Source: a virus
Virus record (IMG/VR): IMGVR_UViG_3300029826_000008
Coordinates: 1 to 43,980 of that record
Reading direction: 5' to 3' (one strand)
Length of the DNA: 43,980 bases
Part shown: piece after piece, positions 1-43,980 of the stretch
Numbering within the stretch: the first letter of the stretch is position 1
Layout: every line of letters begins with the position of its first letter
Program-made: the position numbers and the translations under genes
The notes under the pieces: model-generated
The model's input: only the letters and a program-made list of their open reading frames with translations
The model's database searches: none
Told to the model about the DNA's origin: nothing

Positions 1-102
1 GGAATGAAGGACAGATGCTTGGACTGTGGCGGCCGACTTGATAGACTGGCGCGGCCTTGGTGCGAAATGAAAAGTCAGCACGATGCTGAGGAGGAAAGCG
101 GG

Positions 103-306
103 ATGAGCGAATGGCGACCGATTGAGACAGCTCCAAAGGATGGAACACCCTATCTCGCAAAAAATAGCAAAAAATATGCGGTACTTAATGAACCCCCTGG
201 ATATGCGAAGGGATATTGGGAAAAATTTGGCAAACAATGGGCCGGCTATGCGGAAATGAAGTTTGAGCCTACTCACTGGAGGCCACTTGAACCACTGGAG
301 GATTAA
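103..306 (+). CDS. DUF551-like small phage protein
   Basis: Encodes 67 residues beginning MSEWRPIETAPKDGTP and ending near THWRPLEP. The 'W-x-PIETAPKDGT ... PTHWRPLP' pattern is that of the small DUF551-like proteins common in accessory regions of phages of Gram-negative bacteria; their function is unknown. The frame is open back to base 4, which would add 33 residues, but ATG 103 has a strong Shine-Dalgarno sequence (GAGGAGG, bases 89-95) and starts at the conserved family N-terminus, so I chose it. With the next gene it is one of only two plus-strand genes in the window. Confidence 0.75.
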   Translation: MSEWRPIETAPKDGTPYLAKNSKKYAVLNEPPGYAKGYWEKFGKQWAGYAEMKFEPTHWRPLEPLED

Positions 307-481
307 ACTTTTCGCGCTAGGGAGACAAAGACGCTTTGCCAGTACCCTACCCGCCGAGGGAAACAGCGCCCAAGACAGACCGGCGTGGCAGTCGGTAGCC
401 TGAAATAAGGCAAAACCTTGGGTGGCCAGACAGCGCGGCCTTAAACCTGGGGCGGGTGGCGCGAACCTATAAGGAGGAAGT
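307..481 (+). other. 175-base leader, possible structured RNA
   Basis: No gene is visible between the two plus-strand genes. The region is purine-rich and has several short self-complementary parts: CAAAG-ACG-CTTTG (about 325-337), AGGG pairing with CCCT around that hairpin, ACCG/CGGT near 378-396, and GCGC/GCGC near 433-461. It ends in the strong ribosome-binding site AAGGAGGAAG of the following gene. It matches no riboswitch or RNA class I can name; it may be only an untranslated leader. Confidence 0.3.
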
Positions 482-763
482 ATGAGCGGAGGACATTTTG
501 ACTATATCCAATTCAGGGTTGAGGATGCTGCTGACGAAATTGAAACCATTATCGAAAACAACGATAGCACCGAAAAAGATGATTGGGGCGACGAGATAGG
601 ACGGCACTACCCGCCAGAGATTATCCAGAGGTTCCATGTGGCCGCGCACTATGTAAAAGCGGCGGCAAAAATACTGCACCGAATTGATTGGCTTGTGTCC
701 GGCGATGACGGCGAAGACTCGTTTTTGAGGAGGTGGGATGAGGACGTTTCCCCGCTGATATAA
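482..763 (+). CDS. MSGGHFDY-family phage protein
   Basis: A 93-residue acidic protein starting MSGGHFDY and ending with the block RIDWLVSGDDGEDSFLRR. I recognise this as a conserved small hypothetical protein of many phages and prophages; no biochemical function is known. ATG 482 follows a near-perfect Shine-Dalgarno sequence (AAGGAGGAAGT, bases 471-481). It is the last plus-strand gene: the stop at 763 lies 5 bases from the end of the convergent minus-strand gene at 769, so the two transcription units meet here without an obvious terminator. Confidence 0.8.
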   Translation: MSGGHFDYIQFRVEDAADEIETIIENNDSTEKDDWGDEIGRHYPPEIIQRFHVAAHYVKAAAKILHRIDWLVSGDDGEDSFLRRWDEDVSPLI

Positions 764-768
764 AACAT

Positions 769-963
769 TTAAGGGTACGGTTCTTCGTCAGATGGCAAGT
801 CGTCTTCGTCCACGGCCCAGAATACCATCCCGCACTCAGCACATTCGATATGCGTAATATCCCATGACCCCGGCGGGTCGGCCAAGCACTTTACTCGGTC
901 TGACCCGCAACCTGGGCATTGCTCGTAGACGCGCTTCTTCCGAATATCAGTTACAGTTGCCAT
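769..963 (-). CDS. Small zinc-ribbon protein
   Basis: 64 residues with two CxxC pairs, CPGCGS (residues 16-21) and CAEC (40-43), forming a four-cysteine zinc-ribbon of the kind found in small phage proteins that bind nucleic acid or modify transcription. It resembles the short 'restriction alleviation/Lar-like' zinc-ribbon proteins, but there is too little sequence for a family call. Its ATG overlaps the 3' end of the metallophosphoesterase gene by 17 bases, so it is the distal gene of the minus-strand operon and probably translationally coupled. Confidence 0.65.
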   Translation of the reverse strand: MATVTDIRKKRVYEQCPGCGSDRVKCLADPPGSWDITHIECAECGMVFWAVDEDDLPSDEEPYP

Positions 964-1843
964 TGGCGCTCATCTGCACACCGCCTGTCGTGTGCTTGTA
1001 GACCGTGGTTATTTTTTTGTCCCGCACTTCCACAACTACAAAGCCCAACTCTAGCGGATCGTACTCAAAGACCTCGGCGTAACCAGACACTCCATTACCG
1101 TATAGCTTCAGGAATGACCCTGTGCAAACGTACCATCTGTGATCCGGGTGGATATATCCGGCTGTACGGTTGGAATGCGTTCTTGATTGTTTGATGGTTG
1201 CTCCGTCATCTGTGAGATATAATTCTGATTCAGGCTCACATACAATCAGCTTATGGACGTGGCCCTTTGACGCTAAAAGACAGTCGCCAGCCTTGTGTTT
1301 TAAATGCCTTTTTAAGATTAACTCCATATTCACTTTTCGCCTTACAGGATCGTCTGCACAAGACGTAATAGACTTTGATCCATGTGTAGCAAAGTGCTTG
1401 AATATTAGATTGTCTTTTTTATCGGTGTATATGAGCTTACATGAATAAGTTCCGTAAAGGTCAGGCTTTCCTAATAGATTGCAAATGTGGGCTGTCAAAT
1501 CACCAAAGCGCCATAGCTTGCGTTCATGGTTCCCTTGTAGAATCGCAAGCAGTTTGTCTTTGATTGGTTTTAATTTCTTCACATGGGCGGTGGCTTGCTC
1601 AAGTGGTACAGAAGTATTGGATGTTCCAATAAAGTATCTTTTGTCGTCAACAGATATAGCTTCTATTGCGTCGCCATGATGTACGCCAAAGTTTCTGTTC
1701 TCAGGTAGACCCGCATAAGGACTGCACATCATATCTAAAAGTTCGTCAAAGTCGTCCTCACATGACAGAATCGTTCCTTCGTGTATGTCACCGAACAGAA
1801 ACAGATTAAAATCCGATGGCATCTTACGGGTAATTAGCCGCAT
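947..1843 (-). CDS. Calcineurin-like metallophosphoesterase
   Basis: A 298-residue protein carrying the signature metal-binding motifs of the calcineurin-like phosphoesterase superfamily in the expected order: GDIH (about residue 18), HGD (about 56), GNHE (about 104) and a C-terminal GHVHK (about 194). Family members hydrolyse phosphoester bonds with a di-metal centre (nucleases such as SbcD/Mre11, phosphatases, cyclic-nucleotide phosphodiesterases). Phages often carry one; a role in nucleic-acid processing or nucleotide second-messenger removal is inference. ATG 1843 has a GAGGTAAG ribosome-binding site and overlaps the upstream gene by 20 bases. A downstream ATG (residue 8) is less well served. 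Confidence 0.85.
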   Translation of the reverse strand: MRLITRKMPSDFNLFLFGDIHEGTILSCEDDFDELLDMMCSPYAGLPENRNFGVHHGDAIEAISVDDKRYFIGTSNTSVPLEQATAHVKKLKPIKDKLLAILQGNHERKLWRFGDLTAHICNLLGKPDLYGTYSCKLIYTDKKDNLIFKHFATHGSKSITSCADDPVRRKVNMELILKRHLKHKAGDCLLASKGHVHKLIVCEPESELYLTDDGATIKQSRTHSNRTAGYIHPDHRWYVCTGSFLKLYGNGVSGYAEVFEYDPLELGFVVVEVRDKKITTVYKHTTGGVQMSANGNCN

Positions 1844-2138
1844 AACTTACCTCGTCTTTCCAAGTTATTCCAAGGCGGCAATTCACACATTTCACATGGC
1901 CTTCGTCTTCCTCACAAAGAGGCGCACTACAAGTAATACACCTTCCGCCAGCCTTATATATTTCGTACTGTCTTTTGTTGTATGCTTGTTTCTCTTTTAC
2001 ATGGGCACGATAATATCTTGCGGTTTTTTCCCTATTTTTGCCTATGCACCTTGGGCACATTGTTCGCCCCGGTATTGCAGGCCGGCAATGACACCAAACA
2101 CATATTCCTTGTGACTTGTACCATTGATTAGTTTTCAT
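1824..2138 (-). CDS. Repeated CxxC zinc-finger protein
   Basis: 104 residues with two matching zinc-binding units: CVWCHCRPAIPGRTMCPRC (residues 13-31) and CITC ... CVNC (about 67-86), joined by a basic, Tyr/Arg-rich helix (REKTARYYRAHVKEKQAY). This 'C-x2-C ... G-x-T-x-C-x2-C' pattern is typical of small phage proteins thought to bind DNA or RNA; the exact function is unknown. The start codon shares an ATGA overlap with the stop of the tiny gene upstream. Confidence 0.6.
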   Translation of the reverse strand: MKTNQWYKSQGICVWCHCRPAIPGRTMCPRCIGKNREKTARYYRAHVKEKQAYNKRQYEIYKAGGRCITCSAPLCEEDEGHVKCVNCRLGITWKDEVSYAANYP

Positions 2139-2212
2139 AGTACAAATTCGCAGCAGCGCCCGAAAGCACAGGTAATCGCAATCAAGAGCGCGATGAGGAA
2201 TAAAAATCTCAT
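2135..2212 (-). CDS. Tiny 25-residue membrane peptide
   Basis: A 25-residue ORF beginning MRFLFLIALLIAITCAFG and ending RCCEFVL. Residues 3-17 form one hydrophobic segment, so it would insert in the inner membrane; three cysteines follow or end it. It is too short for standard gene calling, but both ends fit the operon exactly: its ATG overlaps the lipoprotein stop as ATGA, and its own TGA overlaps the next ATG as ATGA. This double coupling is the main evidence that it is real. Position beside the lysis genes suggests a lysis or regulatory micropeptide (inference). Confidence 0.5.
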   Translation of the reverse strand: MRFLFLIALLIAITCAFGRCCEFVL

Positions 2213-2697
2213 TTCCCTATTTGTGTTGCCAAAAACGGCGTGATGATCTGTAGCTGCTCGTTCAGGTGATAGCTCAACATTGCGTAATCGGCATCCGTAA
2301 GCGGTTCGCTGTCCAGCCCTGGCACTTGCACCCCGGCCACGGTCTGAAGTAGCAGGAAAGCAATCTGCACGTCCGGCGGCAAGGCTTGGTACTTCGCCAC
2401 GATATGAGCAATTACAGTCCCGTAGGTTGCGTTGCTTGCCTGAGCATCCTTGAGAAAGACCTGAAGGTCGGCAACGAAGTCCATTGCCTGCCGGGCGGTG
2501 TAAATGTCGCCGGCAAGCGCCGTGATATTGGCGATTTTTAGCACCTGCGCCATCTGCTCGGGGCTTTGGCCCATCTTCCCAGCCAGCTTGCAGATCACGG
2601 CGTCGGGGTGATCGACACACACGCTTTGAGTCGTGGGCGGTGCGGTGACGCACCCTGCCAGGAAAACAACGACAGCGAAAACAATGAGCTTTTTCAT
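2209..2697 (-). CDS. Phage lipoprotein, lysis region
   Basis: 162 residues from ATG 2697, starting MKKLIVFAVVVFLAGCV: a type II signal peptide with lipobox LAGC, so Cys16 would be lipidated and the mature protein anchored to the envelope. The rest is mostly helical, with VDHPDAVICKLAGKMG soon after the anchor. A longer frame upstream exists, but this ATG has an AGAGG ribosome-binding site and an ATGA overlap with the preceding gene. An outer-membrane spanin-like role is possible because it sits in the lysis cassette, but at 162 residues it is longer than typical Rz1-type spanins, so this is tentative. Confidence 0.7.
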   Translation of the reverse strand: MKKLIVFAVVVFLAGCVTAPPTTQSVCVDHPDAVICKLAGKMGQSPEQMAQVLKIANITALAGDIYTARQAMDFVADLQVFLKDAQASNATYGTVIAHIVAKYQALPPDVQIAFLLLQTVAGVQVPGLDSEPLTDADYAMLSYHLNEQLQIITPFLATQIGK

Positions 2698-3131
2698 GTC
2701 ATAAATCCTCTTATGGGTGTTGTTAGAATTTTTCTCGCACTTTTCGCCAAAGCGCATGGCGCCGCAAACAGGTGGCAAGCCATTTTGTAATACCAGGCCC
2801 GAATCCACCACGCGCCATCTTCGAGCATGATCCGCATCAGCTCATCGTCAACCGTGTCACGCCAGCCAATGCCCAGAAGACCCTCGCGCATCAGATAGTA
2901 GAGGGCGTCGTGTACCAAGCAGGCTCTGGCATTCGTTTTATCGTCCCACGTTGGCCCGCTGCACCCGTCCCATGCAAAGTATTTGCGGATAACAAGCGTC
3001 CCGTCCGGATGAAGTTGCACAAGCTCTGTTTTAAGAACCTCGCTCGGGTAAACTCTGGTCTGGATGCAACAGTCTTCGCGGAGTTGGAATTTGTATCCGG
3101 CGCAGTAGGTGATCGACGGGACCGAGCTCAC
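2694..3131 (-). CDS. DUF1353-like phage protein
   Basis: 145 residues. The core 'FAWDGCSGPTWDDKTNARA-CLVHDALYYLMREGLL' (residues about 52-86) matches the DUF1353-type phage proteins, which have a conserved W-DG-S-P ... HDALY signature and often lie next to lysis genes. No activity is established. The start is GTG at 3131, overlapping the preceding stop as GTGA; the stop overlaps the lipoprotein ATG as ATGA. The C-terminus is basic with an amphipathic stretch. Confidence 0.7.
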   Translation of the reverse strand: MSSVPSITYCAGYKFQLREDCCIQTRVYPSEVLKTELVQLHPDGTLVIRKYFAWDGCSGPTWDDKTNARACLVHDALYYLMREGLLGIGWRDTVDDELMRIMLEDGAWWIRAWYYKMACHLFAAPCALAKSARKILTTPIRGFMT

Positions 3132-3325
3132 TGCGTCACTCCTTTATTGTCACCGGAATCGCGCCCGAGCATTTCGGCCACCCTGGCCACGATGCGGTCG
3201 TCAACTCTTGTTTTTGTTTTACCAGCCAACCATCCGGCGACTCCTAACAATAGGCCGGTGAAAATTGGGTTTTCGTAGAGATACTGCAACCCATCAAGTA
3301 TCCATGCGTCTGCGCTCGGGATCAT
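3128..3325 (-). CDS. Candidate holin, single membrane span
   Basis: 65 residues from ATG 3325, which overlaps the endolysin stop as ATGA; a longer in-frame reading to 3394 would run inside the endolysin gene and is less likely. The protein has an N-terminal amphipathic part, one hydrophobic segment NPIFTGLLLGVAGWLAG (about residues 18-34) and a charged C-terminal tail (KTKTRVDDR). Small size, one span, basic tail and position next to the endolysin fit a class III-like holin or other lysis membrane protein. No family was recognised, so the role rests on context. Confidence 0.55.
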   Translation of the reverse strand: MIPSADAWILDGLQYLYENPIFTGLLLGVAGWLAGKTKTRVDDRIVARVAEMLGRDSGDNKGVTQ

Positions 3326-3729
3326 TTCGGCCACTCCCCTGTTCGCATCATTTCTGACAATTCTTTCGCTCGTCGCCCAACCTGCCTTGCCCACTTAGAA
3401 TTGAGCATTCCCCTTGCGGCCCGTTCGTAATCGCCCTGCCGAATTGCAGCCAATGTGTTCTTGAATTTGAGTAGTTTCGGAAGGCCAAGATTAAACAGCA
3501 TATCCACAACAACAGCTCGCCTTACGGGGTCCAAGTCCAAGCTAAGATAATAGTAATCAGATACCGCAAGATTATAGTCGTATTGGAATATCTCTTCCCA
3601 AATATCCTGCGTCAGCTTTGAACCCGGCAGAAACGCATGCCCATAGCCACCCGTAGGAACGCCTACCGTGTCAAAATAGACCTCTTCGCTATAGCCTTCA
3701 TGTTCCCTTATCAGTTCTCTTTCTTGCAT
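3322..3729 (-). CDS. T4-type lysozyme (endolysin, GH24)
   Basis: 135-residue muramidase that cleaves the MurNAc-GlcNAc bond of peptidoglycan at the end of infection. The catalytic triad sits at the same residue numbers as in T4 lysozyme: Glu11 in REHEG, Asp20 in YFDT and Thr26 in VPTGGYGH, with His31 following. The RRAVVVDMLFNLG block (about residues 69-81) matches the conserved core helix, and the C-terminal half is helical as expected. There is no signal peptide, so export through a holin is expected. ATG 3729 has a GAGG ribosome-binding site; the gene overlaps the upstream one by 32 bases. Confidence 0.93.
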   Translation of the reverse strand: MQERELIREHEGYSEEVYFDTVGVPTGGYGHAFLPGSKLTQDIWEEIFQYDYNLAVSDYYYLSLDLDPVRRAVVVDMLFNLGLPKLLKFKNTLAAIRQGDYERAARGMLNSKWARQVGRRAKELSEMMRTGEWPK

Positions 3730-3916
3730 ACCAATCCTCGGCCTTCTTGACCCTTGCCCATTGGATCATTTTCCACGCCCTGAGTTCCGGTGAATCTGCG
3801 GGGTGCGGACGAAGCAGGGATGGCGTTATCAAAACCTGATTCGTTCTCCCGCATTGGCATTGAAACTCTACCGTCCTCACGCCCCATCTTTTCAACAGCC
3901 AATTCTTGAGGCCCAT
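3698..3916 (-). CDS. Small basic phage protein, lysis cassette
   Basis: 72 residues starting MGLKNWLLKRWGVRTVEFQC; a CQCGR motif follows at about residues 20-24, and the C-terminal half is a charged helix (KMIQWARVKKAEDWYARKR). No family recognised. ATG 3916 has an AGGAGG ribosome-binding site five bases away that overlaps the end of the preceding gene. The 3' end overlaps the endolysin start by 32 bases, which makes coupled expression with the endolysin likely. Confidence 0.6.
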   Translation of the reverse strand: MGLKNWLLKRWGVRTVEFQCQCGRTNQVLITPSLLRPHPADSPELRAWKMIQWARVKKAEDWYARKRTDKGT

Positions 3917-3917
3917 G

Positions 3918-4208
3918 TTAGCCTCCTATTTTGATCCCTAACGCTGTGATTGCACCACCAACCGCCCCGCCTATCGCAGCGGCAGTTCTATCCCAAAACT
4001 TTTTAGCCTTGATATTGTCGTCCAGTTCTTGAAACTTTCCAGCACAAGTCCCAACCTGGAGCATGCAGTCCTTCTTGATCTGCGAATACTCGGACTTCGC
4101 CAATGTTGCTTCCCCAGAAAGGAACGACAACACCCGGTATAGTTCGTATTCTCGCTGTTCGTTCGTCAGCCCTCTCCATTCGTTCCAATCTGGGAATTTG
4201 CCATTCAT
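3918..4208 (-). CDS. XhlA/antiholin-like protein with C-terminal span
   Basis: 96 residues: a hydrophilic N-terminal half with helical, partly coiled-coil character and two cysteines (KKDC and VGTC), then a C-terminal Gly/Ala-rich hydrophobic segment AAAIGGAVGGAITALGIKIGG (78-96). This coiled-coil plus C-terminal membrane tail resembles XhlA-type phage lysis accessory proteins. It is the first gene of the lysis cassette, directly downstream of conserved motif site A. ATG 4208 is preceded by GGAG. The lysis role is inferred from context. Confidence 0.55.
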   Translation of the reverse strand: MNGKFPDWNEWRGLTNEQREYELYRVLSFLSGEATLAKSEYSQIKKDCMLQVGTCAGKFQELDDNIKAKKFWDRTAAAIGGAVGGAITALGIKIGG

Positions 4209-4224
4209 TAGTCACTCCATTAGC

Positions 4225-4278
4225 ACAACTTGTTCGATTTGTAAATGGTACAAGTTGTTCGCGTTGTGGGTAAAAAAA
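4225..4278 (-). promoter_or_regulatory. Conserved 29-bp motif, site A, plus extra half-site
   Basis: Read on the minus strand, bases 4278 to 4250 are TTTTTTTACCC, six free bases, then CGAACAACTTGT. A second CGAACAAGTTGT lies exactly 25 bp further on (4236 to 4225). The T-run abuts the stop codon of the 2081-residue virion protein gene, and the element ends 16 bases before the first lysis-cassette ATG. ACAASTTGT is an inverted repeat, as expected for a dimeric binding protein. The same element recurs at 20222-20250 and 39246-39274. Confidence 0.7.
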
Positions 4279-7200
4279 TTACTGTACTCTGTCAAGGTAC
4301 TCCTTAATCAACCTTATCCGTTCGTTTTCCAGCCGCTTGATTGCGCCCTCGATTTGAGGGGTCTGTTTTTCAATCTTTCTTAACTTGTTCGCCCTTGCTT
4401 TGAGTTTGTTTAGGTGGCTCTGGAATTTCCCAATCCGCTTACTCTCAAGAAGCTCCTTGCGATGCTTGTTAAAAAATTCTCGCTTGTTGTCCGCCTTCTC
4501 GTATTGTTCAACGACATCTTGGATTTTAGCTTTGCGCTTTGAAAGTCTCCGGTTCCACAAGTCTTCCCGCTTGTGAACCCCTCTACCCATGTGCCAATAG
4601 TACAGTTTGCCCACTATCGGGATAGAGGCAGTCAACTCAAGGCCCTTTTCGTCACCCGCGCTCATAATGTCTTTGCCAGCCGCATCAACGAACTTGAACG
4701 GCGGTAGGATTTGTCTTGCAAGGGAAGAACCTACACCTTCTGTTCTGGCTTTCCATGTAACAAACTTTGACACCCCGAACAGTCTAAGAACATTATCAAC
4801 AACCCTGTCTTCCATATCGGTCTTGCGGCCAAGAATCCAATCCTTCAACTCGTCAGCCCCGGCATTGGCAAGAGTGAAAAGCATGGCAAGGCGAACAAGG
4901 TTCTTCATGCCTTGAATCTTTTCTTCCCTGTTCCCGTTCTTGATTTTGTTGTAAGATTCTCTACGGAAAGCATCGAATTGTTTCAGGGTGAAAGTCTTGA
5001 GCATATAGAACACTCTGCCGTTACCGGCTTCAAGATACTTCTGGGGCATTTCTGATAGAGCGATAGGCTGGAAGTCCGCAAGTTTATTGTAAACGAGTAG
5101 CTTTACGTTGTCCGTAATTTCGCCATCAATCAGGTCTTGAACAACATCGTCTGTTTCGTTTCCAAATATCTTGCGTATATCGGATTTCAATTTGATGGGG
5201 TTCTTTCTGGCTTGTGCCTGATATTTCTCAAGCGCCGAATTGAGCAACGCCTCTTTACCGATAGAGTCTATTTTTTCAAGCCCAACATACTTGAAGGTAA
5301 GGTTAAGGGCTTTACTTAGTGTGCTCGCGTCTGCAAACTCTTGCGCGATTCTGTCAATCCCAACATCTTCCTTAGTAATCTTAGACTTCCCCGTTGCAGC
5401 GCGATAGGCGTGTTTCAACGTCTTGTCAAAACTACCTTCATAAGCGGCCCAAGCCAAGTCGCCAATCTGTGTTAATGCGGAAATAGGCGAACCCATCGTG
5501 TCTATGTAAGAAAAGTTTTTGTACGCCTGGACAATCCCGCTTGAACCCCTCTCATGGAAACGGGCATTCAGAATTTCTTGTACTGTTTTTTCGTCCTTGG
5601 CTGAAATTTCTCCATTGGCAATAAGTTGAACAATGTATGAAGCGATGTTGTCTTGATAGTTTCGGTTCTCGGCGTACTTTGTCAAGTAAGCCTCATATTG
5701 TTTCTTCCGTCCGATAGCCCTGCTACGCTTCTTTCTCGCTTCGTCCCGTTCCTCTTGGCTCAAGTTTTCATCATTGACAATCTTGTTGAGTTCTCGGATA
5801 CGGGCCTCGGCCTCGTTCATGCGTGTTCTGATTCTTGCAACCTTTTCTGGGATTTTACCAAAAAACCTTCGGGATTCAATGGCATTTCTCATTTCTCGAA
5901 TATGGTGCATCAGGGCCGCATCGGAATCCATGTAATACTGATTAAGGTACGGTGGTATCTTTTTCAGCTTGCGCTCTTTGGTCGCACTCGGCCCCCCAAG
6001 CCCCATCGGTACACCAAGAATAGCAGACGAGACAATGTTTGCCTTCTGGTCAAGGGTCATGTCGGCAGACGTAATGCCCATTGCCGCCGCTCGTTCGTCT
6101 ATGAGCCTTGAAAGTATGGGCCAATCCTCTTCCTTGCCGATAGCCCTTAGAAAGCCCTTTGGGTCTTTAAGAATACGGGGAGCATATTCCTCTATGGTTC
6201 CAAGTGTAAGCCCAACCTCGTATGCGTCTCTCTTTATTTGGTCAAGCACTTCGCGGTATTTGGCATGCTCTTTCTCCATCCCGTACTTAGCAACAAGCTC
6301 GTCAATCTTTGCCTTGTCCGAATTCTTGCGAGCATAGTCCCAATCTGCCTTGTCGGTAGCGGTCATCTTGCTTGCTTTACGAAGCAGTGGTTCAACGTCC
6401 GCAATATCTTGAGCAACCGACTTATTGATGTCGAAATCAAGTTTGCGTATCTTGCTTTTTAGGCCCTCGTTAATGTTTCCAAGTCTTGTAGAAATAACGC
6501 CAAGGTATCTATCCGTGCCCTCCTTGATCTCGTCTTTGAATTGCCGGATGGTTCTTGTGATATTCCCTTTAACGTCTTTCTTGATTTTACGATTGGCCTC
6601 GTAGTCCTCTTGTGTCACTGGCCGTTTGGTTTCTTCGAACCAGCCTTCACCCTTCCCCCGCATGAAGCGGATGTCGGGGTTGGCCTCCTGCTCTGCCTTC
6701 GAGAACCGCGCATCCCCCCACCGCACCGCCTGCGCCTTCCCCTCGACAACAACGTGCCGCATATCCGCAATCCACGCCCGAATCTCAGCATCGGACAGCT
6801 TTACGTCAAAGCCCAACTTGCGGATAAAGCCTTTCACCAGCCGAATCGCCCGGTCCACCCATGTAGATTCCGGGTTGTTCTGCGCTTCCCGTGCAAGCCA
6901 CTCGTCTGCGGCCTGAATCTTTCCCTCGCGGGTCGATACGTCAAAGCCGTAACCGGGTTCCTTCAAGATGTCGGCAATCGCGGTCTTCTTCGCCCCATAG
7001 ACCTGATACGCAAACATCCTCCCACGCTCGCCCAAAGCCTTTAGCCCGTAGTGTCCGAACGCCTCATGGAATATGGCCTCAACAACGTCCTGCTCTGTGG
7101 CAAGGTTCGGGGCTACAAGGTGGACTACGCCGTCATACAGGACGCCCTTCACAACGTCCCCGTCGCCCATCATCGCCTGTACGGGGTCTGGTAAAGTCTT

Positions 7201-10200
7201 TTGAGTAGAGTGAACGGCGAAGTCTGGCGCACCCTTCCAGTTCTTAGAAATCTTTTCGGTAATTGATACTACTTCTTGCTTGGGAAGGCCGGGGGCTTCG
7301 GTGCCGCGCTTGAAGGCGGGTTGCTCTTTGCCTTCTTCCCCAACCTTTTCAGCCCCTTGCCCCTTGTTACCGAAATCTGTTTCGGGAACATTGGCGGGCT
7401 GCGGCTTCGCTTTTTTCTCTTTTGGATAAACTATATACTCAAGGATGTTTTTCCCGCCAGAAGACGGAGACCCAATAATACCTTCCAAAACAATTTCGTC
7501 GGAAGCGCCTACCCGTTTTGCCCTACCCTTAAAACTATATGGGAGCCTTAAAAAATATCCGTTTTGTGGTATGCCAGCAACGTTTCTGATTGTGACAAAA
7601 GCTACCGGGGCGTCGTAATAATTAGCAAGTTTTTGAGCATTTTTGCGATAACCATCTGCTCCTTTTTTTGAAAGGTTTTTCCCGCTAATCGGCTTACCAT
7701 TAGCAAGCCCATAAACCATGTCTGGCTTTTCGGTTTTACCTTCAACCCATCTATTTACTTTGCTCTGAAAAATTTCTTCATCGCTTTTTGCGATTTCGCC
7801 AGACTCGTTTGTTTCTGGATATATATTGAAATGGCGGCGCAATTCATTGGTGCTTTTCTTTATTTCTTCAAGACCAGTTTTTTCTTGCTCCTTTGCCGCT
7901 TGAGACGCTTTTAAGTTTTCGTTGAACTTGTTAGCCAGTTTTGCGAAGTCAGCCATTTCGGGTTGAGTTTTTTCAAGAACTGCTATTTCTTCGTCGGGAA
8001 TTATTTCACCATCACCGACACGCTGTCTAAGATAAGACATGGTGAGATACGCCTGCTTCTGTGCCTCCCCCGTTCCACTCAACGGCGCTTGTGGCTCACC
8101 GGGTTCTTTTGGCTTGGTGTATTCTGTTGGGTTAAACCCCGCATCCTCTGGCAAACCAAGAGCTTTTGCTACTGCCTTCCCGCCGACCTCTTTATAGATA
8201 AACGGAAGACCCTCTCCCCCTTTTTCCCAAAAGGTTTCTCCGCCTATGTCTGTTTTCTTCCAGCCGTTTATGACGGTGCCGTTTGGCAATCTGCTTTCAA
8301 GCTCGGCAAACGCTTTTTCGTGTTCTGTTTGTGCAGCTTGCGCTTTTGATAATGATTCTAATATAGTATTGCTCTGTTTTGTTGCGTTGCCCGTTTGGTC
8401 AACAGGCGCTTCGAGGGCAACTTCTGGGGCGGTCGCGCCTTCGGGGGGTGCTTCATAAATGTTCTCGCCAACCTTATACAGATTCTTAAACCTATCCGTA
8501 TCGGTTGGGTCAACCGAAAAAGACTTGATGCCCTTAGGCTTCCCATCCTCGTCAATCTCGGTGAGAGTAAGCATGAACCCACTATCCCGGTCTAGGGCGT
8601 AGCGGTTGCCCTCTTCGTCGGTAAGAACGTCACCCCTTGTCAGTTTTTCGCCGTTGTGCTGGTCAACAGACGGGTCATAGCGAAGCGGCCCTACTTCTTC
8701 CCGTGATACCTCGGCCCCACCGGCTTCTGCCACTTCTTGCGTGTCGCGTTGTATATCCTCGCGGCCTTCCCCTTCGGGTCCGGTATCCCCCTCTTGATAA
8801 AGTCGTCCCGTATCGCTTCGTAACGCTTCGGCATTCTTCCTCCTTGCAATCTCGCGGGCCTGTGCGCCAACGTCAACCTCCGTGCCTGGAATATCGCCCC
8901 TCTTCAAAGGCTCCGGTATCTTCAGTTCCCGCTTGCCTCTTTCAACCCCACGCTCAAGGATAGTTTTCAGTTCCCCAACGCGCTTGGCCTCGGAAGGTTT
9001 TTCCTCAATCGGCCCATAGGCAACCTTGCTGATAATCTCCTTGGCAACCTCGTCGTCGCCCAAACCAGTTTGACGGGTAGAGTCCTCCCAATCCTTCATG
9101 GTGGCTTCGACGGGCTTTTCAATTTCCTCTTCTATCGCTTCCGGCGCAACATCCTCGGCAACCTTCTCAATATCCTTGGCAATAGCGTCTCGCGCCTGAG
9201 TAATATCTTCCTCGGTCGCCCCTGCGGCTCTGGCTTGGTTGATTTTCTCGTTTGCTTTCTTGATGGTATCGTCAGCGTCGGCATCATGCTTGAACACTGT
9301 ACCGGCCATGCCACCAACACCGGCACCGCCAATGATAGAATCAACCAACCCCTCGGCAAGCTGTCTGGTAGGTTCATACCCGATCTTGGCAACAAGGTTC
9401 TGCCAACCAGTTTGAGCGCCTTCGGTGATTCCCTCTGTTGCAGCGCCCTTGAGAATACGGGTTCCAATACCGCCTTTTAATCCCCGCAAAAACTTGGCGG
9501 TCGGCAATGCCTCAAGAACAGCAGTACCGATAGAAGAAAGCGCCCCAACCTTGCTTGCTTCCCCTACACTCTTACCGGCCTCTCTTGCGCCGATATAGTC
9601 TTGCGCCCCTTCAGCCGTACCAAGCGCGGCACCGCCTACTGCGCCCCCCAACAAAGCTGCTCTCGCGGCAGACACCCCGGCCTTGGTCAGCGCGGCGGCA
9701 GCACCACCACCTGTTGCAAGGCTCGCTCCCAACCAAGGAACTGCTTGTGCGATTAACCCAACAGCCCTTTTGATAGACGGGTTGTCAAAGAAGTCCCCGC
9801 CACCAAACACCGCTTCGTCCGGTGCGGCCCAACCCTTTTGTTGCGCTTCCTGCCAATACTTTCTTGCGTTGCGGCCAATGTCGGCAATGGTTTCGCTTCC
9901 GGCTACCTCGCCGCCCCACTCGATCATTGAGCCTACGCCTTCTGCGATAGACTCTGCGCCACGGGTGAATCCTTTGGCAGCGGTCTTTAGATAGCCGTCT
10001 GGCTCTTTCGGGTTGATAATGCTGTCAATGTCTTCAAAAGACAGTCTCGGTTTTTTCTGCGGTATAGCCTGTTGCCCCTCGCCGACCACCTTCGGGACAT
10101 AGGCTCTAGTTTCAGCGGGAAGGTTATCCATCCCCCTGCGCTCAACCGTTCCCGGCCCGGCATTGTAAGCGGCAGCACCGGCCCGCCAATCCGGTTGCCC

Positions 10201-10524
10201 GTCTCGCCCAAACCTGTCGGCGTTTTCTCGAAAATATCGGATACCGTAGTCAATGGCTTCTTTAGGGTTGAACGGGTCCACGTTCGGGTGCCACTTGGGG
10301 ACGATCTGCATCAACCCTTGAGCGCCAGCAGGGGATACGGCATTCGGGTTGAAATTGCTTTCAGTCTGCACCAACCTTCGTGCGTATTCGCGGGGGACAC
10401 CATACCTGTCGGCGGCGGCATCAATATCGGCAATATAAGGGGCCGCTGCTTCAGGAACTTCGGCTTGTTCCTCACGCTTCCGGTTGATAATACTATCAAG
10501 CTCTCCAAGAGACAGCTTACCCAT
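4279..10524 (-). CDS. Giant internal virion protein: transglycosylase, polyvalent
   Basis: About 2081 residues, the largest gene in the window. An N-terminal SLT-type lytic transglycosylase domain spans roughly residues 30-140: catalytic Glu in VQTESNFNP (about 55), then GAQGLMQI and AAYNAGPGTV. Ala/Gly-rich hydrophobic stretches follow (about 250-310), as in ejected pore-forming proteins. A zincin-like HEAFGH motif lies near residue 1155, and the C-terminal part (LVRLAMLFTLANAG near 1880) resembles large polyvalent-protein domain LPD38. It is probably packaged in the capsid and ejected with DNA to cross the cell wall, like T7 gp16. A GTG at 10539 is possible, but ATG 10524 lies 1 base after the upstream stop and has GAAAGG before it. 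A short motif, LSxxDIDSIIN-like, occurs at the N-terminus and again near residue 160. Confidence 0.85.
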   Translation of the reverse strand: MGKLSLGELDSIINRKREEQAEVPEAAAPYIADIDAAADRYGVPREYARRLVQTESNFNPNAVSPAGAQGLMQIVPKWHPNVDPFNPKEAIDYGIRYFRENADRFGRDGQPDWRAGAAAYNAGPGTVERRGMDNLPAETRAYVPKVVGEGQQAIPQKKPRLSFEDIDSIINPKEPDGYLKTAAKGFTRGAESIAEGVGSMIEWGGEVAGSETIADIGRNARKYWQEAQQKGWAAPDEAVFGGGDFFDNPSIKRAVGLIAQAVPWLGASLATGGGAAAALTKAGVSAARAALLGGAVGGAALGTAEGAQDYIGAREAGKSVGEASKVGALSSIGTAVLEALPTAKFLRGLKGGIGTRILKGAATEGITEGAQTGWQNLVAKIGYEPTRQLAEGLVDSIIGGAGVGGMAGTVFKHDADADDTIKKANEKINQARAAGATEEDITQARDAIAKDIEKVAEDVAPEAIEEEIEKPVEATMKDWEDSTRQTGLGDDEVAKEIISKVAYGPIEEKPSEAKRVGELKTILERGVERGKRELKIPEPLKRGDIPGTEVDVGAQAREIARRKNAEALRSDTGRLYQEGDTGPEGEGREDIQRDTQEVAEAGGAEVSREEVGPLRYDPSVDQHNGEKLTRGDVLTDEEGNRYALDRDSGFMLTLTEIDEDGKPKGIKSFSVDPTDTDRFKNLYKVGENIYEAPPEGATAPEVALEAPVDQTGNATKQSNTILESLSKAQAAQTEHEKAFAELESRLPNGTVINGWKKTDIGGETFWEKGGEGLPFIYKEVGGKAVAKALGLPEDAGFNPTEYTKPKEPGEPQAPLSGTGEAQKQAYLTMSYLRQRVGDGEIIPDEEIAVLEKTQPEMADFAKLANKFNENLKASQAAKEQEKTGLEEIKKSTNELRRHFNIYPETNESGEIAKSDEEIFQSKVNRWVEGKTEKPDMVYGLANGKPISGKNLSKKGADGYRKNAQKLANYYDAPVAFVTIRNVAGIPQNGYFLRLPYSFKGRAKRVGASDEIVLEGIIGSPSSGGKNILEYIVYPKEKKAKPQPANVPETDFGNKGQGAEKVGEEGKEQPAFKRGTEAPGLPKQEVVSITEKISKNWKGAPDFAVHSTQKTLPDPVQAMMGDGDVVKGVLYDGVVHLVAPNLATEQDVVEAIFHEAFGHYGLKALGERGRMFAYQVYGAKKTAIADILKEPGYGFDVSTREGKIQAADEWLAREAQNNPESTWVDRAIRLVKGFIRKLGFDVKLSDAEIRAWIADMRHVVVEGKAQAVRWGDARFSKAEQEANPDIRFMRGKGEGWFEETKRPVTQEDYEANRKIKKDVKGNITRTIRQFKDEIKEGTDRYLGVISTRLGNINEGLKSKIRKLDFDINKSVAQDIADVEPLLRKASKMTATDKADWDYARKNSDKAKIDELVAKYGMEKEHAKYREVLDQIKRDAYEVGLTLGTIEEYAPRILKDPKGFLRAIGKEEDWPILSRLIDERAAAMGITSADMTLDQKANIVSSAILGVPMGLGGPSATKERKLKKIPPYLNQYYMDSDAALMHHIREMRNAIESRRFFGKIPEKVARIRTRMNEAEARIRELNKIVNDENLSQEERDEARKKRSRAIGRKKQYEAYLTKYAENRNYQDNIASYIVQLIANGEISAKDEKTVQEILNARFHERGSSGIVQAYKNFSYIDTMGSPISALTQIGDLAWAAYEGSFDKTLKHAYRAATGKSKITKEDVGIDRIAQEFADASTLSKALNLTFKYVGLEKIDSIGKEALLNSALEKYQAQARKNPIKLKSDIRKIFGNETDDVVQDLIDGEITDNVKLLVYNKLADFQPIALSEMPQKYLEAGNGRVFYMLKTFTLKQFDAFRRESYNKIKNGNREEKIQGMKNLVRLAMLFTLANAGADELKDWILGRKTDMEDRVVDNVLRLFGVSKFVTWKARTEGVGSSLARQILPPFKFVDAAGKDIMSAGDEKGLELTASIPIVGKLYYWHMGRGVHKREDLWNRRLSKRKAKIQDVVEQYEKADNKREFFNKHRKELLESKRIGKFQSHLNKLKARANKLRKIEKQTPQIEGAIKRLENERIRLIKEYLDRVQ

Positions 10525-10525
10525 C

Positions 10526-11527
10526 TTATTGCCTTTCACCTAAAGATCGGACAATTCCCCAAAGTTTCCTTACTTGTTCCTGAACAGCAGGGGGTTGCCC
10601 TTCAAGAATAGCCTGCGCTTCTTCTCTACTATTCGCAGCGGCCATGTCTTCAACCACCTTTGCAGGATCGGGGCCGCCAGCTTCGCCAGAACCAATCTTG
10701 GTTCTATCAGGATAGGCCAATACTTCTGATTCATTCCCCATAGGGTCAACCATTTTAACGGGGACCGGCTTTTCAAGACCGATACGCTCACGCGCAATAT
10801 CAGCCTTCGCCTTGATAGCGGCCTCGTCAACATCCCCCTGAATCGGCGCATCAATCCCGTACCGCTGTGCCGCAACCGGATAGTCAACGCCCATCATCCC
10901 TTCGCCAATCGTTGCGTGTTCCCTCAGTGTGTTCGGGTTCCACCAGCCAACAGACGGTCGTTCATCCGGTTTCATCGTCCCGCGAATCGTCTGAATCCCG
11001 CCCATGTCGAAGAACCGCTTCTTGTTCTCCTCTGTGGCAGGCATGGTCAGGTTGTCCATCAGGGGGTTCCGGCCATAGGTTGCCATGTCCAAGTACCGAT
11101 TGCCGGTCGGTGATCGGGAGTTTTGCCCCGGCTGTGCGGCCCGCTGAACGGCTCTATTCGCCGGGTTCTGCTGGTTGGTCGGGTCGGCGGTAATGCCACG
11201 GGGCGCAACGCTATCCCTATATCCAGGCTTATTCTCAACGCTGGGGCCGACAATATTTGATTGCGCCGCTCTTTCAAGGGCTGACCTTTCCTTGGCAAGC
11301 ATAGCTGCATTTGGATTGTAAGCGCCTGCGCCGGGAATATATCGTTTACCGAATTGAGCCGGAATTGGCGCACCAATTCGGTTGGGGTCGAACCCACCAA
11401 GATTTCGCTTGGCGCGTTCAATCGCGTTGTTGCTTGCCACTTGCTTCGCCGCCTGTGCCGCCGCGCTTTGGGCCGCACTCGCTTTGGCAGCAGTTTTGTT
11501 TTTTTCGTCCTCGTATTTAGTAGCCAT
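10526..11527 (-). CDS. Putative internal virion protein, Ala/Asn/Pro-rich
   Basis: 333 residues, hydrophilic, with an N-terminal Ala/Lys-rich helix (ASAAQSAAAQAAKQVASN) and a long Pro/Asn/Arg-rich, probably disordered middle part. No enzymatic motif or known family is visible. It lies immediately upstream of the giant transglycosylase protein, only 1 base apart, which is where podoviruses place other ejected internal proteins; that role is inference. ATG 11527 follows GGAGGG with a five-base spacer. Confidence 0.6.
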   Translation of the reverse strand: MATKYEDEKNKTAAKASAAQSAAAQAAKQVASNNAIERAKRNLGGFDPNRIGAPIPAQFGKRYIPGAGAYNPNAAMLAKERSALERAAQSNIVGPSVENKPGYRDSVAPRGITADPTNQQNPANRAVQRAAQPGQNSRSPTGNRYLDMATYGRNPLMDNLTMPATEENKKRFFDMGGIQTIRGTMKPDERPSVGWWNPNTLREHATIGEGMMGVDYPVAAQRYGIDAPIQGDVDEAAIKAKADIARERIGLEKPVPVKMVDPMGNESEVLAYPDRTKIGSGEAGGPDPAKVVEDMAAANSREEAQAILEGQPPAVQEQVRKLWGIVRSLGERQ

Positions 11528-11541
11528 GCGGCCCTCCGTTG

Positions 11542-13494
11542 TTATTCGCTGTAATTATAGTTATGACGAACTTCACAACTCGAACTGTCGCTGTCCGAAT
11601 TGCTGTAAGACCGGGAAGAAGAATCGCTCTGAGACTGCCGGTCGGAAATATCGGCACTCGCGCTAACCGAAGCCATCGCGGCAGCGGCAAGTTGTGCGGA
11701 AACCCGCGAAGCACTTCTAAGGCTCTCGGTCTGCATCTCGTATTTACCAAGGGCCTCGCGTACCGCTACGTCAGCCTGCTTGGTTTCCAACTCTACTTGA
11801 GCTTTCAATTCCTCAACCCGTCCAAGGAACGCCCGTACCGTAGCGTCCACTTCAGCCTGATACTTCTTGATTTGCGATTCGTACACGGCAACGTCAAGCT
11901 GTTCTATCTTTACTTTGGTTTCGGCCTCGGCAACGGCACCGGACACTTCGGCTTTGTACTTCTCAATCTGGCTACGGTAGACCTCAATTTTCCCCTTGAG
12001 CAATTCCACCTGAGCCTTCGCTCGCTCAACGTCCACTTCCGAACGGGCCTTGTATGCCTGAATCTGAACCCCGTATGCCTCGACTTGACTACGATACCAA
12101 TCAGCCTTTACTTTTTCGCCTTCTATTTGCGCCCGGTATGCGTCGTACTTGGCGGTAATTGCCTGAATCTGCGCCTTGAAGGCTTCTACCTTGGCGACAA
12201 AACTCTCAATGCGAATCTTGTCAACCTCTGCCTTGATCTTCGCCGCTTCCATCTCTGTGCGGTACATCTCAATCAAGGTCTGGATTGCCTGTACCTGTGC
12301 CTTATACGCCTCTACGCGAGCAAGATCAACTTGTACGACCGCCTTGACACCTTCTATCTGCGCCCTATAAAGCTCGGCCTTGGCAATCTCTCCCCGAATC
12401 TTCGCCTCGTACACTTGCGCCAAAGCCTTGTATGCTTCCAACTGCGCCTTGTAAGACTCCACACGAATCCCGTAAATCTGTACGGCGGCTTCTACAACGT
12501 ACTTGGCGGTTTCAAAGGCCCTCTGCTGCACCTGATTATGCAGCGCCATCAGTTCCTTCTCGTAGGCGATGGAAGAAGATATGGTAAAATGCGTGTTCTC
12601 TTGAGCAAGTTTGCTCTGCTGAATGAGTATGTCGTTCGCCAAATTCTCTCTGGCCTGAAGAATCTGGTTGGAAATCTCCAGCACCTGTCCCGCCAAAGCA
12701 CCAGGCGGCATCATAAACCCGCGCTCGCCCCAGAAGTTCAACGCTTCCGTATAGGCGCGTTCTTCCTCTGCCTGAAGCCTTGCCTCTGCCCGTGCGAAGA
12801 TTGCGTCCTCAGTGTCCTCGTCCAGCCCCGTTCCACCGTTGACAATATCGGTCAGCAGTTTCGATTTAAGCGCGTCCTGAATGTCGGATGAATACTCCTG
12901 CTCATCGTAGTCAAACGATATGTCCGGGGGTGTCAGGTCTGTGGTCGGCGCAGTCCCTTCAAACTCCGCTATGTTATAGTCGGGCGGGGAGGGGATCGTT
13001 ACGTCTGTAAGAGAGGGTACAGCCGGTAGGTCGTAGTCTGGTTTTGTCGCATAATCTATATCCGTCAACCCCGGAGGGTCTTCGCCAAATGTAGGGAAAT
13101 CATCTGTTGGTGCGCTCGGAATCGAGAACCCAGGATCGGTGACGCTCATTGCCGGGGGGTCTTCGGTATAGATTGTAATGTCTTCAGCGGTCGGCGCTTC
13201 AGCAGTCATCAGCGGCATGGCAACCGCAATCCCGGTATCAATATCAGGATCGTTCGGTTCCTCCATCCCAAGCCCGTCAAGCCCCATCAGGTCAAGCCCC
13301 GGTATATCGCTTGCCGCCCAATCAATCGGGTAGGTCATCTGCTTCAGGGCGTCCAAGAGATTCCACGAAGCAAGCCACGCTTCCTCGGCGTAGTCTTGGG
13401 CTTGCTCGAACTTTTCGTTGACAAGGTTTCTTGCCGTTCCGTCAACCGCTAAAGTCGGTGTTGCGCTACCGTGTGTCGGGCAAGATGCAGTCAT
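11542..13494 (-). CDS. Long coiled-coil virion protein with Ser-rich tail
   Basis: 650 residues. Residues about 1-200 are acidic and Pro-rich; about 300-600 form a very long coiled coil built from degenerate units such as 'RVEAYKAQVQAIQ', 'KIRIESFVAKVEAFKAQIQ' and 'GKIEVYRSQIEKYKAE'. The C-terminus is a Ser/Asp tract (SDSSSRSYSNSDSDSSS). I do not recognise a named family; the gene lies between tail genes and the ejection proteins, so a structural or ejected role is likely. About 96 bases of it (11929-12024) recur in the small gene at 32647-32946. ATG 13494 overlaps the upstream stop as ATGA. A 450-codon antisense frame here is a codon-usage shadow. Confidence 0.7.
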   Translation of the reverse strand: MTASCPTHGSATPTLAVDGTARNLVNEKFEQAQDYAEEAWLASWNLLDALKQMTYPIDWAASDIPGLDLMGLDGLGMEEPNDPDIDTGIAVAMPLMTAEAPTAEDITIYTEDPPAMSVTDPGFSIPSAPTDDFPTFGEDPPGLTDIDYATKPDYDLPAVPSLTDVTIPSPPDYNIAEFEGTAPTTDLTPPDISFDYDEQEYSSDIQDALKSKLLTDIVNGGTGLDEDTEDAIFARAEARLQAEEERAYTEALNFWGERGFMMPPGALAGQVLEISNQILQARENLANDILIQQSKLAQENTHFTISSSIAYEKELMALHNQVQQRAFETAKYVVEAAVQIYGIRVESYKAQLEAYKALAQVYEAKIRGEIAKAELYRAQIEGVKAVVQVDLARVEAYKAQVQAIQTLIEMYRTEMEAAKIKAEVDKIRIESFVAKVEAFKAQIQAITAKYDAYRAQIEGEKVKADWYRSQVEAYGVQIQAYKARSEVDVERAKAQVELLKGKIEVYRSQIEKYKAEVSGAVAEAETKVKIEQLDVAVYESQIKKYQAEVDATVRAFLGRVEELKAQVELETKQADVAVREALGKYEMQTESLRSASRVSAQLAAAAMASVSASADISDRQSQSDSSSRSYSNSDSDSSSCEVRHNYNYSE

Positions 13495-13853
13495 TCTTCT
13501 ACCTCTGTTTCTTCAGGGGAAGAAAACTCTTCTACTATTTCGAAAAACTGACTAAACAAATTTTCCCCAATATATATTAGTTTTCTGTTTGGCCCCTCTA
13601 CAAGCCATCCAGTTTTTCTGACAGCCGCTTTCTTTTTTGCAGAACAATTAACAAGATGTTCGCTGTCTATAAAAAGAGCTGTAACATTTCTTGGCTTATA
13701 CCTAACGGTAAATTTTTTTAGAGTGCCGCCATCGGAAACAGAATCATTCTTTTTAAAAAGAATATTTGCAAGGTCGCCCGGCGCTATAGAATCAAACCCT
13801 TCGTGGTCTACTCCATATTTTTTCTCGTCATTTCTTTTGCCACAGCAACTCAT
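13491..13853 (-). CDS. Hypothetical phage protein
   Basis: 120 residues starting MSCCGKRNDEKKYGVDHEGF, with a Lys-rich middle and an acidic C-terminus (FSSPEETEVEE). The arrangement 'FTVRYKPRNVTALFIDSEHLV ... WLVEGPNRKLIYIGENL' looks like a small beta domain. No family recognised. Both ends use four-base ATGA overlaps with neighbours, so it is part of the tail operon. Its base composition is more AT-rich than the flanking coiled-coil gene, shared with the next gene upstream, hinting that the two arrived together. Confidence 0.6.
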   Translation of the reverse strand: MSCCGKRNDEKKYGVDHEGFDSIAPGDLANILFKKNDSVSDGGTLKKFTVRYKPRNVTALFIDSEHLVNCSAKKKAAVRKTGWLVEGPNRKLIYIGENLFSQFFEIVEEFSSPEETEVEE

Positions 13854-15688
13854 TCGTAAACCTCCACTTCAATTTCTTCCTCTACCATATACCCAGCACA
13901 CCCTCCCCAGCCATACCTACCTTCTGCCGCGCTACCGTAAACATCGTGCAACATAGATATGCCTTCTCCTTCGTCATCCATGATGCCAGCAGGAAGAAAT
14001 TTTTCAGATTGGTAGTGATTATTTATACTCCCATAAAAATATCCATATCTTGTATGATCTGCATTATAAGCACTGCCCTCATCATTATAATGAAACATAG
14101 TATAACTATACATATATACTGGGATACCATCAGCATCAAATACATGAGTATCATTAACGTAAAACATATCGTCGCTTGTATAACCTTCAGCAACAAGAGC
14201 GCTCTCACCGTTAACGCAAGCATATAATTTGGCAGCAGGGTAAGTATGACTTGCTGTGCCTTCAAAACTACAAACACCATTTAATGTACAAGTACATCCT
14301 TCATACTGACCGTTAAAAGAGTCTGTTTCTCTTGTTATTCTATAAACCTCTCCCCTCGCTTCGTATAAAGCAATATATTTATCTCGCAACGATTCTATTG
14401 TGCAGTTAGCGTTTATGTACGATACAGCATAATTACCAACACTATCAGGAGAAGAATAATCTAAAGTGTAATCCCAAGTTGATCTGCGGGTACATGGAGC
14501 TGTCTGTTCACCAAAATAATCAAATATCTGGTTTCTCCAACAAGTGTTAGGCGTTATAACAATGTTACCGCTATCTCTATTCATAGTTGCATACGGATAT
14601 AAACCATCTTTGGCGGTTATTGTATATACCCCTGTAGCTGTACTATAAATAGTTCTTGACGCTGGTACTCCGTAAGTATGAGTAGCGATTATGGATGGAC
14701 TATATACAACAGATATATCCCCTGGCCACCAGCCCATATAACACCAAGGGTCATAACTCTTTATAACTTTGTTTTTTGTCACTATGATATTTGTTATATA
14801 GCCTCCAAGTTCTCCGCATTCCACCCAACAATGATATTCAACCCATTCCTCTTTTTTACAGGTATATTCACCTAAACAAGTAGTAGTGGTATATTCAGTA
14901 CAAGCGCCACATCCTTCCGGGTCGTTAGGCCCCTTACACCAAGCATCAGAATAATAGACGTAATTTTCAGGAACAATAGCACGCTCCTCATCTACGGGTG
15001 CATGGCTGCCCAAACCCGTCCAATAGTAATCACAGCCAGTTAATTCGGACTCACTTGGGATAGTTGGCGGGGCAGGTGGCTCTCCACTATCATCGTGTGT
15101 TGTTTCTCCGGATAGGGTATAGAAAAATTTTGCACTCTTATACCCCCAATCCTTACATGAATACAAATCGCATCCCATGTTGTCGTCGCTGTAAAACGGG
15201 GGCTCTTCATAATACCTAGTACTTGAGTAAAACGGTTTGGAAAATTTCGTTCCTTCTATGGTACAAATTTTCCCAGCCCAATTCATATTACCAAATACAA
15301 ATATATTCCCGAAACTACCTTCTGCATAATCAGCATATTTATAGAAAAGGCCCTCTTGATAACCGTCTTCTCTATCAGTAGAATCAGTGGTGCTAAGACA
15401 TATACCAGGAACAAACCGGCGAACCGTCTTCTTTATCAACCGCTTCTTTGGAGCGTAAACCGGCGGGTCACAATAGACATACGCCTTGTCGCGCCCAAAC
15501 AAACTTTCAACCCTAATCACCGTACCATCTTCCATCCGGTGCGTGTACCAAACATGGTCCAGGTTGTTCACATTCTGCATCTTCATAACGTGCATCATCT
15601 TCTGAGCCAACGGACGAACACTCATTGCCCTATCGGTGTCACCGTCAAGCACCCAAGATATGCCGTTAAGATTCAGATACCGTTTCAC
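13850..15688 (-). CDS. Cys- and Tyr-rich putative tail/spike protein
   Basis: 612 residues with 22 cysteines and very many Tyr, Trp and Asp residues; cysteines cluster in the middle (CGACTEYTTTTC ... CKKEEW ... CWVEC) and near residue 485 (CTCTLNGVC). The first 75 or so residues (to about base 15460) have the composition of the neighbours; the rest is clearly AT-richer, so it may be a chimera with an acquired distal domain. No known family. Position among fibre genes suggests a tail or host-contact protein, with extracellular disulfides or metal sites possible. Start is GTG 15688, GTGA overlap. Confidence 0.6.
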   Translation of the reverse strand: MKRYLNLNGISWVLDGDTDRAMSVRPLAQKMMHVMKMQNVNNLDHVWYTHRMEDGTVIRVESLFGRDKAYVYCDPPVYAPKKRLIKKTVRRFVPGICLSTTDSTDREDGYQEGLFYKYADYAEGSFGNIFVFGNMNWAGKICTIEGTKFSKPFYSSTRYYEEPPFYSDDNMGCDLYSCKDWGYKSAKFFYTLSGETTHDDSGEPPAPPTIPSESELTGCDYYWTGLGSHAPVDEERAIVPENYVYYSDAWCKGPNDPEGCGACTEYTTTTCLGEYTCKKEEWVEYHCWVECGELGGYITNIIVTKNKVIKSYDPWCYMGWWPGDISVVYSPSIIATHTYGVPASRTIYSTATGVYTITAKDGLYPYATMNRDSGNIVITPNTCWRNQIFDYFGEQTAPCTRRSTWDYTLDYSSPDSVGNYAVSYINANCTIESLRDKYIALYEARGEVYRITRETDSFNGQYEGCTCTLNGVCSFEGTASHTYPAAKLYACVNGESALVAEGYTSDDMFYVNDTHVFDADGIPVYMYSYTMFHYNDEGSAYNADHTRYGYFYGSINNHYQSEKFLPAGIMDDEGEGISMLHDVYGSAAEGRYGWGGCAGYMVEEEIEVEVYE

Positions 15689-16824
15689 CGGACGTACCTC
15701 AAAACGTAATCGTCGTATCGGTCTTCGTAGAGCAAGGTTGAAATCTCTCCCATAACTGCGCCCGAAACAAGCGTAGGCAGATAACCGTCAAGGGATAGCG
15801 AATCACCAGCTATGGATTCGTCGGATAGAATGATCCCCGGCAGGTCAGCATCCAGCGTTCCATATGCGCCCGAAAGAACCTTGGCCGAAATCTTGAAAGC
15901 CGGGAGATTCTTGGATAAGTCCCCGGTCCCCGCAACACTCCCCTCGGCGGCGATGGCGAGCGGCGGTAGCGACTTGTCGAGGGTGGCGAGGACCGGGGTG
16001 GTCCCATCTGCGTCAAGCGTGAATACAGGAAGGCGTTTATCCAAGAAACCAAGGCGTTCCCCGGAGATAGCAATCTCAACCTCAAGAGACGGAAGGTTGA
16101 GCGTCCCGGTTCTCGCCCCGGTATAAGACTCAAGCGATAGCGAAGGAAGTCTCTTGTCAAGGCTACTCGTCGCCCCAACAGACATCTCACCGCTACACTC
16201 AAGGTCGGGCAAATTAAGCGTACCGCATCGCGCCCCCATCCGTGCGCTTGTCAGACGAATGGTGGGCAGGTCGGCATCGGCAGAAGCGCCCCCGGTCATT
16301 GTGGCTTCAATCTCAAGTACCGGGATGTTTAAGCCGTAAGTTTCACAGCACGATATATTCCCAAAAATCGGGATAATCTGGTCGGACGCTACAACGTGAT
16401 AAGCATTGTTTACGGTGAGCGTTCCAGCCGTAAGTGTGCTTATATTCCACGCCACATGGTCATGCTCCGCGTTTTGAATCGTCAGGCTTGCCGTGACCAG
16501 TTTTAACGTGCCGTCTGCACTATGCACATGATACGGTGACGAGACTACAAGGTCATACGGCCCTTGCGGGTCAAGCGTCACCGTCCATGCGTCATGCAGA
16601 TTTACCGCATTTGAGACAGTAAGAATAAAAACCTGATCGACATTTTCCCCTATGTTCTCATGGTACGCTCCCTGAACGGCGATGCTATGTTCTTGAGTAA
16701 GATTAAGATCAGACTCTTCCCAAAGGGTTTCGCCACCAGACGTAACAATCTCGCCATTATAGGTGACAGGCTCAAGAACCCGCTGTGAATTATATGCCGA
16801 TTGAACGGTCAGCGTCGTGGACAC
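15685..16824 (-). CDS. Repeat-built tail fibre protein
   Basis: About 379 residues in two repeat regions. The N-terminal half contains degenerate copies of the 22-residue repeat found in the 21057-22412 gene (for example LTQEHSIAVQGAYHENIGEN, LTVNNAYHVVASD). The C-terminal half has a different beta repeat of about 30 residues with the motif 'LDKRLPxLxL' (FLDKRLPVFTLDADG, TLDKSLPPLAIAAEG, DLSKNLPAFKISAKV). This is a typical beta-rich fibre architecture. I chose GTG 16824, which lies one base after the upstream stop and has GGGAG seven bases before it; a GTG at 16845 has no ribosome-binding site. Confidence 0.65.
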   Translation of the reverse strand: MSTTLTVQSAYNSQRVLEPVTYNGEIVTSGGETLWEESDLNLTQEHSIAVQGAYHENIGENVDQVFILTVSNAVNLHDAWTVTLDPQGPYDLVVSSPYHVHSADGTLKLVTASLTIQNAEHDHVAWNISTLTAGTLTVNNAYHVVASDQIIPIFGNISCCETYGLNIPVLEIEATMTGGASADADLPTIRLTSARMGARCGTLNLPDLECSGEMSVGATSSLDKRLPSLSLESYTGARTGTLNLPSLEVEIAISGERLGFLDKRLPVFTLDADGTTPVLATLDKSLPPLAIAAEGSVAGTGDLSKNLPAFKISAKVLSGAYGTLDADLPGIILSDESIAGDSLSLDGYLPTLVSGAVMGEISTLLYEDRYDDYVLRYVR

Positions 16825-16825
16825 A

Positions 16826-17422
16826 TTAAAACTCCCATCCAACACCCATTGTTATGATATAGTCGTGCATCCAATCGCCGGATTGCAAAAAATTGATTCG
16901 TTGAATATCAGCCGTTAGCTTCAAATTGCGCCAAACCTTCATGCCACCGCCAATAGAAGCGGCAGATACTTGATTCGGCGTGTCGTGTTCCTCGAAGTGG
17001 TAGGTTCCCCACAAGTCCAAAAAGTCCGTGTCGTAACCGATGGAAACGTGCGGCTGCCATGCAGACTTTTCCCAAACAACGCCGCTGGCAAACTCGCTTC
17101 GATACCCTGCGACACCATAGCCGACACCCAAATAGGCGTCCTGGTAGTAGGCCCGGACCTGCCCGCTGGCCCCGTAGGTGTAGCCTTCGGAGGCGTTGTG
17201 TTTCTTGCGGTTGGCAAGATTCGCCTCGCCGTGGAATGCGAGAATGTCCGCATATCGCCCTGTCGTGTGAGACACCGCTACGCCATAGCCGGTATCGTAG
17301 CCCGCGCCTTGGCCGATGACTTCAAGGGATACGGTTGTCTCTGCCCTTGCGATTGCCGCCAATGTGAGAACGAAACCGATCAGACAGACGGCGCTTATGA
17401 TTAGGAAATAGTGTCGTTTCAT
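16826..17422 (-). CDS. Phage-encoded outer-membrane beta-barrel protein
   Basis: 198 residues. A cleavable Sec signal peptide is evident (MKRHYFLIISAVCLIGFVLT then LAAIARA, cut near residue 27). The mature part alternates polar and aromatic residues in strands (VSLEVIGQGAGYDTGYGVAV, AYLGVGYGVAGYRSEF, LKLTADIQRINFL) and ends MGVGWEF: a C-terminal aromatic beta-signal recognised by the BAM machinery of Gram-negative bacteria. It should fold as an eight-strand-like barrel in the host outer membrane. It lies inside the tail-gene operon. A role in superinfection exclusion, receptor masking or altered host surface, as with lambda Lom, is inference; it is not clearly of the Ail/Lom family. Confidence 0.8.
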   Translation of the reverse strand: MKRHYFLIISAVCLIGFVLTLAAIARAETTVSLEVIGQGAGYDTGYGVAVSHTTGRYADILAFHGEANLANRKKHNASEGYTYGASGQVRAYYQDAYLGVGYGVAGYRSEFASGVVWEKSAWQPHVSIGYDTDFLDLWGTYHFEEHDTPNQVSAASIGGGMKVWRNLKLTADIQRINFLQSGDWMHDYIITMGVGWEF

Positions 17423-17441
17423 TGGTTCGCTTCCCCTGGCT

Positions 17442-17636
17442 TTACGGACCTATATTGTAGCGCCTACAGGCGGCCCGAATCATATCAATCGCCTCGTCAA
17501 AAGCCGCTACTTCGCCAGACCGCATGACATGACCGGTTAAATCTTTCTCATCGTAGCAACGGTCGCGCCACGCGGCAGTTTGGTCGCGGCGTTTTTGCAA
17601 GCTATCCATCACTTCGGCAATCATTTTTTGCAGCAT
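17442..17636 (-). CDS. Small helical phage protein
   Basis: 64 residues from ATG 17636, preceded by AGGAAGG. It is helical and ends with GEVAAFDEAIDMIRAACRR, a pattern seen in small phage proteins with a 'GE-xAFDEAI' helix; function unknown. A longer frame to 17711 would run through the upstream gene with no good start signal. It precedes the outer-membrane protein gene by 19 bases. Confidence 0.6.
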   Translation of the reverse strand: MLQKMIAEVMDSLQKRRDQTAAWRDRCYDEKDLTGHVMRSGEVAAFDEAIDMIRAACRRYNIGP

Positions 17637-17646
17637 TTTGACCTTC

Positions 17647-17760
17647 CTAAATATCATACGGCTTATGCAACTTCTCCGGTGATACTTCCCGTTTCCGACG
17701 AAGCTGCACAACTAACTCTTTGGCCCGGTCCATCGCCTCAATGATTTTTTGCTCGTCCAT
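17647..17760 (-). CDS. 37-residue hypothetical protein
   Basis: A short frame starting MDEQKIIEAMDRAKELVVQL and continuing as a basic helix (RRKREVSPEKLHKPYDI). It fills the space between the upstream stop (17762) and the next ribosome-binding site almost exactly, which supports it, but its own ribosome-binding site is weak. No family recognised. Confidence 0.4.
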   Translation of the reverse strand: MDEQKIIEAMDRAKELVVQLRRKREVSPEKLHKPYDI

Positions 17761-17761
17761 A

Positions 17762-18091
17762 TTACTTAACCAAAATCGGCTCCTTGGCAACCGCAACCGG
17801 CTTAATCTCGTAGGCCACCTTGACACTCCCATCCGATAAAATTTCCCATTTCTCCGGCGGCAACTTGACCGCCTCAGTGTCTTTCGTCAGCGTTGGTGCT
17901 TCTGTAATAATTCGACGTTTCACCGAATCGAGGTAAATTTCCTTTGCCCCAAGTTTTGCCAGCTCAGTCAAGCATTCAGCTTCGGTTGGTTTTTCGACGA
18001 GCGTAAATTTTGTGTAAGTTTTGGTCCGCTCACCCGCTTCAAAAAACCCGATCACCGTCCCGGCCCCGTCGTGTATCAATCTGTATGGCAT
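17762..18091 (-). CDS. Hypothetical protein next to adhesin
   Basis: 109 residues from ATG 18091, served by an excellent AGGAGGAATC site that overlaps the adhesin stop codon. The protein starts MPYRLIHDGAGTVIGFFE and has an alternating beta/charged pattern; ECLTELAKLGAKEIYLD (about residues 38-54) is a probable helix-turn-strand. Phages often place small fibre-assembly or chaperone-like proteins directly after the distal fibre/adhesin gene, and that is a reasonable guess here, but no homology is recognised. Confidence 0.55.
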   Translation of the reverse strand: MPYRLIHDGAGTVIGFFEAGERTKTYTKFTLVEKPTEAECLTELAKLGAKEIYLDSVKRRIITEAPTLTKDTEAVKLPPEKWEILSDGSVKVAYEIKPVAVAKEPILVK

Positions 18092-18099
18092 GATTCCTC

Positions 18100-18861
18100 C
18101 TAAGTATTGACAGTAACGGTCGCACCTTCTGCCTCGATGTTGGCAATGGCTGCCAAACCAGCCGCCCCAGGTGCCGCACAGTTGCCGGTGATAGTGATGA
18201 CGTCTCCGACGGCCCAAACCAGATCCTCGTCCAGATCGACCAGCAGATTGTTCACTTCGGTTTGATCGAGACTGGAAAAACCCTGAAGATCTAAGGTGGC
18301 CGGTTTGGTAGTCCAGGTTTTGCCGGTGTAGGCGTTTATCGTGTTGGAGCCTAAGCAGCGGAAGAACGTTATGCCCGCTGGCAGATCGGCCAGATCCCCG
18401 GTTACAGTGTTGTAGCCGTAGCAGTTGAATTGCTTTATGCCCGTCGGCAGATCGGCCAAGTCGCCAGTTACAGTGTTGGAGCCTAAGCAGATGAAGTACG
18501 TTATGCCAGCTGGCAGATCGGCCAGATCGCCAGTTACAGTGTTGGAGCCTAAGCAGATGAAGGACGTCATGCCCGTCGGCAGATCGGCCAAGTCGAATTG
18601 CACATTCGCGCCAGCTCCGATCATCGTGAATTTGGTCAGGTTTTGCGCCCCGTAAATCCGCACCAACCGATTACCGGCAGATCCGTAGTCCTTGCTCCAT
18701 GCCTGATCGGTGCCAGTGTAGGTGCTTCGTGCAGACCCGTCGCCCCAATCGACCGAGATGGACGTACCGGCGAGGGTAGAAAACAACCCCGAAATGACTT
18801 GGGTGTTGACGACCTGAAAGCGGAAAAAGTGGGCGCGACTAAGCAAGGGTAGAAGAGGCAT
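18100..18861 (-). CDS. PKD-like/leucine-rich-repeat adhesin
   Basis: 253 residues. The N-terminal part contains the PKD-like signature SISVDWGDGS (about residues 35-44). It is followed by four 22-residue repeats of the form DLADLPAGITYFICLGSNTVTG (about 90-180), which resemble BspA-type leucine-rich repeats, and a C-terminal cap with 'SLDQTEVNNLLVDLDE'. This combination is typical of phage tail-tip or fibre adhesins that contact the host surface. The repeats are nearly identical in DNA, so copy number can change by recombination. Start ATG 18861 (TGATG overlap) has GGAGG six bases upstream; GTG 18864 is an alternative. Confidence 0.7.
   Translation of the reverse strand: MPLLPLLSRAHFFRFQVVNTQVISGLFSTLAGTSISVDWGDGSARSTYTGTDQAWSKDYGSAGNRLVRIYGAQNLTKFTMIGAGANVQFDLADLPTGMTSFICLGSNTVTGDLADLPAGITYFICLGSNTVTGDLADLPTGIKQFNCYGYNTVTGDLADLPAGITFFRCLGSNTINAYTGKTWTTKPATLDLQGFSSLDQTEVNNLLVDLDEDLVWAVGDVITITGNCAAPGAAGLAAIANIEAEGATVTVNT
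18345..18608 (-). repeat. Tandem 66-bp repeats in adhesin gene
   Basis: Four in-frame units with a strict 66-bp period (equivalent ATG triplets on the plus strand at 18371, 18437, 18503 and 18569) share the core GGCAGATCGGCCA and, in most units, GTTACAGTGTTGGAGCC. The outermost unit diverges after about 18592. Units differ by a few bases, mainly at the codons that vary the repeat surface. Confidence 0.9.
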
Positions 18862-19442
18862 CACGCACCTCCATCAGTAAGCGTTCCTTGCGATCCGCTT
18901 GTGACAATCCAATCGTAGGCGCTGGCCCCGGTCTGAAACGAAAAGAACGTGAAGTTGTCGCCAACCGCTGGAGTCGCAAGGCTAACTTTGTCGCCATCAT
19001 CCAGCGCCTTTCCATCGAGATAGATTTTGTCACCGGCCCCGGCTTTGAGGTGAAACGCCCCTGCCCCGGCTGTGCCGATCACGACCAGCCCATGCAGCCC
19101 TTCTGCGGCGGCGGGAAGGGTCTGTGTGTTCTCGGCGGCTTGGCCGTAGTTGCTGATAACACATCCCCGACACTCGGCGGCGGTGAGGGTATCCGTGGCC
19201 GCTTGCGTGACAACTTTAAGCCCTGCACTTACGGACCCTGTAAAACTGATTGAAGCAAGTCCCTCAAGGTAGCTTTTTATGGCCGCCTTAAGGTTTGCCC
19301 ATGTCAGTTTCTTGAGCACATTGCTTGCAGCAGAATCAATCAACCCAAGCTCGTCGGCGTCAACCGGGGGCGTCTTTGACGTTGCGCTATTTATTGCAGA
19401 CGCTACTTCTGTCGAGTGGTTTAATGTGTCATGTTCTGGCAT
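18861..19442 (-). CDS. Tail fibre/baseplate structural protein
   Basis: 193 residues. The block KTPPVDADELGLIDSAASN followed by VLKKLTWANLKAAIKSYLE (residues 23-60) is a hallmark of phage tail fibre and structural proteins, where it precedes a small beta-rich C-terminal domain; here that domain has AGDKIYLDGKALDDGDKVSL and FTFFSFQTGASAYDWIV. ATG 19442 has GGAGC seven bases upstream and lies just after the previous stop. Its stop overlaps the adhesin ATG (TGATG), consistent with joint assembly of the host-recognition apparatus. Confidence 0.75.
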   Translation of the reverse strand: MPEHDTLNHSTEVASAINSATSKTPPVDADELGLIDSAASNVLKKLTWANLKAAIKSYLEGLASISFTGSVSAGLKVVTQAATDTLTAAECRGCVISNYGQAAENTQTLPAAAEGLHGLVVIGTAGAGAFHLKAGAGDKIYLDGKALDDGDKVSLATPAVGDNFTFFSFQTGASAYDWIVTSGSQGTLTDGGA

Positions 19443-19443
19443 T

Positions 19444-20202
19444 TTATGCTCCGTAATACTCCGGCAAGGTCAGAGTAAACGTATCAATGGTATAAGTCGC
19501 CCCAACGGTAATCGTGGTAGAACTCATATTCAGGTCCGCACCACTTGTTCCAACCGAACCGTCGATTCGCGGCAAGGTAGTAGAGGCGGCCCCGGCGTCA
19601 GTGGCGTTACCCACAAACCTGAACCATCCGGCAGTCCCGGCGGCAATGCCCGTGTCCTGCCACGTTTCGGACGAAGCCTTGGAAATTGCCCCGCTTGCGG
19701 CATCGCCAAACTCCAACCCGTTGTCGAACGCCCCTGCGGTAAACGTCCCGGCGCTTTCGCTGATCTCCAAAAGCAAAGTCCCCGAAGCAGCGGTGTCGGC
19801 ATCGGCAGGTTGAGAACCGGAATAGATTCTCAATACGCCGTCCTTCAGAACGTCCTTCAAAGACCCGCCCTTGCAGCAGAGCAGAACAGTCCCGGCGGCG
19901 AAGTTTTCAGCCGTGTCCACGGAACCCGTCGCAAAGGTCAAAGTCTGTGCGGCAACAGCGGTAAGGGTTACGCCGTCCAGATTATTTGCAGAAGTCGTGG
20001 AACCGTAGGTGTAAATCTTGTCCCCAGGCGAAAAGCCCTGAGTAATGAAAGACCCCGCAGTCGTGGTAATCGTGTCTGAACTGGCCCCACCGCTAACATA
20101 GGCCAACGTTCCCGAAAGAATCCCATTGGTCACAAGGGCTTTCGGTTCGGCCACGTTGCCCAACAATTCGTTTCTCAATCCGGTAGAAAGTTTGATCGTC
20201 AT
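19444..20202 (-). CDS. Virion structural protein, beta-rich
   Basis: 252 residues. The segment DVLKDGVLRIYSGSQPADAD (about 115-134), followed by LLLEISESAGTFTAG, is a conserved block of a family of phage structural proteins found between head-tail and fibre genes; the N-terminal part (MTIKLSTGLRNELLG) also matches. It carries an inserted Thr/Ser/Gly-rich domain at residues about 28-110. It is the first gene after conserved motif site B and has an AGGAGG ribosome-binding site 6 bases before ATG 20202. Confidence 0.75.
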   Translation of the reverse strand: MTIKLSTGLRNELLGNVAEPKALVTNGILSGTLAYVSGGASSDTITTTAGSFITQGFSPGDKIYTYGSTTSANNLDGVTLTAVAAQTLTFATGSVDTAENFAAGTVLLCCKGGSLKDVLKDGVLRIYSGSQPADADTAASGTLLLEISESAGTFTAGAFDNGLEFGDAASGAISKASSETWQDTGIAAGTAGWFRFVGNATDAGAASTTLPRIDGSVGTSGADLNMSSTTITVGATYTIDTFTLTLPEYYGA

Positions 20203-20221
20203 TTTAACCTCCTGAAATCGT

Positions 20222-20250
20222 ACAACTTGTTCGCAGTATGGGTAAAAAAA
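20222..20250 (-). promoter_or_regulatory. Conserved 29-bp motif, site B
   Basis: On the minus strand, bases 20250 to 20222 read TTTTTTTACCC, six free bases, CGAACAAGTTGT. The element begins one base after the stop codon of the 20252-20728 gene and ends 19 bases before the ATG at 20202, with the ribosome-binding site in between. It is the only sizeable intergenic gap in the tail region, and splits the upstream structural genes from the fibre/adhesin group. Confidence 0.7.
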
Positions 20251-20251
20251 T

Positions 20252-20728
20252 TTACGCGCCGGAAGGCTTGCGTCCCAATATCACCGGCACAACCTCTATG
20301 TGGTCGATGCTGAAGTCAGCACCGTTGATATTGTCAACCCGAACCATCCAGTAGCGCCCCTTCATGTCTCTTGCGCCAAACACTTTCGTCCCGTGCTGAA
20401 GGTTCCCCGTATGGTTCGCGGTCAACAAGAATGTCCGTTCATGGCCCTCATCGTCCCTGAACGTAATCGCCAAATCCCCGCCGTCCGTTTCGTAGCCGGC
20501 ATAAGCCGAGCGAAGTCTCTTTTGGAAAGAAATCCCCCAATCGGAAGTCGGCAACTCAAAGAACGCCTCTATCGGGGTGCCGTCATCGCTACCGCCTGTG
20601 TCAATCTCGTAGATCCCGTTCTCGTTCGCGCCAACGTAAGTCTTTCCAATCCTCGCCATCGAATTGAAATTGTAGTTGGCGAACTGAGAATGCTGGATAC
20701 CCTCAAGGTTAAGACAAAGCGTAAGCAT
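20252..20728 (-). CDS. Putative tail structural protein
   Basis: 158 residues from ATG 20728, which overlaps the upstream stop as TAATG and has GAAAGAGGC before it; a longer frame to 20770 is less likely. The sequence (SMARIGKTYVGANENGIYEI, GISFQKRLRSAYAGYETDG, RYWMVRVDNINGADFSIDHI) is beta-rich and resembles phage proteins that report 'measured' surface values next to neck and tail genes. No enzyme motif. It is the last gene before motif site B. Confidence 0.6.
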   Translation of the reverse strand: MLTLCLNLEGIQHSQFANYNFNSMARIGKTYVGANENGIYEIDTGGSDDGTPIEAFFELPTSDWGISFQKRLRSAYAGYETDGGDLAITFRDDEGHERTFLLTANHTGNLQHGTKVFGARDMKGRYWMVRVDNINGADFSIDHIEVVPVILGRKPSGA

Positions 20729-21060
20729 TATGCCTCTTTCACGTTGAGCATGAACTCGTCCCAAACCCACCCGTTAGGATAGGTCAGGTCGTAAACGGTA
20801 AGCCTCGCCCTGAACAGTCCCTTTTTTAGTCCTGAGATTGTCCCAATATCCAAATTGAGAATCCCGTCCGCACCGTCTGTCGTCCAATCAAATGCGCTTG
20901 AGTAGGTGCTTGAATCAATCGTCAAGTCGCCTACCTTCAGGGTCATTCTGGTCGAAGCGGAAATATCCTGCTCGGTCGCGTCGGCAGAACTGGCCTCTCT
21001 TGCTTTCAGGTAAAGGGAAATCTCGTTATCCCTGCCTATGTAAACTGTCTCAGTTATCAT
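20728..21060 (-). CDS. Small beta-rich virion protein, BppU-like
   Basis: 110 residues beginning MITETVYIGRDNEISLYLKA with a pattern of short strands (STRMTLKVGDLTIDS, KKGLFRARLTVYDLTYPNGWVW). Size and pattern resemble the N-terminal immunoglobulin-like domain of phage baseplate/fibre-anchor proteins (BppU type); this is a weak resemblance. ATG 21060 overlaps the stop of the large repeat protein as ATGA, and its own stop overlaps the next ATG as TAATG. Confidence 0.55.
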   Translation of the reverse strand: MITETVYIGRDNEISLYLKAREASSADATEQDISASTRMTLKVGDLTIDSSTYSSAFDWTTDGADGILNLDIGTISGLKKGLFRARLTVYDLTYPNGWVWDEFMLNVKEA

Positions 21061-22412
21061 GCCGACATTCTCCGGTACTCAGAAGCGGATTCAATGAAAG
21101 TCTTTCTTGTCGCACTGTGAATTGTCCTGTATCGCCCCGCGCTCTCAACCCACGTTCTTTCAAGAAGGGGGAGGGCGGCAAAAACTATGTTGTCAGAATA
21201 GACCGCATGAATCCCGTCCGATAACCCCATGTCAAGATAGTGGTCTTGGGTAAGCGTAGGTGTTCCCGGAACATCGCCGTGATACGAATCGTCAACGTCA
21301 AGCGTGAAAACCTGAACAAGCGTTGGACTATCAGAATAAACATCTGAATAGGCGTCATTAATCGGTACGTCGCCAACCTCAATCGTTTGTGGACTTGTAG
21401 AAGTGACAACATGATACGAACCATTCACCGACAACGCGAATATCGTTACCGTATCTACATTGCCAGAAACGGTTTCGTGGTATCCATCGGCAACGGCAAT
21501 CTGTACCGTCATGCCGTCAATAGAACCCGCCGTGTGCAAGTGAGCGCCATCAGCCAACACAAGAGTTACTGTCGCGTCAACCTCAACATTGTCACTTGTG
21601 CTAACATGGTACGCAGACTGAACCGTGAGGCTATGGTCTTGAGTAAGAATTACCGCATCGCTCTCAAGCACATGATACGCCCCTTGAACCACAAGCGCAT
21701 GGTCTTGGGTCAAGGTGACGTTTTGGGCCTCTTGAACGTGCGCTGAGTCCGCTACAACAAGGTCGTGGGTTTGTGTTAAGGCTACACTGTCGGAAGCCGT
21801 TGCGTGGGCAGAATCGGCAACCGAAAGACTGTGTGTCCCGGTAAGGGTTATGCTGTCACTTGCGATTGCATGGTTACTGCTGTCAACCGAAAGCGCATTG
21901 TCTTGGGTAAGTGTTACACTACCGGCTGTCTGTTCGTGGTAAGCGCCGTTTGTCGAAAGCGCGTGAATCTGTGTGAGTGCTACGTTATCTGCCGCATGAA
22001 CATGGCATGAATCTTCAAGAACAAGAACGCCGGGGACTTCAAGTTCTATCTGCTCCGAATAGGATTCATGGTACGCACTGGCGACTGTTAGGTTGTGGCC
22101 TTGGGTTAGGGCAACGCTACCCGCTGCTTGTTCGTGGTATGAACCGTTTACCGTTAAATCGTGGTCTTGCGTTAAGGCTACGTTATCTGAAACAAACTCG
22201 TTATAAGCATCGTTTACCGAAAGCGTGTGATCTTGGGTAAGCGCAACGGCTTCCGCTACATTCGCATGATACGCCCCGGCAACCGCAAGGCTATGGCTCT
22301 GTGTCAGGGCGACATTGCCAACCGTATGCTCATGGTAGGAATCGTTGGCGCTCGCGCTGGTGGCAGCTTCCTCCCCCAACAGCAACGCCATATTTCGGTA
22401 TAGGACGCTCAT
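21057..22412 (-). CDS. Tail protein of about 17 repeats of 22 residues
   Basis: 451 residues, nearly all made of a degenerate 22-residue (66-bp) repeat with the consensus 'YHxxxSDNVALTQDHxLxVxGA', about 17 copies between residues 25 and 410; for instance YNEFVSDNVALTQDH and YHVLESDAVILTQDH. Such short beta repeats suggest an elongated beta-solenoid or fibre shaft. A C-terminal non-repeat part (ERTWVESAGRYRTIHSATRK) is basic and may attach or cap it. The same repeat family occurs in the gene at 15685-16824. No named family is recognised. Confidence 0.65.
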   Translation of the reverse strand: MSVLYRNMALLLGEEAATSASANDSYHEHTVGNVALTQSHSLAVAGAYHANVAEAVALTQDHTLSVNDAYNEFVSDNVALTQDHDLTVNGSYHEQAAGSVALTQGHNLTVASAYHESYSEQIELEVPGVLVLEDSCHVHAADNVALTQIHALSTNGAYHEQTAGSVTLTQDNALSVDSSNHAIASDSITLTGTHSLSVADSAHATASDSVALTQTHDLVVADSAHVQEAQNVTLTQDHALVVQGAYHVLESDAVILTQDHSLTVQSAYHVSTSDNVEVDATVTLVLADGAHLHTAGSIDGMTVQIAVADGYHETVSGNVDTVTIFALSVNGSYHVVTSTSPQTIEVGDVPINDAYSDVYSDSPTLVQVFTLDVDDSYHGDVPGTPTLTQDHYLDMGLSDGIHAVYSDNIVFAALPLLERTWVESAGRYRTIHSATRKTFIESASEYRRMSA

Positions 22413-22413
22413 A

Positions 22414-22740
22414 TTACAGCTTTAAGAGATTCCAGTAAAAGTCCCTGCCGGTGCCGTCAGTCTGCTCCAAAGTCGCTATGATCTCGGTGTCCACGGGAAC
22501 AGGCGGCGAGTAGATATTCGGCATTGCCTGGGCGTGGGCATAGGTGGCCTCGAAGGCAATGCGCGAAGTACCGCCACTGGCGTACTTGGTCTTTAGCCTG
22601 AACGTAACCACGTCCCCATTGGCAAGATTACTCGCATCCACCACCAGCACATACACACCAGCAGTCGTCTCGGTGTCGAGTGTATGTTCAGTGTCTATTG
22701 TAGCGGTTTGAGTTCCGCTCCCTACGCTTGTGACGGCCAT
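22414..22740 (-). CDS. Virion structural protein
   Basis: 108 residues. The pattern 'LVVDASNLANGDVVTFRLKTKYASGGTSR' followed by 'SPPVPVDTEIIATLEQTDGTGRDFYW' matches a recurrent small phage structural protein found in head-tail gene clusters; function is not established. ATG 22740 has GGAG eight bases upstream. The stop is directly before the ATG of the 22-residue repeat protein. Confidence 0.7.
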   Translation of the reverse strand: MAVTSVGSGTQTATIDTEHTLDTETTAGVYVLVVDASNLANGDVVTFRLKTKYASGGTSRIAFEATYAHAQAMPNIYSPPVPVDTEIIATLEQTDGTGRDFYWNLLKL

Positions 22741-22751
22741 TGGATTAACTC

Positions 22752-23591
22752 CTAATAAACTCCATAAATGATTGCTCTTAAAATTCTGTCCGTAGCGTCT
22801 GAAACTAAGCTACATTTTGATCTTAGGCACAATCTTGATCCTTTAGGTATAATTACTGGGATAAAGTTTGTTACTTGATGTTTTGGTACACAAGAACTTG
22901 GCCTTACCTCACACCTAATCCCGCCAGATACGGCTACTTCGCTACCAGAAGAACCAATTCCTATTTGCACTTCCCATGAATAGGACGTACTGCTATAATC
23001 ATTATTCCAATACGGAAACCCGAGAATTACGCCTTTGAGTGTCCTATCTGTTGCAGCAGAAAACTCTACCCAAGAACCAAACGTTCCAGCGGTGCCGCCA
23101 GGATCAATGTTTGTACCAGTAGAAGTTGCAGTCACCGCTCCGTAAGTTTTCACACCAGCAAAAGATGGCATATTGACTGTGTGATATCCAAGAAAATCCA
23201 AATGACAAAAATTGCTCGTTGCTAAACTATTAGCCTGATATCTGCCAGAAATCCTTGTTCCTGCTGGGAGTGAAACTGGGAAAATATACTGCGCAACATT
23301 TGCATATAAATAGTTATAGCCGGCAGAATATGTCAGATTTTCAAGAATTACCGTCTCACTACTTGCTGCGCCTATGGCGATATCTATCAGGATAGCCTGT
23401 TGATTATAGCCAACATAAGGAACCACTTTAATCAAATTAATACTATACGGAAGAGATGATTCAATCTCCGTCCAGCTTCCCTTTATATTTACGCCACTTT
23501 GATCTGTTGCTAACATTATACCATAATACGCTGACTCCGCCGACTCAGCGCCAGTATCTACACACCCAAAACCCATCGGCCAATCAGCCAT
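22752..23591 (-). CDS. Duplicated beta-domain structural protein
   Basis: 279 residues from ATG 23591 (GGAGGG ribosome-binding site; overlaps the upstream gene by 8 bases). Two halves are related: each has a strand-rich core with 'GIGSSGSEV'/'AIGAASSETV', then a later segment ending 'FPVSLPAGTRISGRYQA' in the first half and 'IPVIIPKGSRLCLRSKC' in the second. This suggests an internal tandem duplication of a beta-sandwich domain of about 130 residues. Likely a tail or decoration protein; AT-richer than its neighbours. No named family. Confidence 0.6.
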   Translation of the reverse strand: MADWPMGFGCVDTGAESAESAYYGIMLATDQSGVNIKGSWTEIESSLPYSINLIKVVPYVGYNQQAILIDIAIGAASSETVILENLTYSAGYNYLYANVAQYIFPVSLPAGTRISGRYQANSLATSNFCHLDFLGYHTVNMPSFAGVKTYGAVTATSTGTNIDPGGTAGTFGSWVEFSAATDRTLKGVILGFPYWNNDYSSTSYSWEVQIGIGSSGSEVAVSGGIRCEVRPSSCVPKHQVTNFIPVIIPKGSRLCLRSKCSLVSDATDRILRAIIYGVY

Positions 23592-23892
23592 AGACCCTCC
23601 AAAGATACCTGAAATTGAAACTGCCAAGCAGAATCAAATAGTAAGCGTTAATCAGTCCCAAAACCTTCCAACCTTTTCGCTCGTCGCAGATGTAGGCAAT
23701 GAAGCAGACAACCCCGACGCCAAGAGTCTTGAGCAGAATGATTGCCCACTCGACGCCCACAATCCCGAACAGCCAGACGGCCAAGGGGTTCGCCTCGGTG
23801 CCACCGTACTGGAACAAGAACAGGGTGCTCCAGCCGTCGGCCACTTGCAGGGCTACGGCAAGGCAGAGCAGTATGAAGGTCAGCCGTTTCAT
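23584..23892 (-). CDS. Multi-span membrane protein, DUF5658-like
   Basis: 102 residues with three to four hydrophobic segments: residues about 5-17, 38-60 (PLAVWLFGIVGVEWAIILLK), 58-68 and 78-92. The block 'WSTLFLFQYGGTEANPLAVW' matches the conserved region of DUF5658-type membrane proteins (short loop with E-x-NP between spans). An inner-membrane protein within a structural operon cannot be a virion part in an obvious way; superinfection exclusion or lysis timing are guesses. ATG 23892 overlaps the upstream stop as ATGA. Confidence 0.6.
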   Translation of the reverse strand: MKRLTFILLCLAVALQVADGWSTLFLFQYGGTEANPLAVWLFGIVGVEWAIILLKTLGVGVVCFIAYICDERKGWKVLGLINAYYLILLGSFNFRYLWRVYG

Positions 23893-24188
23893 GGGTTCGT
23901 CGTCACCGTCAGATTGTCGGAAACCGTCGCGTGTGCCGCACCAAGAACGCTGAACAGGGTAGGCTCGCCGGATGTCATTTCATGGTCGGCACGAAGGATG
24001 TTGAACCCACTCCACAACAGCCATCCAATCGCCTGTTCCCGGTCCCTCCGGGTAAGCAACACGCCCATGCCGACAATCGGATTCCCGGTAGGATCAAGTG
24101 ACTCTATCTTCGTCTCCAAGAGTTCGTGGGCCGCGTCCGCGCTGTCCACCAGTCCGGTTTGATACCTACCGATGTAATAGTTTGTCAT
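23889..24188 (-). CDS. Small structural protein, paralogue of next gene
   Basis: 99 residues. Its first 60 (MTNYYIGRYQTGLVDSADAA, then VGMGVLLTRRDREQAIGWLL) match the whole of the neighbouring 60-residue protein in order and spacing, so the two are tandem duplicates. It carries an extra C-terminal stretch of about 38 residues ending AAHATVSDNLTVTTNP, which looks like one copy of the 22-residue fibre repeat (AH-x3-SDN-LTV). This may be a fusion with a repeat unit. Function unknown. AGGGGG ribosome-binding site. Confidence 0.55.
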   Translation of the reverse strand: MTNYYIGRYQTGLVDSADAAHELLETKIESLDPTGNPIVGMGVLLTRRDREQAIGWLLWSGFNILRADHEMTSGEPTLFSVLGAAHATVSDNLTVTTNP

Positions 24189-24197
24189 TGCGGCCCC

Positions 24198-24380
24198 CTA
24201 AGTGTCGTACAGCACGTACCCGATGCACTGCTCCCGGTCCCGGCCTGTCAACTGGATGCCGACACCGCGAATCGTCTTGGTGTCGGCTACCGTTTCCAGT
24301 TGGGTTTCCAGGGCGGCAAGGGCTTCGTCCACGGTGTTCTCTATGTCCGTTGTGTACCGGGTCAAAGCGTAGTTAGCCAT
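24198..24380 (-). CDS. 60-residue structural protein, tandem paralogue
   Basis: 60 residues, MANYALTRYTTDIENTVDEA then GVGIQLTGRDREQCIGYVLYDT. Aligns end to end with the first 60 residues of the next gene downstream (shared pattern: N-Y-x3-RY-T ... A-x5-ETx-E-x12-G-G-x-LT-RDREQ-IG-L). Small alpha/beta protein of unknown role in the structural operon; AGGGGG ribosome-binding site. Confidence 0.55.
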   Translation of the reverse strand: MANYALTRYTTDIENTVDEALAALETQLETVADTKTIRGVGIQLTGRDREQCIGYVLYDT

Positions 24381-24399
24381 TATAACCCCCTGAAATCAT

Positions 24400-24810
24400 T
24401 TAGGACGGGTCCCTGATTTCCACGGTCCAAGCAGGTGTGTTCACCTTGTTCCCGCCGGTAAGCGTCTGGCTGGTACAGGTCGTCACATAAAGAACAAGCT
24501 GCGAAGACGCTACGGAACTCACCTTTACAAGCGCTACATGGGTTGCATTGGCGGTAAGCGCCACGCCGTTGATAGACATGGAATTCTGAGCGCCAATGGT
24601 CATTTTCCGGCCGGAAGTATCTCCATCCGCAGGCCCGGTAAAATCCAACGCGCTGATAGTCGCCTCGGCCAACTTGTAACCGGAAGAATCGTAGTTGGTC
24701 GTAGCATTGGCGTAAGAGGCCGGCTCCGCGCTCAACACAATCAGGCGGTTTGCATTTTCCAAGTAATTCAGTGCCGCATCCAAAACATTGTCGTGAACAA
24801 GCTTACCCAT
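24400..24810 (-). CDS. Conserved virion structural protein
   Basis: 136 residues. N-terminus MGKLVHDNVLDAALNYL, then IVLSAEPASYANAT and FTGPADGDTSGRKMTIGAQN: this is a conserved small phage structural protein ('HD-x-VLDAAL ... GDTSGRK') that lies next to neck and adaptor genes in many podo- and siphoviruses. Beta-rich C-terminus. Role in virion assembly is inferred from its consistent neighbourhood. ATG 24810 has AGGAGG seven bases upstream. Confidence 0.75.
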   Translation of the reverse strand: MGKLVHDNVLDAALNYLENANRLIVLSAEPASYANATTNYDSSGYKLAEATISALDFTGPADGDTSGRKMTIGAQNSMSINGVALTANATHVALVKVSSVASSQLVLYVTTCTSQTLTGGNKVNTPAWTVEIRDPS

Positions 24811-24819
24811 TTCATCCTC

Positions 24820-25665
24820 CTATCGAGGGGCGCGTTTCGCCGCCTCCATTACTTCTTTAAGTCTTTCCGGGTCCATGTCGTGATATGTCACCGGGGGCTC
24901 GTACATTGCGTTCCCGTTTGTGAAAAGTTTATATTTTTCATCACCGACTCTATATGCACCATGAATCCAACGATAAAAAACCCTTGCCAACTGATAATCC
25001 CCTTGCTTCGAACCAACAATGTCTTGAGCAAAGGCGTTCGTAATAATTCGCTCAAGCTCAACCTGTTCATCATCAAAAGTCCATTTACTTGAATCGCCAC
25101 AGGCTTGTTCAAACTCGGTGCATCCGCGCTTCAAGATTAGGCTTATTAACTCGTCGTATCCGTTGTTGAACCTTACCTTCAAATTGCAACCAAGAACGCC
25201 TATCTCGTATTCTTTGTTTCGTTCAAGTTTGCGCTTTGCAAGCTCGTAACACGCAAGCCCCTCTTCAAGGGAATTGTTATATAAATATGCCCCGTAAAGT
25301 CTTGGAGAGTTTGGCCTGTCAATCTCCGTCCCGCACTTGCCGGGAATACCCAATTCATGGATCAATGCGTAACACGCGAACAACTCTTCTATGTCTCGCG
25401 GGAATATGACAACCTTCCAGCAGTTTTGACAAGCAATAGGCACGGCCTTTCTTTTGAAAAACTGGTCAAATAAAATATGGTGCCAAAACTGGCAGTTCTG
25501 ATTCGGGCCTTGCTTGATGTACGCCCACGGAGGATCGGGTTGCATTCGCTTGATACAATCAATCTTCCCGTCCTCCATCCGGTAATAGTAGTTCGTGTTG
25601 TTCAATAGAAAGTTGTCAAACATTTCCCGCTTAGCTGCTTCAAGATAGAGAATGCCCGTGTTCAT
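24820..25665 (-). CDS. Conserved phage protein with Cys cluster
   Basis: 281 residues from ATG 25665 (AAAGGA six bases upstream; an in-frame ATG at 25680 overlaps the preceding stop as ATGA and is an alternative). Contains PIACQNCWKVVIFPRDIEEL (about 74-93) and later cysteines (GKCGTEIDR, LACYELAKRKLE), possibly a metal site. The C-terminal region has RVFYRWIHGAYRVGD. I believe it is a conserved phage protein between neck genes but cannot assign a function; packaging or neck completion are possibilities only. Confidence 0.55.
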   Translation of the reverse strand: MNTGILYLEAAKREMFDNFLLNNTNYYYRMEDGKIDCIKRMQPDPPWAYIKQGPNQNCQFWHHILFDQFFKRKAVPIACQNCWKVVIFPRDIEELFACYALIHELGIPGKCGTEIDRPNSPRLYGAYLYNNSLEEGLACYELAKRKLERNKEYEIGVLGCNLKVRFNNGYDELISLILKRGCTEFEQACGDSSKWTFDDEQVELERIITNAFAQDIVGSKQGDYQLARVFYRWIHGAYRVGDEKYKLFTNGNAMYEPPVTYHDMDPERLKEVMEAAKRAPR

Positions 25666-25676
25666 ATTGATTCCTT

Positions 25677-26597
25677 TCATTGGATACAGACAATGTATCT
25701 TCCGTTTACAACCAGCCCCGAACCCTCGGTAGCTTCAAGGCCCGTGATTTTCCGACTGCTCAAGTGGTACGTTCTGCCGCCGGGGGCACCGAGAAATATC
25801 CCCTCCGGTCCCGTCCACAAAACACCCTCGCCAGTATCAACCTTGTCCTCGGTTAATCTTGAAAGACCAATCTCGGCCAAATTGACATAGGCTTCCGTTC
25901 CCCTAAAGACAGGCTCGGTACTCACCTTTCGTTGCATAAACTTCTGCGGCCCGGTCCCATCCAGAAACCAGACGCCGCCTTCGGTCCCAACGAAAACCCC
26001 GCCGTCGATAGGAGCAACCATTGAAATAGGATATTCGAACAGAAAGAACCCCCTCGCCAAATCAAACGCATTCAACGAATAGGGGTCCGAATAAAAAAGC
26101 CATGAACCCATTGCAACGTACATCCGGCCATTAAAAGCCCTCACAATCGTTCCAATGGGCGGGTCCGATAAAGTCCGCTGAGACGTTGGACCGTAATAAG
26201 TCCCCTTTACCCAATCAGAGTTTTCGCCGTTTTGAATCTGCCCCTTCTCATGCCCATTAACCCAAAAGGTCATATTGCCGACCTGTGCGTAAGAAACCTT
26301 CGCCCCTTCGGTTACAGTGGCAATCTCTCGATAGTCGGACATATCCTTGTAAAGCAGACACAGACTCGTCCCGGTAACAAAGAACGTATCAGCGCCAGAG
26401 AACAAGCTGTGCGCCGATACGTCTAACTTCTGATCGTATCCTTTCCTTCGACTGATTCTTCCAGAGTAGTCATGGTCAACATTATATGCTGCGGCCAAAT
26501 CAACTATGCCGGTATCAGGGGCGAAGGTCAGACGCGCCGGATCAATCTTCATGTTCAACCCGGCAGACGCTTTAAAAATGGTAATGGGGTCCGTCAT
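25677..26597 (-). CDS. Tail-nozzle/stabilisation-like beta-propeller protein
   Basis: 306 residues from ATG 26597 (ATGA overlap with the adaptor gene). The N-terminus 'FKASAGLNMKIDPARLTFAP' followed by 'DLAAAYNVDHDYSGRISRRKGYD', and repeated strand blocks (GRMYVAMGSWLFYSD, GGVFVGTEGGVWFLDG, GEGVLWTGPEGIFLGAP) indicate a beta-propeller like the nozzle and DNA-stabilisation proteins of podoviruses (T7 gp12, P22 gp10). It is shorter than those, so it may be a reduced version. It follows the adaptor-like gene, the expected place for such a protein. Confidence 0.65.
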   Translation of the reverse strand: MTDPITIFKASAGLNMKIDPARLTFAPDTGIVDLAAAYNVDHDYSGRISRRKGYDQKLDVSAHSLFSGADTFFVTGTSLCLLYKDMSDYREIATVTEGAKVSYAQVGNMTFWVNGHEKGQIQNGENSDWVKGTYYGPTSQRTLSDPPIGTIVRAFNGRMYVAMGSWLFYSDPYSLNAFDLARGFFLFEYPISMVAPIDGGVFVGTEGGVWFLDGTGPQKFMQRKVSTEPVFRGTEAYVNLAEIGLSRLTEDKVDTGEGVLWTGPEGIFLGAPGGRTYHLSSRKITGLEATEGSGLVVNGRYIVCIQ

Positions 26598-27307
26598 ACG
26601 AGAACATCCCAAGGAATTTCTTCGCTGAGAAACTGCTGCGGGTCGCGCTCTTCAGGGCCGATAAACATCCAAAGTTTTTCCTTGTACTTCTCGTATTCCT
26701 TTGAATGCCGTTCGGTGTTTACCTGCTGCCCTTCAATCCCATCCTCGATCTCCGAGTAGAGTTCCTTCAAAGCGTAATGCTTTAGCAAGGGCTTGGCTAA
26801 ATGCCACGGGATCTCTACAGGCTTGTCTTCCCGCGTTTGCAGTTTCTCAGGATACTTGTAATAATTGATTCGCAACGTCTCAGCGGACAGTCTTTGGTAG
26901 TACAAATTCCTGCCCTTTGGCGCTACGCCAACAATGTTCCCCGTTTGGTCAAGGTTTGAAAACTTCCGGTAAAGTTGCGTCAGGCTTCCGTACACCTTGA
27001 TCTCACGGTTGTAGGTAGTTGAATGACAATGACGTAGGTTCCTCATATAGTCGGCGGGAAGTTGAATGTAGCTTGCGGTCGCGGACGTATTCAAATCTGC
27101 CCACGCCTCTAAATCAGGCAACAAAAACTCCCCGGCCAACTCGAACATACAGTCATTGAAAAGCTCAAGGATTCTATCGTAGGTAACGCTTGCGTCCTGG
27201 ACGGCGTTCATCACTTCGTCCGAAAGAGTTTGACTCGTAGACGCTAAAGCGTAAACGGTAGCCGTACACTTCAGATTACATAATGTGCCGTCCAGTTCGT
27301 TAGCCAC
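26594..27307 (-). CDS. Head-tail adaptor (tail tubular A-like)
   Basis: 237 residues. 'TYDRILELFNDCMFELAGEF' (about 42-61) and 'IQLPADYMRNLRHCHS' (about 81-96), then 'LRINYYKYPEKLQ' and a helical C-terminus, are typical of T7 gp11/P22 gp4-type head-completion or adaptor proteins that bind under the portal. Context agrees: capsid genes are upstream, the nozzle-like gene downstream. Start is GTG 27307, one base... after the upstream TAA, without a strong ribosome-binding site, consistent with coupling. Confidence 0.65.
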   Translation of the reverse strand: MANELDGTLCNLKCTATVYALASTSQTLSDEVMNAVQDASVTYDRILELFNDCMFELAGEFLLPDLEAWADLNTSATASYIQLPADYMRNLRHCHSTTYNREIKVYGSLTQLYRKFSNLDQTGNIVGVAPKGRNLYYQRLSAETLRINYYKYPEKLQTREDKPVEIPWHLAKPLLKHYALKELYSEIEDGIEGQQVNTERHSKEYEKYKEKLWMFIGPEERDPQQFLSEEIPWDVLV

Positions 27308-27574
27308 TTAGTACCCCCAAGCAATCCAGTTCCCCGACGCGCTAGCCGTGGTAACAATCGTTACCGCACTACCAGCAACAGGAAGTGTCTCGTTCACAAC
27401 AGGCGCGTCCGTAACAACCGCCGCACCCACCTGCTGAAGAACAATGTTTTCACAACTCCGAAGCCCGGTGTCGATGTCACCGCCAGTAGCCGAAGAACAA
27501 GAAAACGTCCCCCAACTCATTCGACGGTTCCCGACCGCAATCGGGTTCTGTGTAATGGTGGTAGAAAAAGCCAT
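27308..27574 (-). CDS. Small virion protein, possible decoration
   Basis: 88 residues, Gly/Ser/Thr/Val-rich: MAFSTTITQNPIAVGNRRMS, GGDIDTGLRSCENIVLQQ and GSAVTIVTTASASGNWIAWG. This is a common short phage structural protein near the capsid gene, with the conserved 'GNRR-x-GTF ... GGDIDTGL' block and a C-terminal WIA-x-G. Function not proven; a capsid-decoration or neck role is likely. Strong AAGGAGG ribosome-binding site. Confidence 0.7.
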   Translation of the reverse strand: MAFSTTITQNPIAVGNRRMSWGTFSCSSATGGDIDTGLRSCENIVLQQVGAAVVTDAPVVNETLPVAGSAVTIVTTASASGNWIAWGY

Positions 27575-27585
27575 GTCTCACCTCC

Positions 27586-28329
27586 TTAGTCCCAGGTCAG
27601 ATAGACAGGCTTGTACTCGGTATCCACCCCGGCAGTCCCGTAGGCCACGCCAACCTGATAGGCAACGTCCACGTCCAGCGGAGTAGCAATCGCCTGAAGC
27701 GCACCGGAAGTAGCGGAAAGCGTCATCACCGCACCAACCGGGGCAGCGGCGGTCGCTTCGCTCAAGCAGCAGCACATACCGCCCGTCTGATCCCAGAAGT
27801 AATAGGTGGCCGTAACGTCAATCGGAGCAACCCCCGTAAAGACGTTCTCCTCAGTCGTAGTCTCGACAACCGACTGCCACGGCGAATGAACCAGCGTGAA
27901 CTCGGAAGTCGATGCAACCAAAGCAACCTGAATCGGCTCGTCCAAAGTCAGGGTAATGGAAGTCCCGGTAGAGGTAACAGCAGTCGAAGAAACAATCTTG
28001 TACTGATACCCCTCGCCGGTCGCATCGTTGATCTGAAGAAAACCACCAGCGAAATAATCCTGCGCGAAAGCAGTACCGGCGGTAATCGTCTCGGTGAACA
28101 CATAATCGCCAATCGAATGCGCCGAAGCACAAGCCTCGTTCATCACGGTCGCGCCGATCTGAGCCGCACAATTCGCCTTGCCGTGGGACAAGTTGCTCGA
28201 ACCAGCCCGCGCATAACGAAACTTCCGGCCATCCTTCAAAATGCGAAGCGAACCAAGCTCTTCCTTCTGCGTCGCGCTCTGCTCAAAAATGCCCTGCGCC
28301 CAACCGGCTCTCTTGAAAGGTTTACTCAT
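27586..28329 (-). CDS. Capsid-associated structural protein
   Basis: 247 residues. 'QKEELGSLRILKDGRKFRYARAGSSNLSHGK' near the N-terminus, 'AGGFLQINDATGEGYQYKI' (about 94-112) and 'TLTLDEPIQVALVASTSEFTLV' are conserved blocks of a phage protein that routinely follows the major capsid gene. Beta-rich, no enzyme motif; probably a capsid decoration or head-assembly protein. Between it and the capsid gene (28330-28403) is a short gap with an imperfect hairpin but no U-tract. Confidence 0.75.
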   Translation of the reverse strand: MSKPFKRAGWAQGIFEQSATQKEELGSLRILKDGRKFRYARAGSSNLSHGKANCAAQIGATVMNEACASAHSIGDYVFTETITAGTAFAQDYFAGGFLQINDATGEGYQYKIVSSTAVTSTGTSITLTLDEPIQVALVASTSEFTLVHSPWQSVVETTTEENVFTGVAPIDVTATYYFWDQTGGMCCCLSEATAAAPVGAVMTLSATSGALQAIATPLDVDVAYQVGVAYGTAGVDTEYKPVYLTWD

Positions 28330-28403
28330 CTTGCTGCTCTCTTTCTGGAAGCTACTCGGTCCCCGTCCGCTTCCAAGACGTTTTTAAGGGACCGTCCTCA
28401 AGG

Positions 28404-29194
28404 TTAGGAAATAGCGGAATACCCCTGGTGGGCCTTGCGATTGTTCACCACCATGTTCCCGTCCCAATAAATCTTCATCGTCTTGTCTTCCGGCGAATCG
28501 GGAATCTTCTCCCACTTGGACCGCATGAAGTAGCCCTTCTGGTGAATCGCAAACCCGATATGCTTGCTGTTGATGAAAAACGCATGGGAAGCAGGACAAT
28601 AGTCGTCAGGGAAAATCTCGGCCCCCTCAAACCACAGCCCGGTAAAACCAGCCTTCGCAGTCTCCTTGCCGTCAGTGAAACGCTGCTGCGCCTGAAGAAT
28701 GTCGGCAATCGTGTTCCAGTTGGTTTCCGTGGTGACAATCAGGTCCGGCTTGCCATTGGCACCATCACGAATCTTGGCCGCACTCCGCGCAGTACGAAGC
28801 ACGTTCAGACTCAGCGCCGTAGTCGTGGAAGTCATCTTGCCCTCCCACGGCTTGGTCCCGTCAGCCGCAACAAGATCGTCCTCGGCAATCCCGCCATAAG
28901 CGAGCGTCGAAGTCTCGTTGCAACACGCACGAAGACCAGTCAAACGATTGGAAGTCGAACCAGTGGAATCGTCATAAATGGAATCGGCCAACAGCTTAGT
29001 CAAAGACTTCTGTGCAGAGTTCAACCGCTGAGTAACAAGCTGCACTTCAGCGTACTCGCCAGAGTTCTTCAACTGGTCGATACGATAAACGGTGGCCGAA
29101 GAATATGCGTGAATCCAAGGGAACACCGCAGCGTTGATGTTTTCACGATCATCCGAAGAAACCGTATCGCCCTTCTCGTAAACAGTGTTTGTTA
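28404..29194 (-). CDS. Major capsid protein, exon 2
   Basis: Encodes the C-terminal 263 codons of the major capsid protein, interrupted by a group I intron. Key blocks: RIDQLKNSGEYAEVQLVTQR, LTGLRACCNETSTLAYGGIA, AADGTKPWEGK, KAGFTGLWFEGAEIFPDDYC, FFINSKHIGFAIHQKGYFMR and KIYWDGNMVVNNRKAH, all typical of an HK97-fold phage capsid family. A methionine-initiated frame would begin at GTG 29126, but the frame is open and capsid-like further upstream (KGDTVSSDDRENINAA). I place the 3' splice site after base 29195, where exon 1 phase 1 joins in frame. Spliced product: exon 1 (30131-30329) plus this exon, 990 bases, 329 residues. Confidence 0.85.
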
Positions 29195-30130
29195 CCGTAG
29201 AGCCGTTTAAACTCTACTTCTGCATGTTTCCATGCAGCTCAGACTATATCATCACGCTTCCTGCTAAAGCGTGTCGGGCGCTCGTGCTTTGGGCCTTGGC
29301 AATATTGGCTGGGTATTTATACTTAAGGTCGATTTTATACTCCATCGTTGGGATAATATATGGCTTAACTATGTTCACAAATTTTATAGAATTTTTTGAA
29401 TTGCAAATAAGCCTATGTTTCCCCTTTGATGGAGATATCCTAAAATCGATATCAAAATTTTCCTTAAAAAAATCCCTGCAATATGCAGCTTCAACCATAG
29501 AGGTATAAGTATTAAGATAAATTTCTCTTGAATGGATATAACCATTTTTTTTATGTAGAGCCAAGCTCCCATCATCCATATACCAAATAGCAATACCTTC
29601 AGGGGTAAGCCTGTTTAAAACTTTTTTAGATATAAATTTTCCCCCGCCGGGATACATAAACTTCCTTAAAGACCGAAAATATGGATGACCGAAACTTGCC
29701 GAAACTCCTGGATATCCATTATTATTTATTTCATGAATATTTATCTTTTTACCAAAAATCTTATTTAACAGTTCTGTTTTGTGGGCTAAATATTCTTTTT
29801 GCCTTGCACAGTGCCTCATTATCAAAGAAACACTTTTATCGTTTACGCTTGGCTTTCTTAAATGCCCGTCCCCCAAAACCATCCCTGTCAAAATTGATAC
29901 CGTCCTCTTGGTTTTTAGCATCTTGAACCTTTCTGGTTCAGCTTTAAGCAAAGACCAAAGTAGTCGTTGAACCTTCCCCTTATTGGGGCTTGGCTGCTGA
30001 TTGCCCTCGGCTTTACGTTAGGGGTTCCCAGCAATTCACCCAATTTTGTAGCATGAATTTGCATGAGGTCTTTCTTGCAGTTGTTTTTGTTCTCAGGCAT
30101 TTTCATACTGGAGCTTAAACACGAGGGTCC
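29195..30130 (-). ncRNA. Group I self-splicing intron in MCP gene
   Basis: 936-base intron, minus strand. The conserved core is at 30045-29961: on the RNA, GCCGAGGGCAAUCAGCAGCC, then a run ending GGUUCAACGACUA (P4-P6 and the 5' strand of P7). The matching 3' strand UAUAGUC is at 29248-29242, after the endonuclease ORF. P1 candidate: exon GGAGU at 30135-30131 pairs with GCUCC at 30114-30110, giving a U-G pair at the 5' splice site. Near the 3' end are two perfect hairpins: CUGCAUG-GAAA-CAUGCAG (29237-29220) and GUAGAG/CUCUAC (29217-29197). The intron then ends in G at 29195. GUGUUU in the P1 loop can pair AAACAC in exon 2 (possible P10). Confidence 0.85.
29244..29921 (-). CDS. Intron-encoded LAGLIDADG homing endonuclease
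   Basis: About 225 residues from ATG 29921 (AGAAAGG upstream; a TTG at 29951 lies inside the intron core). Two LAGLIDADG motifs in one chain: ILTGMVLGDGHLRK near the N-terminus and LTPEGIAIWYMDDGSLAL in the middle, so it should act as a monomer with pseudo-twofold symmetry, cutting intron-less capsid genes at the insertion site. The ORF sits between the two strands of P7, i.e. in the P8-side loop, and its stop UAG is part of the P7 3' strand GAUAUAGUC. Much AT-richer than the exons, as expected for a mobile element. Confidence 0.9.
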   Translation of the reverse strand: MLKTKRTVSILTGMVLGDGHLRKPSVNDKSVSLIMRHCARQKEYLAHKTELLNKIFGKKINIHEINNNGYPGVSASFGHPYFRSLRKFMYPGGGKFISKKVLNRLTPEGIAIWYMDDGSLALHKKNGYIHSREIYLNTYTSMVEAAYCRDFFKENFDIDFRISPSKGKHRLICNSKNSIKFVNIVKPYIIPTMEYKIDLKYKYPANIAKAQSTSARHALAGSVMI

Positions 30131-30329
30131 ACTCCGCAATCTGGCCGTCATATTCGAGCGGGATGCGAATCTGCATACCACCCGGAGGGCGCTCCCAAAT
30201 CCCCTTCTGCTGCTTCATCAAGTAATTCAGGAGGAAAGAAGTGTCGAAATAGATGTCTACGGCAGAACCACCGTCCAACATGAAATAATCTGTGGTGATG
30301 GACTCAAGCTCCTCAAACGTAAGTGCCAT
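30131..30329 (-). CDS. Major capsid protein, exon 1
   Basis: 66 codons plus one base of the major capsid gene: MALTFEELESITTDYF, GSAVDIYFDTSFLLNYLM, then QIRIPLEYDGQIAE. ATG 30329 has AGGAGG nine bases upstream. The unspliced frame would run to 30093 and give only 78 residues, the last 12 or so (after IAE) encoded by intron. The predicted 5' splice site lies after the T of GGAGT (30131). Joining to exon 2 gives 'EYDGQIAE-LTNTVYEKGDTVSS', with a spacing close to that of related capsid proteins as I recall them. Exact boundaries need RNA evidence. Confidence 0.8.
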
Positions 30330-30355
30330 GATATGTGCCTCCTACCGGCAAGGCA

Positions 30356-31249
30356 CTAACCTCCTACTGCTTTTCTCCTTTCCAAAAGACGTTGCATAAG
30401 GACGTTAGTTTTCCCGCCAAATTTAGTTGGGTCTTTGAGCCGTTCGTCTGACTCTTTGGCAGGAGTAGGCACTACCGCTGGCCCTGCGCCCACGACCTTT
30501 GCAGCCGCTCGCTTGCTCTTGATTTCCGCTTCCTTTTTCTTCAAGGCGTCTGCTACGGCTTTCTCGATTGCCGCTTTCTGCTTCGCCTCGGCGGTGAGCA
30601 TGATATGCGCTGAAATGGCGTTGTGACCGGGGTTCTTGTCCATGAACTCTTTCAGTTCACCGGAATCCCACATCTCATCGAAGTCAGGGTTCTCGCTCGC
30701 GTAGGATTCGTATGTAGATTGAATCTTCTGCTCGTAACTCTGCTTCTCTGCCATCTGTGCGCTTTGGGCTTGGAATGCGTCTATTCGTGATTGAACTTGG
30801 TGGTCGATGAAGGCTTTCATGTTGTCCAGATACCCCTTCGGGTCGCTGGCTTGCCATTCAACCAACTCCTCGTCCGTCATCTTCGTCCAATCTTTGAATG
30901 ACGGGCCTTCTTCCTTGACGTTCGCTTGCTGTTTCGCAAGCCTCTCAAGAATCTCGCGGTTGGCTTCCTCCGCTGCTTTCAGACGAGCATTTAGCTCAAT
31001 AAAGCGGGGATGCTTGTCAAAGCGAAACTCGTCTCCCTTGGTCTTCTCTGGTTCTTCTTTAACTTCCTCTTCGGCCTCTTCGAGTTCCGCTTGCTCCCCT
31101 GTTTCTTCCTCTGCCTCCGTCTGAGCTTCGGTGTTATTCGCCCCCTCGGGTTCGGCGTCGGCTACTGGTCGGGAGATTCCAATAGTCTCGACAAGCTCTC
31201 CTTGTGCCGGTGCTGGCGAGTTACCGGCTTCGTTTAGCGCCTCATTCAT
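30356..31249 (-). CDS. Capsid scaffold protein
   Basis: 297 residues, very acidic N-terminal third (AEEETGEQAELEEAEEEVKE), a long central helix/coiled coil (RFIELNARLKAAEEANREIL; DAFQAQSAQMAEKQSYEQKI) with FDEMWDSGELKEFM, and a basic C-terminus (KKKEAEIKSKRAAAK ... RLLERRKAVGG). This profile, together with its place directly before the major capsid gene, is that of podovirus scaffolding proteins such as T7 gp9. It would direct procapsid assembly and then exit. ATG 31249 has AAAGG upstream. It is the first gene after the terminator at 31272-31311. Confidence 0.8.
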   Translation of the reverse strand: MNEALNEAGNSPAPAQGELVETIGISRPVADAEPEGANNTEAQTEAEEETGEQAELEEAEEEVKEEPEKTKGDEFRFDKHPRFIELNARLKAAEEANREILERLAKQQANVKEEGPSFKDWTKMTDEELVEWQASDPKGYLDNMKAFIDHQVQSRIDAFQAQSAQMAEKQSYEQKIQSTYESYASENPDFDEMWDSGELKEFMDKNPGHNAISAHIMLTAEAKQKAAIEKAVADALKKKEAEIKSKRAAAKVVGAGPAVVPTPAKESDERLKDPTKFGGKTNVLMQRLLERRKAVGG

Positions 31250-31271
31250 AGGTACTGCCTTTCGGTTGAGT

Positions 31272-31311
31272 TAATAAAAAAGCCCGACCCAGGAATATCC
31301 TGAATCGGGCT
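31272..31311 (-). terminator. Rho-independent terminator before scaffold gene
   Basis: On the minus strand: AAGCCCGA, a 19-base loop region (itself with a small AGGATATTCCT hairpin), then TCGGGCTT followed by TTTT. Stem of 8 bp plus U-tract is a standard intrinsic terminator. It lies between the regulator/portal group upstream and scaffold/capsid downstream, about 23 bases before the scaffold ATG, so it could damp transcription into the capsid genes or act as an attenuator. Confidence 0.75.
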
Positions 31312-31441
31312 TGAGTTATGCCGGTACAATACCGGGGACTCTAAGAACCGTTTATGTCGGAGTGAACAAAGTCCTTTCTCTAACGGTTTGCTGCTCTCTC
31401 GCGGGGCTGTGCGTATGCCTTGCGGGTACGCCAGATAGCCG
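31312..31441 (-). other. Structured untranslated region before terminator
   Basis: No gene seen in these 130 bases. Three further hairpins precede the terminator: GCGTA/TACGC (about 31436-31416), AACCGTT/AACGGTT (about 31389-31347, wide loop) and a perfect CCGGTA-TTG-TACCGG (31334-31320). With the terminator they form a compact RNA that could be an attenuator or a processing/stability element for the scaffold-capsid messages. I recognise no named RNA class. Confidence 0.4.
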
Positions 31442-31621
31442 CTACCTTAACGGGATTCTCTCCTTGACATCCTTGTCAACCGAACGAACGCACCCCTTTG
31501 AAAAGCTGACGTTAAGAGATAACACCCCTTCAAACCTGCGCTCGTTCAAGTCTATCAGAACCCCCTCAAGGATTCTCAACAGCCAATCAAACTCACCTGC
31601 TTTACTGTCCACTTGTCTCAT
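31442..31621 (-). CDS. 59-residue hypothetical protein
   Basis: A frame of 59 residues starting MRQVDSKAGEFDWLLRILEG, then VLIDLNERRFEGVLSLNVSF and a charged C-terminus ending VKERIPLR. The helix 'FDWLLRILEGVLIDLNERRF' followed by a strand looks like a real small alpha/beta protein; I have no family name. It starts 21 bases after the stop of the ribbon-helix-helix candidate gene. ATG 31621 lacks a clear ribosome-binding site, and a sigma70-like -10 box overlaps it, so expression may depend on readthrough from upstream. Confidence 0.5.
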   Translation of the reverse strand: MRQVDSKAGEFDWLLRILEGVLIDLNERRFEGVLSLNVSFSKGCVRSVDKDVKERIPLR

Positions 31622-31646
31622 AGCACAAAACTTGTACTCGTGTCAA
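31617..31646 (-). promoter_or_regulatory. Possible sigma70 promoter with internal operator
   Basis: Minus strand: TTGACA (31646-31641), 18-base spacer, TATGAG (31622-31617). The spacer contains the inverted repeat ACAAGTTTTGT (31635-31625), similar to the ACAASTTGT palindrome of the three conserved motifs. It would drive the leader and scaffold/capsid genes. The -10 box overlaps the ATG of the 59-residue ORF, which argues against either the promoter or that start. Confidence 0.3.
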
Positions 31647-31915
31647 GTGCTTGGTTTTTCGTCGTGAGACACTTGAGACACTTTTTCCTTTTTCGGCTCA
31701 TCCTTCGGGAAAAGCGCCTCATACCGCTTCTTCTGTTCATTAAAATTGAACACCATGTCTCGATTGAACGAACGCTTGTGGTGGTCTGCCAACCTAACCA
31801 AAGCATCCCAAAGTTTCGGCGGCACAACAACCTTGCCGTACTTCGTCTCGGTTTCCTCTTGAATCATGTCAATCAACACTACGCTCTCGGCGCAATACTT
31901 GCGGTACTTGTCCAT
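31643..31915 (-). CDS. Ribbon-helix-helix-like putative regulator
   Basis: 90 residues. Residues about 25-58 (YGKVVVPPKLWDALVRLADH, then HKRSFNRDMVFNFNEQ) have the Arc/MetJ-type ribbon-helix-helix layout: a short beta strand, 'P-x-LW-AL-x-LA' first helix, 'R-S-x-N-x-xM' turn and second helix. Such proteins bind short inverted repeats as dimers. The C-terminus is Lys/Glu-rich and probably disordered. This is the only clear candidate DNA-binding regulator in the structural region; binding to the nearby ACAA/TTGT inverted repeats is a testable idea, not shown. Confidence 0.5.
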   Translation of the reverse strand: MDKYRKYCAESVVLIDMIQEETETKYGKVVVPPKLWDALVRLADHHKRSFNRDMVFNFNEQKKRYEALFPKDEPKKEKVSQVSHDEKPST

Positions 31916-32314
31916 CTATCCTCCTAACTCGATCCGGTTCCTCGCCATCCGTTTTCGCCAAACCTTCTCGGCCAACCGCTGTGCATCAATCGCCTTCGGC
32001 TTGCTCGGCCCCTCGCCGTTCTCAAGCGGCCTCAACCCCCTCGACCTCATCCACCGCTTGTAGTTGCTCCGAGTAGGGTTCTTGCAAAACTCCCGGTCCA
32101 TAGGCGTAGCGTCAGCACCCTTCGGCACAACGTCTGTCACACTTCTTATCCAATCCGCATCCTCGTTGGAACAGTTCGTTCCCGATACGCTGATGATCTT
32201 GTGCGCCTTTCGTTCTCCGCAACGAGGACACTTATGGGGCTTTTCGTCATTACTCGCAGTGATAATCTCAAAAACATGGTCGCAGTTGTCGCACTGGAAA
32301 TCGTATAGTGGCAT
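31916..32314 (-). CDS. FmdB-type zinc-ribbon protein
   Basis: 132 residues. N-terminal 'MPLYDFQCDNCDHVFE' and 'HKCPRCGERKAHKII' are the classic FmdB/zinc-ribbon domain (two CxxC pairs, residues about 8-34), which phages and bacteria use in small DNA- or RNA-associated proteins. The C-terminal two-thirds is basic (SNYKRWMRSRGLRPLENGEG; WRKRMARNR), compatible with nucleic-acid binding. Function in this phage is unknown. Close packing with both neighbours. Confidence 0.75.
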   Translation of the reverse strand: MPLYDFQCDNCDHVFEIITASNDEKPHKCPRCGERKAHKIISVSGTNCSNEDADWIRSVTDVVPKGADATPMDREFCKNPTRSNYKRWMRSRGLRPLENGEGPSKPKAIDAQRLAEKVWRKRMARNRIELGG

Positions 32315-32316
32315 CG

Positions 32317-32616
32317 CTAATCACCATATTTAATTAAAACCTTTTGAAGCAAGTTTATTTCGCCAAATGAAATTGTAAAAGTATCATTTTCGAAACAACG
32401 AAGATTTTCAGAATAGCCGTGTATCTTTTCGCCTTTAAAATAATTTATTACATTTATAGCAAACATCCTATCCCCAAAGGGCCTAACCTCAATATCCATC
32501 CTGTCTGACCTAATATAAACCTGGTCCCCGTCTTTGACTAAAAGAGATTCGCCATCTTTTGAAAAGAAATTTTTAACTAACTCATCCTTAAGATAATCAC
32601 TGAAAAATGTTGCCAT
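32317..32616 (-). CDS. Hypothetical AT-rich protein
   Basis: 99 residues starting MATFFSDYLKDELVKNFFSK; the rest alternates strands (SLLVKDGDQVYIRSDRMDIE, DTFTISFGEINLLQKVLIKY). No family recognised. The gene is AT-richer than neighbours. Its start region is peculiar: instead of a normal ribosome-binding site, the ATG is preceded on the minus strand by eight Ts and eight Gs and a T, so the G-run is the only candidate ribosome-binding sequence. Confidence 0.55.
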   Translation of the reverse strand: MATFFSDYLKDELVKNFFSKDGESLLVKDGDQVYIRSDRMDIEVRPFGDRMFAINVINYFKGEKIHGYSENLRCFENDTFTISFGEINLLQKVLIKYGD

Positions 32617-32617
32617 A

Positions 32618-32633
32618 CCCCCCCCAAAAAAAA
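32618..32633 (-). repeat. Homopolymer pair (C8 A8) at a start site
   Basis: Plus-strand bases 32618-32625 are eight Cs and 32626-32633 eight As, i.e. T8 G8 directly upstream of the ATG at 32616. Such runs slip easily during replication, and length changes would alter the spacing between G-run and start codon. Confidence 0.8.
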
Positions 32634-32646
32634 GATACGATTATAG

Positions 32647-32946
32647 CTACTCCCCATCATCCCCCGACAAATACTTCTTCTTGATGTCAGCCTCAACGCT
32701 CAACCCGTCCAAGGGGCCGTCAAGGAATTGAATCTCAATAGGTACAGAATCGCCGCTATAGGCAACCGGCATCTTAGATACGACAATCACATGGCATAGA
32801 TCGTCTATTTGCATCAATCCTCCTTGCTTGGCCTCGGCAACAGCACCGAGTGCTTCGGCTTTATACTTCTCGATCTGTCTTCGGTAGTCCTCAATTTTCC
32901 ACTTATACAATTCCAATTGGGCCTTGTATGTGCGGTCTTTAAACAT
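32647..32946 (-). CDS. Small protein with copied coiled-coil segment
   Basis: 99 residues from ATG 32946 (TAATG overlap with the upstream stop); a longer frame to 33003 lies in the upstream gene. Residues 7-38 (KAQLELYKWKIEDYRRQIEK then YKAEALGAVAEA) are nearly the same as KAQVELLKGKIEVYRSQIEK and following in the 650-residue coiled-coil protein, and the DNA also aligns (about four-fifths identity over 96 bases by eye). The C-terminal part (MQIDDLCHVIVVSKM, FLDGPLDGLSVEADI) is different and beta-like. Looks like a fusion of a copied coiled-coil arm to another domain; function unknown. Confidence 0.6.
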   Translation of the reverse strand: MFKDRTYKAQLELYKWKIEDYRRQIEKYKAEALGAVAEAKQGGLMQIDDLCHVIVVSKMPVAYSGDSVPIEIQFLDGPLDGLSVEADIKKKYLSGDDGE

Positions 32947-33161
32947 TACCCCCCCACTTTTTTGTCTGCTTTTGCCTCCGTAAAAAATCTTTCGGCCCCA
33001 CAAGGATCACTAAGCGCCCGAACAAGCCCCTCAACCCCTGCATTAAAACAATCCGCTCTCGCTCGGACATCTAAGCCATGAAGCCACGCTTTTTGGTAAA
33101 GGTCTTTAGCCCACTGAACAATGGCGTCTGTTGTGACCATAGCACCAGACTCTTGTTCCAT
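32946..33161 (-). CDS. Small hypothetical protein after portal
   Basis: 71 residues from ATG 33161, overlapping the portal stop as TGATG with AAGGAGG four bases upstream (a TTG at 33164 is less likely). Helical: VTTDAIVQWAKDLYQKAWLH then DVRARADCFNAGVEGLVRAL. No family recognised. Stop overlaps the next ATG as TAATG. Confidence 0.6.
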   Translation of the reverse strand: MEQESGAMVTTDAIVQWAKDLYQKAWLHGLDVRARADCFNAGVEGLVRALSDPCGAERFFTEAKADKKVGG

Positions 33162-35347
33162 CAATCCTCCTTGTTATTAGACTTCAACCCCTTCTCCCGG
33201 TTCGGCCCCTGGCTTCTCTGCTTTGCCTCGGCAACCTTCGTCTCGTTGCTCAACTCCACCTTCCGGTTCTCGGATTCCCGCTCGGCGTTCTTGATCTCGT
33301 TCACCGTCCGCGCCCGCTCAATCGCCAACTTCTCACGGTCAAACTCTACACCGGCACGTTTCACTTCAATTTCAACCTGCTTGGCCTCGATCTCCTTCAT
33401 AATCTTCTGGGTGTCGGCTCTCAACTTTTCAGCCTGTGCCTGTTTCACCTGGAAGTCGGCTACCTCTGTCATACCCGGTTGCTGCGGCGTAGCCTCTGGG
33501 TTGAACACTTGGTCAAGCGGCGGCAACTCGCCCTTCTTCAATGCGGCCTTAAACTGCTTCTCGTCCATCTGCCCAAGCTCGGCAAAAAACTGTGCGGCCT
33601 GTTCCGGCAAACCCAACTGTTGCAATTTCTCCATCAGTTCGCCAATAGGCCCTTGCTTCATTCGAGACACAATCTCCTTGCGCCCCTTAAACTCCAAAGC
33701 CTCAAGCACGGCCTCTGCATCCAGCATCCCCAATCGGCCAAGCTCCAACGCTTCCTCTCTGTGCTGGACTTTACTAACCGGCATGGTAGAGCCGGACACT
33801 ACATTCAGTTTGGCGGGGATAATAAGGTCGCGCCCCTTCACCCCAAGGGACACCGCGCCACCTTCCTGCTCGTAGCTGATCCAGCGTTCCTCGACGTACC
33901 AGTTTGCCGCCAAAGATACGAACATCCGCCCACGGTCACGGATTAGTTTGTAGTAGTTTCTGAGTTTGGAGCGAAGTAGGGTAGCCACCCGTTCCAAGAT
34001 AACCGCAATGCTCTTGTAGGCCGTTGCGCTCGTATCGTTTTGCTCCATGTCGAACGCACCGGAAATAGTAAACAGAAGCCCACGGTACATCTCAAGCGCG
34101 TCCTTCAGGTCGGCTGGAATCTTCGGCGGGTCCATGTACCGCAACGAATCGGCTACCAAGTGATTCTGCGGGTTCACAATACCCGGCGCATTGGTGAACT
34201 CGGAGTTTGCCACGCCTGAGTTTTTGGGGTTGATGATCTTTACCCTTGACAGCCTGTCTTTTAATAGAGTAAACTGCGAGATTGTCTTGTTGATTTCAAT
34301 CTGCAAACCCTCAAGCTGCTCTAAATCCGTACATCCCCAATGATTCGTCGTGTCCCGAATGCTCACCGCAACACTAAAAGGAAACCGCGAAAACAAATAC
34401 GTCTGCGCCGCCTCGTCAAGCGTCAACGCCTCCCAATTTATAGACGGGTTCTTTACGTCATCCAGAACAATATCACCACCGTTGCAGGTATGAACGCATC
34501 TAATATTTCCAGGATATAGGTCATATTCCGTGTCTCCCTCTGTGGTGCGGGAAAAGTCCTTAACCCAAGCCTCGACAATCAGCACATCCTCGTCTAGTTC
34601 GTTCGTCTCGCTCAACTGGTTCATAACGTGCTTTACAACGGACCCAATTGTCGTAAAGTATCCCCTCGTCCGTGACACATTGCTCGTCACCGTCAGGCGG
34701 TCGTCCTTGATCTTGTCGATCCAATCTTTGTCGGCCTGAATCTTCGCTGCGTGTTCCGGCCATCGGCGTCTCGCCTCCCTCACGTTCATCGGCCAAAAAT
34801 GCAGCATCGCCAACGCCTGTTCGGGCTTCGCCTTCACTGGATACCAACCGAAATGGTACGGGTCCACCAAATCAGTTCTTACTTCCCCAAGGCCGTATTC
34901 GTCATCGGGGTCGAAGCGCATCTTCTCAATGGTAATCCCGTATGTCTCTCCATTGGATACGCTTTCCTCAAGAATGCCCTGCTGCTCTGTCTCTCTCCAC
35001 CAATGCTCACAGGTATGCGGCAGCACTTCAACCGCCATCTGCTGGTTTTCCGGCAAGTCACCCGCTGGCAGGACGTTGAATGTCGGATTGTTGTCTGTAA
35101 GCATCGCAACGGTGCGTTGCCTGTGGGTAAATAGAAGGTTCGCAGAAACAAGCGGCACCCCACGTTTCGCCTTGTTGCGCCAGTGCTTGTTTCGGGAAAG
35201 CTCATAGCAGCGGTGCCACTTGTCGGGGAGGCCCTGCTCGTCCTTGAACTTCAAAACGTCCTCAAGCAGCTTGAATACCTCTCTGCCAACCTTCTCGCTT
35301 CCCTCCGGGGAAAGCAACTCGTTATTCTGCATGATCGTCTTTTGCAT
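33161..35347 (-). CDS. Portal protein
   Basis: 728 residues, about the length of P22-type portals. Conserved features: 'RCYELSRNKHWRNKAKRGVP' and 'VSANLLFTHRQRTVAMLTDN' near the N-terminus, 'VDPYHFGWYP' (about 161-170), a central 'GCTDLEQLEGLQIEINKTIS' helix, 'LLFTISGAFDMEQNDTSATAYKSI' and a C-terminal coiled coil (AEKLRADTQKIMKEIEAKQV). It forms the dodecameric ring at one capsid vertex, through which DNA is packaged and to which the adaptor binds. Position between terminase and scaffold agrees. ATG 35347 has AAGGGGG upstream; ATG 35332 is an alternative. Confidence 0.9.
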   Translation of the reverse strand: MQKTIMQNNELLSPEGSEKVGREVFKLLEDVLKFKDEQGLPDKWHRCYELSRNKHWRNKAKRGVPLVSANLLFTHRQRTVAMLTDNNPTFNVLPAGDLPENQQMAVEVLPHTCEHWWRETEQQGILEESVSNGETYGITIEKMRFDPDDEYGLGEVRTDLVDPYHFGWYPVKAKPEQALAMLHFWPMNVREARRRWPEHAAKIQADKDWIDKIKDDRLTVTSNVSRTRGYFTTIGSVVKHVMNQLSETNELDEDVLIVEAWVKDFSRTTEGDTEYDLYPGNIRCVHTCNGGDIVLDDVKNPSINWEALTLDEAAQTYLFSRFPFSVAVSIRDTTNHWGCTDLEQLEGLQIEINKTISQFTLLKDRLSRVKIINPKNSGVANSEFTNAPGIVNPQNHLVADSLRYMDPPKIPADLKDALEMYRGLLFTISGAFDMEQNDTSATAYKSIAVILERVATLLRSKLRNYYKLIRDRGRMFVSLAANWYVEERWISYEQEGGAVSLGVKGRDLIIPAKLNVVSGSTMPVSKVQHREEALELGRLGMLDAEAVLEALEFKGRKEIVSRMKQGPIGELMEKLQQLGLPEQAAQFFAELGQMDEKQFKAALKKGELPPLDQVFNPEATPQQPGMTEVADFQVKQAQAEKLRADTQKIMKEIEAKQVEIEVKRAGVEFDREKLAIERARTVNEIKNAERESENRKVELSNETKVAEAKQRSQGPNREKGLKSNNKED

Positions 35348-35627
35348 TCCCGGCCCCCTTCACCGACAGCCAATACCGATTCGTCCCATCGTAATTTTCG
35401 GAAACCAGTAAACGCTTCGGGTTCGGATCGTTGAATACTCGCTTCGGACAATACGGACACATCATGTACTGGCTCGGCACCCCATCAATCCAGGGCCTCG
35501 GAACTTCCCTCTCGGGAGGAAACTTGCTCTTGAAAAGATCGCTCTGAATCGGGTACTCTATCCTCGTGTCCAAATCCAACCTTGCCACGGTCATAAAACA
35601 ATTCTCGCAACACAAGTAGATGTCCAT
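35322..35627 (-). CDS. Zinc-binding protein before portal
   Basis: 101 residues. N-terminal CCENC (6-10) and MMCPYCPKR (about 55-63) make a split four-cysteine zinc site; the rest is Pro-rich, with the C-terminus YDGTNRYWLSVKG. Unknown family. It overlaps the portal start by 26 bases and begins in a TAATG overlap with the upstream stop, with GAGGAAG ribosome-binding site. Confidence 0.6.
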   Translation of the reverse strand: MDIYLCCENCFMTVARLDLDTRIEYPIQSDLFKSKFPPEREVPRPWIDGVPSQYMMCPYCPKRVFNDPNPKRLLVSENYDGTNRYWLSVKGAGNAKDDHAE

Positions 35628-35866
35628 TATCGCTTCCTCGGCTCATTCAAATCGCCAATCGTTGACACCCTCGGTTCCTCGGCTTCGGCCATCGCTTCCT
35701 CAAACGGGTCGCCGCCAGGGTCCGCTTGAGAACCTTGGTTCCTTGTTGGCGTTGCAATGGAACTCATCATGGGAAGCTCCCTTGAGTTTCGCCCCATCCA
35801 ATACCCAAGAAGAATGCACCCGACCGCCGATAGCAAAATACTAAAATACGGTATCAACCAAATCAT
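35627..35866 (-). CDS. Small single-span membrane protein
   Basis: 79 residues from ATG 35866 (GGAGG seven bases upstream), inside the end of the terminase gene (26-base overlap). One clear hydrophobic segment IWLIPYFSILLSAVGCILLG (residues 2-21), then a polar Pro/Glu-rich tail (PGGDPFEEAMAEAEEPRVS), so an N-out or N-in single-pass protein with a cytoplasmic or periplasmic tail. An inner-membrane protein inside the packaging operon is unusual; function unknown. A longer frame to 35929 has a weaker start. Confidence 0.6.
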   Translation of the reverse strand: MIWLIPYFSILLSAVGCILLGYWMGRNSRELPMMSSIATPTRNQGSQADPGGDPFEEAMAEAEEPRVSTIGDLNEPRKR

Positions 35867-38579
35867 CCCCGTCCTCCCCGTCAAGTAACTCCATCTCAAC
35901 CCCTGCATGATAACCCGCATAGTCCTCAAACGGGTCGCCGCCCATCGCCTTCAACCTCTCTAATCGTAAATCCGTAGGACTCAACTTCTCGTTCGGCATC
36001 TTCAACTCTACTGGCCGTGACATGAACACCAGACTGACCGCATCGTAGATATGATCCTCGGCTTTTCCATCCACATCTTCGGGGTCTGTCTGACTCTGCT
36101 GCAACTGCGGGATCGTTCTGATAAACTGTGGGCAAGTCTCAAAGACTTGGAACATAGGCTGGTCGCCGTTCTCAGGCACTCTCAACCGCTCATGGAACTG
36201 CTTGATCTTCTGATTCCTCGTCGCGTCCCCCGGGTAGCCGTTGATACCGTACATCGCAAACACTTCATCCGTACTCGGCCCCTGCCCACCACCCATGTAC
36301 GAAGGCTTCCGGCTGAAACAGTCAGGCGATAGAATGTACTCGACGGGCCGAATCGGCACCCCGCAATCAAAACCGTTGACCACCATCCCGCCGGTTTCCG
36401 TTCTCAGCCCAATCAATTTCTCGTGCTTGATAATCCCCTCGGCTATCTGACTATCGCTCATTCTCAGCCCGGTATCCGGCACACCCGTAAAACCGTACCA
36501 CTCGGAAAACAGATAAAGTCTCCCGTCTGCGTCCGTGTAAAACCAGTTGCATGAAAACGGTTTCCCAAAACCCCAATCGAATCCGAAATAGATAGGCGCA
36601 TGGGCAGGAACTTCATGCTTCGGACAAACATGGTGCTTCCGAGAAAAGTTGAACATCTGCCCTACGAATATCTCCCAATCCCCGTCAAGATAAGCTGACC
36701 TGTACGGCTCGGGCATGGCCTTCACACGATTGATATATCCGGGGTCGCGCTCCATCAGAATAGGATTGTCCTCAAGCAAAGCCGGAATGTACGCCCGAAC
36801 CATCCCACCTTCCTCGTCAGGTGCCTTCCTCAACCCGTAATAAATCGTATGCCCCAAACGCCTATGCGGATGCTCGTAAACAGGCCCGTACAACTCCGGC
36901 TCCCGCATTCGCTTGACGGCTTCATCTGTGTCGATTATGCAGAAATCTACGAACATCGACTTACAGAACTCATGCCCCGGCCCTCCTGGGTTGCTACCAC
37001 AAATAATCCCCGGCACCTTACCGATATATTGCTCTGGAATCTCAAGCGCACAACGAACACGGTTTCTCAGGTAGGTGTATTGGAACTCCGTAAAGGTCGA
37101 TAACTCGTCCACGACAAGAAGGTGTATCTCGGCACCATGATAACCCATAATGTCTTGCTCATACTGAGCATGGCAGAAATGAATAATCGACCCATTACTT
37201 AGAACATACCGCCGCTTCCGGTCAGAATATTCCCCGTACTTGTTCCCCCATTCCATTAGAATAGGTAAGATATGGTTTCTTTCCAACTCTGGATAAATAC
37301 GGCGAAACAGATAGACTTGCAGCTTCGGGATACGCATCGCCCATATTAGGGATTCGTAGCGGATAGCGTGGCTGTTGTGGGTGACTATGAAATCGTCGGT
37401 AATGTAAAGGCCATTTGGATTGTCAACGGTTATGCACTGCGCTTCGGCATCCCTTGAGTATTTAATCCCAACAACACGCCTACAAAGTTTTGACACGCCT
37501 CCGTTAAATTCATCAACACACAACGCAATCTTTCTTGGCAATGAGAATATCTCGGAGTCTTTTGGGGTTTGAATATGCAGAACATATGCAAGCTGCCCGT
37601 TTTTCTTTTCGCCTGAAGTGTCCGTGAAGGTAGGATTTTTTGTGGAAATTGTTGCTCGGCCACCAATGCTTTGAATAATCCACCTTACATCCTCTGCCAA
37701 CTGCTTGCTTATAGTGGTGTATGAACACCATCCAGACCTATGATCTACCGTCCCATCAGTATCCATGAGGCCCCGAAGAATCTCCATGCGGTCTTCCAGT
37801 GGGGCGACCTTATAGCTCCTTGGAATAAACTTCGTAGCTGCCCCACACCCCATCAACTTAAGACCCTCCAAGGCTGCAACTGTCTCACCGCCGACAATAC
37901 TGTACGAAATATCCCGGCTCAAACTGTTTACACGATCATCCCCAACACCCTTTACTCTGGCGGCAATATAAGGATCACCCGTTGCAAAATTTACTGTACG
38001 CTGAGTAATCGAACCATCCCCAAGTATCACCCCAAGTGTGTATGGGTCTATCGTTCGACTGGCTCTGTTCCCGGCATGGCCCGTTGGGGGCGTAAAAACA
38101 ACGGGTTTTGTCATTGGAATTAAGGGCCAATACGGTCTACGCCCAGCGGCTTTCTCGGCAATCTGTTTGTCAACATACGCTTTTAACTCGGCGGTTGTAG
38201 ACACCTTAAACTCTGGCAAATGTTCATGCTCTTTTACCTTAACAAACCGTCTACGGCTTGACATTTTCCATTGCCAAAGGTGGTCTAAGGTGCATTCAGT
38301 AGAAGACCCATCAGCGAAAGATACCCTGTAAAGCGGCTGGACTCCTTGTGGGTGGACTTGTATAACCCTTGCGATAGACCCATCTGGATTGCTTACTTGA
38401 GAGCCAACCTTCATGTCTCTCATTTGCTTTGGGCCAAACGGAGTCATTACGATTGAATCTAAGCTCCCCGCTTTCCCAGGACCGGCGGAGCCCCCAAACA
38501 AAATTTCATTGGCAGGACACTCACTTAGCAATAACTGCTTCGGCTGCGGCTTGTAGTCTATCTCTAAGGTTTCAGCCAA
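35841..38579 (-). CDS. Terminase large subunit, intein-containing
   Basis: 912 codons; 546 residues after removal of the 366-residue intein. The packaging ATPase: adenine-binding KPQPKQ (10-15), P-loop GGSAGPGK interrupted by the intein and continued SHAIRYES, Walker B LLVVDE in 'HLLVVDELSTF', and coupling motif GSNPGG. The C-terminal RNase H-like nuclease has FGFDWGFGKP, FDCGVP and DHIYDAVS acidic residues. It packages DNA into the procapsid through the portal. Start is TTG 38579, two bases after the upstream stop; no better start exists before the conserved KPQPKQ. The 3' end overlaps the next gene by 26 bases. Confidence 0.93.
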   Translation of the reverse strand: MAETLEIDYKPQPKQLLLSECPANEILFGGSAGPGKAGSLDSIVMTPFGPKQMRDMKVGSQVSNPDGSIARVIQVHPQGVQPLYRVSFADGSSTECTLDHLWQWKMSSRRRFVKVKEHEHLPEFKVSTTAELKAYVDKQIAEKAAGRRPYWPLIPMTKPVVFTPPTGHAGNRASRTIDPYTLGVILGDGSITQRTVNFATGDPYIAARVKGVGDDRVNSLSRDISYSIVGGETVAALEGLKLMGCGAATKFIPRSYKVAPLEDRMEILRGLMDTDGTVDHRSGWCSYTTISKQLAEDVRWIIQSIGGRATISTKNPTFTDTSGEKKNGQLAYVLHIQTPKDSEIFSLPRKIALCVDEFNGGVSKLCRRVVGIKYSRDAEAQCITVDNPNGLYITDDFIVTHNSHAIRYESLIWAMRIPKLQVYLFRRIYPELERNHILPILMEWGNKYGEYSDRKRRYVLSNGSIIHFCHAQYEQDIMGYHGAEIHLLVVDELSTFTEFQYTYLRNRVRCALEIPEQYIGKVPGIICGSNPGGPGHEFCKSMFVDFCIIDTDEAVKRMREPELYGPVYEHPHRRLGHTIYYGLRKAPDEEGGMVRAYIPALLEDNPILMERDPGYINRVKAMPEPYRSAYLDGDWEIFVGQMFNFSRKHHVCPKHEVPAHAPIYFGFDWGFGKPFSCNWFYTDADGRLYLFSEWYGFTGVPDTGLRMSDSQIAEGIIKHEKLIGLRTETGGMVVNGFDCGVPIRPVEYILSPDCFSRKPSYMGGGQGPSTDEVFAMYGINGYPGDATRNQKIKQFHERLRVPENGDQPMFQVFETCPQFIRTIPQLQQSQTDPEDVDGKAEDHIYDAVSLVFMSRPVELKMPNEKLSPTDLRLERLKAMGGDPFEDYAGYHAGVEMELLDGEDGDDLVDTVF
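37374..38471 (-). mobile_element. LAGLIDADG intein in terminase P-loop, probable class 3
   Basis: 366 residues (37-402 of the terminase frame) inserted between the P-loop Lys and Ser. N-terminal block A 'AGSLDSIVMTPFG' starts with Ala instead of Cys/Ser; block B is 'TECTLDHLWQW'. Blocks C and E are LAGLIDADG motifs 'LGVILGDGSITQ' and 'LRGLMDTDGTVD'. The end is 'QCITVDNPNGLYITDDFIVT' then HN, followed by extein Ser. Ala1, Trp after the block-B His, Cys in block F and Thr before HN match the W-C-T set of class 3 inteins, known from mycobacteriophage Bethlehem terminase, in which the block-F Cys starts splicing. In-frame removal restores an intact GPGKS P-loop. Confidence 0.9.
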
Positions 38580-38581
38580 AA

Positions 38582-38767
38582 TTATTTGAACCCCCCAAAC
38601 ATCCTCCCCCCGCTCGAATGAACGTCCAGCGTCACGTTTTTGCTCTTCGGCAAAGGCAACTCAATCACTTCGTCAATCCCCAAATACTGCTTAACCGAAA
38701 TTCCCCCTACCTCTACCTCGACTTCTGCCGCATTCGTGGCAATGTCAGTCAACTTCACCGTTACCAT
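38582..38767 (-). CDS. Small protein between terminase genes
   Basis: 61 residues from ATG 38767 (GGAGG upstream), overlapping the end of the previous gene by 23 bases. Sequence VKLTDIATNAAEVEVEVGGI followed by IDEVIELPLPKSKNVTLDVH: a beta-rich small domain ending in Gly-rich SSGGRMFGGFK. No known family. A longer frame to 38875 would lie inside the putative small terminase with an Arg-rich, unlikely N-terminus. Confidence 0.6.
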   Translation of the reverse strand: MVTVKLTDIATNAAEVEVEVGGISVKQYLGIDEVIELPLPKSKNVTLDVHSSGGRMFGGFK

Positions 38768-39239
38768 GCACCGCCTCCAAGAGTTTTTCGTTCGTGAACA
38801 TCTTCGGCATCTTTTTTGGCTCGGGCATATACGTTTTAATCGTGATATGCGTACCCTTGCCCTTGCCACCCTCATCCTCTTTCACAACACAAAGCCCCAA
38901 GTCCTTCGTCAGCTTCTCAGCCGCCTTCAGCCGCAACTCGTAATCGGGGTCCATGCACTCCAACAGCGTGTGCGCCACCGCCCCCTTCTTCTTGCCTACC
39001 GCCACCACCCGCCAGTGTTCAGGCAACGTCTCAGGGTCAACCTCGCTCGGCACCGTAATACGCAACGGCACAACAGCCTGTAACGCCTCCTTCACAGCAC
39101 CGGCCACCGTCTTCGCGCTTAGAGAACATTCCTCGTAAGCCTCGTCCAACGGCCTACGCAACTCCTTGATAATATCGTCCCGCGTAAGGGCCGTCTCGCC
39201 TCGCTTAGCTACTGCCTTGTCATCTTTTTTCTTTGCCAT
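38745..39239 (-). CDS. Putative terminase small subunit
   Basis: 164 residues from ATG 39239 (GTG 39245 would add two). N-terminal part is basic and helical (MAKKKDDKAVAKRGETALTR); the core 'LLECMDPDYELRLKAAEKLTKDLGL' (about 92-116) matches the 'D-xx-LRLKAAE-L-K-LGL' helix common in phage small terminases, and the C-terminus binds as a tail (YMPEPKKMPKMFTNEKLLEA). Two genes before the large subunit, this is the expected place for TerS, which recognises the packaging site. Identity is inferred, not certain. Directly follows conserved motif site C, leaving almost no leader. Confidence 0.6.
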   Translation of the reverse strand: MAKKKDDKAVAKRGETALTRDDIIKELRRPLDEAYEECSLSAKTVAGAVKEALQAVVPLRITVPSEVDPETLPEHWRVVAVGKKKGAVAHTLLECMDPDYELRLKAAEKLTKDLGLCVVKEDEGGKGKGTHITIKTYMPEPKKMPKMFTNEKLLEAVHGNGEVD

Positions 39240-39245
39240 GTCCAC

Positions 39246-39274
39246 ACAACTTGTTCGTCTAAAGGGTAAAAAAA
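39246..39274 (-). promoter_or_regulatory. Conserved 29-bp motif, site C
   Basis: Minus-strand bases 39274 to 39246 read TTTTTTTACCC, six free bases, CGAACAAGTTGT. The element begins two bases after the stop of the 39277-39543 gene and ends 6 bases before ATG 39239 (or touches GTG 39245). If transcription starts within or just after it, the putative small-terminase message would be nearly leaderless. Confidence 0.7.
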
Positions 39275-39276
39275 TA

Positions 39277-39543
39277 TCACTTCTTAGGCTTGTATTCCTC
39301 CAACATGATAGCCAGCACCAACCTCTTGTAAGTAAAATACTTCGGCTTCTTCTTGAACCGCCACCGGCTACGCTCCATCAAAATAGGCTCCAGCTTCTTT
39401 CTCCACTGCTTCCAAAAATCCCGCTCGCTCATACCAGGATTGATGAACTGCCGTATCTCGCGCATCCCCTCCAACCTCTCAGGGTCACGCTTATCGGGTA
39501 TCTCAACCGGGGCCTTGATGTTATCCTTGGTCTTGTACGCCAT
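39277..39543 (-). CDS. Basic HTH-like packaging-region protein
   Basis: 88 residues, strongly basic. 'INPGMSERDFWKQWRKKLEP' and 'KKPKYFTYKRLVLAIMLEEY' resemble a small phage protein with helix-turn-helix-like spacing found before terminase genes; DNA binding is likely from charge, role unknown. It could itself be the small terminase or a regulator. ATG 39543; only a weak GAG ribosome-binding sequence. Confidence 0.5.
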   Translation of the reverse strand: MAYKTKDNIKAPVEIPDKRDPERLEGMREIRQFINPGMSERDFWKQWRKKLEPILMERSRWRFKKKPKYFTYKRLVLAIMLEEYKPKK

Positions 39544-39562
39544 CGCTCTAACCTAACGATAA

Positions 39563-39598
39563 GGGTAACCGGCGCGGCTTTTTGCGTCCGGTTGACCC
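39563..39598 (-). other. Inverted repeat between genes
   Basis: GGGTAACCGG and CCGGTTGACCC form a 10-bp stem with one bulged G and a 15-base loop, in the 65-base gap between genes. There is no U-tract in either direction, so it is not a typical intrinsic terminator. It may be an RNA processing or stability element or a protein-binding site. Confidence 0.4.
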
Positions 39599-39608
39599 GC
39601 TGGTTATG

Positions 39609-40280
39609 CTATTTCCCGATCCATTCTGGGCAATGTTTCATCCATGTGTCGATTCTGTCCATATTGCCCTTGCAAATATGCCGGTATCCGTCCCGTGAAT
39701 CCTCGCCTATTTCATACGATGCGCAAGTGGCGCATGAATGAACATCCTCGTTTTCGTCGCATTCAAGGGCGTGTTTAATGGCAAGGTCCCGATCCGCATA
39801 TGTCCCACCACAAAAAGAGCATGTCCAGCTGTTGAAAATCAGACGTGTCTCATTCAATTTAGAACTGTCCTGTTCAAGCTCTGGCTCTGGAGTCACCGAA
39901 TAGCAGCTTTTGTTCCGGTAAATGTGGTCGTTCAAGAGCTTATATGCCGGACCGTCTTTTGGCACCAATGAAACAGTAGCAATAATGATCGGCAAATATT
40001 CACCGACAGCCCGAGAATATCCACCCAGAAAAGACGCGACCTCAAGGGCACTTTTACATATCTGCATCGGGACATTATCTTCCGCTGTCAAAAATATGTG
40101 CGTTTCTTTTTTATACGGCCCGTGCCCGTGTTCACAGTAAAGGCCCGAGGTTGGATGAAGGATTCTCGCCCCGGATTCTAATTCAGCATTCGCTTTCACT
40201 CTATTCATTTCCGGTGGATCGTCTGCCCACGGCGGATCTTCTCCGAACTGGAAACTTGAATCTATATCTTGCAATGACAT
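39609..40280 (-). CDS. Zinc-finger accessory protein
   Basis: 223 residues from ATG 40280, with the excellent site AAAGGAGGAATC. C-terminal third has a C2HC-type finger CSFCGGTYADRDLAIKHALE (about 155-175) and a second Cys cluster 'HSCATCASYEIGEDSR ... HIC ... HCPEWIG' typical of small phage zinc proteins. The middle has a helical 'AEDNVPMQICKSALEVASFL'. Function unknown; a nucleic-acid or protein-binding adaptor role is a guess. Confidence 0.6.
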   Translation of the reverse strand: MSLQDIDSSFQFGEDPPWADDPPEMNRVKANAELESGARILHPTSGLYCEHGHGPYKKETHIFLTAEDNVPMQICKSALEVASFLGGYSRAVGEYLPIIIATVSLVPKDGPAYKLLNDHIYRNKSCYSVTPEPELEQDSSKLNETRLIFNSWTCSFCGGTYADRDLAIKHALECDENEDVHSCATCASYEIGEDSRDGYRHICKGNMDRIDTWMKHCPEWIGK

Positions 40281-40297
40281 GATTCCTCCTTTGGAGC

Positions 40298-40537
40298 CTA
40301 ACAAGTCGTAACCGGAAACGGCGGCAACGGGTCTGCGCTTGTGTGGTCGCCCCAAGTTATCTCTGGAAGACGAATCGGTTGCGTGATTGGGCCATACACC
40401 TGCGGATACGGAACCATCCCCGGTGCCGGTCGCCCAAACAACCTGTCAAGGTCAGAATGCAGTTGCCGCGCCTCGTCCTCTCCCAACACAACCTTCTTCC
40501 CGCCAATCTCTATCTCTATGCCTGTGACCTTTTTCAT
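40298..40537 (-). CDS. Small hypothetical phage protein
   Basis: 79 residues: beta N-terminus MKKVTGIEIEIGGKKVVLGE, a short helix EARQLHSDLDRLFGR, then a Pro-rich C-terminus (PYPQVYGPITQPIRLPEITW). The N-terminal 'V-xx-IEI-GGKxV-L-x-EEAxxL-xxL' pattern recurs in small phage proteins of unknown function. ATG 40537 overlaps the upstream stop as ATGA. Confidence 0.6.
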   Translation of the reverse strand: MKKVTGIEIEIGGKKVVLGEDEARQLHSDLDRLFGRPAPGMVPYPQVYGPITQPIRLPEITWGDHTSADPLPPFPVTTC

Positions 40538-40869
40538 TGCGCCAACGCCTTCCCAACATCAAAAGATTTCCTGTCGTGAAACTCTGCAACCTTGCCATCG
40601 TTCCATTGACTGACAGGACGAAGATAGCCAACGACCCTGCTCCAGCATTCTACCGGCTGGAAATTCTTCAGAATAGGCTCACGCTCAAAACACTCGTCGC
40701 ACTTCAAATAAAACTTGTCTCGCGTATGCTCATACACCGCACCGCCCGTTACCAGAAACCCCTCGTCCGTTCGCTTGATTGTTACCTTTACTTCACAGTC
40801 GCAATCCTGGCACTTGCCGGTAAAGTCAACCTGATCCTTACATAACTCGGCTAATCTGTCTGCGTTCAT
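40534..40869 (-). CDS. Detached NrdD C-terminal zinc-domain-like protein
   Basis: 111 residues. Two cysteine pairs (CQDCDC about 20-25; CDEC about 57-60) are followed by 'CWSRVVGYLRPVSQWNDGKV' and 'AEFHDRKSF', which closely resembles the C-terminal tail of anaerobic ribonucleotide reductase NrdD ('SRVVGYLRPVS-WN-GK ... EF-DRK'). The reductase barrel, the active-site cysteines and the glycyl-radical site are absent; the gene is far too short for NrdD (about 600-700 residues). It may regulate or bind host NrdD or be an independent zinc domain. Its start directly follows the upstream stop. Confidence 0.65.
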   Translation of the reverse strand: MNADRLAELCKDQVDFTGKCQDCDCEVKVTIKRTDEGFLVTGGAVYEHTRDKFYLKCDECFEREPILKNFQPVECWSRVVGYLRPVSQWNDGKVAEFHDRKSFDVGKALAQ

Positions 40870-41118
40870 CTAATCCCCCGAAAGCGCCTCGCGCTTCTCC
40901 CTTAATTCCCGAATCTCCTTAACCAATTCTTTCTTGCGATTCTCCATCTTCTCAACATCGTGCTTGTCGTTCAGCCCCGCCTCCATCTTGTTGCCCATCA
41001 TCTGCGCCTCCTCTATCAATGCCAACATAGGCGCAAAATTGTACGTCTTGAAACAGGTCCGCATCTCTTCAAGTACATCACACAATGTCCGGTTCAAGTA
41101 TTCGTTGAAATAATCCAC
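40870..41118 (-). CDS. Small coiled-coil phage protein
   Basis: 82 residues starting at GTG 41118 with GGAGGGTAG before it. 'DYFNEYLNRTLCDVLEEMRT' is followed by 'FAPMLALIEEAQMMGNKMEA' and a strongly charged coiled coil (KKELVKEIRELREKREALSG). I recall similar proteins in phages of Gram-negative bacteria, without known function. Confidence 0.6.
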   Translation of the reverse strand: MDYFNEYLNRTLCDVLEEMRTCFKTYNFAPMLALIEEAQMMGNKMEAGLNDKHDVEKMENRKKELVKEIRELREKREALSGD

Positions 41119-41294
41119 CTACCCTCCCCAATTATCCCCCCGACGCCGGGAATATGTTTCACTGGCGGGCCGGACGCTAACCCGGCTTCCAGGCGCAAAA
41201 TCCTCATCAGCCTATACACTGGACTTGGATGAGCAATGCGTGTCTGCGACTTTCCACGCCGCCGCCAGCTCCCATAGCAGGGGGGCGCTATGGG
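41119..41294 (-). other. Gap with palindrome after methyltransferase gene
   Basis: 176 bases without a gene. Immediately after the methyltransferase stop is a perfect 8-bp inverted repeat CCCATAGC/GCTATGGG with an 8-base loop (41272-41295), but no U-tract follows, so it is not a classic terminator. A second hairpin (GCCGG/CCGGC) lies near 41165-41186. A weak TTGCTC ... TATAGG pair near 41212-41238 has too short a spacer to call a promoter. Confidence 0.45.
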
Positions 41295-43448
41295 CTAATT
41301 AAACAATTCCATCTGCCCAACACCAACCCTCGCCTTGGCTATCTCGTAAAACTCAACCTCGCGCTCTATCCCAATAAAATCAAACCCCTCAAGTAACGCC
41401 GCCTTGCCCGTAGAACCGGACCCCATAAACGGGTCCAATACAATTCCACCTGGTGGAGTAACCAGTCGGCACAAATACCGCATTAGCGAAGTTGGCTTCA
41501 CCGTAGGATGATTGTTCCCCTTGCCCCGGTCGGCCTTGGATGCCTTGGCGCAATAAAAGAAGCGGGCGGCAGAACCTCCATTGTCGTTATGACCGTATGT
41601 AACGTGCGGTAGGTCTTTACCCTTCGCAACACTTTTGAATTCTCCGTTGTTCCTGGCGTTTGCCTTGCTTGCCCCCGTCACCGGAAACAACGCAACCACT
41701 TCAGGGCTTCCATCGTGAATTAGGTTGGCTGGGAAACGACCAGTTCGCTCTGGCGTAACCATGTTTGTCCGCTCAAAGGTTCCTATTTTTGATTGCCCGG
41801 CTCGTAGCTCTGGCAATACATCCGTCCCAACCCGGCACCCATCAATGTTCAACCCACCACACCCATGCTTCAAAACATTCTGCGCTACCGTCCCCTCCAA
41901 AGGCTTCCGGGCTAAACAGATCGGCTCATGGGCGGGCTTCAGGGCAGTACCAAACCCTTCCCATTGGCGTGCCGCTTCGGTGGCAGGAGCGGTAATGCTT
42001 CCACACAACTCATGCGATGGGCGCAACCACCCATCATTCCCACCATTCGCATGAGGGCGAAAACTGCGCCCATAATTTCCTATCGTGTCCCCCTCAACCC
42101 CCGCAGCCTTGTCTATCGCCTTGCTCACATCCAAACTTTTGGGGAAGCCAGAATTGCCGGTCACGAATACTTTGCCGTTGCGCCGCGCCACAAATGCGCC
42201 TGAGGGGACACGGATACACCAAACCTTACCAACGTAATGGATAGGTTCTATCCGCGCCAGATCGGTTCTGGTGTGCCTCGATGCTCGTACAGTTTGTGAT
42301 CTCGATTGCTCGCAAACAGGATTAGGTTCTGAATTGAATTGTCTTGCGGATTGTGGTTTTTGTGATGAACAGTTTCTGTTCGTTTCAGAGGCCGCCCTAT
42401 CGCTTGTGCAACAAAAAGACGGTGTTCCATTACATATCCATCTTTCCTCGCCATCTGTAAAAACTCCACCGGACAACGGACATACTTTATCGGCTTGTAG
42501 TTCCCGTGCTTGCGGAAGTATGTCACCCCGCCCTTCCATGCCGGGTTTCTCTCGCCGGTCATCTTGGTTTTGCAGGATTCCCGGCTTTTGTCTGTCCAAC
42601 CGGCACGCCCCTTGCTCCCGTGCCTCGCCCACTCTTTCCCCCTCATCTTCCCGTTGCACTCCCTTGAACAAAACGGGGTCTTGACCCTCCTCAACCAAGC
42701 ATCCGGCTTCCATACTTTTTTGCCACACACGGGGCACACTATCACGCGCCCCTTGCGCTCGGATAACGGAACCACAACTCTCTTCGGCTTTGGGAAACAC
42801 TCCCTGCGACAATACTTGTTTCTCGACGCCTGCTCTTTCGTTTGGCAAGGGAAGATCGTTGAGCAAGTCTGGCAAACCTTCCAAAATGGGTACACTCGCT
42901 TTGCGTTCCCGTGCAACTTCTTCAGCAAGCTCGAACTTAAACGCTCCGCCTCGTTCAACAAGGCAGCGATGGTTTCTTGAGACAATTTGGTCTGTGTGAT
43001 CCGAGAAAATTCGGAAGGCGGTATCGTCGTATTCGTACACAACAAAATCTTGGATTGGTTGCCATTGATATTCATCATGCTCAGAATCATAACATAATGC
43101 GCGACCTTTGTCAATGGCTCTATGGTAAGGCTCCCACCGCCCGTCAATTAATAATTCAGTGTCCTCACTCAAACATCCGTACACCCACTCGACCATGTCC
43201 CTGATCTCAAACCCGGCATCCTCTATGTTCACAACCATCCTGTGATACGTCCGCGTCCCGCCAAACGCCAACATAAATCCACCCGGCTTCAATACACCAA
43301 ACACAGCCCGCCAAATATCAACAGAAGAAATATCGTAGTCCCACTTCTTCCCCATAAAACGCAACCCATACGGCGGGTCCGTAACAACCGAATCAACCAA
43401 ACCAACCCCAGGTAGAATGTCTAAGCAGTCGCCACAGTAGAGCCGCAA
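41295..43448 (-). CDS. Beta-class DNA methyltransferase, intein-containing
   Basis: 717 codons; 376 residues after removal of the 341-residue intein. Motif IV VTDPPYGLRF (about residues 22-31) precedes motif I LDPFMGSGSTGKAAL near the C-terminus, the order of beta-class N6-adenine/N4-cytosine methyltransferases. It would methylate phage DNA, protecting against or mimicking host restriction. The intein interrupts a conserved stretch, EWVYG-SGFPKSLDVSKAID, between the two motifs. Start is TTG 43448 with GGGGG upstream. It is the first gene of the minus-strand unit, behind a sigma70-like promoter. Confidence 0.88.
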   Translation of the reverse strand: MRLYCGDCLDILPGVGLVDSVVTDPPYGLRFMGKKWDYDISSVDIWRAVFGVLKPGGFMLAFGGTRTYHRMVVNIEDAGFEIRDMVEWVYGCLSEDTELLIDGRWEPYHRAIDKGRALCYDSEHDEYQWQPIQDFVVYEYDDTAFRIFSDHTDQIVSRNHRCLVERGGAFKFELAEEVARERKASVPILEGLPDLLNDLPLPNERAGVEKQVLSQGVFPKAEESCGSVIRAQGARDSVPRVWQKSMEAGCLVEEGQDPVLFKGVQREDEGERVGEAREQGACRLDRQKPGILQNQDDRREKPGMEGRGDILPQARELQADKVCPLSGGVFTDGEERWICNGTPSFCCTSDRAASETNRNCSSQKPQSARQFNSEPNPVCEQSRSQTVRASRHTRTDLARIEPIHYVGKVWCIRVPSGAFVARRNGKVFVTGNSGFPKSLDVSKAIDKAAGVEGDTIGNYGRSFRPHANGGNDGWLRPSHELCGSITAPATEAARQWEGFGTALKPAHEPICLARKPLEGTVAQNVLKHGCGGLNIDGCRVGTDVLPELRAGQSKIGTFERTNMVTPERTGRFPANLIHDGSPEVVALFPVTGASKANARNNGEFKSVAKGKDLPHVTYGHNDNGGSAARFFYCAKASKADRGKGNNHPTVKPTSLMRYLCRLVTPPGGIVLDPFMGSGSTGKAALLEGFDFIGIEREVEFYEIAKARVGVGQMELFN
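42153..43175 (-). mobile_element. Methyltransferase intein with out-of-frame insert
   Basis: 341 residues (92-432). Block A starts CLSEDTELLIDG, block B has 'IFSDHTDQIVSRNHRCLVER', and the N-half ends near 'ASVPIL' (about residue 189, base 42880). The C-half is 'PIHYVGKVWCIRVPSGAF' and 'VARRNGKVFVTGN', followed by extein Ser: class 1 with Cys1, and GN instead of the usual HN. Between the halves (about 42250-42880) this frame stays open for about 210 codons but gives a polar, domain-less sequence, because the DNA there encodes an HNH endonuclease in another frame. Removal restores EWVYGSGFPK. Confidence 0.88.
42248..42895 (-). CDS. HNH endonuclease nested out of frame in intein
   Basis: Open frame 43147-42248 on the same strand, shifted by one base from the methyltransferase-intein frame. 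Convincing sequence starts about 42895 (GTG, codon 85 of the open frame): a zinc finger CQTC ... CRREC, a second CPVCGKKVWKPDAW ... CSREC, the 'GERNPAWKGG' block frequent in homing enzymes, and an HNH domain 'MEHRLFVAQAIGRPLKR', 'TVHHKNHNPQDNSIQNLILF', 'NRDHKLYEH'. ATGs at 43078/43075 are other possible starts but lie over the intein's N-half coding. Stop at 42248 is just before block F. The gene thus fills exactly the endonuclease slot of an intein, out of frame. Translation start or frameshift mechanism unknown. Confidence 0.8.
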   Translation of the reverse strand: MYPFWKVCQTCSTIFPCQTKEQASRNKYCRRECFPKPKRVVVPLSERKGRVIVCPVCGKKVWKPDAWLRRVKTPFCSRECNGKMRGKEWARHGSKGRAGWTDKSRESCKTKMTGERNPAWKGGVTYFRKHGNYKPIKYVRCPVEFLQMARKDGYVMEHRLFVAQAIGRPLKRTETVHHKNHNPQDNSIQNLILFASNRDHKLYEHRGTPEPIWRG

Positions 43449-43482
43449 TCAAACCCCCATATTCGTCTTTCAAATACACCCC

Positions 43483-43530
43483 CTTCTACCACAAAAACTA
43501 CCACCCTGTCAAGAACTACTTGTTCCAATT
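43483..43530 (-). promoter_or_regulatory. Sigma70-like promoter with operator-like site
   Basis: Minus strand: perfect -35 TTGACA (43512-43507), 18-base spacer, -10 TAGAAG (43488-43483; 4 of 6), 35 bases before the methyltransferase TTG start. Directly upstream of the -35 box is GGAACAAGTAGTTC (about 43524-43511), a one-mismatch relative of the CGAACAASTTGT arm of the three conserved motifs. Suggests shared control by one DNA-binding protein. Confidence 0.5.
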
Positions 43531-43980
43531 ACCCCAAGCCACCACCCTAAACCACCACAATTCCATTTTCCTTAGCAATTTCCGTACAGTATAAGAAGTT
43601 TTCAGCAATAACAGGCTTCTACGCATACCCGATTTTCCCGAAATCAATTTCCCGAACAATTCCGGTTCTCTATTAAAAAGATTCCCGGAGAAAATCCCTA
43701 ATTTTTGAAAATCCCAACCGCTACCTCCCCTATCGAGACTCCTACTTGCATATAAAAAGAGTACTTATTTTTCTGGAAAAAGGGACGGGATAAAAGGTTT
43801 TCCATGAATTTAACTGTTTTTGGGCTGGAGGGGGCATAAAAGGTTTTGCTCGGAAATCCCTGTTTTTGGGCTCGGGGGCAACTACTACCCTACTACCGAG
43901 TGCGCCGCCGGAAGGGTACCCACCCACCCCGTACCAGGGGGCAAGGCACCGATGATCCCCGCCGGTACAGGTTCGCGGGG
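43531..43980. other. 450-base control region, no gene seen
   Basis: No supported gene on either strand; short frames have no ribosome-binding site. Contains C-rich then AT-rich stretches (TATAAAAAG near 43750-43758), a two-copy 46-bp direct repeat (43788-43879) and a GC-rich end. Since minus-strand genes begin to its left, it may be a divergent promoter or origin region towards genes beyond the window. Confidence 0.5.
43788..43879. repeat. 46-bp direct repeat, two copies
   Basis: Copies at 43788-43833 and 43834-43879. Both contain ATAAAAGGTTTT (43790, 43836) and CTGTTTTTGGGCT (43814, 43860) at exactly the same offset of 46 bases, with variable bases between. The constant spacing of two conserved blocks suggests two adjacent protein-binding sites or iterons. 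Confidence 0.8.

Follow-up and report, generated by a model that had tools for sequence, protein, structure and literature searches.

A predicted outer-membrane beta-barrel gene with lom-like placement in the tail operon of a short-tailed environmental phage

Bacteriophage lambda carries the gene lom between J and the tail-fibre genes (PMC12309495), and the lambda gene order that we examined showed the same placement. The tail-region position of an outer-membrane barrel gene is thus not new, lambda lom being the precedent. The lom gene is described as expressed in lysogens (PMC12309495); strong expression in the lytic cycle is also reported, with a citation of ribosome profiling, in another paper (PMC9836094). 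It is well established that phages need to limit adsorption to producing cells and debris, and two lipoproteins, T5 Llp and Rtp45, block adsorption to infected cells and to debris (PMC9586334, PMC12685063). Superinfection-exclusion proteins are described as made early in the T5 paper.

The window analysed here is a viral record of 43,980 bases from a short-tailed phage in an environmental sample. Its minus strand carries every large virion gene and also the open reading frame (ORF) of interest. By its gene content the virus is podovirus-like. The window encodes an SU10-type adaptor, a portal protein and an Hc3-type head-closure protein, as well as a protein of 2,086 aa that contains a transglycosylase domain. 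A further product, the 650-aa tail protein phrog_10969, is related to F116-type phages of Pseudomonas. Two of the other genes contain intein-like inserts. The terminase large-subunit gene (35841-38579, minus strand) has one within its Walker A motif (GGSAGPGK/...HN/SHAIRY), about 365 aa long. In a close relative, L002, whose portal is 95% identical, this point is occupied by another insert, which is shorter. A DNA methyltransferase gene (41295-43448, minus strand) is split by an insert that starts with CLSEDTELL and ends with VFVTGN/S and whose middle part looks degenerate.

The initial annotation placed an outer-membrane beta-barrel gene at 16826-17422. The ORF is real and these coordinates are correct; it lies on the minus strand, which had been left unstated, and encodes 198 aa from an ATG preceded by a good Shine-Dalgarno sequence (AGGGGAAG...ATG). 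A clear signal peptide and a C-terminal Phe beta-signal had been claimed, and both were borne out. The protein begins with MKRHYFLIISAVCLIGFVLTLAAIARA/ETT. Residues 1-27 (17342-17422, minus strand), that is MKRHYFLIISAVCLIGFVLTLAAIARA/E, make up a predicted Sec signal peptide with a KRH n-region, an uncharged h-region, an ARA/E cleavage site and no lipobox, as called by a heuristic and not by SignalP. At the other end, the C-terminus DYIITMGVGWEF ends in F (position -1), and positions -3, -5, -7 and -9 are all hydrophobic or aromatic, so that residues 189-198 (IITMGVGWEF; 16829-16858, minus strand) read as a beta-signal of textbook form. The mature part contains zero cysteine, 13.5% glycine and 7.6% tyrosine. 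Its two-residue hydrophobicity alternation gave z=3.7 against its own shuffles, which is higher than the values of the known barrels OmpW (2.8), Lom (2.6) and OmpX (1.3). Most virion proteins of the window were at about 0, and the adjoining 386-aa ORF was at 2.4.

We then combined the two terminal features into one rule, a signal-peptide-like start plus a beta-signal-like end, and applied it to the window and about 120 fetched loci, which together supplied 4,464 ORFs of at least 110 aa. Lambda Lom, OmpX and OmpW had been included among these as positive controls. Only four ORFs passed, namely the barrel ORF and the three controls. Taken singly, the signal-peptide part was passed by 334 of the 4,464 ORFs and the beta-signal part by 43, and the per-ORF chance of passing both is therefore about 0.07%. 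The pairing of the two signals in this ORF is not due to chance. The sole Pfam match was to OMP_b-brl (PF13505), which covered residues 39-198 and ran to the last position of the profile (E=6.9e-5) with a score of 23.5 bits, below the gathering (curated) cut-off of 28.7. Structure prediction had been named as a check of the barrel, which it did not confirm: AlphaFold2, given the single sequence without homologues, returned mean pLDDT values of 36 and 29 for the whole and the mature protein. Since this is no usable model, we infer the barrel rather than model it. The sequence features nevertheless make it very probable that the product is an outer-membrane barrel, probably with 8-10 strands. 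A protein of 198 aa is also the right size for an eight-stranded barrel enzyme, and an enzyme of the PagP or PagL type could alter lipid A and so the receptor. No PagP or PagL match was obtained from Pfam at an E-value limit of 10, and we consider an enzymatic role very improbable.

No direct relatives of the barrel were present in the viral contigs, phage records, plasmids, genome contigs and tail-module relatives searched, so that both family and fold rest on one sequence. A 32-residue match containing a stop (E=1e-3), which came from 398 Pseudomonadota genomes, was judged to be noise and not a barrel relative. The PDB sequence search returned BamA barrels only, with E-values of 1.7 and above. 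Searching related phage records with PF13505 gave no hits, but that search also overlooked the window's own barrel gene, so its result is no sign that such genes are lacking there. The combined rule, which may miss some barrels, found no further gene of this kind in the F116-type, prophage and nearer loci.

The gene had also been placed inside the tail operon, and this is supported by the gene order and by the tight coupling to the next virion gene. The TAA of the barrel gene is followed, one base later, by the GTG of its neighbour (TTT TAA T GTG). This neighbour is conserved in relatives and is listed as a 386-aa ORF at 15685-16845. The aligned start of its homologue in locus L010 fits the GTG directly after the barrel stop; therefore, the gene probably occupies 15685-16824 (minus strand) and encodes about 379 aa. 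In the virion proteins encoded by the listed ORF and by the gene at 21057-22412 (minus strand), a unit of about 27 aa (AYHexxxdnvxLTQdHxLxV) recurs in degenerate form, and the versions in relatives are much longer, up to 1,785 aa. The results support that the barrel gene bears no sign of a transcription unit of its own: there was no clear promoter directly upstream, and the yield of a sigma-70 promoter and terminator scan was about equal to that of shuffled sequences.

A repeated element, AATTTTTTTACCC-n7-GAACAAGTTGTAC, is found before the tail operon (20215-20252, minus strand). Further copies are located at 4243-4280, before the lysis genes, and at 39239-39276, before the packaging genes, and the one at the packaging genes is conserved in L002, the close relative. 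The element is written AATTTTTTTACCC or TTTTTTTACCC, then n7, then GAACAA(C/G)TTGT. An extra half-copy is seen at 4225-4236. We consider the element a candidate late control site, possibly a phage-specific late promoter or operator. If it acts in this way, the barrel gene would belong to the unit beginning at 20202. A late position would also suit a helper of lysis or release, a barrel that weakens the outer membrane or aids the lysis proteins, and the same has been suggested for Lom, since lom and holin genes are transferred together in lambdoid phages (PMC9836094). However, the lysis-like cluster of this phage (the endolysin at 3322-3729 and a lipoprotein at 2209-2697) is encoded apart and has a copy of the repeated element in front of it, and a lysis role appears improbable. 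The lipoprotein beside the endolysin (also delimited as 2209-2811, minus strand; MKKLIVFAVVVFLAGC...) matches Cor and Rz-like spanin profiles weakly, apparently by way of its lipobox region only.

The barrel gene lies in a 2.6-kb insert (16825-19443, minus strand), which is bounded on its upstream side by the conserved gene of a phrog_3758 virion protein (19444-20202, minus strand). The insert also contains, on the same strand, a gene for a tail-fibre-like protein (phrog_18251 / phrog_19294; 18861-19442), a gene for a repeat protein (18100-18864), and ORFs of 109 aa (17762-18091), 37 aa (17647-17760) and 64 aa (17442-17636). The repeat protein has 22-aa LADLPxGIT..CxGxNTV units, which correspond to a 66-nt period in the DNA, and shares 55% identity with the C-terminal part of a protein of 368 aa encoded on an unrelated phage contig of 109 kb. 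It is likely to be a mobile adhesin domain. The gene at the same place beside the repeat protein in that contig was considered as an equivalent of the tail-fibre-like gene and was rejected, as the two are not homologous. The whole insert could be imagined as a paired "adhesin plus shield" cassette, in which the barrel shields the producing cell and debris from the adjoining adhesin and both move together, but we regard this as a long shot.

We compared the region with 14 viral loci gathered via the tail gene at 20252-20770. The homologues of 19444-20202 and 15685-16845 are adjacent, separated by 4-364 bp, in L010/L107 (which are one contig), L108, L109 and L111/L112. In L106, the homologue of 19444-20202 is followed by a homologue of the window gene 22752-23627, and L110 and L114-L117 have a different gene order. 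Given the absence of the 2.6-kb insert in those relatives in which the two conserved genes follow each other, the barrel gene behaves as accessory cargo; the gene orders point to a late gene carried in a slot that is variable and bears adhesins. Because this slot is empty in the syntenic relatives, we discarded the reading as a conserved tail gene or as a virion protein. The sharing of the slot with adhesin-like genes still leads one to consider that the product belongs to the virion or binds the receptor and that its outer-membrane label is wrong, as has been argued for certain "Lom-like" genes next to tail spikes (PMC12309495). This is very improbable here, because the signal peptide, the beta-signal and the alternation match those of true barrels, and a signal peptide would direct the protein away from the assembly site.

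The initial annotation contrasted this gene, as a late tail gene, with a lysogenic-conversion moron. Its first half stands, since the gene is located among late tail genes and lacks signs of an independent unit. The contrast with a moron does not, because the insert in which the gene resides is missing from the syntenic relatives, and because lom of lambda is both cargo-like and a late-region gene, reported as strongly expressed in the lytic cycle. The barrel could accordingly be a Lom-like gene for lysogenic conversion or host fitness, used mainly by lysogens (in adhesion, or in resistance to stress or other phages), with a location among tail genes that only reflects where cargo can ride. 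Its genomic plan equals that of lom, which is described as expressed in lysogens (PMC12309495), it sits in a variable insert, and the F116-type relatives of the tail module carry integrases, the profile being present in two F116-type phages. However, the same search found no integrase profile in the window or its nearest relatives, whose records may be incomplete, and both the coupling to the next virion gene and the lack of a clear promoter directly upstream speak against it. The gene may have a lysogenic use, as the record of the window is perhaps incomplete, but we think a role mainly in lysogens is unlikely.

We tentatively prefer the explanation that the protein is a small outer-membrane beta-barrel which is directed at the host and is not part of the virion, its gene riding as late-expressed cargo in the variable adhesin slot of the tail operon. 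After translation from the late tail mRNA, the protein would leave the cytoplasm through Sec, enter the outer membrane with the help of BAM and be displayed on the infected cell. Its surface loops might change, mask or mimic the adsorption target of the same or related phages, and new or incoming phages would then adsorb less to the producing cell and to debris. This is the most likely function by analogy, but we hold it as possible rather than probable. A block of adsorption to debris or of superinfection, as had been suggested, is plausible because of the analogy with T5 Llp and Rtp45. We count against the preferred explanation that these two proteins are small lipoproteins and not barrels, that superinfection-exclusion proteins are described as made early, that the PF13505 match is below its cut-off, that the barrel is without a homologue, and that AlphaFold2 gave no usable model.

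The comparison with T5 Llp and Rtp45 holds in part. The barrel would be, like them, a phage-encoded outer-membrane factor, with the adsorption block proposed here and described there. Unlike the barrel, both are small lipoproteins of the periplasm, which bind a host receptor from inside, and proteins of their type are described as early, whereas a barrel from the tail operon would be made late.

The closer likeness is to lambda Lom. Both proteins have about 200 aa, both are exported small outer-membrane barrels (predicted in our case), and both genes are in the late tail region beside adhesin genes. The C-termini are also alike, with IITMGVGWEF against FIVGVGYKF in Lom and WIAGVGYRF in OmpX, and the Lom likeness reads as SGDWRTDGFIVGVGYKF against SGDWMHDYIITMGVGWEF. 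Unlike lom, the barrel gene sits in a 2.6-kb insert of a short-tailed phage in which no integrase was found, and its product has no significant pairwise BLAST similarity to lambda Lom. The Ail/Lom profile PF06316 and phrog_108 (Lom) did not match the barrel at a limit of E=10, while the lambda Lom control gave 1.1e-53 and 7.5e-74, respectively. An hhalign comparison of the barrel with Lom plus OmpX aligned the last 18 residues alone, and the known barrel OmpW also scored low, so that this comparison carries little weight. By the PF06316 and phrog_108 searches the protein is outside the Ail/Lom family, and its resemblance to Lom is one of anatomy.

We regard the barrel as a true and fairly clear observation and, by analogy, as a fresh example of the lom-type arrangement, with a putative function. 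As an independent case with lom-like placement, it slightly raises the likelihood of a late role related to adsorption, and such a role is easy to test. The lambda-lom arrangement, in which a host outer-membrane barrel is encoded with late tail genes, is thus extended to short-tailed environmental phages, here with a protein from outside the Ail/Lom family that rides as cargo in a variable adhesin slot.

Follow-up and report, generated by a model that had tools for sequence, protein, structure and literature searches.

The window, a virus record of 43,980 bases, carries on its minus strand a DNA methyltransferase (MTase) gene in which one stretch of DNA is read in two frames: the MTase (host) frame encodes the splicing domain of an intein, and an open reading frame one base ahead (+1) has the features of an HNH endonuclease. 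We consider it highly probable that a splicing protein and a homing endonuclease share the same DNA here, as parts of a mobile intein. HNH-based scans of viral contigs and genomes yielded about 90 related nested loci, some of them near-copies, from metagenomic phages, MAGs and the complete chromosome of Cupriavidus necator. The HNH lies exactly in the +1 frame and the MTase frame is stop-free across the HNH core in 90/90 of these loci, which share kinship and are not independent events. The dual-frame arrangement was thus confirmed as real and not a sequencing error.

In the mechanism that we propose, the host frame would provide an unsplit Hint intein with a long, stop-free and disordered middle, and protein splicing would restore the MTase. 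The +1 frame would encode a separate HNH protein with two zinc fingers, reaching from about 40 codons before the conserved core to just before block F and probably produced by internal translation initiation. This enzyme would cut intein-less MTase genes at or near WVYG|SGFPKS, and repair of the cut would copy the whole intein in.

An intein and an HNH endonuclease in two frames

The MTase ORF runs through its 717 codons from end to end with no interruption. Its intein corresponds to C92 to N432 of the ORF and comprises 341 residues, leaving an MTase of 376 residues after removal. Among 46-47 intein alleles, no variation occurs at C1, H69 (the block B His), C320 (block F), T339, G340 or N341; the +1 residue is Ser in 49/49 relatives listed. 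The penultimate His of block G is absent and invariant Gly340 stands there; since some inteins do without this His, it is not strictly defining. When we fetched 80 MTases with a C-extein, the exteins of 74 abutted at WVYG|SGFPKS with a gap of 0, an exact empty site. Using hmmsearch, an intein-family profile matched the AceL NrdHF-1-1 intein (E 1.6e-8). AlphaFold2 assigned confidence values of mostly 82-98 to residues 1-110 and 291-341 and mostly <50 to residues 112-290, and every Foldseek match at E<=0.001 was an intein or a related hedgehog Hint domain. Alignment and model together support an unsplit Hint intein in the host frame, and as its filler is stop-free, the MTase could be restored by splicing.

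Read in the +1 frame, the central DNA of the intein gave an AlphaFold2 model with a mean pLDDT of 90.6, compared with about 40 for the filler in the host frame, suggesting that the folded protein is encoded in the +1 frame and that the host frame supplies a splicing domain whose insert is disordered. The HNH ORF scored 29.1 bits against HNH_3 (PF13392), above the gathering cut-off of 24.8 (E 7.6e-7), and matched PHROG HNH families with E values down to 5.7e-15. Two zinc fingers of the pattern C-x2-C...C-x3-C are present. In an alignment of 70 sequences the catalytic residues H182, N195 and H205 are invariant and H183 is conserved in at least 90%, and the zinc and catalytic residues are kept at overall identities of 40-60%. 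A fold search with the HNH model against the PDB returned weak matches only, I-HmuI among them, and hmmsearch found no solved HNH relative. The ORF is predicted to be a complete HNH endonuclease, with cleavage and homing as its likely activities.

These results bear out much of the preliminary description, which had placed an HNH one base out of frame inside an unsplit intein: the +1 frame and the PF13392 and Hint matches from profile searches of both frames agree with it, the lengths that it gave for the intein and the spliced MTase coincide with ours, and the intein frame, which it had read as open across the HNH, is stop-free here, as is the MTase frame across the HNH core in all the related loci.

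Table. Features of the dual-coded MTase locus (positions in the window) and further +2-frame ORFs (positions in the respective loci)
Feature	Positions	Strand	Basis
DNA methyltransferase (MTase) ORF, 717 aa, carries the intein	41295..43448	-	PF01555 N6_N4_Mtase, E 2.7e-28
N-extein, C-terminal end ...VEWVYG	43176..43448	-	sequence; gap 0 to SGFPKS in 74/80 MTases
Intein C1...N341, then Ser+1	42153..43175	-	invariant splice residues and Hint fold
Hint N-half, intein residues 1-110, block B SRNH within	42846..43175	-	pLDDT mostly 88-98; AceL NrdHF-1-1 match
Filler in the host frame, residues 112-290 of the intein, disordered by prediction	42306..42842	-	pLDDT about 36-52; stop-free
Hint C-half containing blocks F and G, ...VWCIRVPSGAFVARRNGKVFVTGN	42153..42305	-	pLDDT 82-97
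HNH ORF, +1 frame, mechanical ORF from TTG 43147	42248..43147	-	stop TAG 42250..42248
Conserved HNH endonuclease core (predicted), 220 aa	42251..42910	-	70-sequence alignment; AlphaFold2 mean pLDDT 90.6
HNH zinc finger 1 (CQTC...CRREC)	42797..42874	-	sequence, alignment, AlphaFold2 model
HNH zinc finger 2 (CPVC...CSREC)	42656..42736	-	Cys columns at least 90% conserved, C85 invariant
HNH_3 (PF13392) catalytic motif ...VHHKNHNPQDN...	42314..42424	-	Pfam match; catalytic columns conserved in alignment
Probable HNH start region	43028..43078	-	candidates ATG 43078, ATG 43075, TTG 43045, TTG 43042
+2-frame ORFs with zinc-finger or HNH features	L007:3863-4582, L008:5360-5818, L021:4451-4879, L028:4061-4696		
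+2-frame ORFs with zinc-finger or HNH features, continued	L053:1853-2326, L074:2497-2952, L174:2871-3254		

Stop avoidance and the extent of the overlap

For a +1 HNH, the sole source of host-frame stops is a T at the end of a codon that precedes one beginning with AA, AG or GA, so that synonymous choice alone can avoid stops; this would explain why the HNH occupies the +1 frame. In the window, wobble T occurs in 0/65 of these stop-risk contexts compared with 37/154 elsewhere. Of 20,000 synonymous recodings of the HNH core with the codon usage of the window, none was free of host-frame stops, which averaged 16.3, and shuffling of synonymous codons within the HNH gene gave a mean of 9.5 stops, with a zero fraction of 0.0. 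The same avoidance was observed in the related loci, both in those in which an intein surrounds the HNH (0/2,046 vs 1,819/5,671 elsewhere, 32%) and in a class without intein (0/998 vs 715/2,348, 30%), so that the two classes pooled show wobble T in 0/3,044 stop-risk contexts vs about 31% elsewhere; conservation of both frames in homologues, which the preliminary description had proposed as a check, is observed. As a control, in free-standing HNH homologues 18-60% of these contexts have T, and the matching frame contains 2-32 stops. The third frame of the nested loci usually contains 4 to 20 stops. In contrast to the nested forms, where an HNH of the same family lies antisense inside an MTase (L036:3001-3597), the host frame contains 14 stops. 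The family offers a clear example of dual coding, with both frames under selection.

Within the filler, selection appears to maintain an open frame rather than any particular sequence. Host-frame identity between distant pairs was 0.229, compared with 0.218 after synonymous codons had been permuted in a way that preserved the stop context, and we rejected selection on the filler amino acids because this small excess is explicable by shared descent. Two antisense ORFs on the plus strand over the dual-coded stretch (42271-42684, 137 codons; 42510-42980, 156 codons) are probably a by-product of stop avoidance.

To locate the upstream limit of the HNH gene, we counted HNH-frame stops in 44 full-length alleles and derived the expected numbers from host-synonymous recoding. 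Between -120 and 0 from the HNH core, 2 stops were observed and 57 expected, compared with 73 observed and 67 expected between -240 and -120. Avoidance thus sets in about 120 nt upstream of the core (about 43030 in the window), within the Hint N-half, which indicates that the two genes overlap into the N-terminal half of the splicing domain; HNH coding seems to start about 40 codons before the core, with both frames constrained there. At the other end, the HNH stop codon (42250..42248) lies about 30 nt ahead of block F. Of the two junctions originally proposed as sharp, the 5' one, at 42880, is not, as avoidance begins at about 43030.

In the region of the probable HNH start, other loci often have ATG at the place that reads ACG (43030) in the window; about half of the relatives share this ATG, which tends toward a better Shine-Dalgarno sequence where present. 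There was no single conserved start codon, ATG at this commonest place being found 21 times vs 17.6 expected, without clear enrichment. None of the window's own candidates (TTG 43045/43042, ATG 43078/43075) has a strong Shine-Dalgarno sequence. Many loci, though, combine an ATG at the start place with an HNH-frame stop only a few codons upstream, with a strong Shine-Dalgarno sequence in L010, L023, L033 and L040, and in alleles without intein the ATG often follows straight after an HNH-frame stop (e.g., L048, L065, L066), a pattern that favours internal initiation. The alternative, an intein-HNH fusion made by programmed +1 ribosomal frameshifting or transcriptional slippage, would account for the overlap of the HNH frame with the Hint N-half in every full-length allele and for a window devoid of a strong internal ribosome-binding site. 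We nevertheless regard it as unlikely, given the stops and Shine-Dalgarno sequences just described and the abrupt onset of avoidance near -120; in addition, inspection of the overlap, which was unsystematic, brought no common slip motif to our notice. From these sequence patterns, an internal translation start is the more probable of the two routes offered in the earlier proposal, the other being frameshifting.

Related loci and the probable mobility of the element

HNH identity across independent assemblies is about 40-76%. The genome of an uncultured 484-kb phage (LR756508.1) shows the same arrangement with 45% HNH identity, and the complete chromosome of Cupriavidus necator UYPR2.512 carries the form without intein. 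Members of the HNH family in this latter class sit directly in the MTase, again in the +1 frame, at a place about 20 codons further downstream than the intein site that corresponds to a variable segment in intein-less MTases. On the HNH tree, many branches of which are weakly supported, alleles with and without intein interchange at least 5 times. For some pairs of alleles, the similarity of the inteins exceeds that of the exteins by 19-30 points (69% vs 38% for L053/L056), as expected for a mobile element. The dual-coded arrangement is stable and widespread. The preliminary description had seen in it an intermediate between known designs; an unsplit, dual-coded intein is indeed supported, but the notion of an evolutionary intermediate is not, since the arrangement is widespread and the HNH family also occurs without intein. 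In L026 (2733-3773) a nonsense codon interrupts the HNH frame and the intein frame is open, perhaps an endonuclease in decay. A Candidatus Liptonbacteria contig (L172:3650-3905) has a 76% identical HNH and lacks the intein C-half and the C-extein, possibly through an assembly break or a rearrangement.

We considered three further explanations of the locus. Two compensating indels, from sequencing or assembly, could conceal an ordinary intein with its HNH in frame, as could be recognised from homologues. No homologue among the 90 loci has an in-frame HNH, assemblies made independently of one another, a complete bacterial chromosome among them, show the +1 arrangement again, and stops are avoided at wobble sites; we found no point in favour of such an error, which the homologues refute and to which we attach next to no probability. 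It is very improbable that the HNH is a dead passenger, with selection acting on the intein frame only or on the MTase only. The interrupted HNH frame of L026 beneath an open host frame speaks for this explanation, but it is the one clear interruption in 90 loci, the catalytic and zinc residues are retained despite 40-60% identity, and HNH-frame stops are suppressed upstream of the core. HNH genes are common in group I introns, and the phage has an intron-like element in its own capsid gene, so that a self-splicing RNA intron might carry the HNH and the open host frame might be incidental. This appears extremely improbable: there was no Rfam match in 41200..43700 even at E<=1, the Hint halves are in frame and the empty site is exact at the protein level, and avoidance of host-frame stops would be purposeless if the RNA were removed.

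Known systems, other hidden endonucleases and other elements of the phage

The usual view is that homing endonucleases reach coding sequence in one of three ways: with an intron, as a domain in frame with an intein, or by splitting the gene. The HNH family described here shows an additional entry route, in which a mobile gene sits inside another gene without breaking it and leaves as its trace the wobble bases that avoid host-frame stops. Annotation overlooks such hidden endonucleases. The design resembles the ShiLan domain, which Arsenault, Gosselin and Gogarten (2025, PMC11855218) described as an HNH lying out of frame in the DNA methylases of mycobacteriophages, with no intein or intron found there. 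Both are HNHs with zinc fingers hidden in a phage MTase whose frame stays open, and both are patchily distributed. In contrast, the ShiLan HNH occupies the third (+2) frame at an EPIVVARKP site, as our own analysis also showed for Mantra, Bipolar and Murica, whereas the HNH studied here lies in the +1 frame within a Hint intein or an MTase loop. The principle of part of our finding is thus already covered by that work. The literature that we searched contained no out-of-frame endonuclease in a Hint intein, no fixed +1 frame with a wobble signature and no link between forms with and without intein. Priority is uncertain, as a preprint by Gosselin et al. that the ShiLan paper cites, which deals with non-canonical inteins of actinobacteriophages (bioRxiv 2025.01.02.630785), might describe such a case.

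The DNA-methylase inteins of the mycobacteriophages Lilac, Dorothy, ShiLan and Willsammy (PMC9957025) occupy the corresponding site, WLYG|SGFPKS, and have a clearly related C-half (...GEVWCVKVPSGAFVARREGKVFITGN). Unlike the intein of the window, they have a middle in the intein frame that is LAGLIDADG-like, a reading made by eye with a weak Pfam match in one of three (Willsammy, E 0.086); this middle had no PDB match, and no hidden HNH was found in these inteins. Judged from these sequences, one splicing module seems to have been paired with different endonuclease arrangements. How endonuclease-bearing inteins arose thus becomes testable, because at one site some alleles contain an in-frame domain, others a hidden HNH and others nothing. 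Neither of the established designs applies to our locus: a bifunctional intein with an in-frame endonuclease was rejected because all 90 loci have their HNH in the +1 frame, and a fractured gene with a split intein because the host gene is one open ORF, not two. Fractured genes, which Dassa et al. (2009; cited in PMC10448857) reportedly described as split inteins around a free-standing endonuclease, likewise have a separate endonuclease gene in the intein locus, but here that gene overlaps a single uninterrupted host ORF. The AceL NrdHF split intein (PDB 6zgq) was the best match to the Hint part in sequence and fold and shares the block F Cys; unlike the intein of the window, it is split, belongs to class 3 and has no overlapping endonuclease.

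Further out-of-frame ORFs were noticed in the +2 frame inside the same open MTase genes (Table). Those of L021, L028, L053 and L174 are unrelated HNH ORFs of HNH_3 types and that of L007 is an unrelated one of the endonuclease VII/HNH type; L008 and L028 have theirs besides the intein HNH. A different MTase family on a Cloacimonadota contig (L182:1746-2264) has a +1 hidden HNH near its C-terminus. The site-specific DNA-methyltransferase of Escherichia phage BUCT618 (OM735461.1; L189:796-1398) contains a hidden +2-frame HNH of HNH_2/HNH type with three zinc-finger-like motifs, which offers a laboratory-tractable relative in a cultured E. coli phage. We lean towards the view that frame-transparent homing endonuclease genes form a general class, stop-free in the frame of the gene that they invade and located either inside an intein, which is spliced out, or in a tolerant loop, where splicing is not involved. 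The intein form would then be a third way of joining intein and endonuclease, besides in-frame fusion and split inteins, and several unrelated HNH families appear to have entered phage DNA methyltransferases in this way.

Elsewhere in the window, the ORF of the terminase large subunit (35841-38579, minus strand) contains an in-frame intein (...GPGKAGSLDS...DDFIVTHNS...) with an apparently endonuclease-like in-frame middle, so that together with the MTase intein the phage apparently holds two inteins of different design. A group I intron-like element at 29220-30043 on the minus strand interrupts the major capsid gene, which comprises 28404-29126 and an exon further upstream, near 30096-30329. 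The element matches RF00028 below the gathering score (E 6e-10 and 1.7e-7) and contains a LAGLIDADG ORF (29244-29951).
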